IMG/VR virus record: IMGVR_UViG_3300021438_000067
Location: 1-25,016 of that record
DNA from: a virus
DNA length: 25,016 nucleotides
Direction: 5' to 3' (one strand)
Part shown: positions 1-25,016 of the stretch, in pieces
How the letters are laid out: every line of letters starts with the position of its first letter
How positions within the stretch are numbered: the stretch's first letter is position 1
Made by a program: the position numbers and the translations under genes
The notes under the pieces: generated by a model
Databases searched by the model: none
What the model was told of the DNA's origin: nothing
What the model saw: only the letters and a program-made list of their open reading frames with translations

Positions 1-64
1 TAGCACCACTAGCAACGCTAGCCATGTTGTGAAGGCGATTCCAGCCGTCCCCTATCCTTAGCAT
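1..64 (-). CDS. 5' end of a divergent gene, cut by the window edge
   Basis: Reading leftward from an ATG at 62-64, 21 codons stay open to the window edge; the peptide begins MLRIGDGWNRLHNMASVASG. A GGAGGAG ribosome site lies just upstream, a few bases from the start, which is slightly close but usable. The gene points away from the plus-strand operon that begins at 124, so the roughly 60 bases between them would be a divergent promoter region. Too little protein is visible to assign a function. It could be a chance open frame, but the purine-rich ribosome site argues for a real gene. Confidence 0.5.
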   Translation of the reverse strand, partial: MLRIGDGWNRLHNMASVASGA

Positions 65-107
65 CACTCCTCCAGAAATTCAATTTTCGATGCTTGTCTA
101 TCATTCG

Positions 108-116
108 TGCTATTAT
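108..116 (+). promoter_or_regulatory. Extended -10 promoter for the left plus-strand operon
   Basis: TATTAT at 111-116 is preceded by TGC at 108-110, giving an extended -10 (TGn-TAnnnT). No good -35 is visible at 16-18 bases. The expected transcription start, about 7 bases downstream, falls on the A of the ATG at 124, so the transcript would have no leader. A near-identical element, TGCTACTAT, occurs on the minus strand before the capsid gene. Confidence 0.45.
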
Positions 117-123
117 CGATTGC

Positions 124-210
124 ATGGAGACATTACCTTTGACTTTGGTAGCACTGGCAACTCTTTTGGTGCTTGTAAAAATTGTGTTTGAGATTTGGGG
201 TGATTTTTAA
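124..210 (+). CDS. 28-residue single-TM peptide, probably leaderless
   Basis: A 28-codon frame from ATG 124 to TAA 208-210. After a short METLP start it is almost wholly hydrophobic (Leu/Val/Ala to about residue 22) and ends with KIVFEIWGDF, so it is one predicted membrane span. There is no Shine-Dalgarno; a -10-like TATTAT ends 7 bases before the ATG, which fits a leaderless mRNA. The TAA shares its last base with the ATG of the HTH gene (TAATG), so translation of that regulator may depend on reading this peptide first. It could be a leader peptide or a small membrane effector; the sequence does not say which. Confidence 0.5.
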   Translation: METLPLTLVALATLLVLVKIVFEIWGDF

Positions 211-710
211 TGGCTAGAATTTCGGACCATCCTGTTCGTCTTGCTCGTATTACGGCGGGGCTTTCTCAGAATCAGTTGGCGCAGCGTGCTGGTGTGCATC
301 GTAGCGCTCTTACAGCTATCGAGGATGGGCGCACGCGTAGACCTTCTAAGGGTTTGCTTGGGACGATTGCGTCCATCCTCGATGTTCCTGAGGCGTATTT
401 GGAGAGTGAGATTGAGAAGTGGTTGAGCAATCCGCAGTTGACGAATTTGAGTCCAGCAGCGAGGAATTTGTTGGAGGTGCCGCCGTATGTGCTGAGTCAG
501 TATTACCCATCTTTCGCGTTGTGGCGGAAGGAGTTGGCGAAGACGCCTACGGCGTTTGCGTCTATGTTGCGGATAAATCCTGCGACTGTCCGCGATTACG
601 AGTCGGGTAAGACTCAGGTTATGCCTGATGTGATGTCGGGTAAGTTGTTGACTGTGGTTGGTGTGTCGCCGGAGTATTTGGTTGAGCTGGAAGGGTTGCC
701 ACGTGGATGA
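210..710 (+). CDS. Tandem XRE-type helix-turn-helix DNA-binding protein
   Basis: A 166-residue protein. Residues about 8-62 form a typical XRE/Cro-CI helix-turn-helix: VRLARITAGLSQNQLAQRAG, then the recognition helix VHRSALTAIEDGRTRRPS. A second, diverged HTH-like unit lies at about 95-155, with WRKELAKTPTAFASMLRINP followed by ATVRDYESGKTQVMP, so the protein probably has two DNA-binding domains in one chain. It is a likely transcription regulator, or possibly a packaging-site-binding protein given that a terminase-small-like gene follows directly. The start is the ATG in the TAATG junction with the 28-aa peptide; its end overlaps the next gene by 8 bases. Which promoter it controls is not visible. 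Confidence 0.75.
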   Translation: MARISDHPVRLARITAGLSQNQLAQRAGVHRSALTAIEDGRTRRPSKGLLGTIASILDVPEAYLESEIEKWLSNPQLTNLSPAARNLLEVPPYVLSQYYPSFALWRKELAKTPTAFASMLRINPATVRDYESGKTQVMPDVMSGKLLTVVGVSPEYLVELEGLPRG

Positions 711-1416
711 GTCTAAATTTGAGTCTAAGCTTGCCAGTCCAAGAAAAACCAAGGAGCAGGTTCTTTTTGAGCGTGTATTGGCATCTGCTATCAGTGCGGA
801 CCGGCAGGGGTTATTCTTGGAGACTCAGGTTATCTTGGACCAAGATGCCGAGCTTACAAAGGAAGATGTGGAGCTTGTCTGGTCCTCGTCAAAGTTCCAG
901 CGTTCTTTGTCTGATAGGGGTATCAAGACTACCAACAATCCTAATCTCACGCTTCGGCAGGAGCAGTTCCTTCAAGCTTATTTGAATCCTTTGAATCTTC
1001 TTAGCCCGCAGGTGTTGGCTAAGCGGATGAAGATTAGCCTGACTGAGATTGATGGTTGGATGCGTCAGAAGGAGTTTGCTTCTGCGATGACTGTGAAGTC
1101 TAAGGAGAACTTGGAGAAGTTTCTTCCTATGGCTGACCAAGCGTTGGGTCAGTTGGTTCAGCAGGGTGATATGAAGGCTATTACTTATGTGAATCAGATG
1201 ACTGGGCGGTTTGACCCGAATGCTAAGGCGAATTTGGATGTGCCTGCGCTTCTTATGCAGGTGCAGGATATTATTTTGCGTCATGTGTTGGACCCTGCGA
1301 TGAAGCGTAACATTGCGAGGGAATTGATTGCTTTGGCGTCGGGTCAAAGCCATTTTGGTGCGGTTTCTGAGCCTGTTAGTGATAGTATTGCTATTGAGAC
1401 GGTAAGAGTAGATTAA
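703..1416 (+). CDS. Candidate terminase small subunit (HTH, phBC6A51-like)
   Basis: A 237-residue protein starting at GTG 703, chosen because GGAAGGG at 689-695 is well placed; the frame opens further upstream, but that part reads as a shadow of the HTH gene. Residues about 80-130 hold LTLRQEQFLQAYLNP, then SPQVLAKRMKISLTEIDGWM and RQKEF, the pattern of terminase small-subunit HTH domains, in which the HTH binds the packaging site and the rest oligomerises. The C-terminal half is mostly helical. If right, the small subunit is on the opposite strand from, and far away in this window from, the large subunit at 21349-22884. A general phage DNA-binding protein is the alternative. Confidence 0.6.
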   Translation: MDESKFESKLASPRKTKEQVLFERVLASAISADRQGLFLETQVILDQDAELTKEDVELVWSSSKFQRSLSDRGIKTTNNPNLTLRQEQFLQAYLNPLNLLSPQVLAKRMKISLTEIDGWMRQKEFASAMTVKSKENLEKFLPMADQALGQLVQQGDMKAITYVNQMTGRFDPNAKANLDVPALLMQVQDIILRHVLDPAMKRNIARELIALASGQSHFGAVSEPVSDSIAIETVRVD

Positions 1417-1430
1417 CTTTAAGGACTACT

Positions 1431-1823
1431 ATGTCATATACGACGACTACACGTCTTCAGTTGCAGAAGGCTGTCATTGGCTCTAATCAGCCGTTTGAGA
1501 CATCTGTTATTAATAACAACTGGGATAAGTTGGACTCTGAGTCTGTTGCTCAGGATGGTCGCTTGGATATCCTTGAGGCGTCGACTGTTACTCAGGATAA
1601 TCGTTTTGTAACTGTTGAGGGTCGTGTTACGAGTTTGGAGACTCGTACGACTGCTGTTGAGGGTGTGAATACTTCTCAGGCTTCTGCGATTACTGCTTTG
1701 CAGACTAAGACTAATTCGGGTACTGTTTATGATTCGGCTCGTGTTGGTGGTCGTACAGTGTTTGCTCAGTCAACTACGCCGACGGCTTTGGCTGTTGGTG
1801 ACATTTGGATTCAGATAGCTTAA
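1431..1823 (+). CDS. Small coiled-coil tail or fibre protein
   Basis: A 130-residue protein with an AAGGA ribosome site at about 1421. The N-terminus (TTTRLQLQKAVIGSNQPFET) and following INNNWDKLD resemble the virion-anchoring end of actinophage tail fibres. Residues about 38-95 are a run of short heptad-like blocks (DGRLDILEASTVTQDNRF, then TSLETRTTAVEG), typical of a trimeric coiled coil. The C-terminus (TTPTALAVGDIWIQIA) is a common ending in phage fibre and baseplate proteins. It lies one base before the Ig-like protein at 1825 and is probably part of the same host-facing structure. The exact virion role is inference. Confidence 0.6.
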   Translation: MSYTTTTRLQLQKAVIGSNQPFETSVINNNWDKLDSESVAQDGRLDILEASTVTQDNRFVTVEGRVTSLETRTTAVEGVNTSQASAITALQTKTNSGTVYDSARVGGRTVFAQSTTPTALAVGDIWIQIA

Positions 1824-1824
1824 C

Positions 1825-2493
1825 ATGGCTTGGTCAGGCGGTTCCGTTTCCTTTACTTGGAATGGAAGTTCATATAACGTAAGCTATTCAGCCCCGTCAT
1901 ATAGCATGTCGGGTGGCTATGTTGTTTATGGTCCTTATGTGACTTCTGCTGGACCGTCTACTGTTGCTGCGAATGGTTCTGTTTCGCAAGGGTATGCGGT
2001 AGATGTTCATATCACTGACCCGCCATCGAATACTACTTATACGACTTCAATTTCGGGTACTGCACCGTCTGCACCGCCACCTCCACCGACTTATCCGCCT
2101 AGCTGGTCTGATAATACGCTTGGTGGTTTTCAGGCTGATGTTGCTTATTCGGATGGTGTTTCTGCCACTAACATGAATTACTCTGGCAGTTATTCTGTCA
2201 GCTCTGGTTCATTGCCTTCTGGCATTTCATTGAATAGTTCTTCCGGTGCGGTCACTGGTACCCCTACTACTGCAGGTCAGTCCTACAGTTTTACCATTAC
2301 TGCTGGTAACTCGTATGGGTCTACGTCTCAGGCGTTTTCTGGTACGGTTGCCGCATCTCCTACCGCTGGCAAGTTGCGTGTATGGACTGGCACTACATGG
2401 GTTGTTGCTCCGGCTAAGGTTTGGGACGGCTCTACTTGGGTTTCTGGGTCTGTGAAGGTCTGGAATGGTACTACGTGGGTGACAAGTGTCTGA
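1825..2493 (+). CDS. Ig-like (He_PIG) structural protein with W-G-T-W C-terminal repeats
   Basis: A 222-residue Ser/Gly/Tyr/Thr-rich protein. Residues 1-80 are a beta-rich domain. A proline linker follows at about 85-95 (APSAPPPPPTYPPSW). Residues about 125-178 match the putative-Ig (He_PIG) pattern: LPSGISLNSSSGAVTGTPTT, then AGQSYSFTITAGNSYGSTS. The last 40 residues hold three near-copies of a short motif: RVWTGTTWV, KVWDGSTWV and KVWNGTTWV, seen in many actinophage tail and adhesion proteins. The composition fits a surface-exposed, carbohydrate- or host-contacting virion protein. The last 8 bases overlap the next gene's GTG start. Confidence 0.65.
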   Translation: MAWSGGSVSFTWNGSSYNVSYSAPSYSMSGGYVVYGPYVTSAGPSTVAANGSVSQGYAVDVHITDPPSNTTYTTSISGTAPSAPPPPPTYPPSWSDNTLGGFQADVAYSDGVSATNMNYSGSYSVSSGSLPSGISLNSSSGAVTGTPTTAGQSYSFTITAGNSYGSTSQAFSGTVAASPTAGKLRVWTGTTWVVAPAKVWDGSTWVSGSVKVWNGTTWVTSV

Positions 2494-2737
2494 GCCTGAG
2501 ATTATGCACGTGAAGGTCACTATCAATGACTTGTATAAGGAACAGCAGGAAACTAATAAGCTGCTGATTCAGTTGGCTGCTGATTTGCGTAACATGTCTG
2601 ATTTGCCTGACCGTATGCGTGCGGTTGAGAAGTATCAGGATGAGAATTCTTGGGTGGCTAAAGTTGTGTGGGCTGCCCTTTCGAGTGGTATTATTGGTTT
2701 TGGGACGGCACTTTATACACTGATAGCTAAGGGCTAA
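2486..2737 (+). CDS. XhlA-like small membrane protein (holin or holin partner)
   Basis: An 83-residue protein if started at GTG 2486, which overlaps the previous stop by 8 bases; an in-frame ATG at 2504 would give 77 residues beginning MHVKVTINDLYKEQQ, and neither has a strong ribosome site. Residues about 8-55 are a polar amphipathic helix (ETNKLLIQLAADLRNM, DRMRAVEKY). Residues about 57-80 are a single hydrophobic segment (VAKVVWAALSSGIIGFGTAL) with a short basic tail. This coiled coil plus C-terminal TM layout is that of XhlA/haemolysin-type phage membrane proteins. It directly precedes the M23 peptidase gene, so a lysis role is likely. Confidence 0.6.
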   Translation: MSEPEIMHVKVTINDLYKEQQETNKLLIQLAADLRNMSDLPDRMRAVEKYQDENSWVAKVVWAALSSGIIGFGTALYTLIAKG

Positions 2738-2739
2738 TT

Positions 2740-3285
2740 ATGACTAAGTATGTTTACCCGTTTCCTAAGAAGGATATTCCTAAGGGTGGCGAGTTCGGTA
2801 ACACCGTTCTCTTTGATGGCACTAAGCGTGCTAATGCTCACCGTGGCGTTGATGGTCCTCCAGAGTTTGCGATTGCTGTTACTGATGCAACTGTTGTTAT
2901 GAACAAGTGGTCAACTGTTTTGGGTAACGTTTTGGTTATTCAGGATGAGAAGGGTACTTTTTGGGGTTATTCGCACTTGCGTAATGCTCCTGCGTTGGCT
3001 CTTGGTCGGAAGGTTGTTGCTGGTGAAAAACTTGGTGTTGTTGGTAACACGGGCACTGCGTCGCATGGTCGGCACTTGCACTTCACCTGTTCTAACGTTC
3101 TTGAGGGCATTTTTGCTGGTAAGGTCTTTGACCCGTTCGAGATTTTGGATAAGCGTATGGCTGTTGAGGCAGCTAAGTCTAAGAAGGTGGCAGCAGTTGC
3201 TGAGCCTGCCGTTGTCGACGCAGCACCTGTTGTTGAGGGTTCTGCTGAAGAGAAGGCGCTAGCTGCACGGAAGGCTAATCGCTAA
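2740..3285 (+). CDS. M23 (LytM) peptidoglycan endopeptidase, probable endolysin
   Basis: A 181-residue zinc metallopeptidase that should cut cell-wall peptide cross-links. The M23 motifs are all present: H34-x-x-x-D38 (AHRGVD), H79 in GYSHL, and H112-x-H114 in ASHGRHLHF, preceded by the usual G-x-T-G loop (VVGNTGTASHG). The catalytic domain covers about residues 15-135. The last 45 residues are an Ala/Lys/Val-rich tail with no clear domain. No signal peptide is seen, so export would need a holin; membrane-protein genes lie on both sides. It could be a virion-associated wall-degrading enzyme instead, but the location favours an endolysin. Confidence 0.8.
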   Translation: MTKYVYPFPKKDIPKGGEFGNTVLFDGTKRANAHRGVDGPPEFAIAVTDATVVMNKWSTVLGNVLVIQDEKGTFWGYSHLRNAPALALGRKVVAGEKLGVVGNTGTASHGRHLHFTCSNVLEGIFAGKVFDPFEILDKRMAVEAAKSKKVAAVAEPAVVDAAPVVEGSAEEKALAARKANR

Positions 3286-3560
3286 TGTGGAAGCCTTCTA
3301 AGAAACTTGTAAAGCGCACTACTCGTATTTTGGCATTTACTGCTGCTGCGGGTCTGAGCTTTATGGGAGCCGGAAACGTGATGGGGTTCTCTGCGTTGCA
3401 GTCTGCGCTTTTTGGTGCTGCTGGTTCGCTTATGGGTCTCACTGTTGGGCTACTATTTAATTATGCACTTGACGGTTTTCTTGATGATGCCGAATTTGAT
3501 GCAAACATGAAGCAGGCTGTCGAAACTGTTCAGTCTAAGACTAAGAAATCTAAGGAATAA
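3285..3560 (+). CDS. Two-TM membrane protein, holin candidate
   Basis: A 91-residue protein starting in a TAATG junction with the peptidase gene. The N-terminus is basic (MWKPSKKLVKRTTR). Two hydrophobic segments follow, about residues 15-35 (ILAFTAAAGLSFMGAGNVMG) and 38-64 (LQSALFGAAGSLMGLTVGLL), then a charged C-terminus rich in Asp, Glu and Lys. Small size, two spans, a basic N-terminus, a charged tail and the position straight after an endolysin fit a holin. There is no sequence signature that proves it; it could be another small membrane protein. Confidence 0.55.
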   Translation: MWKPSKKLVKRTTRILAFTAAAGLSFMGAGNVMGFSALQSALFGAAGSLMGLTVGLLFNYALDGFLDDAEFDANMKQAVETVQSKTKKSKE

Positions 3561-3562
3561 TA

Positions 3563-4087
3563 ATGGCATCATATACAGCGCAGCACGGGGATTCGCTTTG
3601 GTCGATTGCTGCTGCAAATAAGCCAACTAGTATGAGCACTGGTGAGTACTGGACTAAGTTGAAGGCTGCTAATCAGGGTGTGAAGCTTTTCCGTGGTACT
3701 AAGGTGAACCTTCCTTCTGTTGCAGATGCAGCTAATGCTCCGGGTTCTAACCGAAGTGTTGTTGTTGCAAAGTCTGATTCTCGTAATGCTCCGGGTTCTA
3801 ACATGAGCCCAGCGCCGAAGCCTGACTCTCGTAATGCTCCGGGTTCGAACAAGAGCCCTGTTGTTGCTAAGGCTGACTCTCGTAATGCTCCGGGTTCGAA
3901 CACTTTTACTCGTCCTGTTGTGAAGTCTGACTCTCGTAACGCTCCGGGTTCAAATGCGGATAACACTCCTAACCCTGCTCGTTCTCCTCAGCGTGCTGCT
4001 GCAGAGATGATGAAGCGTTCTCCTCAGCGTGCTAATGCTGCTCTTGCTGCTGCTTTGGCTGCTAAGGCTCTTGGGAAGAAGAAGTAA
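3563..4087 (+). CDS. LysM-like protein with five NAPGSN repeats
   Basis: A 174-residue protein. Residues 1-52 resemble a LysM peptidoglycan-binding domain: YTAQHGDSLWSIAAANKP at the start, WTKLKAANQGV in the middle, and GTKVNLP at the end. Residues 57-131 are a low-complexity repeat region with five exact NAPGSN cores, four of them preceded by DSR, spaced 16-18 residues apart. The C-terminus has two RSPQRA motifs and a basic Ala-rich helix ending GKKK. It follows the lysis genes and its stop overlaps the next start (TAATG). It may be a wall-binding virion or lysis-accessory protein; the repeat is not one I recognise. Confidence 0.6.
   Translation: MASYTAQHGDSLWSIAAANKPTSMSTGEYWTKLKAANQGVKLFRGTKVNLPSVADAANAPGSNRSVVVAKSDSRNAPGSNMSPAPKPDSRNAPGSNKSPVVAKADSRNAPGSNTFTRPVVKSDSRNAPGSNADNTPNPARSPQRAAAEMMKRSPQRANAALAAALAAKALGKKK
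3734..3955 (+). repeat. Five imperfect tandem coding repeats (NAPGSN core)
   Basis: An 18-base core encoding NAPGSN occurs at 3734-3751, 3785-3802, 3833-3850, 3884-3901 and 3938-3955, with start-to-start spacings of 51, 48, 51 and 54 bases. The cores are nearly identical in DNA as well as protein; the linkers vary but keep a K-x-DSR or P-DSR end. In-frame spacing and near-identical DNA suggest recent duplication by slippage or recombination. Confidence 0.9.
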
Positions 4088-4374
4088 TGGCTGACAATTC
4101 AGGCTGGATGGGCGACCCTAACGACATTCAGGGTAAGCTCCTTTTTGAGCAGTCGAAGAAGGCTTTGAATCCTGATAAGGCTGCTAAGGATGCTGCTGCT
4201 AAGGCTGCTGCTAACGCTAAGGCTAAGTTGGCTGCTAAGTTGGCTGCTGAGAAGGCTGCTAAGACTTTGAAGAAGTCTGTTCCTGCTAAGCCAAACCCTA
4301 ACAAGTACAAGTCTCCGGGGTTCAATGGTTTTGATGGCACTCAGGGCTTTAGCAAAAAGGGTCCTTGGGGCTAA
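4087..4374 (+). CDS. Lys/Ala-rich protein of unknown function
   Basis: A 95-residue protein with TAATG junctions at both ends. Residues about 28-66 are almost entirely Ala and Lys (repeated AAK-type units such as KDAAAKAAANAKAKLAAKLA), predicted as a long basic helix and reminiscent of histone-H1-like tails. The C-terminus (NKYKSPGFNGFDGTQGF) is Gly/aromatic-rich and not helical. Nucleic-acid binding or a virion packing role is possible from composition alone. No family is recognised. Confidence 0.55.
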   Translation: MADNSGWMGDPNDIQGKLLFEQSKKALNPDKAAKDAAAKAAANAKAKLAAKLAAEKAAKTLKKSVPAKPNPNKYKSPGFNGFDGTQGFSKKGPWG

Positions 4375-4511
4375 TGCCGTACAAGTTCACTGAAAAACTT
4401 GCCTATCACATGAAGGATGGTAAGCGCGATTATCTGCCTAAGAAGCAGGCGATTGCAATTCAGTTGAGTAAACTACGTGCTGAGGGTAGAATCCCTGCGA
4501 GAGGTAAATAA
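4374..4511 (+). CDS. 45-residue basic protein, unknown
   Basis: A short gene from ATG 4374 (TAATG junction) to TAA 4509-4511; the next gene's ATG follows at once. The protein starts MPYKFTEKLAYHMKDGKRDY and continues LPKKQAIAIQLSKLRAEG with a basic end. The KKQAIAIQLS pattern resembles very small phage and bacterial proteins that carry K-x-x-Q-A-I-A-I-A-L-S segments (DUF6496-like); I am not sure of that family. Its place inside a tightly coupled gene series and its clean codon pattern support a real gene. Confidence 0.55.
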   Translation: MPYKFTEKLAYHMKDGKRDYLPKKQAIAIQLSKLRAEGRIPARGK

Positions 4512-4895
4512 ATGGAAGAGTACGAACAGCTTAATGACCGTCAGAAGGAGCAGGCAGATGATATTGCTGAGCTTGCTACTGAGTTCGGTATGTTTAGTCA
4601 GGGTTCAGGTGCTGATGGTGCCCACTATTTTGCAAAGAATCCTTTTGCATCTGAGGGTATCAAGTGTGGCAACTGTGTCTTTTTCAATGAGGTAACTAAC
4701 CAGTGTCAGGTTGTTGAGGGGTCTATTGACTCTGAGGCTGTCTGTAAGTTGTGGGTTATCCCTGAGGCTTCTATCAAGTCGAAGGATACTCGTAAGGCTG
4801 AGTTGAAGGCACTTCTTGCTGATACTTCATCTAACGGTAAAGCTGCCCGTCAGGCAAAGATTGATGCTTTGATGTCGGAGATGTCTGGCGACTAG
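4512..4895 (+). CDS. Four-cysteine metal-binding-type protein
   Basis: A 127-residue protein. A Cys cluster lies in the middle: C52-G-N-C55-V-F-F, C65 in NQCQVVEG, and C78 in AVCKLWVIP. This CxxC-x9-C-x12-C arrangement with VVEG and LWVIP recurs in short proteins of actinobacterial and aquatic phages, often described as high-potential iron-sulphur-like; metal binding is inference. The N-terminus is an acidic helix and the C-terminal 45 residues are helical and charged. It is the last gene of the plus-strand operon, and the bidirectional terminator starts 15 bases after its TAG. Confidence 0.6.
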   Translation: MEEYEQLNDRQKEQADDIAELATEFGMFSQGSGADGAHYFAKNPFASEGIKCGNCVFFNEVTNQCQVVEGSIDSEAVCKLWVIPEASIKSKDTRKAELKALLADTSSNGKAARQAKIDALMSEMSGD

Positions 4896-4910
4896 GTTCG
4901 CTGGTAAAAG

Positions 4911-4939
4911 GAAAAGCCCGCTTATTCGGCGGGCTTTTC
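4911..4939. terminator. Bidirectional intrinsic terminator between convergent operons
   Basis: A perfect 11-base inverted repeat, GAAAAGCCCGC (4911-4921) and GCGGGCTTTTC (4929-4939), with a 7-base loop. The T-run ends the plus-strand transcript and the A-run (plus AAAAGG upstream) gives a T-rich end on the minus transcript. Convergent genes meet here. The TAA stop of the minus-strand 61-aa gene (4922-4924) lies in the loop. Confidence 0.9.
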
Positions 4940-5107
4940 TGCTTCCATGTCCTTTAACAGTAGGTACACTGTTGGGCATGGGTAGGCTATTTCTGAGCCT
5001 TTGAGGGCGCTGCAGTGTGTGCAGCATTCTTCATGTTCTGCGTGGAGTGCGTAGATTGCGTTTAGGTTTGTGAACATGATGCGTGATGATTCTAGTACTG
5101 CGTCCAT
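4922..5107 (-). CDS. 61-residue Cys-cluster protein
   Basis: The last gene of the long minus-strand operon; its ATG shares a base with the stop of the giant gene (TAATG). The N-terminal half is a short helix; residues 19-50 hold YALHAEHEECCTHCSALKG and then AYPCPTVYLL, with C28, C29, C32 and C44 plus two His. Small proteins with an H-x(n)-C-x-x-C ... YPCPT pattern are common in actinophages; I infer a structural zinc site. The stop codon sits in the loop of the operon terminator, so the gene reads to the very end of the transcript. The role is unknown. Confidence 0.6.
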   Translation of the reverse strand: MDAVLESSRIMFTNLNAIYALHAEHEECCTHCSALKGSEIAYPCPTVYLLLKDMEAEKPAE

Positions 5108-8100
5108 TATTTGTTTCCTTGTCTCTTGATGAAGTCGTTTACACGTGTGGTTAGGTGTTGTGTTCCTGACTTAATGACCTTTGCGTCGTTAGGGTTTTGT
5201 ACTCGCATGCGCAATAGTAGGTTGAGCATGTCGATTGTTTGCTGGTCTTTTGTGTATGGGTTTTTGGTGTTTTCTGGGCGTTTGTTTTGTGGAATGTATG
5301 TTCCGCTAACTTTGCCTATGGTTGAGTATACGCCAAGGTTTGGTGCGATGAAGTTGTCGTATATGTCGTTGATGTTTTTGGTTTCGACTGGTTTTCCGTT
5401 TAGGTCTCGGCGGAATAGCATCTCGTATAGGCTGGTGCCACCGATTGCCATGTTCTTGGTTAGGTCTGCACCGATTTGTGGCAGGATTCCTGTTGGTTCT
5501 GCGTTTGCGCCGATGCCGTAGATATTTTCTTCTAGTGGCTTGCTTAGGTCGATGCTTAGTGACCAGTAGTTCAGTACGTCGTTCCAGATGATTGGTGGGG
5601 TTGCTACTAGGGTTAGGTCTGCTCCACCAAAGTTTGCGTTACCTAGTACTGTTCCTACTGTTTTTGCTTGGAAGTCTGCGACTGCACGCTGGTCTGGGTA
5701 TGCGCTTCCAACGTTTTGTGGCTGGTAGCCTTGTGCTGCATTGAATGCGTATAGAGCCTTGTTTACTGCGTTAATTTCACGGTTGTTCTCCATGAACATG
5801 CGGTAGGTTGCGACGTGTGCCATTCGCATCCATGTGTAGTAAGAGGTTGCTAGGCGTCCCCATTTGCGTTCGAAAGCTGAAAGGCTCTTGGCGGTTGGGT
5901 GGTAGACGGCTAGTTCTTTTACTGCTGCATCGATGGCATCTTGCATGGTTGCCCATGAGCGACCTTCGATGATTTTGAGTGCGTGTGCTACACGGATTGC
6001 ATTTGCGTGTCCCATGAGTAGGTCGCCGGGTAGTTTTGTTGCGATGCGCTCGTTTTTACGGATGACTGCTGCTGCGCGTTCCTTGATTGTTCCAACTGCT
6101 AGGTCTTCTGAGAAGGCTTTGCTGTCGGTGAATAGGTTGTCGCGTAGGTTTGCGATGTCTTGTTTGTAAACTGATTCTTCTAGGATGCCTGAGTCTTCGA
6201 AGAGTTTGATGATGTCTTCGTCGTTGAAAGTGACTCGCTTGCCCTTGACTACCATTGATACCTTGGTACCTAGGTCTTTTCCTGCAGTTTCTGCTAGTTC
6301 GCGACCCTCGAATCCGGCTGAGCGTAGTAGTTGTTCCAGCTTGCGCTGGTCCACCTTTGCTTTGTCTTGCCAGAATGCTACGGCGCTGTAGTCAGTTGCG
6401 AATTTTTCACCAAGGTATTTGGTGGAGATTCGTGCTCCGATGCCCCAGTGTGCGATGTTTGTTACGCCACGGGTTAGAGCTGTGATTGCATCGCCTACGA
6501 AGTTGTTTACTTGGAATCCGGGTGCGAGGATGGTTTGTGCAACCTTTACCATTCCTTGGATTTGTAGGACTGTTTTTAGGCGCTCTGGAAGTGGCTTGTT
6601 GAACTGTAGGTCCCAGTTACGAATTGCTGTACCAAACTGTTCTGCTAGGTGTGGTGGGAATAGTCCACCTTCTGCAGGGCTTGGTAGTGAGTCAATCATT
6701 AGGTTTGTTCCGCCAGTACCCGGAAGAATCTCTACATAACCCTTTGCGATTGCTTGCTCGTAGGTTAGTCCCTCTGCTAGGTAGCTGAAGCGTGATGCGA
6801 AACCGTGTGCTAGACCTGTCTGGAACTTTGTTGATGCTACTGCTTGCATGAATTGTGTCAGTGCAAGTAGTGGGTCCATTTCAGACTTTTGGAAACTTTC
6901 AATGGCTTTGTTCTGTAGGTTCTCTTCTTGAGTTCCCTTAGCTACCTTCTTTGGATTTCCGAATGGTGATTCGCGAAGCCACTTTACTAGGTCGCCTGAT
7001 GAGTAGTTGCTAATATCAGAGAAACCGTTGCGTGGGGTTAGTCCCATTTGTTCTAGGCTTCGCTGTAGCTGCTTTCCGGTGATTCCGTTTGTGATGAATG
7101 CGTTGTCTGTTTCGTTGCCGAAGAGCAGGTCGATGGCTGGCTTCATGTCTTTGTAGAATGCTGCGACGGCTGGGTTGGTGCGCTTGTTTGGTTTCTTGCC
7201 GTCGCGTAGTAGGTCCATGCCTTCGTTGAATTCGTCACGTGATAGTTTTGCGTGGCGTACTCGAATGTCATCCATGTATGCTGCGAATCTGGTTGAGACG
7301 CGGAATGTGGATGATTCTAGTTGCATTGCGATTGTTTTGACTTCTTGTTGTCCGCTGAAACCGTAGACCTTTTCTTTTAGGCTTAGTCCAGCTGCGGTGC
7401 TGTCAATTTGCATTTTTGCGATATCTTGTTCGAACTCTGGTGCTAGGTGTTCGATTTTGATGTCGGTGTCTGCTGCGATGCCTCGTGCGTGCATTAGTTC
7501 TACTGCATAGTGTGGAACTAGTTCTTCTGGTACTCCTAGGCGCTCGTATACGTTTGCGTCTAGTTCTGCCTGCATTTGGGCTGCGATGCCTTCGCGGTTG
7601 CTCTTTGAGAGTTCGCGCTGTACTTCACCGATTTGTGCTTTTTCCTTTTTGAGGAAGGCGTTGCGTTCGCGAGTGTTTAGGACTCGGTGTTCTGGGATTA
7701 CTGGAATACTGTCTACGATTGGGCGACTGCCTGCTTTTCCAGTCAGGTAGGTGCTGTTTTGTTCTGTTGCGATGCGTACAGCGTCTTCGTAGTTGTACTG
7801 GCTTGATGGCACCCATTCGCCGTCAAGGTAGTGGAATGTTTCTAGGTCGTGGTTCCAAGCGGTTATACGGGCACGGTCCAGTGAGGCTTGTGCTTTTGCG
7901 TAGTCTGCACGCCACTTGCCAGCAACCTCAGAGCCTCCTGAGAGGGCTTTCTCGGCACGCTTGACTACTAGGGCATATTTGCCTTGTGCGGTCTCTAGGC
8001 GCTTTGCTGCAGTGTCCTGCTGGGCTTTGGTGAACTTCTTGTTGCCTAGTCTGCCAGCCTTTGTGGCACCCTGTGGCTTTTCGTATTTGTAGAAACTGTT

Positions 8101-11100
8101 TAGGTAGTTTCTGAAGTTCTGCCATTCTTGGTCATCTAGCAGGGTCTTTTCGCCTACTCGTCCGCGAAGGGTTAGGATTTGTGACCATGAGCGGAATGCT
8201 GCTTCTGCCATGTCGCCACCACCTAGTTTGAAGAAGTCTCCCGCTACTGCTAGGCGACGTAGGTGTGAACGGATTAGTTCTAGTTGTGCGATTTCGCTGA
8301 TGCGTCCAGTTAGGACGTTTTGACGCATGGCTGCGAATAGTGTTTCGAAAATGTTGTCAGCTACGCTCTTGGTAGAGTTCACCATCTGGCTTGCTAGACC
8401 GATTGATTTAGTTAGGTGTGATTCTTTTAGCGCTGAGGTCACTTCGGCTTTTAGCATGTGGTCTGCTAGTTCGCCAGCAATCTTTGGCATCTTCTTTGCG
8501 AATGCTGCGGTTGGGGCAATTGATGGGGTTGCGATGCCATTTAGGAGCTTTTCGACTAGTTCCTTCTTGGTGACTACCTTGCCAAGTTCATCCATCTCTA
8601 GTAGGTGACGGGCTGCTTCTCCAAAGTTTAGGTTAAGGAATGAGTCACCTTCCATTTTCTTACCCTGTGAGGTTGAGAAGAAAGCCTTCTTTAGTAGGTC
8701 GCGTCCACCAGTTGTGTTGAATGCTTTGAAGATGTCGCCAGTGTGTAGGTAGAGGATGTGCTTTTTGTCTTCGCCTGCTAGGACGTCGGCTGCAACCTTT
8801 GCGGTTACTACCTTGTTGCGCTGGATGCGGATGCCTTGTAGTCCTAGTGCTGCTGAGACCTTTTCGTATTCGCGGATAACTGAGTCGACCATTTCGCCAC
8901 CAAAGTCTTCAATTTTGGTTTTGCTCTTACGTAGTCGGTCGCGGGTGATTCCGGCAATCGAGCTGAATACATCTGCGTCAAATGTCTGGTTTACCTGCTC
9001 TGGGAGGATTGCCTGACCAGTCCATGCTTTTTCACTTACACGTTCGTAAATGTCGTCCATGACTGATACGCCAGTAACTGCGCCCTTTGATTCGGCAATT
9101 TGTTGCTTAGTTTTGCCCATCTTCATGAAAGCGGTGTGGGTTGCTTCCATTGCGATGTCGCCTGAGTCTGAGACGCCATCTTGTAGGGTTTTGGCGAATG
9201 CTAGTTGGCTTTCGCTTGCTTCTGCTTGTGCGACGAAGCTGTTAGTTGGGGCTAGTGCTGGTGGCTTTAGTTCGTCGCTTTGTTCGGTGAGGATGTTTCC
9301 TAGGACGTCTTTGTAGCCGAGTCCTGTTACGCCAACCATTTCTTCGAAGTCTGCAGCGAGCACAATTTTGTGCTGTACGGTGTTCATTGTTTGTACGCCT
9401 TCTCCTGAGAGGATTGTGCGTAGGAATGCTACATCGTCTGATTCGGCAGCCTTGCGTACGTCGGCTAGGACCTTCTTTGATGGGTCGATGGCTTCGATTA
9501 CGTTCTTTAGGTGCTTGGTTGAGATTACGTCTCCGGCAGCGATTCCCTGAATCATTTCTTCGAAGGTTGCGTACTTTACGTCTTCGGTTCCTGCGCGTAC
9601 ACCAGTTGCGTTGTTTACGGCTTCTGTTACGTTGCGGAGGATTGAGCGTGCGACCTTTTCGTCTTCGGTCTTTGGGCGAATCTTGGCGATATCTGCAAGG
9701 CTAATTTTTGTGTTAGTTGCTGCAGCTACTACTGGTACGCCAGATAGGATGCGTGCCTTTGCTGATACTGGGATGTTTTCGTTTGTGGTTGCCTTGATGT
9801 AGTCGGCTGCCTGTGGGGTGCTGTCAAATTCGCGTACAGAGGTGCCGTCGAAGACGTAGGTCTTGCCGTTGGCTGCCTCGTGTGGGACGTTTGCTTGGAT
9901 TGTTACGTCTTCGCCTGAGGTTACCTTGATAGTTGCAGAGTCTTTGGTTACGTCCTGTAGGTCCTTTAGGGACTGTAGAACCTTTCCAGTAGCACTTTGA
10001 CCAGTCTTGTGTAGTTTCACAAATCGGGTTGCTAGTTCGCGAGTCTTGAAGGTACCTAGGGTATCTCCAACACCGTCGATTACATTGAATTCGCCAGTTT
10101 TGAAATCTGGGATGATGTTTGCTGTTGGAGTCCTCTTGAAGGTTCCGGATACTTGGCTCTTTGCCATTGCTTCTAGTTTGGCTGGGGCGTTGATTCTTTC
10201 TAGAACCTTTGCCATCGCGTCAAGACCTGAAGCGAGGATTAAGTTGTTTTCGCCAACGTAAGGAACTGCTTGGTAGCCCTGTTCTGCGCTCTTGGCAGCT
10301 TCACCAATTTTGCCACCTAGGTTTTTTAGGTTGGCTTCGATTGGTTTTGCTTTTGTGACTACTGGCTGTACTGGTTCTGTTTTTAGAGCTTTGGCGATGG
10401 CTGGGTCTACAGCCTTGCCTTCTTCTAGGGCTTTTGATGCAACCTTTTCTAGGGCATCCTTGCTGACCAGTCCGAGTCCGCGTGCAGCGTTGGCACCCTT
10501 TGCGAAGGCTTTTACACCGCTTCCGATTACGCCGACACCCTTTACTACCTTGACTGGGTTTACTAGTAGGAATGGGTCGTGGGTTAGGTCGTAGACGAAA
10601 CCCTGACCTGCAGCGTCAAGTTCACTTAGGTTTGGTTGCTGTAGTTTTACTACATCCATACCCGAGATGGTTCTTTTGTTTGTTAGGAATGCTGTGGCGT
10701 TGTCGAATGCTGCAGCGTTTCTAGACATGTCAACTTCTGCAGCCTTGTTGTCTGCAACTGTTGGCTTGATGTTGTATACAGGTAGACCGTCTGGACCTAG
10801 TCCAGTCATCTTTACTTTTACGCCATTGATTTTTTCGCCGTGTAGTGCAGCGTTAGTTAGGTCACCCTTAGTAATGACACCTTTTGCGTTATCAGTTTGA
10901 CGCTTGTAGTCGGCTCCTGCTGTTGCTGCAGCGCCTGAGTTCATCGTGTTCAGGATAGCTGAGCCTGCACTGACGATTGGTCCAAAAACTTTTCCAGCAA
11001 GAGTGTTTACGATGTCTTGTGTGGTTTTTGCTGCTGGACTCTTATCAATGTTCTTTTGGGTGTCTTGAACAAAGCTAGTTACGCCTTCTACGGCTGGGGC

Positions 11101-11307
11101 TGCCCATGATGAAATCCATTTAGCAAATGGGCTTTCGTCAACTTTTGCTGACTTGGCTGGTGCTGCAGGGGCTGCAGGAACTGCAGGCTTTACAACAGTT
11201 TTAGGTGCGCTTGGAGTAAGTGACCATTCATTTGCTTTTGCTGGGGCTGGTGCTGGAGTTGCTCCGCTACCACTTCCCCAGTCAAGACCCTTTTTTGGAG
11301 TTGCCAA
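5107..11307 (-). CDS. Giant (2066-aa) virion protein, probably internal or ejected
   Basis: By far the largest gene here. It starts at TTG 11307, supported by AGGACGG about 7-10 bases upstream; no nearby ATG is better. Residues 15-55 are Pro/Ala-rich, about 50-80 a possible amphipathic helix (FAKWISSWAAPAVEG), and about 235-260 read QGFVYDLTHDPFLLVNP, a D-P-x-x-x-V motif seen in large podophage internal proteins. A coiled coil lies near 1085-1120. Around 1600 the PGFQVNNFVGDAITAL segment resembles the 'P-x-x-x-x-N-x-x-G' core of large polyvalent phage proteins, and 1805-1840 (WGRLATSYYTWMRMAHVATY) is an aromatic helix. I infer an internal virion or ejection protein, like T7 gp16 in place but not in visible sequence. 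No lysozyme or nuclease motif was recognised. Confidence 0.7.
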   Translation of the reverse strand: MATPKKGLDWGSGSGATPAPAPAKANEWSLTPSAPKTVVKPAVPAAPAAPAKSAKVDESPFAKWISSWAAPAVEGVTSFVQDTQKNIDKSPAAKTTQDIVNTLAGKVFGPIVSAGSAILNTMNSGAAATAGADYKRQTDNAKGVITKGDLTNAALHGEKINGVKVKMTGLGPDGLPVYNIKPTVADNKAAEVDMSRNAAAFDNATAFLTNKRTISGMDVVKLQQPNLSELDAAGQGFVYDLTHDPFLLVNPVKVVKGVGVIGSGVKAFAKGANAARGLGLVSKDALEKVASKALEEGKAVDPAIAKALKTEPVQPVVTKAKPIEANLKNLGGKIGEAAKSAEQGYQAVPYVGENNLILASGLDAMAKVLERINAPAKLEAMAKSQVSGTFKRTPTANIIPDFKTGEFNVIDGVGDTLGTFKTRELATRFVKLHKTGQSATGKVLQSLKDLQDVTKDSATIKVTSGEDVTIQANVPHEAANGKTYVFDGTSVREFDSTPQAADYIKATTNENIPVSAKARILSGVPVVAAATNTKISLADIAKIRPKTEDEKVARSILRNVTEAVNNATGVRAGTEDVKYATFEEMIQGIAAGDVISTKHLKNVIEAIDPSKKVLADVRKAAESDDVAFLRTILSGEGVQTMNTVQHKIVLAADFEEMVGVTGLGYKDVLGNILTEQSDELKPPALAPTNSFVAQAEASESQLAFAKTLQDGVSDSGDIAMEATHTAFMKMGKTKQQIAESKGAVTGVSVMDDIYERVSEKAWTGQAILPEQVNQTFDADVFSSIAGITRDRLRKSKTKIEDFGGEMVDSVIREYEKVSAALGLQGIRIQRNKVVTAKVAADVLAGEDKKHILYLHTGDIFKAFNTTGGRDLLKKAFFSTSQGKKMEGDSFLNLNFGEAARHLLEMDELGKVVTKKELVEKLLNGIATPSIAPTAAFAKKMPKIAGELADHMLKAEVTSALKESHLTKSIGLASQMVNSTKSVADNIFETLFAAMRQNVLTGRISEIAQLELIRSHLRRLAVAGDFFKLGGGDMAEAAFRSWSQILTLRGRVGEKTLLDDQEWQNFRNYLNSFYKYEKPQGATKAGRLGNKKFTKAQQDTAAKRLETAQGKYALVVKRAEKALSGGSEVAGKWRADYAKAQASLDRARITAWNHDLETFHYLDGEWVPSSQYNYEDAVRIATEQNSTYLTGKAGSRPIVDSIPVIPEHRVLNTRERNAFLKKEKAQIGEVQRELSKSNREGIAAQMQAELDANVYERLGVPEELVPHYAVELMHARGIAADTDIKIEHLAPEFEQDIAKMQIDSTAAGLSLKEKVYGFSGQQEVKTIAMQLESSTFRVSTRFAAYMDDIRVRHAKLSRDEFNEGMDLLRDGKKPNKRTNPAVAAFYKDMKPAIDLLFGNETDNAFITNGITGKQLQRSLEQMGLTPRNGFSDISNYSSGDLVKWLRESPFGNPKKVAKGTQEENLQNKAIESFQKSEMDPLLALTQFMQAVASTKFQTGLAHGFASRFSYLAEGLTYEQAIAKGYVEILPGTGGTNLMIDSLPSPAEGGLFPPHLAEQFGTAIRNWDLQFNKPLPERLKTVLQIQGMVKVAQTILAPGFQVNNFVGDAITALTRGVTNIAHWGIGARISTKYLGEKFATDYSAVAFWQDKAKVDQRKLEQLLRSAGFEGRELAETAGKDLGTKVSMVVKGKRVTFNDEDIIKLFEDSGILEESVYKQDIANLRDNLFTDSKAFSEDLAVGTIKERAAAVIRKNERIATKLPGDLLMGHANAIRVAHALKIIEGRSWATMQDAIDAAVKELAVYHPTAKSLSAFERKWGRLATSYYTWMRMAHVATYRMFMENNREINAVNKALYAFNAAQGYQPQNVGSAYPDQRAVADFQAKTVGTVLGNANFGGADLTLVATPPIIWNDVLNYWSLSIDLSKPLEENIYGIGANAEPTGILPQIGADLTKNMAIGGTSLYEMLFRRDLNGKPVETKNINDIYDNFIAPNLGVYSTIGKVSGTYIPQNKRPENTKNPYTKDQQTIDMLNLLLRMRVQNPNDAKVIKSGTQHLTTRVNDFIKRQGNK

Positions 11308-11337
11308 GATAAGACCGTCCTAAACTGTATTTAGTCC

Positions 11338-11343
11338 AGTATA
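11338..11343 (-). promoter_or_regulatory. Possible -10 element before the giant virion gene
   Basis: In the 47-base gap upstream of the TTG start, the minus strand reads TATACT, with a predicted transcript start about 24 bases before the TTG and a ribosome site between. No convincing -35 is seen. The gap is unusual for this operon, where other junctions overlap or nearly so, which is the main reason to suspect a local promoter. Confidence 0.25.
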
Positions 11344-11354
11344 ACTTATTTGGG

Positions 11355-12524
11355 TTACTGTACTCCGCTTAGCGTGAAGGTTCCTGTACCAGTTCCAAAC
11401 TGACGCTTTAGTTCATTCTTGATACTTGCCTTTAGGTCAGTCTGAGTTGCCTGAGGCAGCTTCTGGAATGCTGGCTTGTTAGCAAAGTTCTTAATGAACA
11501 AGTTGTAAGCGCTCTTTGCGTCCTTGCCCGTTGAGGTTACGTTATCTAGGGCTGTCTGGAATGCGCTAGCAGTGTTTGCGCCATAGGTGTCAGTAATGCG
11601 GTTGATAGTTCCAACTACATCCTGTGCATACTTAGTCTTGCTAGCTGACGATGCAGCGCGTGAGTTTGCTCCAGCCTGCTGCAGCTGGATTCCCTTTAGG
11701 CGAGCCTCAGCAGTAATCGAAGCAACCTTCTGGGCGCTGTCATTCTTAGTCTTCTGCAAGTCAAGTGCGTCGATAGCCTTCTGAGCGTTCTGTGCAGCCT
11801 CAAAGTCGTTCGCTGCAAGTGCAGCCTGTTGTGTCTGCTTAGCCTGAGCCATCTGGCTCTCTAGGTCTGCACTCTTTGCGTCGAACTGTGCAAGGGTGTC
11901 TTCGAAGTTCTTTGATAGCTGGCTTAGAGCACCAAGTTTCTGTTGGGTGTAGCCAGTGCCACGGTTCTCTACATCCTTAACAGTCTGTGCCTGCTCAGCC
12001 TGCATTAGACCCTGCCAGTTAGTTAGGGCAGCATTAGCATTTGCGTTGCCCTGTGCTGCAGCAGCCTGAATTGGGTTAGCAGCCATTGCAGGTCCAGTGC
12101 CACGTTCAGCGCCAGTTGCTACAGCCTGCTGAGTGCCTGCAGCAGTTTCTGCGTTCTGCTGTGCTACACGGGTTGCGTAGTCAGTCTGCTGCTTGGTTAG
12201 CGAGTCAGTGAACTGCTTGTTGACGCGTGCAGTGTCGGCTGCGGTGAGGCTTGATAGTGCACCGAAGATTGAGGTGATGTCTGCTTGGTTCTGAGCGTAA
12301 CGCTTAGTTGCAGCATTCTTCTGGGTTGTTAGAAGTGACTGTAGCGGAGAGTATACGGCTGAGACATTGCTGTTAATTTTTGCGGTACGGTCAGCTTCTG
12401 CCTGATTCTGCTGCGCTGTCATGTAGTTTGCATAACTCTGCGGTGAGCGCTTTGGGTCAGGGATTGGGGCAAATCCGGCAGTTGCAGGAGTTGCTGCTGG
12501 GGTGGTTGGGGTGCCGTCTGCCAT
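11355..12524 (-). CDS. Ala/Gln-rich helical virion protein
   Basis: A 389-residue protein whose start overlaps the previous stop as TAATG. The N-terminus (about 1-35) is Pro/Thr/Ala-rich; from about 40 to 310 it is nearly continuous helix with high Ala, Gln, Asn and Lys (for example LAQFDAKSADLESQMAQAKQ), predicted coiled coil. The C-terminal 80 residues (NRITDTYGANTASAFQTALD onward) look like a small globular helical domain. Between the nozzle/adaptor genes and the giant gene, this is where podophages keep their internal or ejection proteins, and I infer that role. No enzymatic motif is visible. Confidence 0.55.
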   Translation of the reverse strand: MADGTPTTPAATPATAGFAPIPDPKRSPQSYANYMTAQQNQAEADRTAKINSNVSAVYSPLQSLLTTQKNAATKRYAQNQADITSIFGALSSLTAADTARVNKQFTDSLTKQQTDYATRVAQQNAETAAGTQQAVATGAERGTGPAMAANPIQAAAAQGNANANAALTNWQGLMQAEQAQTVKDVENRGTGYTQQKLGALSQLSKNFEDTLAQFDAKSADLESQMAQAKQTQQAALAANDFEAAQNAQKAIDALDLQKTKNDSAQKVASITAEARLKGIQLQQAGANSRAASSASKTKYAQDVVGTINRITDTYGANTASAFQTALDNVTSTGKDAKSAYNLFIKNFANKPAFQKLPQATQTDLKASIKNELKRQFGTGTGTFTLSGVQ

Positions 12525-13270
12525 TATGCTACTCCGTATTGTGCTAGTCGTGCAGTGATTGCGTTCTGTGCAGCCTGCGTCTTGTATTGCTGACCAGCGA
12601 GTGTGCCAGTCCAGTCATAGGTGCTCTTGCCAGCCGAGTCTACCGCGCTAACATCTCCATAGTTTTCTAGGAAGTTCTGGTTTAGTGCTGAAAGTTTATC
12701 CTTTAGGGATGTTTGTGCAGCAATCTGTCGTGCGTTGGCTTCTGCTTCTGCGAGGGTAAGTGCGCCTGCTGCACCGCCAGCCATTCCACGAGCAGCATAG
12801 TTACCTGCTAGACGGCGACGTGATTCGGTAGAGTTTAGGTCTAGCGCTTTTCGGTCCTGTGACGCTTGTGAGGTTTCAGCATTTAGGTCAAACATTGCCT
12901 TGTTACGGGCTAGGTTAAACTGTGACTGTCCCTGCAGGATTCCCTGCTGGTATAGTGGGTCGCCCTCAAGTGACCAAGGCGTTCCGGTAACGGTACCATC
13001 TGTAGTCGAGCCAGAAGTTGCATCACTTGCGGTTACAGGCTGGGCTGAATCTGAGGCTGGTAGCACACCACCCGGCTTGTCATTTAGAAGCAGGTTTGCG
13101 TTTCTGCGTGCTAGCACTTCTGAGTTGTTTGCTGGTGCTACAGCAGGAACTACACCGCCCGGCTTACCGTTTAGTAGAAGGTTTGCGTTTTGGCGTGATG
13201 ACATTTCTGCAGCGTTTGCTGCAGGCTGTGCATTTGCGTAAATTTTCCAGTAGGAGTCAGCTGTAGGCAT
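12524..13270 (-). CDS. Virion protein with an 18-residue internal duplication
   Basis: A 248-residue protein with TAATG junctions at both ends. The N-terminal 75 residues contain two copies of an 18-residue unit: RQNANLLLNGKPGGVVPA (26-43) and RRNANLLLNDKPGGVLPA (55-72). A Ser/Thr/Asp linker follows (about 75-98). Residues 105-248 are Ala/Gln/Asn-rich helix with DPLYQQGILQGQSQFNLARN at its start and a Gly-rich turn (ARGMAGGAAGALTLAEAEA). The composition and the coupling to the 389-aa gene suggest a small internal or tail-associated virion protein. The function is unknown. Confidence 0.55.
   Translation of the reverse strand: MPTADSYWKIYANAQPAANAAEMSSRQNANLLLNGKPGGVVPAVAPANNSEVLARRNANLLLNDKPGGVLPASDSAQPVTASDATSGSTTDGTVTGTPWSLEGDPLYQQGILQGQSQFNLARNKAMFDLNAETSQASQDRKALDLNSTESRRRLAGNYAARGMAGGAAGALTLAEAEANARQIAAQTSLKDKLSALNQNFLENYGDVSAVDSAGKSTYDWTGTLAGQQYKTQAAQNAITARLAQYGVA
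13055..13195 (-). repeat. Two copies of a duplicated 54-base coding unit
   Basis: Copy 1 spans 13142-13195 and copy 2 spans 13055-13108, 87 bases apart, encoding R-x-NANLLLN-x-KPGGV-x-PA. The protein differs at three positions; the DNA differs more, mostly at third bases, so the duplication is not recent and the motif appears to be kept by selection. Confidence 0.8.
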
Positions 13271-13506
13271 TATTTACCGAACCTTAGTGCGTTAGCGTTA
13301 GCGTAAGCGCCAGTGTTATTTGCTTTGATTTTGGCTAATACTGCAGCTTTTTTTGCTGCTATGCGTGCGTCACGTTCAACGTAGCCAGTTCTGTCAACTT
13401 TGCCACGTGTAGGTGCGTGGGTCATGTTTCCGTAAACTTTTTTACCTGCAGCGTATGGGTTGAATTCGAAGCTGCCTAGCAACGCATTGCGTTCAGCACC
13501 AGCCAT
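13270..13506 (-). CDS. 78-residue basic virion-operon protein
   Basis: Bounded by TAATG junctions on both sides. The protein reads LLGSFEFNPYAAGKKVYGN, HAPTRGKVDRTGYVERD, then a basic helix (ARIAAKKAAVLAKIKANN) and ends ANALRFGK. It is small, basic and Gly/Asn/Ala-rich with no membrane segment or Cys. Position between the nozzle-like and internal-protein genes suggests a minor virion component. I do not recognise the family. Confidence 0.5.
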   Translation of the reverse strand: MAGAERNALLGSFEFNPYAAGKKVYGNMTHAPTRGKVDRTGYVERDARIAAKKAAVLAKIKANNTGAYANANALRFGK

Positions 13507-15158
13507 TAGTTAGCTTCCTTCGTAATCTTTGCCTTCGCACCAACCATTGGAGTGATGCTGAAAACTTGCACAGGGGATGTGAGCGCCGTACCGTCACAGT
13601 CTAAGTATAGTTCAAAGTAGATTCGGCGGAAGCGTAGAGACTGGTTTAGCTTTGCTTCCATTCTTAGCACTGCTCCGGCGGAGAAGTCGTCTACGATTGT
13701 TGATACTGCACCTGATGGCTTAGCTAGGTTGTCCCATGTGCCAAAGGTTACGTCGTCAATGTTGTCTAGGGATAGTTCGTCCCAAGTTTTGTACCCTGTT
13801 TCTGCAGGATAGTCTTTGGAGATTTGGTCCCAGTTCAACTGCAACGCCATTTCTGGTAGGGCTACAGGGTATGCGACTGCCTTAACTGGTAGTGCGGTTG
13901 CAATATCTGCAGTCCACATGTATAGACGTTTCCATTCGACAGGTGATTGGAAGTCGTAAATCTTTGTGCGGATTGAGCACTTGAAGGTTTCTGTGCCTAC
14001 TGCGCTAGTTGATTTGTCTTCAATGCGCCACATGGCAAAGTCGGATGCGCCTGCTGCGCTAGTGCCACCACTGATACCAAAGAAAAGAGATTCTTCTAAT
14101 TCTTCTGAGCGTCGAGGTACGCTCCAATAGTATGCGACTCTGCTTGTGCTTTCCCATTCGCTCCACGTCTCAGTATCAAGGTTGTAGGCAAACACTCCCC
14201 CGTTGTGCCATACAATACAGCGTCTTCCGACGATGGATACTGCGTGCTGGAATCTTTGACCGAAGTCGTATGCCTCAAACTTTACTTTAGCGGCATTTAG
14301 TGGGTAGTACAACCAGTTCTGGTATTTGTAAAGTATGCCACCGGATAGGACGAAGTGGGCGTTTTCAAACTTTACCACTGAGCGTCGTGATTCGGCACCG
14401 ATATCTTGCTGCATTGCTTGCATGGTGCCTTCTTCTGGCACGTCACCGTAGCTGTAGCGGTAGGTTGAACGGTTGCGGAAGATTACGATGTCGTTATAGC
14501 CTTGTGCGATTGCGGTAATCCATTGACCGTCTCCGCCACCGATTTCTACATACATTTGGTTGTTGTATGTGTTTACCCATGACCAGACTGAGGTTGATTC
14601 TCCTGATGGTCCTGCGGTTGAGACGTTGCTCCAGTAGAGAATGTTGGCATTTGCGGTGCCTTGTACGCCGTGTCCGAAGAAGCGTGTTTGAAAGAGTTCA
14701 ATACCGCCAAGTGCTGGCATTGACGGGGTGTTTACGAATACGCCTGATTCCCAGTATCCGCCTTGTCCGCTAACTGTTGACGAGAGGACAATCTTGTTTA
14801 GGTACTGGGTGCAGTCTGATGCTTTGAAGTTTGCGATTTGTACGAATGCTTTGGTTAGGACGTCGAATGTCCAAGTTTTGGTGTTGGTTACCACGACTAG
14901 GAAGCGTGCCCCGTCTGCACGAATGTAGGTTCCTAGGATGTCCATTGGTTCACCTGCTACAGGTGTCAGGACTGGGGTTGTGCCGTTCTTATCCACGTAG
15001 ATTGGTGGGCGAGACATAAGTGCACCGTTGGTTGAAAACTCAAAGTTTACGATTGATGCTAGTTCGTTGTCTGCAATTGCTGACTGGTCCCAGTAGTTGT
15101 TTAGACCGCCAGTGAACTGTTGTAGGGTTGCGCTTCGTGAGCGAACAATTTGTGACAT
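13506..15158 (-). CDS. Tail nozzle / DNA-stabilising beta-propeller-like protein
   Basis: A 550-residue protein. The N-terminus has the hallmark of podophage nozzle and packaged-DNA-stabilisation proteins: LQQFTGGLNNYWDQSAIADN, ELASIVNFEFSTNGALMSRP. This family (T7 gp12-like, P22 gp10-like) closes the tail tip beneath the portal. The middle is strongly beta with repeated aromatic-rich strands (RFLVVVTNTKTWTFD, ILYKYQNWLYYPL, WEWESTSRVAYYW in looser form), consistent with propeller blades. Its ATG lies directly after the stop of the adaptor-like gene, and its stop overlaps the next start. The fold is inferred from pattern, not proven. Confidence 0.6.
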   Translation of the reverse strand: MSQIVRSRSATLQQFTGGLNNYWDQSAIADNELASIVNFEFSTNGALMSRPPIYVDKNGTTPVLTPVAGEPMDILGTYIRADGARFLVVVTNTKTWTFDVLTKAFVQIANFKASDCTQYLNKIVLSSTVSGQGGYWESGVFVNTPSMPALGGIELFQTRFFGHGVQGTANANILYWSNVSTAGPSGESTSVWSWVNTYNNQMYVEIGGGDGQWITAIAQGYNDIVIFRNRSTYRYSYGDVPEEGTMQAMQQDIGAESRRSVVKFENAHFVLSGGILYKYQNWLYYPLNAAKVKFEAYDFGQRFQHAVSIVGRRCIVWHNGGVFAYNLDTETWSEWESTSRVAYYWSVPRRSEELEESLFFGISGGTSAAGASDFAMWRIEDKSTSAVGTETFKCSIRTKIYDFQSPVEWKRLYMWTADIATALPVKAVAYPVALPEMALQLNWDQISKDYPAETGYKTWDELSLDNIDDVTFGTWDNLAKPSGAVSTIVDDFSAGAVLRMEAKLNQSLRFRRIYFELYLDCDGTALTSPVQVFSITPMVGAKAKITKEAN

Positions 15159-15824
15159 TTAGTACCACGCATCTGCTGGGTCTGCCATTACTGCAGTGTA
15201 CTGCGAGTCCTGAGAGATAGTGTCTTTGGTTGATAGTCGGTCTAGACCGTCACGGAACTGGCGTAGCTTCATGTTTGAAGCGTCGTAGTTCTCGTCCATT
15301 TCTAGTGCCTGTGCGATGACGTAGCTGACTAGTTCGTTGAAGTAACGGTCTGGCACTGCAAGGGCTGAGCTTAGAACGCTTAGGTTGATAGGGTTACTTA
15401 CGTATTCTAGCTTTAGACCGTTTGAGATGGTCTTGTTTGGTACTGGGAATAGGGTGATTATGCCAGCACGCTCGTACCAGACGTCAGGGCGCTCAGAGTT
15501 CAATAGTTTTGCTGGGTCTTGAGCCTGAATGTACTCGCGTGCTGCTTGTGGTGACAGGTTGGTCAGTGGGTAACCTGAAATGTATAGTGCCTCGATTGAG
15601 AGCACCTTATCGTTAGGGAAGCTATAATCTGACTGCCCTGCCACCACATCTGTAATTTTTGTTGCTCGTAGGATTGGGTTTGAGTTTACAATCTCGCGCT
15701 GTCCGTCGTTAATCCAAGAGAGGATTGATGAGTCTGCGAGTTGTGCGCCAGAGGAATCGCCGAATCCCGTGCGAACACGTGAGGCTACATCTGTACCTGT
15801 GTGAGTAAATTCCTCTGCTGGCAT
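15159..15824 (-). CDS. Head-tail adaptor-like protein
   Basis: A 221-residue protein. I choose ATG 15824 because AAGGAAG sits five bases upstream and the preceding gene stops two bases before it; an in-frame ATG 36 bases further upstream lies inside the preceding gene with a poor site. Residues about 28-60 read LADSSILSWINDGQREIVNS and ATKITDVVAGQSDYSFPNDK, the pattern of phage adaptor proteins that bridge portal and tail (DUF6682-like, functionally like T7 gp11). The C-terminal half has a helix (RYFNELVSYVIAQALEMDEN) and ends DAWY. It abuts the nozzle-like gene, as the adaptor and nozzle genes often do. Confidence 0.6.
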   Translation of the reverse strand: MPAEEFTHTGTDVASRVRTGFGDSSGAQLADSSILSWINDGQREIVNSNPILRATKITDVVAGQSDYSFPNDKVLSIEALYISGYPLTNLSPQAAREYIQAQDPAKLLNSERPDVWYERAGIITLFPVPNKTISNGLKLEYVSNPINLSVLSSALAVPDRYFNELVSYVIAQALEMDENYDASNMKLRQFRDGLDRLSTKDTISQDSQYTAVMADPADAWY

Positions 15825-15826
15825 TT

Positions 15827-16243
15827 CTACTTCCTTAGAGTTTGACCGTCGTGAGTCCAAGTGTGTTTATTGGACTTGAGAGCGCTTTTCAGAATGTCTT
15901 TCTTTTCAGCTCGCCATTCTTCTTCACGTTTCGCCTCTAACGCTGCATGAGCCATCTCCAACAATTGTAACTTATTTACCTTGGAATCTGGGTCGTGCAT
16001 GTTGGATTCCATTAGGCGTGCAAGTAGTCGGTGGTCAATCTCCGACTCGTGCACGTTGGTGATTAGGTAGGCGTGCCCGATTGGTGGTTCGTCGATGAGT
16101 GCGAATGGCATCTCTGGGTTGAACTGTGGGTGTCCCGGCTCCATACGGATTAGGCGGACTGACGGGAATACATCTTTGATGACTGCTGCAACCCGTCTCT
16201 GTTGGTCGGTGTATAGACCATCTAGTTGTGCAAAATTTATCAT
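15827..16243 (-). CDS. 138-residue virion-operon protein, unknown, probably leaderless
   Basis: The first gene after the capsid terminator. Residues 1-80 contain a small mixed domain (YTDQQRRVAAVIKDVFPSVR, PGHPQFNPEMPFALIDEPP), then a charged helix (LEMAHAALEAKREEEWRAEK) and the end HTWTHDGQTLRK. The placement between capsid and adaptor-like genes suggests a head-completion or neck protein, but the family is not recognised. The ATG has no Shine-Dalgarno; a TACAAT hexamer ends 6 bases before it, so a leaderless transcript restarting just after the terminator is likely. Confidence 0.55.
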   Translation of the reverse strand: MINFAQLDGLYTDQQRRVAAVIKDVFPSVRLIRMEPGHPQFNPEMPFALIDEPPIGHAYLITNVHESEIDHRLLARLMESNMHDPDSKVNKLQLLEMAHAALEAKREEEWRAEKKDILKSALKSNKHTWTHDGQTLRK

Positions 16244-16249
16244 GTTTCT

Positions 16250-16255
16250 ATTGTA
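16250..16255 (-). promoter_or_regulatory. Possible -10 element for a leaderless transcript
   Basis: TACAAT on the minus strand ends 6 bases before the ATG at 16243, immediately after the T-run of the capsid terminator. The predicted start of transcription is the ATG itself. No -35 is visible, since that stretch is the terminator stem. Confidence 0.4.
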
Positions 16256-16257
16256 GT

Positions 16258-16306
16258 AAAAAACCCCCCTAACCAGCGAGACGGACCGGTTAGGGGGGAG
16301 TTTTTT
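16258..16306 (-). terminator. Terminator after the major capsid gene
   Basis: A perfect 11-base inverted repeat, CCCCCCTAACC (16264-16274) and GGTTAGGGGGG (16288-16298), with a 13-base loop, flanked by six A on the left and six T on the right. It can stop transcription in both directions; leftward transcripts from the capsid gene (stop at 16316) meet it within 20 bases. Confidence 0.9.
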
Positions 16307-16315
16307 ACTGAGCTA

Positions 16316-17545
16316 TTATGCGCCTAGTTCGGCGATGTTCGATAGCTTAGCGTGTGCGTTACGACGGTAGGTACCGATTTCGCTGTACTGGTACAGACGA
16401 GCCTCGTATGCGTCGGTGTTTGCAACACGTGACCACATTGAACCGTCGCGGTCCATCCATGACCAGTCCTTCTTGCGGTTGATGACAAGTTCCTTCGATG
16501 ACAACGCGTAGATGGTGCCCTTTGGAGCTGCGTAGTCTGAAACGAACTTGATTGGCTTACCTAGAGCCTCGAAGGTGAATGAGCGCTGACCACCAGTTAG
16601 ACCTGCACCGTTGGTGAACTGACGCATACCCTGAAGCAAGTTCCAGTAAGCGTTGTATACACCCGGTGATGCTAGGAATACGTCGACGTCGCCACCCTTC
16701 TTGTCTACAGCCTGTACTAGCGAGATGAGGTCCATCTCGGTTAGGGTACCCGGGGTACCGACTGAGCCAAGAGTGCGGATGGTTGAGTTCCAAGAAGAAA
16801 CGGTTGCGCCGTCGATGCCGTGTAGTGAGTTACCTGAACCCACGATTGCACCTAGACCAGTTAGTTCCTTGTTGAATGAGTTAGCGCCACCTGATGCGCG
16901 GACGATGATGTCGCCTACTGCAGCAGTGGTGGTGGTGTCGAAGGTTACAGCGCCAGTGGTCTCGTTCACTGCTACTACAACTAGGGCTGCCTTCTTAACG
17001 GTAGGGGTACCGTCAACTAGGTCAGTTCCGTCGAGTAGGTCAACAACCATACCCTCTTCAATCCAGTGTGCGTCAACGAATACTACGGTTGCGTTTGCAG
17101 TGGTAACTGCAGTCTTTACAGCACCGAGGGTACCTGATGCGTCACCGTAAATCTGACGGTTTAGGTCGCGAGTTAGGTCGCGCTTTAGACCCTTGATTTC
17201 AGCGTCAACAACGTTGATGAATGAGTTGTAGTTGTCTGCAGCCTGCTCGAATAGCTGTCCGTCAACCTCGATTGCACCGTATAGGTTCTTGAGGTATAGG
17301 TGAGCCTGCTTGTACTTCTGTGCGCCTGCTACTGGTAGAGCCTCGCGTACACCACGTGCACCGATACCCTGATTGCGTCCGATGTGAGTGTCGAATACGA
17401 CCTCTTTACCGTTCTGGGTGATGTGCTGTGCTGATGATTCGATGAACTCCAGTGCTGGGTTCTTGTCTGCAAGCTGTTCGTGAAGGTCGCCATAAACGAG
17501 CTTCAGCGCGTCACTTGCGAAGGTTAGGATTCCCTGACCTGCCAT
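16316..17545 (-). CDS. Major capsid protein (HK97-fold type)
   Basis: A 409-residue protein from ATG 17545. A GTG nine bases upstream in frame is only one base from AGGAG and so cannot be the start. The order portal-scaffold-this gene, its length, and segments such as EFIESSAQHITQNGKEVVFD, RGVREALPVAGAQKYKQAHL and LYGAIEVDGQLFEQAADNYN (E-loop and spine-helix region) identify the main shell protein. Further helix and A-domain stretches include WNSTIRTLGSVGTPGTLTEM. A Gly/Thr/Val-rich region (about 150-225) may be an inserted beta domain. It is transcribed from its own promoter at about 17640 and ended by the terminator at 16258-16306, so it can be made at high level alone. Confidence 0.85.
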   Translation of the reverse strand: MAGQGILTFASDALKLVYGDLHEQLADKNPALEFIESSAQHITQNGKEVVFDTHIGRNQGIGARGVREALPVAGAQKYKQAHLYLKNLYGAIEVDGQLFEQAADNYNSFINVVDAEIKGLKRDLTRDLNRQIYGDASGTLGAVKTAVTTANATVVFVDAHWIEEGMVVDLLDGTDLVDGTPTVKKAALVVVAVNETTGAVTFDTTTTAAVGDIIVRASGGANSFNKELTGLGAIVGSGNSLHGIDGATVSSWNSTIRTLGSVGTPGTLTEMDLISLVQAVDKKGGDVDVFLASPGVYNAYWNLLQGMRQFTNGAGLTGGQRSFTFEALGKPIKFVSDYAAPKGTIYALSSKELVINRKKDWSWMDRDGSMWSRVANTDAYEARLYQYSEIGTYRRNAHAKLSNIAELGA

Positions 17546-17637
17546 GTGATTCACTCTCCTAAGAGTAAAAGAAAAAAACGAAAGTTAGTGTTATCGCTTG
17601 CCCTGACCACTCTTAGTGGCTGTACGTAGATATTTGT

Positions 17638-17646
17638 ATAGTAGCA
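17638..17646 (-). promoter_or_regulatory. Extended -10 promoter for the capsid gene
   Basis: On the minus strand, TGCTACTAT (17646 to 17638) is an extended -10, nearly identical to TGCTATTAT before the operon at 124. The predicted 5' leader is about 85 bases and contains a small hairpin, CCACT (17607-17611) with AGTGG (17615-17619), then AGGAG before the ATG. It lies between the scaffold terminator and the capsid gene. Confidence 0.45.
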
Positions 17647-17670
17647 CAGTTCTTTTGTAGGTATGATACA

Positions 17671-17699
17671 AAAAACCCCGCCTTTTATTGACGGGGTTT
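17671..17699 (-). terminator. Terminator after the scaffold gene
   Basis: Inverted repeat AAACCCCG (17673-17680) and CGGGGTTT (17692-17699), with GGC/GTC partly extending the stem, and a T-run on the minus strand, so it ends leftward transcripts. A second inverted repeat, CAGATGT (17705-17711) with ACATCTG (17716-17722), just upstream, spans the scaffold stop codon. Confidence 0.8.
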
Positions 17700-17713
17700 G
17701 ATGTCAGATGTCT

Positions 17714-18559
17714 TTACATCTGTCGCTGGCGCTCCTCGAACATGCGTTGTAGCATTTCCTTCTTGCCCTTGTCATCCTTTGGGATGGTTAGTGACTGGTA
17801 AGGTACGCCTGCTCCGCCAGCAGAACCCATGATAGTGGGTGCTTCTTCTTCTGTGCTAGCTGGTGCAAATGAGCCAATCATTGCCTGAAGCTGTTTTGCT
17901 GCTTCGGCTACGCTGATGTCTCGTCCAGCATTTAGTGCAGCATTCATTAGGTCATAGATGGCTACTTCGTGGGCTTCTGAAATGTCGTGAGCCTTACGAA
18001 GTTTGTCCATTTCTGCCTCAAGTGCATAGGTGACATTTTCGGTTTCTTTTGCAAGTTCCTGCTGGTAGATGTAGTCGTCTACTTCTGCAGTCTTAGCCTT
18101 TAGGGCGTCAAGTTCCTTCTGTAGAGCTGCTGGAACTTTTTCACCGTCGAACATGTCTTCGAAGTCTTCACCAGACTCTTCTTCCATGATGTCCTTAGCC
18201 ATCTGCTTGGCTTCTTCGGCTAGCAGTCCCTGACTAGATAGGTAGTCTTTTAGGTTGTTGTAAACCTCTGTTGGGTCAGATTCGATTGCGCGGGCAATAT
18301 TTAGTCCGCCACGCATTAGTTCTGGAGAGACACCTTCTTCGATGAATTCCTTGTATGGGGTGAACTGTTCAATCTGCTTCTGGAAGTTGCGTTCGTTTTC
18401 CTGAAGGTAAGGGGTTACTTTTGAGTGCCATGCTTCAGGTAGCTCTGCAAGCATCTTGTCCCATGCGGGATGTACTTTAGTTTCTTCAACTGATGAAGTT
18501 TCTACTGAAGCATTATCTTCAATAGTCTGCTCAGGTGTTACCTGCGTCTCGTCAGACAT
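17714..18559 (-). CDS. Capsid scaffolding protein
   Basis: A 281-residue acidic, helical protein between portal and capsid genes, the usual place for a scaffold. The first 30 residues are Glu/Thr/Ser-rich and disordered; then HPAWDKMLAELPEAWHSKV and TPYLQENERNFQKQIEQFTP, typical of podophage and siphophage scaffolds. A long coiled coil follows (about 140-200, PAALQKELDALKAKTAEVDD), then a linker, and a basic C-terminal helix (KKEMLQRMFEERQRQM) that would bind the capsid protein. No protease domain is seen, so it is probably removed intact or by an unseen protease. Confidence 0.8.
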   Translation of the reverse strand: MSDETQVTPEQTIEDNASVETSSVEETKVHPAWDKMLAELPEAWHSKVTPYLQENERNFQKQIEQFTPYKEFIEEGVSPELMRGGLNIARAIESDPTEVYNNLKDYLSSQGLLAEEAKQMAKDIMEEESGEDFEDMFDGEKVPAALQKELDALKAKTAEVDDYIYQQELAKETENVTYALEAEMDKLRKAHDISEAHEVAIYDLMNAALNAGRDISVAEAAKQLQAMIGSFAPASTEEEAPTIMGSAGGAGVPYQSLTIPKDDKGKKEMLQRMFEERQRQM

Positions 18560-18567
18560 TTATTTCC

Positions 18568-20736
18568 TTACTGTAGTTGCGTTGAGGTTAGACCTGCTTG
18601 AGCAGGCATTTGTGAAGCCTCAGACGGCAAAGCCTGAGGGGCTCCTGCAGCATTAGGTGCTTGACCCATTGCTGCTTCTTGCATCATTTTCTGCTGCAAA
18701 GCGTTTTCGTGCATCGAGATGTGCTTCTGGAACTCTGCCTTGATTTCGTCTGGCAGGATGTCGAAGCTCTGCGACTTACGGAAGCGGTTGTGTACTTCGA
18801 TGTGTACAGCGTGGTTGTCGTATGAGTGTACCTGTACGACGGCTGGGACTGCAAGTGGGATTGGTTGACCGTTTGCGTCGACTTGTCCCGGAACAATCTT
18901 GTCTGGTTGACCTGCTGCAGCGCCCTGTTCCCATGCGTCTTGGAACTGCTGAATTTCTTCTGGGGTTAGGCGCTTCATCTGCAAGTTTTCGCGTGCAGCG
19001 TGGTTCTCGTCCAACTTGATTAGGTTGTAGAAGTTCTTGAGCATGCCCATGTCGAGCATCTTTAGACCTTCTTGAGGGGTGATGAACTGCATCTTCATCC
19101 ACTCTGTAATCAGAGCCTGTCGTGCAGACTTTGAGGTTGGGAGCGCTGAGCCTGATTCGATGCGGATGTCGTTGCCTGATGCGATGTCTGCACCTGCTAG
19201 TACGGTTGCGTCGAATGCTCCATCGGTTCCAATGGTTTTGATTAGACGCGGGGTGGTGACGTACTGGATGAATAGTGAGATTGCCTGCTTAGCGGTCTTT
19301 TCTACTGCAGCTTCGATGCTTGCAAAGATGGTAGTTAGGTAGGCGTCGTCGCGTTCCTGTAGGTAGTTGATTGCAGTTGCTGCGGTTACGCCACCTGATT
19401 GTCCACGTGAGACTTGGTGCTGACCTGATAGGTCTTCAAAGTCTGATTCAAGTTGCTGCACTTCTTGTAGTACGTAACTTGGTAGTGGCTGGATTGGGAC
19501 TGGCTGTGGCATTGCAAAGCCCGGACGGACTGGAATCCATAGACCTGCTTTTGCTGACAGCTTGCGTGGGTCTACTGCACCTTCGTGGTACATCATCTGA
19601 GGCTTAGCCATGAGGTTTTTTGCCTGAATGATTTGTGAGCGGGTGCGGTTTAGTTCACGCTGGATTGGGATTAGGTTCTTGATTACTGAGCGACGGTAGA
19701 AGCGTCCAGTTGGGATTGAGTATGCGTGTGCGAATGGGTATGACTTGTGCGAGTAAGGAATACCGTTTTCTGCGAACTGTACGATTTCGTTATCGACGAT
19801 GGTGATTAGACCACCCTTTGGTAGGAATGGGCAACCGTTTGGCTTTGCCCACATTTCGATTACGAGTACGGCGTCTGGCTTTGCAGTGTTGCCACCCTTT
19901 ACGTCCATCATGGTTGCGTCCATGATTTCAGTTGCTGATACCTTTGCAGGCTTGAAGTCACTTGGTAGTACTCCACCGAAGGTGCTCTTCACCCAGTTCT
20001 CTGACTTGGTGTAAACATTGAATAGGTATGGCTGGTTTTCAATGTTCTCTTCTGCAAGGTCTGGTACGAAGAGGTGGAATGGTGAGACGACTTCGAATGC
20101 TACGTCGCCCTTTGAGGTTTCTTTTTGAACAATTTTGCGTTCGCCAGTGTATGGGTCTTCGACTGGGGTTGGGGTGATTTCTCGTGCCGACGGGTCCCAG
20201 TAGGTTTTGGTGAAGACGTTACCGCAGACTGCACGCCAGAACTCAGACTTCTGGAGGACGTCGGTCTGGAAGTTTGCCTTGTCGTACATTGCCTGCCAGA
20301 CCTGCTCGGCAGCAGTTGCAGCCATTAGGTCATCGTCGTCGTTTGATGCTGGTACAACGGTTGCGCTTGGGTGACCTGATGAGGTCTTAGCAATCTCAGT
20401 TCGGATGATTGGTTCAATTTTGTTGACAACGATGCGTGGAGTTCCGGCGGGGTTTGGCGCTTCAATTAGCTGCTTTGGTGCGCCCTTGACGACCTCAGTC
20501 CAATCGCGGTACTGGGTGCCGTTGTAGAACGCCAACTGTAGGTACCAGTCTTGTTCTTCCTGCTTGCGAGCCTGCTTGGCTTTTTCGTACTCAGACTTAA
20601 CCCAAGCGACTAGTTTCTTCGCTTCGTCCTTGCGCTTGAACTGGTTGAGGATGCTGTCGTTAGCAAGCTCGCCCTCAACTGGGGTACCAGAAATGTACTG
20701 CCCAGTCTTGCCGTCAAAGTATTGTTCGTTTGCCAT
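18568..20736 (-). CDS. Portal protein
   Basis: A 722-residue protein forming the DNA entry ring at one capsid vertex. It follows the terminase genes and precedes the scaffold. The size and segments match podophage portals: WYLQLAFYNGTQYRDW early, PRIVVNKIEPIIRTEIAKTS, RRSVIKNLIPIQRELNRTRS in the middle, and SGQHQVSRGQSGGVTAATAI with NYLQERDDAYL at about 440-470. The C-terminus is Gln/Ala/Pro-rich (EAAMGQAPNAAGAPQALPSE), probably an internal barrel or flexible tail. The ATG is 14 bases after the previous stop, with GGAATAGG as a weak ribosome site. Confidence 0.85.
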   Translation of the reverse strand: MANEQYFDGKTGQYISGTPVEGELANDSILNQFKRKDEAKKLVAWVKSEYEKAKQARKQEEQDWYLQLAFYNGTQYRDWTEVVKGAPKQLIEAPNPAGTPRIVVNKIEPIIRTEIAKTSSGHPSATVVPASNDDDDLMAATAAEQVWQAMYDKANFQTDVLQKSEFWRAVCGNVFTKTYWDPSAREITPTPVEDPYTGERKIVQKETSKGDVAFEVVSPFHLFVPDLAEENIENQPYLFNVYTKSENWVKSTFGGVLPSDFKPAKVSATEIMDATMMDVKGGNTAKPDAVLVIEMWAKPNGCPFLPKGGLITIVDNEIVQFAENGIPYSHKSYPFAHAYSIPTGRFYRRSVIKNLIPIQRELNRTRSQIIQAKNLMAKPQMMYHEGAVDPRKLSAKAGLWIPVRPGFAMPQPVPIQPLPSYVLQEVQQLESDFEDLSGQHQVSRGQSGGVTAATAINYLQERDDAYLTTIFASIEAAVEKTAKQAISLFIQYVTTPRLIKTIGTDGAFDATVLAGADIASGNDIRIESGSALPTSKSARQALITEWMKMQFITPQEGLKMLDMGMLKNFYNLIKLDENHAARENLQMKRLTPEEIQQFQDAWEQGAAAGQPDKIVPGQVDANGQPIPLAVPAVVQVHSYDNHAVHIEVHNRFRKSQSFDILPDEIKAEFQKHISMHENALQQKMMQEAAMGQAPNAAGAPQALPSEASQMPAQAGLTSTQLQ

Positions 20737-20750
20737 AAGCCTATTCCGAA

Positions 20751-21074
20751 TCAGTTATACGTATCGAAGATGGCAGAGAGGTTTCTTTCGGCTTCTTCAA
20801 GCTCTAATTCTTCGCCAGTCTTATAAAGTCCAGTATAACCAGTTTCTTCTGGATAGGCAGGTGCAACAGTTACTGCCTGTACTTGCTGGAATGCTAGTGG
20901 GTCTTTACTTGCTAGCAGGTTTGATAGGTGGATTAGCACTTCTTTTTGCATTGTTGATGCTTGTAGAAGGTTGTGAGACTGGTAGTTCAGGCTCTTTGTC
21001 ATCCTCTGGACGAGGTACACTGTCGCCGTAAGAAATAGCAAAGATAAAATCAGTAACGCTGCTGCGAATTCCAT
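20751..21074 (-). CDS. 107-residue single-TM protein overlapping its neighbour
   Basis: Begins at ATG 21074 with GAGGA about 8 bases upstream, inside the 146-aa gene, and overlaps that gene by 170 bases in another frame. Residues 3-23 are a membrane span (FAAALLILSLLFLTATVYLV). Then comes a helix (YQSHNLLQASTMQKEVLIHL, NLLASKDPLAFQQVQAV) and an acidic tail (EELELEEAERNLSAIFD). N-terminal anchoring with a cytoplasmic or periplasmic helix could fit a spanin, an accessory membrane protein or a packaging-linked protein; I cannot tell which. Confidence 0.65.
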   Translation of the reverse strand: MEFAAALLILSLLFLTATVYLVQRMTKSLNYQSHNLLQASTMQKEVLIHLSNLLASKDPLAFQQVQAVTVAPAYPEETGYTGLYKTGEELELEEAERNLSAIFDTYN

Positions 21075-21345
21075 TGATAAGTTCCTCTACGTGGTCTGGC
21101 ACTCTTGCGAGTTCTCTTTCGTGTGCTTCGACGTCCATCTTAAGGGTGTCGATTTCTTCTTCTAGTGGGATTGGGTTAGCCCAACCAATAAATTCTGATA
21201 GTTCCTTGATGCAAGTTATGCAAATTTGCGCTTCGCCACCTGATAGTAGCTCTCGGGTTAGCCCATAAATGTTTTTGTTTGCACCACAGGATACGCATGA
21301 CGAGGGAAATGGTCCGCCATTTTCGTAATAGTTAAAGTGTCTCAT
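20905..21345 (-). CDS. 146-residue four-Cys (zinc-finger-like) protein
   Basis: Starts three bases after the terminase stop. Two CxxC pairs, C17-V-S-C20 and C42-I-T-C45, lie 22 residues apart with a compact domain (PFPSSCVSCGANKNIYGLTR, AQICITCIKELSEFIGW), a typical zinc-ribbon spacing. Residues about 60-90 form an acidic helix. The last 55 residues (SVPRPEDDKEPELPVSQPST onward) are polar and look disordered; they are read from DNA that also encodes the membrane protein at 20751-21074. The role is unknown; DNA or protein binding near packaging is a guess. Confidence 0.65.
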   Translation of the reverse strand: MRHFNYYENGGPFPSSCVSCGANKNIYGLTRELLSGGEAQICITCIKELSEFIGWANPIPLEEEIDTLKMDVEAHERELARVPDHVEELINGIRSSVTDFIFAISYGDSVPRPEDDKEPELPVSQPSTSINNAKRSANPPIKPASK

Positions 21346-21348
21346 TCT

Positions 21349-22884
21349 TTATCCTTCTAGTTCACTAATTGATGACGTTGTGCGCCATTCTTGACCCCAA
21401 GGGTCAGGCTCATCATACTCTGTAAATTTGCTTGTTGCACCAAACTGCTCCCTAAATGCTGAGTGGAACGCTTGGCTTTGGTTCTCTGAAGAGTATTCTG
21501 CAGGGGTCAAGTCTGGCATGAAAGTCATTGCATATTTCAATGCGTCATAGCAGTGGTTGTCCTTGTCGCGGATTTCCTCTAGCTTGTTTTTCATCTCAGC
21601 AATCTTTGGAGATGCGTGCTTTTTCCATTTTAGTTTAGGGATTTCTGCAATTAGTTCTGGGCAGTCATCCGTGAACATAAGGTATGGCTTGTTTGTTTTT
21701 GGGTTGACTTTCATGTACTGCTGGATGCGCTCCAGACCAATACGTCGGTCGTTAGGAATCTGGTCTACTGCAATGTAGATGCCATGCTTCGCGTACTCTT
21801 GCTGGATTGAGGTTCCGGTATGCTCTTTTGTTTGTTTGATTGCCGGGTCCCCGGTAGTAAGGTAAAGTTCCGCACCTGACTCTCGTAGAATTTTCTTCGT
21901 CCGAGCATTAACTTCTTTGGAGTGGTAGTCAACATTCTCTCTCGCTTTGTGGTACTCGCTGAAGACGATAATAGTTCCATCTTTGTCAACTGCCATCCAC
22001 AACCAGACGGTGGGGTTGGTGTATCCGCTATCCATTGTTCGAATAATTCGATGCTTGCCAGTGGGTTTGAACTGTCCTTTAGGAATACAGTGTGTGAGAG
22101 GACTGAATTCTGGAAAGACTGCACCGCCAAGATGGACGTACTGTCCGTTACGTCGAATGAGTTGCTCTTCTGGGGTGAGCGACTCCATGTAGCGTGCGAT
22201 AGCTTCTCTAGAGAGTGTTGGGTTATCGTCCATAGTTGCTTCAACGATGCCAATGTCTTTGGTTCCTTCTTGTGCTGGGATGTATACGTCTTCGAGAATC
22301 CACTCCATGCCTTGGACTGGGGTTTGCGACATCCACCAGTCGCCGTCGGTGTCGATGAGTCGGGCTAAACATTCTTGCCACACAGTTTTTGGGCACTCTT
22401 CGTCAAAGTGGATGAAGTGGCGGGATGAACCTGCGAACTTATCTAGGTCTTGGTCTTGCGACATGAACTCTACGAATGAGCCGTTGTTGAGTGTTAGTAC
22501 GTGGCGTTCGCGAGAGTATGAATCTTCCCATGAACCATTGATTAGGTACTTCTTTGGTAGCCACTGCTTCCAGAGTGGGAGGATAATTTTGTCTACACCG
22601 TTTAGGAAGTCAACTGCGACCACTCGTCCACGGATTGGCTCATCAGGCATCTTACGAAACGGGTGGGTTTTAGTAACCCAGTAGATTCCTTCAATGGTTG
22701 AGCCTAGCGATTTGCCTGAACGGTTACCGCCAATGTATAGGCGTGCTTTTTGTGGCAGGGCATGAAATGCTTCCTGTTTTGGCGAGGCTTTGTAGTTGTA
22801 AAGATTTGGTAGCGCAGCAGATTCTTGGATTGATTCGCCAAGCCCACGCAGGGCATCTTCTAGGTTGAAGTTATCTCTCGCCAC
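21349..22884 (-). CDS. terL: Terminase large subunit
   Basis: A 511-residue packaging motor. The ATPase has Walker A GGNRSGKS (52-59), and Walker B with catalytic acid HFDEE (159-163). The C-terminal RNase H-like nuclease carries likely metal-binding acids D285 (IRTMDSGYTNP), D346 (LYLTTGDPAIKQ) and D447 (NHCYDALKY). It would pump DNA through the portal and cut concatemers. It starts at GTG 22884 and overlaps the nuclease gene's end by 14 bases; the ribosome site (GGA) is weak, so translation may be coupled. Full length, no damage seen. Confidence 0.93.
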   Translation of the reverse strand: MARDNFNLEDALRGLGESIQESAALPNLYNYKASPKQEAFHALPQKARLYIGGNRSGKSLGSTIEGIYWVTKTHPFRKMPDEPIRGRVVAVDFLNGVDKIILPLWKQWLPKKYLINGSWEDSYSRERHVLTLNNGSFVEFMSQDQDLDKFAGSSRHFIHFDEECPKTVWQECLARLIDTDGDWWMSQTPVQGMEWILEDVYIPAQEGTKDIGIVEATMDDNPTLSREAIARYMESLTPEEQLIRRNGQYVHLGGAVFPEFSPLTHCIPKGQFKPTGKHRIIRTMDSGYTNPTVWLWMAVDKDGTIIVFSEYHKARENVDYHSKEVNARTKKILRESGAELYLTTGDPAIKQTKEHTGTSIQQEYAKHGIYIAVDQIPNDRRIGLERIQQYMKVNPKTNKPYLMFTDDCPELIAEIPKLKWKKHASPKIAEMKNKLEEIRDKDNHCYDALKYAMTFMPDLTPAEYSSENQSQAFHSAFREQFGATSKFTEYDEPDPWGQEWRTTSSISELEG

Positions 22885-23311
22885 GGATTAGTCCAACCAG
22901 TTCTTGTAGACGTATACGCACAAGGGTAGCGTCAGTACTAGGGAGGTGATTGCGAAGTTCAAATAGGTCTCCGAGTTTTGCATAAGCCCACCATTCACCA
23001 GCCCGTGGAGCACCCACACCAGCACGCTGAGTGACGAGGAAACCAAAGCGACCATTTGCATTGGCTTTTTCAGTTTCGGCTTCTTGGAACCATTTTTCGA
23101 TTTGCCCATATGAAGCCTCCTTAGCAGCCTTGCCACCTTTGATTTCGAAGACGATTAGTCCGCGTAGTGGTTCGCGTAGCCAAACATCACCTTCGTCATT
23201 TGTTCCTTTTAGAACGTTGCGGTGTGCTTCTAGTTCGCTGTATCCCTGTGCAAGTAGGTGCTTGCGTACAGCGGTTTCGGCAGCCGTGCCGATTTGCTTT
23301 GCTTTACTCAT
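22871..23311 (-). CDS. PD-(D/E)XK nuclease, Holliday-junction resolvase-like
   Basis: A 146-residue protein from ATG 23311, chosen because GGAGGAG (23318-23324) is six bases upstream; an open frame further upstream overlaps the opposite gene. The motif residues are E12 (IGTAAETAVRKHLLAQGYSE), D42 in NDEGDVWL and E56-x-K58 in VFEIKGGKAA, the PD-(D/E)XK arrangement found in phage resolvases and related endonucleases. Residues about 90-110 (GRFGFLVTQRAGVGAPRAGE) continue the fold. Placed before the terminase large subunit, it probably trims branched DNA before packaging. A full 222-base membrane-protein gene is embedded in it. Confidence 0.72.
   Translation of the reverse strand: MSKAKQIGTAAETAVRKHLLAQGYSELEAHRNVLKGTNDEGDVWLREPLRGLIVFEIKGGKAAKEASYGQIEKWFQEAETEKANANGRFGFLVTQRAGVGAPRAGEWWAYAKLGDLFELRNHLPSTDATLVRIRLQELVGLIRGER
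22888..23109 (-). CDS. Embedded two-TM protein, holin candidate
   Basis: A 73-residue gene lying wholly inside the PD-(D/E)XK nuclease gene in another frame. Its ATG (23107-23109) follows a near-perfect ribosome site, AAGGAGG, at a spacing of about 6 bases. The N-terminus is strongly basic (MGKSKNGSKKPKLKKPMQ), then two hydrophobic segments, about 19-38 (VALVSSSLSVLVWVLHGLV) and 50-68 (NFAITSLVLTLPLCVYVY), joined by a polar loop, ending KNWLD. This is a class II holin layout. It ends 4 bases before the terminase start. The combination of a strong ribosome site and TM topology makes chance unlikely, though not excluded. Confidence 0.6.
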   Translation of the reverse strand: MGKSKNGSKKPKLKKPMQMVALVSSSLSVLVWVLHGLVNGGLMQNSETYLNFAITSLVLTLPLCVYVYKNWLD

Positions 23312-23333
23312 GGTCGTCTCCTCCGGTATGCGA

Positions 23334-23343
23334 TAGAATTCTA
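23334..23343. promoter_or_regulatory. Palindromic bidirectional -10 element
   Basis: TAGAATTCTA is a 10-base palindrome between the divergent genes at 23311 (minus) and 23346 (plus). It gives TAGAAT on both strands. On the plus strand it ends 6 bases before ATG 23346 (leaderless). On the minus strand it is preceded by TGT (extended -10), giving a leader of about 20 bases that holds GGAGGAG. No -35 is clear for either direction. Confidence 0.4.
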
Positions 23344-23345
23344 AC

Positions 23346-23600
23346 ATGCCTATTAGCCCGTCATCAGAAGAGGTCAACCTCTTCCACATGAATTCCGATA
23401 AGGATTCTAGTGCGCTTGCTTTGCACCACACCCTTGGGTCTGGTCCTTCGCAGGCGTCTCCCGGTGACCATGTGCATGATGGTAAGTCTTCTAAGCGCAT
23501 CAAATTTGATGACCTTGAGGGCGGATGGATGAACATAGACGGCGGTAGTCCAACTTCGGTTTTTGGCGGTTTGCCAACTTTTGACGGTGGAGGAATCTAA
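23346..23600 (+). CDS. Short His-rich tail-associated protein
   Basis: An 84-residue protein. The centre reads ALALHHTLGSGPSQASPGDH and VHDGKSSKRI, the HHTLG...ASPGDHxHDG pattern common in short actinophage tail-region proteins, followed by a Gly/Asp-rich end (GGSPTSVFGGLPTFDGGG). No ribosome site precedes the ATG; a TAGAAT ends 6 bases upstream, so the mRNA is probably leaderless. Its TAA shares a base with the fibre ATG (TAATG). It may be a fibre attachment or assembly partner; this is inference. Confidence 0.6.
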   Translation: MPISPSSEEVNLFHMNSDKDSSALALHHTLGSGPSQASPGDHVHDGKSSKRIKFDDLEGGWMNIDGGSPTSVFGGLPTFDGGGI

Positions 23601-25016
23601 TGACTGTTCGTTTGCAACTACGCGGTGGTACTGCTGCTGCTTGGACTGCAGCTAACCCTGTTCTTGCTGACCGTGAGTTTGCTGTTGAGACTGACACTAT
23701 GAAAGTCAAGATTGGCAACGGCACGTCGAACTGGGTTTCTCTTGCGTATATGACGCAGGGTACTGCAGGTTTGTCGGCTTACCAGATTGCTTTGGCTAAC
23801 GGTTATGTTGGTACGCAGGCTCAGTGGCTGGCTTCTTTGCAGGGTATTCAAGGTATTCAGGGTATTCAGGGCATTCAAGGTATTACTGGTTTGCCTGCTG
23901 ATTTTATTGCAGTGTATCCGGATGCCGCTACTTTGCTTGCTGAGTATCCTACGCCTGCTAGTTCTGCCGTATGGGCTTTGGTTAAGGACCCTGCAGATGA
24001 GACAAAACTTTACTTGTATTCGAAGGCTAATGGTACGAACGCTTGGGGTTCTTCTGTAATTGATTTGCCTCGCGGCATTCAGGGCATTCAAGGCATTCAG
24101 GGCATCCAAGGTATTCAGGGCGTCAAGGGCGATAAGGGTGACAAGGGCGATACTGGTCTTCAGGGTATTCAGGGTGTTCAGGGTGAAACTGGTCTAACTG
24201 GTGCTACTGGTGCTACTGGTGCTCAGGGTCCTATTGGTTTGACTGGTGCTACTGGTGCTACTGGTGCAACTGGTGCTAAGGGTGATAAGGGTGACCAAGG
24301 TATTCAGGGCATTCAGGGTGCTACTGGTCCTCAGGGTATTCAGGGTGAGATTGGTCCTCAGGGTATTCAGGGTATTCAGGGCGAGGTGGGTCCTCAGGGT
24401 GCTAAGGGCGACAAGGGCGACCAAGGTATCCAAGGCATCCAAGGTATCAAGGGTGACAAGGGTGACACTGGTGATACTGGTGCTACTGGACCTCAGGGTC
24501 CACAGGGTATTCAAGGCATTCAGGGAGACCAAGGTATTCAGGGTCCAACTGGTGCGTTTGGTGGTGCAGTTTTTAAGTACAACTATCTAACTGATACGGC
24601 AGACTCTAACCCAGGGTCAGGAAACCTGAAACTAAATAACACTATTCATGGCGCTACCGAACTTTATATTAGCTACTTTGACTTTGATGGCGTTGACGCA
24701 TCTGCTTACCTTGAAACTATTGATGATTCTACGTCAACTATCAAGGGTCACTTCCGCATTGAAGAAGTGGGCAATCCAAATAACTTTGCTTATTATGCAA
24801 TCAATGGGTACCACTATTCACATGATACCTATTTTGAAGTTCCTATTGTTTGGCTTTCAGGTTCTGTAACTACGTGGGCAAATGGTGTGGATGTAGACAT
24901 CACATTTGTGCGCACTGGTGATAAGGGTGATGCTGGGCTTGGCGGAGCGCAGGGTAGCTGGGGTTCATTCTGGGATACCACTACTCAGACTGCAGCAGCG
25001 ACTGATACGCCTTATG
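23600..25016 (+). CDS. Collagen-like tail fibre, cut by the right edge
   Basis: At least 472 residues, still open at the window end. Residues about 3-50 (RLQLRGGTAAAWTAANPVLA, then AVETDTMKVKIGNGTSNWVS) match the N-terminal virion-anchor domain shared with Mtd-type fibres. Residues about 56-78 (SAYQIALANGYVGTQAQWLA) are a usual fibre link. A short Gly-Ile-Gln run (79-98) follows, then a 60-residue globular insert (96-157), then a long Gly-x-y collagen-like rod (about 158-319) of GIQ, GPQ, GDK and GAT triplets, then a beta-rich domain (about 325-435) that may be a host-binding head, and GSWGSFWDTTTQTAATDTPY at the edge. It should form a trimeric host-recognition fibre. Confidence 0.8.
   Translation, partial: MTVRLQLRGGTAAAWTAANPVLADREFAVETDTMKVKIGNGTSNWVSLAYMTQGTAGLSAYQIALANGYVGTQAQWLASLQGIQGIQGIQGIQGITGLPADFIAVYPDAATLLAEYPTPASSAVWALVKDPADETKLYLYSKANGTNAWGSSVIDLPRGIQGIQGIQGIQGIQGVKGDKGDKGDTGLQGIQGVQGETGLTGATGATGAQGPIGLTGATGATGATGAKGDKGDQGIQGIQGATGPQGIQGEIGPQGIQGIQGEVGPQGAKGDKGDQGIQGIQGIKGDKGDTGDTGATGPQGPQGIQGIQGDQGIQGPTGAFGGAVFKYNYLTDTADSNPGSGNLKLNNTIHGATELYISYFDFDGVDASAYLETIDDSTSTIKGHFRIEEVGNPNNFAYYAINGYHYSHDTYFEVPIVWLSGSVTTWANGVDVDITFVRTGDKGDAGLGGAQGSWGSFWDTTTQTAAATDTPY
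23837..24560 (+). repeat. Collagen-triplet DNA repeats (GGTATTCAG-type 9-mers)
   Basis: Two blocks (about 23837-23893 and 24072-24560) of 9-base Gly-x-y triplets, mostly GGTATTCAG / GGCATTCAA variants for Gly-Ile-Gln, with GATAAGGGT and GCTACTGGT types between. The synonymous mix of third bases shows the array is old or under codon diversification, though runs of four identical units suggest slippage or gene conversion. Confidence 0.85.

What the first reader, a model, noticed from the sequence alone, without database searches (positions are those of the whole stretch)
20751..21345. Second out-of-frame overlap producing a membrane protein
The four-Cys protein and the 107-aa TM protein overlap by 170 bases, again with the inner gene one base out of frame and again with a good ribosome site (GAGGA) inside the outer gene. 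The part of the outer protein in the overlap is low-complexity and polar, as expected if the membrane gene overprinted it or the outer gene lengthened into it. Two such events within 2.5 kb, both in the same relative frame and both giving TM proteins, suggest that this frame of the A/C-rich coding strand tends to yield hydrophobic peptides.
Basis: partly seen in the sequence, partly recalled or inferred. Interest (0 to 1): 0.6.

Follow-up and report, generated by a model that had tools for sequence, protein, structure and literature searches.

The report
Hidden gene nested beside phage portal
A small, mostly membrane-anchored protein is encoded out of frame inside another gene, between the terminase and portal genes of a large group of viruses that infect actinobacteria; the arrangement is ancient, and current annotations leave the gene out or cut it short.

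Summary
The overlap is real. On the minus strand a 146-aa four-cysteine gene (21345-20905) and a 107-aa one-TM gene (21074-20751) share 170 nt; the inner gene is in the +1 frame with its own ATG and a GAGGA site 8 nt upstream. It is not a local accident or a sequencing error. All 55 distinct loci tabulated have the inner gene in the +1 frame. Among 75 loci picked only by terminase similarity, 70 have a +1-nested TM gene and none a +2 one; four of the other five have a +1-nested gene without TM. Of 136 other genes in those loci, none contains such an ORF. The inner gene is under purifying selection throughout the overlap; the outer gene only over its first 17 overlapping codons. The inner family has no Pfam or NCBIfam family and only weak spanin matches in PHROGs; isolates lack it or annotate it truncated. 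Most likely function (inferred): a membrane-anchored coiled-coil adaptor for portal/head assembly. Rivals: LysF1b-like lysis protein; host takeover.

The parts
20905..21345 (-). Outer gene: 146-aa four-Cys (CxxC...CxxC) protein, predicted zinc-ribbon-like N-terminus, two helices, disordered tail
   Evidence: homologues; AlphaFold (helices 61-80 and 82-107; pLDDT under 50 over most of 110-146)
20751..21074 (-). Inner nested gene: 107-aa protein, N-terminal TM, long helix, conserved NLLASKDPLAFQQ motif, acidic C-terminus; +1 frame of the outer gene
   Evidence: AlphaFold (helices 2-57, 59-69, 87-106)
20905..21074 (-). 170-nt overlap of the two genes
   Evidence: codon-position entropy; two-frame dN/dS
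21083..21087 (-). GAGGA ribosome-binding site of the inner gene, 8 nt before its ATG
   Evidence: a Shine-Dalgarno-like site at this place in 51 of 55 distinct loci against 14-15% at other positions of the outer genes
21003..21065 (-). TM segment of the inner protein (residues about 4-24), predicted N-out/C-in
   Evidence: hydropathy; flanking charges
20883..20921 (-). Conserved NLLASKDPLAFQQ motif of the inner protein (residues 52-64); the outer stop codon lies inside it
   Evidence: alignments
21025..21075 (-). Doubly constrained part of the overlap: outer helix residues 91-107 together with inner start and TM
21211..21297 (-). Cys-rich region of the outer protein (C17, C20, C42, C45)
   Evidence: sequence; weak resemblance to the ClpX zinc domain
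21349..22884 (-). Terminase large subunit, immediately upstream
18568..20736 (-). P22-like portal protein, 14 nt downstream of the inner gene's stop

Best explanation
The inner ORF is a genuine, independently initiated gene, nested in the +1 frame of a zinc-ribbon/coiled-coil gene. The pair is an ancient, fixed part of the terminase-portal block of a large clade of phages whose named hosts are all actinobacteria. Shown by computation: conserved +1 nesting, start codon, ribosome site, synteny and purifying selection on the inner frame. Inferred: the inner protein sits N-out/C-in in the host membrane, its long cytoplasmic helix oligomerises, and its LLxSKDPLAFQQ motif binds a head-assembly partner (portal or procapsid, perhaps together with the outer protein). 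It would thus anchor or chaperone early head assembly at the membrane, as T4 gp40 does for the T4 portal. One subclade has kept the nested coiled-coil gene but lost the TM, so the cytoplasmic part would be the functional core and the anchor an accessory. The nesting would tie its translation to the late genes on either side.
For: Real gene: all 55 distinct loci +1-nested, overlap 95-332 nt; 70 of 75 terminase-selected loci with a +1-nested TM ORF and 0 at +2, four of the remaining five with a +1-nested ORF without TM; 0 of 136 control genes; ATG in 53 of 55 and a ribosome site in 51 of 55 against 14-15% background; inner dNN/dNS 0.50 [0.38-0.62]; the most variable codon position is the outer third outside the overlap (1.62) and the inner third inside it (1.15, against 0.78 at the outer third). 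Assembly role: in all 44 of 54 loci where the portal-sized ORF is held it begins within -113 to +14 nt of the inner stop; no K/R before the TM in 53 of 54 and K/R after it in 54 of 54, predicting C-in; the cytoplasmic motif is the most conserved part; the TM-less form is a single clade inside TM-bearing ones; T4 gp40 precedent (PMC9958956, passages).
Against: No direct evidence of function: no family and no fold match for the inner protein. Two of 51 inner members match the Rz-like spanin PHROG weakly (best E 4e-4). A one-TM, N-out/C-in protein with a helical tail also describes the mycobacteriophage lysis protein LysF1b. In five of the TM-less members an extra gene lies between the inner gene and the portal or next large gene (L176, L179, L184, L188, L192), so tight portal linkage is not universal. 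The topology rests on charge alone. The sequence pairs behind the dN/dS estimate are not independent.
Confidence: 0.42

Rival explanations
1. The inner protein is a lysis effector of the LysF1b kind: a one-TM, N-out/C-in helical membrane protein that works with a holin to trigger lysis of a Gram-positive host.
For: Same size class (94-155 aa among the loci; LysF1b-like 92-150 aa), single N-terminal TM, basic residues after it, extended helix (PMC13056207, abstract and passages). Two of 51 members hit the Rz-like spanin PHROG (best E 4e-4). In Microbacterium phage Shocker an annotated peptidase and membrane protein, and in ctEqG8 a muramidase, lie just upstream of the terminase.
Against: It is not in the lysis cassette: the window's M23 endopeptidase and its neighbouring small TM ORFs are at 2486-3560, about 17 kb away. 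No sequence match to any mycobacteriophage among 50,697 phage records at E up to 1. The most conserved part is a cytoplasmic motif, not the TM. One clade has lost the TM but kept the gene, which a membrane lysis protein could not do. The window protein's cytoplasmic part is about 20% K/R/D/E (my count by eye), less charged than the ~50% reported for Girr gp35.
Confidence: 0.17
2. The pair acts in host takeover or superinfection exclusion: a membrane-anchored coiled coil (inner) with a soluble zinc protein (outer) binding a host target at the membrane. The position beside the portal would be only a convenient late promoter.
For: Small, poorly conserved, one-TM proteins often have such roles (recalled). 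The outer zinc domain weakly resembles the ClpX zinc-binding domain (VIA-align Z 4.0 over 38 residues; Foldseek E 2.0; Pfam zf-C4_ClpX E 0.43).
Against: Universal presence and fixed position between terminase and portal over a clade whose terminases fall to 36-41% identity is unlike accessory genes, which come and go. The ClpX-domain match is below significance, and 19 of 54 outer proteins lack the CxxC...CxxC pattern.
Confidence: 0.13
3. The inner protein is a virion component, for example an ejection protein or a portal-associated internal protein, whose TM inserts into the host membrane at infection.
For: Position beside the portal in a podovirus (Jasmine-group morphology, PMC5513430). Small helical proteins are ejected by other podoviruses (recalled).
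Against: A very hydrophobic N-terminus right after Met suggests co-translational membrane insertion. No match to known ejection proteins in PHROGs.
Confidence: 0.12
4. The nested ORF is not an independent gene: it is a passive frame of the outer gene, or is reached only by ribosomal frameshifting from it.
For: The +1 frame of the outer gene stays open in 38% of synonymous resamplings.
Against: Conserved ATG and ribosome site, inner dNN/dNS 0.50, a conserved motif partly beyond the outer stop in the window, and 0 of 136 control genes with such an ORF. The same entropy test gives a clean negative on the passive 82-aa ORF.
Confidence: 0.02

Closest known systems
Lambda Rz/Rz1-type embedded spanin genes
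   Same: A small gene in the +1 frame inside another, joined to a coiled-coil/TM protein; often missing from annotation (196 of 528 o-spanins missing, PMC6139136, passages).
   Different: The outer protein here is soluble with no TM-like segment and no lipoprotein partner is seen; predicted topology is N-out/C-in; named hosts are actinobacteria; the place is terminase-portal, not a lysis cassette; frame always +1, whereas spanins use both.
LysF1b of mycobacteriophages Girr/NormanBulbieJr
   Same: One N-terminal TM, predicted N-out/C-in, basic residues after the TM, extended helix, about 100-150 aa (PMC13056207).
   Different: Not in the lysis cassette, no sequence similarity found, carries a conserved KDPLAFQQ motif and acidic tail, and exists without TM in one clade.
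T4 gp40, membrane-bound portal assembly chaperone
   Same: Works-like comparison only: a phage factor needed to assemble the portal initiator at the inner membrane (PMC9958956, passages).
   Different: No sequence or structural relation tested; T4 is a myovirus of a Gram-negative host.
phi29 p16.7 membrane replication organiser
   Same: Works-like comparison: a phage protein that organises a process at the membrane (PMC11476376, passages; its N-terminal TM and coiled coil are recalled).
   Different: p16.7 is an early DNA-replication protein; the inner protein has an acidic tail and lies in the terminase-portal block.
Jasminevirus (Arthrobacter phages Jasmine, Brad, Adat, Casserole)
   Same: Isolated members of this clade; they carry the nested gene (152 aa, or 151 in Jasmine; overlap 329-332 nt).
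   Different: The gene is absent from all 8 GenBank/RefSeq records found (feature tables viewed for 5 of 8).

Membership tests
Same-strand nested (overlapping) gene pair | Inner ORF with its own start and ribosome site inside another gene, conserved across relatives | tested here: met
   55 of 55 distinct loci +1-nested; start codons and ribosome sites
Same-strand nested (overlapping) gene pair | Purifying selection acting on the inner frame | tested here: met
   dNN/dNS 0.50 [0.38-0.62]; entropy swap; negative control behaves differently
Two-component spanin (Rz/Rz1) | o-spanin: outer-membrane lipoprotein with lipobox | tested here: not met
   Neither protein starts with a lipoprotein signal by inspection of P0001/P0002; the outer protein has no TM-like segment
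Two-component spanin (Rz/Rz1) | i-spanin: one N-terminal TM with coiled coil, N-in/C-out | tested here: inconclusive
   TM plus long helix; charge distribution predicts N-out; 2 of 51 members hit phrog_89
Two-component spanin (Rz/Rz1) | Gram-negative (diderm) host | tested here: not met
   Named hosts or sources are actinobacteria: Arthrobacter, Cellulosimicrobium, Microbacterium, Streptomyces contig, Solirubrobacterales MAG; the window's own host is unknown
LysF1b-like lysis protein | Single N-terminal TM, N-out/C-in, about 92-150 aa | tested here: met
   (topology by charge only)
LysF1b-like lysis protein | Gene in the lysis cassette next to endolysin and holin | tested here: not met
   Between terminase and portal; the window's M23 endopeptidase is at 2740-3285
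LysF1b-like lysis protein | Deletion gives a lysis defect | not testable with these tools
   needs genetics
T4 gp40-like portal chaperone | Required for membrane-bound portal initiator assembly | not testable with these tools
   only position and anatomy agree
T4 gp40-like portal chaperone | Sequence or fold similarity to gp40 | tested here: inconclusive
   No family match in Pfam, PHROGs or NCBIfam and no fold match for the inner protein
C4 zinc-binding domain (outer protein) | Four conserved metal-ligand cysteines | tested here: inconclusive
   CxxC...CxxC in 35 of 54 outer proteins; others have lost cysteines; weak ClpX ZBD match Z 4.0

The most novel reading that the evidence does not exclude
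The nested pair is a two-protein module, encoded in one stretch of DNA, that docks portal or procapsid assembly (or the packaging motor) on the cytoplasmic membrane in a whole clade of phages of monoderm bacteria. The soluble zinc/coiled-coil protein and the membrane-anchored coiled coil would be obligate partners whose 1:1 supply is enforced by nesting; the TM-less subclade shows the switch to a cytosolic version.
Probability: 0.2. Interest if true: 0.75.

Novelty: new variant of a known kind. Interest (0 to 1): 0.58.

Why it matters
It adds a conserved, previously unrecorded gene to a clade of phages with isolated, laboratory-grown members, and shows that gene callers missed or truncated it in every annotated record examined. 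A nested arrangement kept while terminases diverged to about 36-40% identity is a good natural system for asking why overlaps persist: coupling, stoichiometry, or simply that two doubly constrained segments cannot be pulled apart. Three sets of related phages (nested TM gene, nested TM-less gene, short Cys protein without nesting) make the origin and the TM loss testable. If the assembly role holds, it would indicate membrane-docked head assembly in phages of monoderm bacteria.

Tried and rejected
Rejected: the compositional explanation (12 other minus-strand genes have no TM-like +1 segment). Rejected: the second nested ORF at 22888-23136 as a comparable event; its frame is mostly open in close relatives (a stop before codon 75 in 2 of 14), but the start codon is not kept and the codon-position pattern is that of the nuclease alone. 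Rejected: sequencing frameshift. Rejected as sole route: ribosomal frameshift fusion, because the inner ATG and ribosome site are conserved; slippery sites were not searched for.

Led nowhere: genome-contig search with the inner family (0 relatives among 23 pattern matches); phage-record searches with three inner proteins gave no match, weak local matches or only the Jasmine group (the Jasmine group itself); searches with outer proteins L098, L046 and L104 gave only self hits or nothing; Foldseek for the inner protein gave no significant match, and none at all in the PDB second look; Pfam, NCBIfam and solved-structure profiles gave nothing usable for the inner family, and the coiled-coil hits for the outer protein (best E 0.0057, Mediator subunit 21/SRB7) look like coiled-coil chance. 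phrog_37518 contains the Arthrobacter outer protein but has no function. Literature: no paper describing this nested gene was found in the held library by the searches (six searches; subscription journals and preprints are largely not held), so this is not proof of absence from print.

Caveats on counts: one search tabulated 67 of 68 loci given (L074, cut by the contig end, gave no inner ORF), 55 distinct; L070 lacks the outer start. One search had 80 loci: 5 terminases run off the contig, 70 hits, 5 misses of which L169 holds only about 500 nt downstream. The tree used 86 rows: 14 of the labelled Bacillota-type rows were chosen by me, and the L044 and L178 labels were set by hand. In one search, 17 of 78 Bacillota-type loci were labelled as a Cys protein without a nested ORF; two of these (L214, L221) look like shadow ORFs, and both labels entered the tree. 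Eleven of the 70 sequences are identical to sequences, so the union is 114 distinct inner sequences.

Full report
What is there. The window is a 25-kb virus record. On its minus strand the order is terminase large subunit (22884-21349), a 146-aa four-cysteine protein (21345-20905), a 107-aa protein with an N-terminal TM (21074-20751), and a P22-like portal (20736-18568). The two small genes share 170 nt.

The arrangement is conserved. Searches with the inner protein and its alignment found 33 and 58 viral loci, and with the outer protein 7. Of 68 loci examined (window included), 67 gave an inner ORF, 55 of them distinct. In all of these it lies in the +1 frame of an outer ORF, with overlaps of 95 to 332 nt. 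The place where the outer gene stops moves from 104 nt before to 130 nt after the inner motif, while the inner start always stays inside the outer gene. The start is ATG in 53 of 55, and a Shine-Dalgarno-like site precedes it in 51 of 55, against 14-15% at other positions and other ATGs of the outer genes.

An independent sample. To avoid choosing loci by the feature itself, I searched with a terminase profile and kept the 80 best loci. In 75 the terminase end is held. Seventy of these carry a +1-nested ORF with an N-terminal TM, and none carries one in the +2 frame, although many inner sequences are too diverged to show the motif. Of the five misses, L169 is cut off, and L176, L179, L184 and L188 carry a +1-nested ORF that is a soluble helical protein without TM. 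Circular genome ctEqG8 and a Solirubrobacterales MAG contig have the same TM-less form. As a control, 136 other genes of 100-320 aa in the same loci contain no nested TM ORF by the same criteria.

Selection. Among 29 close relatives, in the part of the outer gene before the overlap the third codon position is the most variable (entropy 1.62 against 0.94-0.98). Inside the overlap the outer third position, which is the inner second, becomes the least variable (0.78), and the inner third position the most variable (1.15). A two-frame dN/dS estimate gives 0.50 [0.38-0.62] for the inner gene over the overlap. For the outer gene it gives 0.21 [0.05-0.57] over the first 17 codons but 1.08 [0.71-1.59] over codons 18-54 (pairs are not independent, intervals are codon bootstraps). 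The border agrees with the predicted structure: the outer protein's last helix ends at residue 107, 17 codons into the overlap, and most of residues 110-146 have pLDDT below 50. So the two proteins are both constrained where the outer helix meets the inner start and TM, and beyond that the outer tail is largely a by-product of the inner sequence.

Composition does not explain it. The +1 frame of 12 other minus-strand genes has no TM-like segment. It is the plus-strand genes, rich in T at the third position, whose +1 frames tend to be hydrophobic.

Age and polarity. On a terminase tree of 86 rows, the 72 phages with a nested gene fall on one side of a fully supported branch, and 14 Bacillota-type rows without it on the other. 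The six TM-less rows form one fully supported clade, inside a 12-row group whose other members have the TM, so the TM was probably lost once (quick tree, SH-aLRT only, the root placed by me on the Bacillota rows). In 17 of 78 Bacillota-type loci a Cys protein, mostly of 57-108 aa, is found near the portal with no nested gene (at least two of the 17 look spurious). This suggests that the Cys protein is older and that the nested gene arose in a lengthened 3' part of it, but loss in the Bacillota line is not excluded.

Hosts and annotation. Named members are phages of Arthrobacter, Cellulosimicrobium and Microbacterium, a Streptomyces griseosporeus contig and a Solirubrobacterales MAG contig: all Actinomycetota. 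[quoted passage not shown] In the 8 Arthrobacter records the nested gene is not annotated (feature tables seen for 5 of 8). It is absent from the DS1 table. In both Shocker records it is annotated from a downstream start that drops the TM. In ctEqG8 only the 3' part is annotated. The inner protein has no Pfam or NCBIfam family, and of 51 members scanned only two reach any PHROG, the Rz-like spanin family, at E 4e-4 at best.

How it may work. AlphaFold gives the inner protein one helix from residue 2 to 57, a short helix over the motif, a weak linker and an acidic C-terminal helix (mean pLDDT 78.6, pTM 0.38). Charges predict N-out/C-in: one of 54 proteins has any K/R before the TM, all 54 have K/R after it. 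The cytoplasmic motif LLxSKDPLAFQQ is the most conserved part. The portal-sized ORF begins from 113 nt before to 14 nt after the inner stop in all 44 of 54 loci that hold it. Retention of the nested coil without TM in one clade argues that the cytoplasmic part is what matters. From this I infer a membrane-anchored coiled-coil adaptor for head assembly, comparable in working to T4 gp40, which is needed for the membrane-bound portal initiator (PMC9958956, passages). The main rival is a lysis effector like LysF1b (PMC13056207, abstract and passages), which shares size and topology but sits in the lysis cassette. Against it stand the position, the absence of sequence matches and the TM-less clade. 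Neither role is shown.

Novelty. Nested same-strand genes are a known kind in phages, with Rz/Rz1 the best-known case, and o-spanin genes are often missed in annotation too (196 of 528, PMC6139136, passages). This pair fails the spanin tests of lipoprotein partner and, for the named members, diderm host. It is a new nested family in a new genomic place: a new variant of a known kind. I found no description of it in the papers searched.

Noticed in passing
window 22871-23536: The first ~70 residues of the 221-aa nuclease ORF align in several relatives as a separate piece in another frame (e.g. L054 1043-1249 and 1254-1703), so in relatives these are probably two genes; the window's true nuclease start may lie further in.
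   Followed up: no
window 22888-23136: 82-aa +1 ORF with hydrophobic segments inside the nuclease gene: frame mostly open in close relatives, but start not kept and no inner-frame constraint.
   Followed up: partly
window 2486-4087: Apparent lysis cassette on the plus strand: 83-aa ORF with a C-terminal hydrophobic segment, M23 endopeptidase, 91-aa ORF with hydrophobic segments, LysM protein.
   Followed up: partly
window 3563-4087: The LysM protein carries several near-identical repeats of a SRNAPGSN-type unit that are open on both strands (97-aa ORF 3673-3966 on the minus strand).
   Followed up: no
window 210-4087 (+) against 5107-22884 (-): Strong strand-linked third-position bias: plus-strand genes are T/G-rich at codon position 3, most minus-strand genes A/C-rich, which makes +1 frames hydrophobic on the plus-strand genes.
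   Followed up: partly
window 23600-25016: Long collagen-like GIQGIQG/GATGAT repeat protein running off the window end.
   Followed up: no
window 5107-11307: 2066-aa minus-strand protein with no Pfam match at E 0.01, probably a large virion protein.
   Followed up: no
L193-L270: In many Bacillota relatives a conserved ~85-115-aa protein (…ALGYxxxEVVEEY…KKxVPPD…) follows the terminase; it looks like a terminase small subunit (recalled resemblance) and has no counterpart noticed in the actinobacterial clade.
   Followed up: no
L176, L179, L184, L188, L192: In the TM-less clade an extra gene with an 'AFLREEI(D/E/S)E' motif lies between the nested gene and the portal or next large gene.
   Followed up: no

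Follow-up and report, generated by a model that had tools for sequence, protein, structure and literature searches.

The minus strand of a single viral record, 25,016 bases long and analysed whole (the window), carries an open reading frame of 73 codons that lies entirely within a nuclease gene and is read in its +1 frame (22888-23109). This arrangement raises the question of whether a second gene, coding for a small membrane protein, has been written over an enzyme gene. In double-stranded DNA tailed phages, overprinting is rarely proven, and annotation pipelines drop genes of this kind. The initial annotation, made from the letters of the window, proposed a functional gene at this place, and that proposal is strongly supported by conservation in the window's clade, by comparison with a null model, by hydropathy and by the distribution of T at third codon positions. 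The inner frame is thus very probably a genuine overprinted gene wholly inside the nuclease gene, as judged from patterns of sequence evolution. Its start, Shine-Dalgarno (SD) site, openness and hydrophobicity are kept in the clade beyond what a synonymous null predicts.

The nuclease gene and the frame within it

The outer gene (22871-23311, minus strand) encodes 146 amino acids, and its reading as a PD-(D/E)XK nuclease is borne out by a match to PHROG 244 (E = 1.6e-15) and by a confident AlphaFold2 (AF2) model (pLDDT 90.4), the top Foldseek matches of which are the archaeal proteins Hjc (Holliday-junction resolvase) and Hje (probability 1.00). The Hjc structures 1gef, 2wcw and 1ob8 are matched by this model, and the residues of the catalytic E..D..ExK pattern (E12, D42, E56 and K58) are invariant in A3. 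The assignment to the Hjc-type PD-(D/E)XK nucleases is therefore supported by the predicted fold, while a role in packaging is suggested only by the position of the gene. PHROG 244 itself is labelled RusA-like, a name that seems mistaken for these nucleases given the Hjc-like fold predicted here.

The gene for the terminase large subunit (TerL; 21349-22884, minus strand; PF03237 in Pfam, E = 1e-5) belongs to the same operon-like run, and its GTG start falls inside the 3' end of the nuclease gene. The window's terminase is 46% identical to that of the Arthrobacter phage Brad, and since both terminase and portal are nearest to those of phages of Arthrobacter, Cellulosimicrobium and Microbacterium, the host is likely to be actinobacterial. 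No Rfam families or tRNA genes were found in the window.

The inner frame is present as first described, one base out of the nuclease frame and with AAGGAGG 6 nt before its ATG. The SD site (23116-23122, minus strand, as are all inner features) is provided by the outer codons AAG GAG G.., and the start codon (23107-23109) by an outer tyrosine codon, TAT, and the G that follows it. Two predicted membrane segments occupy about residues 18-38 (TM1, 22996-23058) and about residues 48-70 (TM2, 22900-22968). The frame closes with TAA (22888-22890), 3 nt ahead of the terminase GTG at 22884, so that it ends just before the terminase gene, as had been noted, and the last eight inner codons contain an inner-frame stop in 64 of 65 relatives. 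Inspection of the nuclease sequence revealed no in-frame nuclease start so placed that it would account for the SD site, and within roughly 7,500 codons of genes in the window the inner frame is the sole embedded case in which a strong SD site (-10.2 kcal/mol) is combined with two hydrophobic segments.

Conservation of the start and of the open frame

Relatives were gathered by scans of IMG/VR, which yielded 59 and then 75 loci, and were reduced to 65 distinct nuclease genes (55-100% identity) that were codon-aligned and put on a tree. The window's clade comprises 19 of these genes (L001, L003-L011, L013-L019, L092 and L118). As a null, the nuclease proteins at the tips, the tree and the terminase codon usage were held fixed and synonymous codons alone were allowed to evolve, in 3000 runs, at a rate tuned to the synonymous divergence measured upstream of the overlap. 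The contrast with this null grows when codon usage is taken from the upstream half of the nuclease gene instead.

Within the clade, the outer codons at the site read AAG GAG GCN TCN TAT GGN with few exceptions. The third base of the serine codon in the spacer is free and occurs as all four letters, while the SD codons and the start are kept; this is in phages that otherwise use TAC for 71-80% of their tyrosines and GAA for 58-79% of their glutamates. The persistence of ATG and AAGGAGG in related nuclease genes, which had been suggested as a check, is indeed observed: a start codon stands at the site in 18 of 19 genes (null mean 5.8) and AAGGAGG in 17 of 19 (null mean 4.7), and start, SD site and open frame occur jointly in 17, a count with a null mean of 0.14 that none of the 3000 simulations reached. 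The exceptions are two: L014 keeps the start behind AAGGAAG, and L019 has lost both elements. In L118, an outer change from tyrosine (TAT) to phenylalanine (TTT) turns the inner ATG into TTG, still a start, behind an unchanged AAGGAGG. Across all 65 genes, the frame is open in 17 of the 17 that have both SD site and start and in 8 of the remaining 48, counts that carry no phylogenetic correction.

The frame itself is open for at least 66 codons in 18 of the 19 clade members, where the null gives a mean of 1.8 and a maximum of 11 in 3000 runs, and a single inner-frame stop was observed against 40 expected.

Hydrophobicity and third-position T

Both segments are far more hydrophobic in the clade than the null predicts, with a hydropathy of 2.26 against 0.21 in the first (mean z = 3.6) and 1.92 against 0.53 in the second (mean z = 2.8). 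The excess persists against a null that is forced to be free of stops (mean z 3.4 for TM1 and 2.4 for TM2), and the same comparison finds none in the upstream part of the nuclease gene. The frequency of T at third positions of the nuclease codons (T3) rises solely over the two segments, where it is about twice the expected value (0.59 against 0.26 in TM1, 0.54 against 0.28 in TM2); it falls back in the intervening loop (0.31 against 0.20) and is normal in TerL. Outer third positions are second positions of inner codons, and selection would thus pick T in the nuclease gene in a way that keeps the inner protein hydrophobic.

The initial annotation had also expected synonymous change to be suppressed over 22888-23109 while the hydrophobic pattern persists. 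The pattern does persist, but the suppression is absent, as synonymous divergence in the overlap (0.470) is close to that upstream (0.498). Such suppression usually, though not necessarily, marks an overlapping gene. The inner protein of L001 is only 64% identical to that of L003, against 97% for the nuclease. Because divergence in the overlap is not lowered and inner residues drift, selection appears to act on start, openness and hydrophobicity and not on the inner residues themselves; the constraint, read from the alignments, sits on the SD site, the start codon, the avoidance of stops and T at third positions. The test proposed at the outset would accordingly have missed the inner gene. For finding overprinted membrane proteins, low synonymous divergence serves poorly: the feature conserved in them is T at the outer third position.

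Relocation and loss in other lineages

The 46 genes outside the clade were intended as a negative control, but the signal is present there too. An SD-led +1 frame of at least 48 codons is found in 17 of them, against 0.64 expected, and 11 of these 17 have two membrane segments, against none in 250 simulations; frame +2 of the same 46 genes holds no SD-led frames of this kind. This test, in which the start is flexible, was chosen after the data on other lineages had been seen and is for that reason weaker than the test at the fixed site. The starts in these lineages have been relocated, with ATG at outer Asn-Ala codons behind AAGGAGA or CGGAGA, and with GTG behind AAGGAGG in L054 and L058. Some lineages keep a single hydrophobic segment, either TM2 (L138, L144, L145, L155 and L156) or TM1 (L034-L039), and in others both segments are lost or the gene is broken (L117-L120, L146, L158, L021 and L042). 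Such loss or breakage in several distant lineages indicates that the inner gene is dispensable to the wider family. Related phages that retain the nuclease with stops in the inner frame had been named in advance as what would speak against a gene; stops are found in this way in some distant lineages but not in the close clade, and several distant lineages keep the same hydrophobic frame with another start. Together, the roughly 65 relatives, with their relocated starts and their losses, form a natural series for studying the origin and maintenance of a membrane protein within the gene of an enzyme.

Beyond this family, distant Hjc-like homologues from Bifidobacterium and Propionibacterium phages and from bacterial genomes are without an inner membrane frame. 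The cultured relatives identified by terminase and portal (Arthrobacter phage Jasmine, Microbacterium phage Shocker and Cellulosimicrobium phage DS1) cannot test the inner frame, because the genes read ahead of their terminases do not include this nuclease. A search for free-standing homologues of the inner protein gave matches only at loci with the same nuclease gene, and nothing meaningful in isolates.

Alternative readings of the inner frame

The proximity of the inner stop to the terminase start, retained in nearly all relatives, together with the lack of an obvious SD site ahead of that start, would be consistent with an inner frame that is translated only to bring ribosomes to the terminase, its product being functionless. 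Such translational coupling has no need of hydrophobicity, yet both segments exceed the stop-free null; the nuclease frame already crosses the terminase start and could itself provide coupling, and relatives whose inner frame is broken further upstream still have the stop near TerL. On balance, this reading is improbable, although it is the least improbable of those considered here. It is harder still to regard the frame as a by-product whose openness and hydrophobicity, common in +1 frames, would stem from codon composition and chance. The lysine-rich N-terminus and the Gly-Gly of the inner protein are indeed dictated by conserved outer residues, and hydrophobic +1 frames are also seen elsewhere among the window's genes. 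However, the observed values were never reached in simulations in which nuclease protein, tree and codon usage were fixed, the bias is seen neither in the upstream part of the nuclease gene nor over most of TerL, and the distant Hjc-like homologues of other phages and bacteria lack such a frame, so that chance is a very unlikely source of it.

Two further readings deny the site its role as an ordinary coding start. Packaging signals often lie near the terminase gene, which the site adjoins, and AAGGAGG and ATG might be conserved as a DNA or RNA signal, such as a promoter, a packaging site or a processing site. The spacer serine codon takes all four bases at its third position, the ATG has become TTG in L118, the avoidance of stops and the hydrophobic bias extend over 200 nt, and no Rfam family is matched, all of which leaves such a signal with a slimmer chance than the by-product. 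Alternatively, since SD-like elements can stimulate frameshifting and the membrane frame is the +1 frame, ribosomes might slip at the site from the nuclease into that frame and make a nuclease-membrane fusion. Against such programmed frameshifting, a start codon is conserved at the spacing proper to an SD site, and in several lineages stops separate the SD site from the membrane frame, with other SD-start pairs located downstream in use there; this is the least likely reading of all.

A predicted membrane protein with a candidate role in lysis

If the inner frame is an overprinted gene, ribosomes would start independently at AAGGAGG and ATG within the mRNA of the nuclease, and their product would be a small membrane protein, which is predicted to have a lysine-rich cytoplasmic N-terminus, two membrane helices and a short outside loop with a conserved Gly-Gly. 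AF2 places helices at residues 14-39 and 46-72 with modest confidence (pLDDT 69, pTM 0.32). In the long-form proteins, the N-terminus carries a charge of +4 to +7 and the loop one of 0 to -2, which suggests a topology with both ends inside, as in two-TM holins. Class II (two-TM) holins such as S21 are about 70 residues long, with a charged N-terminus and a two-helix hairpin, and by hydropathy and AF2 the inner protein shares this anatomy (short, two segments, charged ends, a predicted hairpin). The description of the gene as holin-like holds in so far as the N-terminus is positive and a two-helix hairpin is predicted. On the other side, no holin family was matched in Pfam or PHROG by the 30 members searched, and a separate lysis cassette exists; nor is the inner gene beside the endolysin, a position that is common but not required for class II holins. 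A search of BFVD with the model gave no fold match (best E = 2.1).

The presumed endolysin, an M23 peptidase (2740-3285, plus strand; PF01551, E = 9.6e-14), is flanked by two membrane proteins. Its upstream neighbor (2486-2737, plus strand) has 83 residues and a C-terminal membrane segment, and a homologue in L173 gives a weak match to a holin family (PHROG 1296, E = 0.095). Its downstream neighbor (3285-3560, plus strand), a holin candidate of 91 residues with hydrophobic stretches, has homologues in 6 of 31 records (E < 1e-17) and no family match in Pfam or PHROG. That the inner gene is far from the endolysin, which sits on the other strand, had been recognized from the start; the distance is about 20 kb, and it counts against a role in lysis. 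The inner gene is unlikely to be the sole holin, because the endolysin and its 91-residue neighbor are also present in L019, where the long start is lost, and in L026 and L059, which have a short form.

The likeliest function is nonetheless that of a late-expressed holin or an antiholin-type accessory that would tune lysis alongside the endolysin cassette, an assignment that remains tentative at somewhat below even chances; superinfection exclusion and depolarization are examples of alternative membrane roles. Slightly more speculative is the wider proposal of a lysis-timing gene born by overprinting in a resolvase-type nuclease of tailed phages and kept throughout the family, whose start would move (long lysine-rich, short and GTG forms) and whose inner sequence would drift, under selection only on start, openness and hydrophobicity.

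In the genome of L003, an 82-residue protein with a hydrophobic stretch is encoded downstream of the endolysin (L173, 1988-2236) and matches PHROG 26427, a family labelled nuclease (E = 4e-11); this looks like a mislabelled family.

Relation to known overprinted genes

By analogy, the closest known kind would be the lysis genes that some phages carry as overprinted frames, phiX174 E among them. In the phiX174 D/E pair, T at outer third positions becomes T at inner second positions and gives rise to a hydrophobic segment (PMC8227390). The E protein resembles the inner protein in that it is a small membrane protein, its coding frame is shifted and lies entirely within another gene (D), and the same T device is used. 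The host gene here is that of an Hjc-fold nuclease in a double-stranded DNA tailed phage, whereas in phiX174 it is a scaffold gene in a single-stranded DNA phage; there are two membrane segments here and one there, the start sites here move between lineages, the lysis role is a candidate only, and no sequence relation was found.

The Rz/Rz1 spanins provide a case of a small gene embedded out of frame, with its own start, in double-stranded DNA phages. Rz1, however, is a lipoprotein of the outer membrane and is encoded within another lysis gene, whereas the host gene here is a nuclease gene and the inner protein has no lipoprotein signal. Microbacterium phage Shocker, a relative of the window by terminase and portal, encodes a membrane protein of similar size near its terminase (gp15, 71 residues), but from a stand-alone gene that follows a peptidase gene and has no embedded frame, and no Hjc-like nuclease is among the genes read upstream of the Shocker terminase. 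A description of an embedded membrane or holin gene in a resolvase-type nuclease was not found in the literature searched, which does not imply its absence elsewhere.

Neighboring regions of the window

The terminase gene shows a peculiarity of its own. Over about codons 241-315 (21940-22164, minus strand), synonymous divergence in the clade is only 0.18-0.23, whereas most of the gene shows about 0.5; between two sublineages it is as low as 0.02-0.08 over codons 241-300. In other lineages it is about 0.6. The +1 frame of the terminase is stop-free over codons 211-300, and a second overprinted gene was considered on the grounds of these missing stops. It is not claimed, because no start or SD site is conserved there and the region is hyperconserved at the nucleotide level. 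The low divergence could be due to recombination, to a DNA or RNA signal or to another overlap.

Further downstream, the minus-strand open reading frames 20751-21074 and 20905-21345 overlap out of frame by 170 bases and have no PHROG match to a known function; the downstream one encodes 107 residues with a clear N-terminal membrane segment and is preceded by an SD-like site. On both strands of 23787-24590, the coding is repetitive, with many overlapping low-complexity open reading frames, as would come from a gene with collagen-like Gly-x-y repeats.
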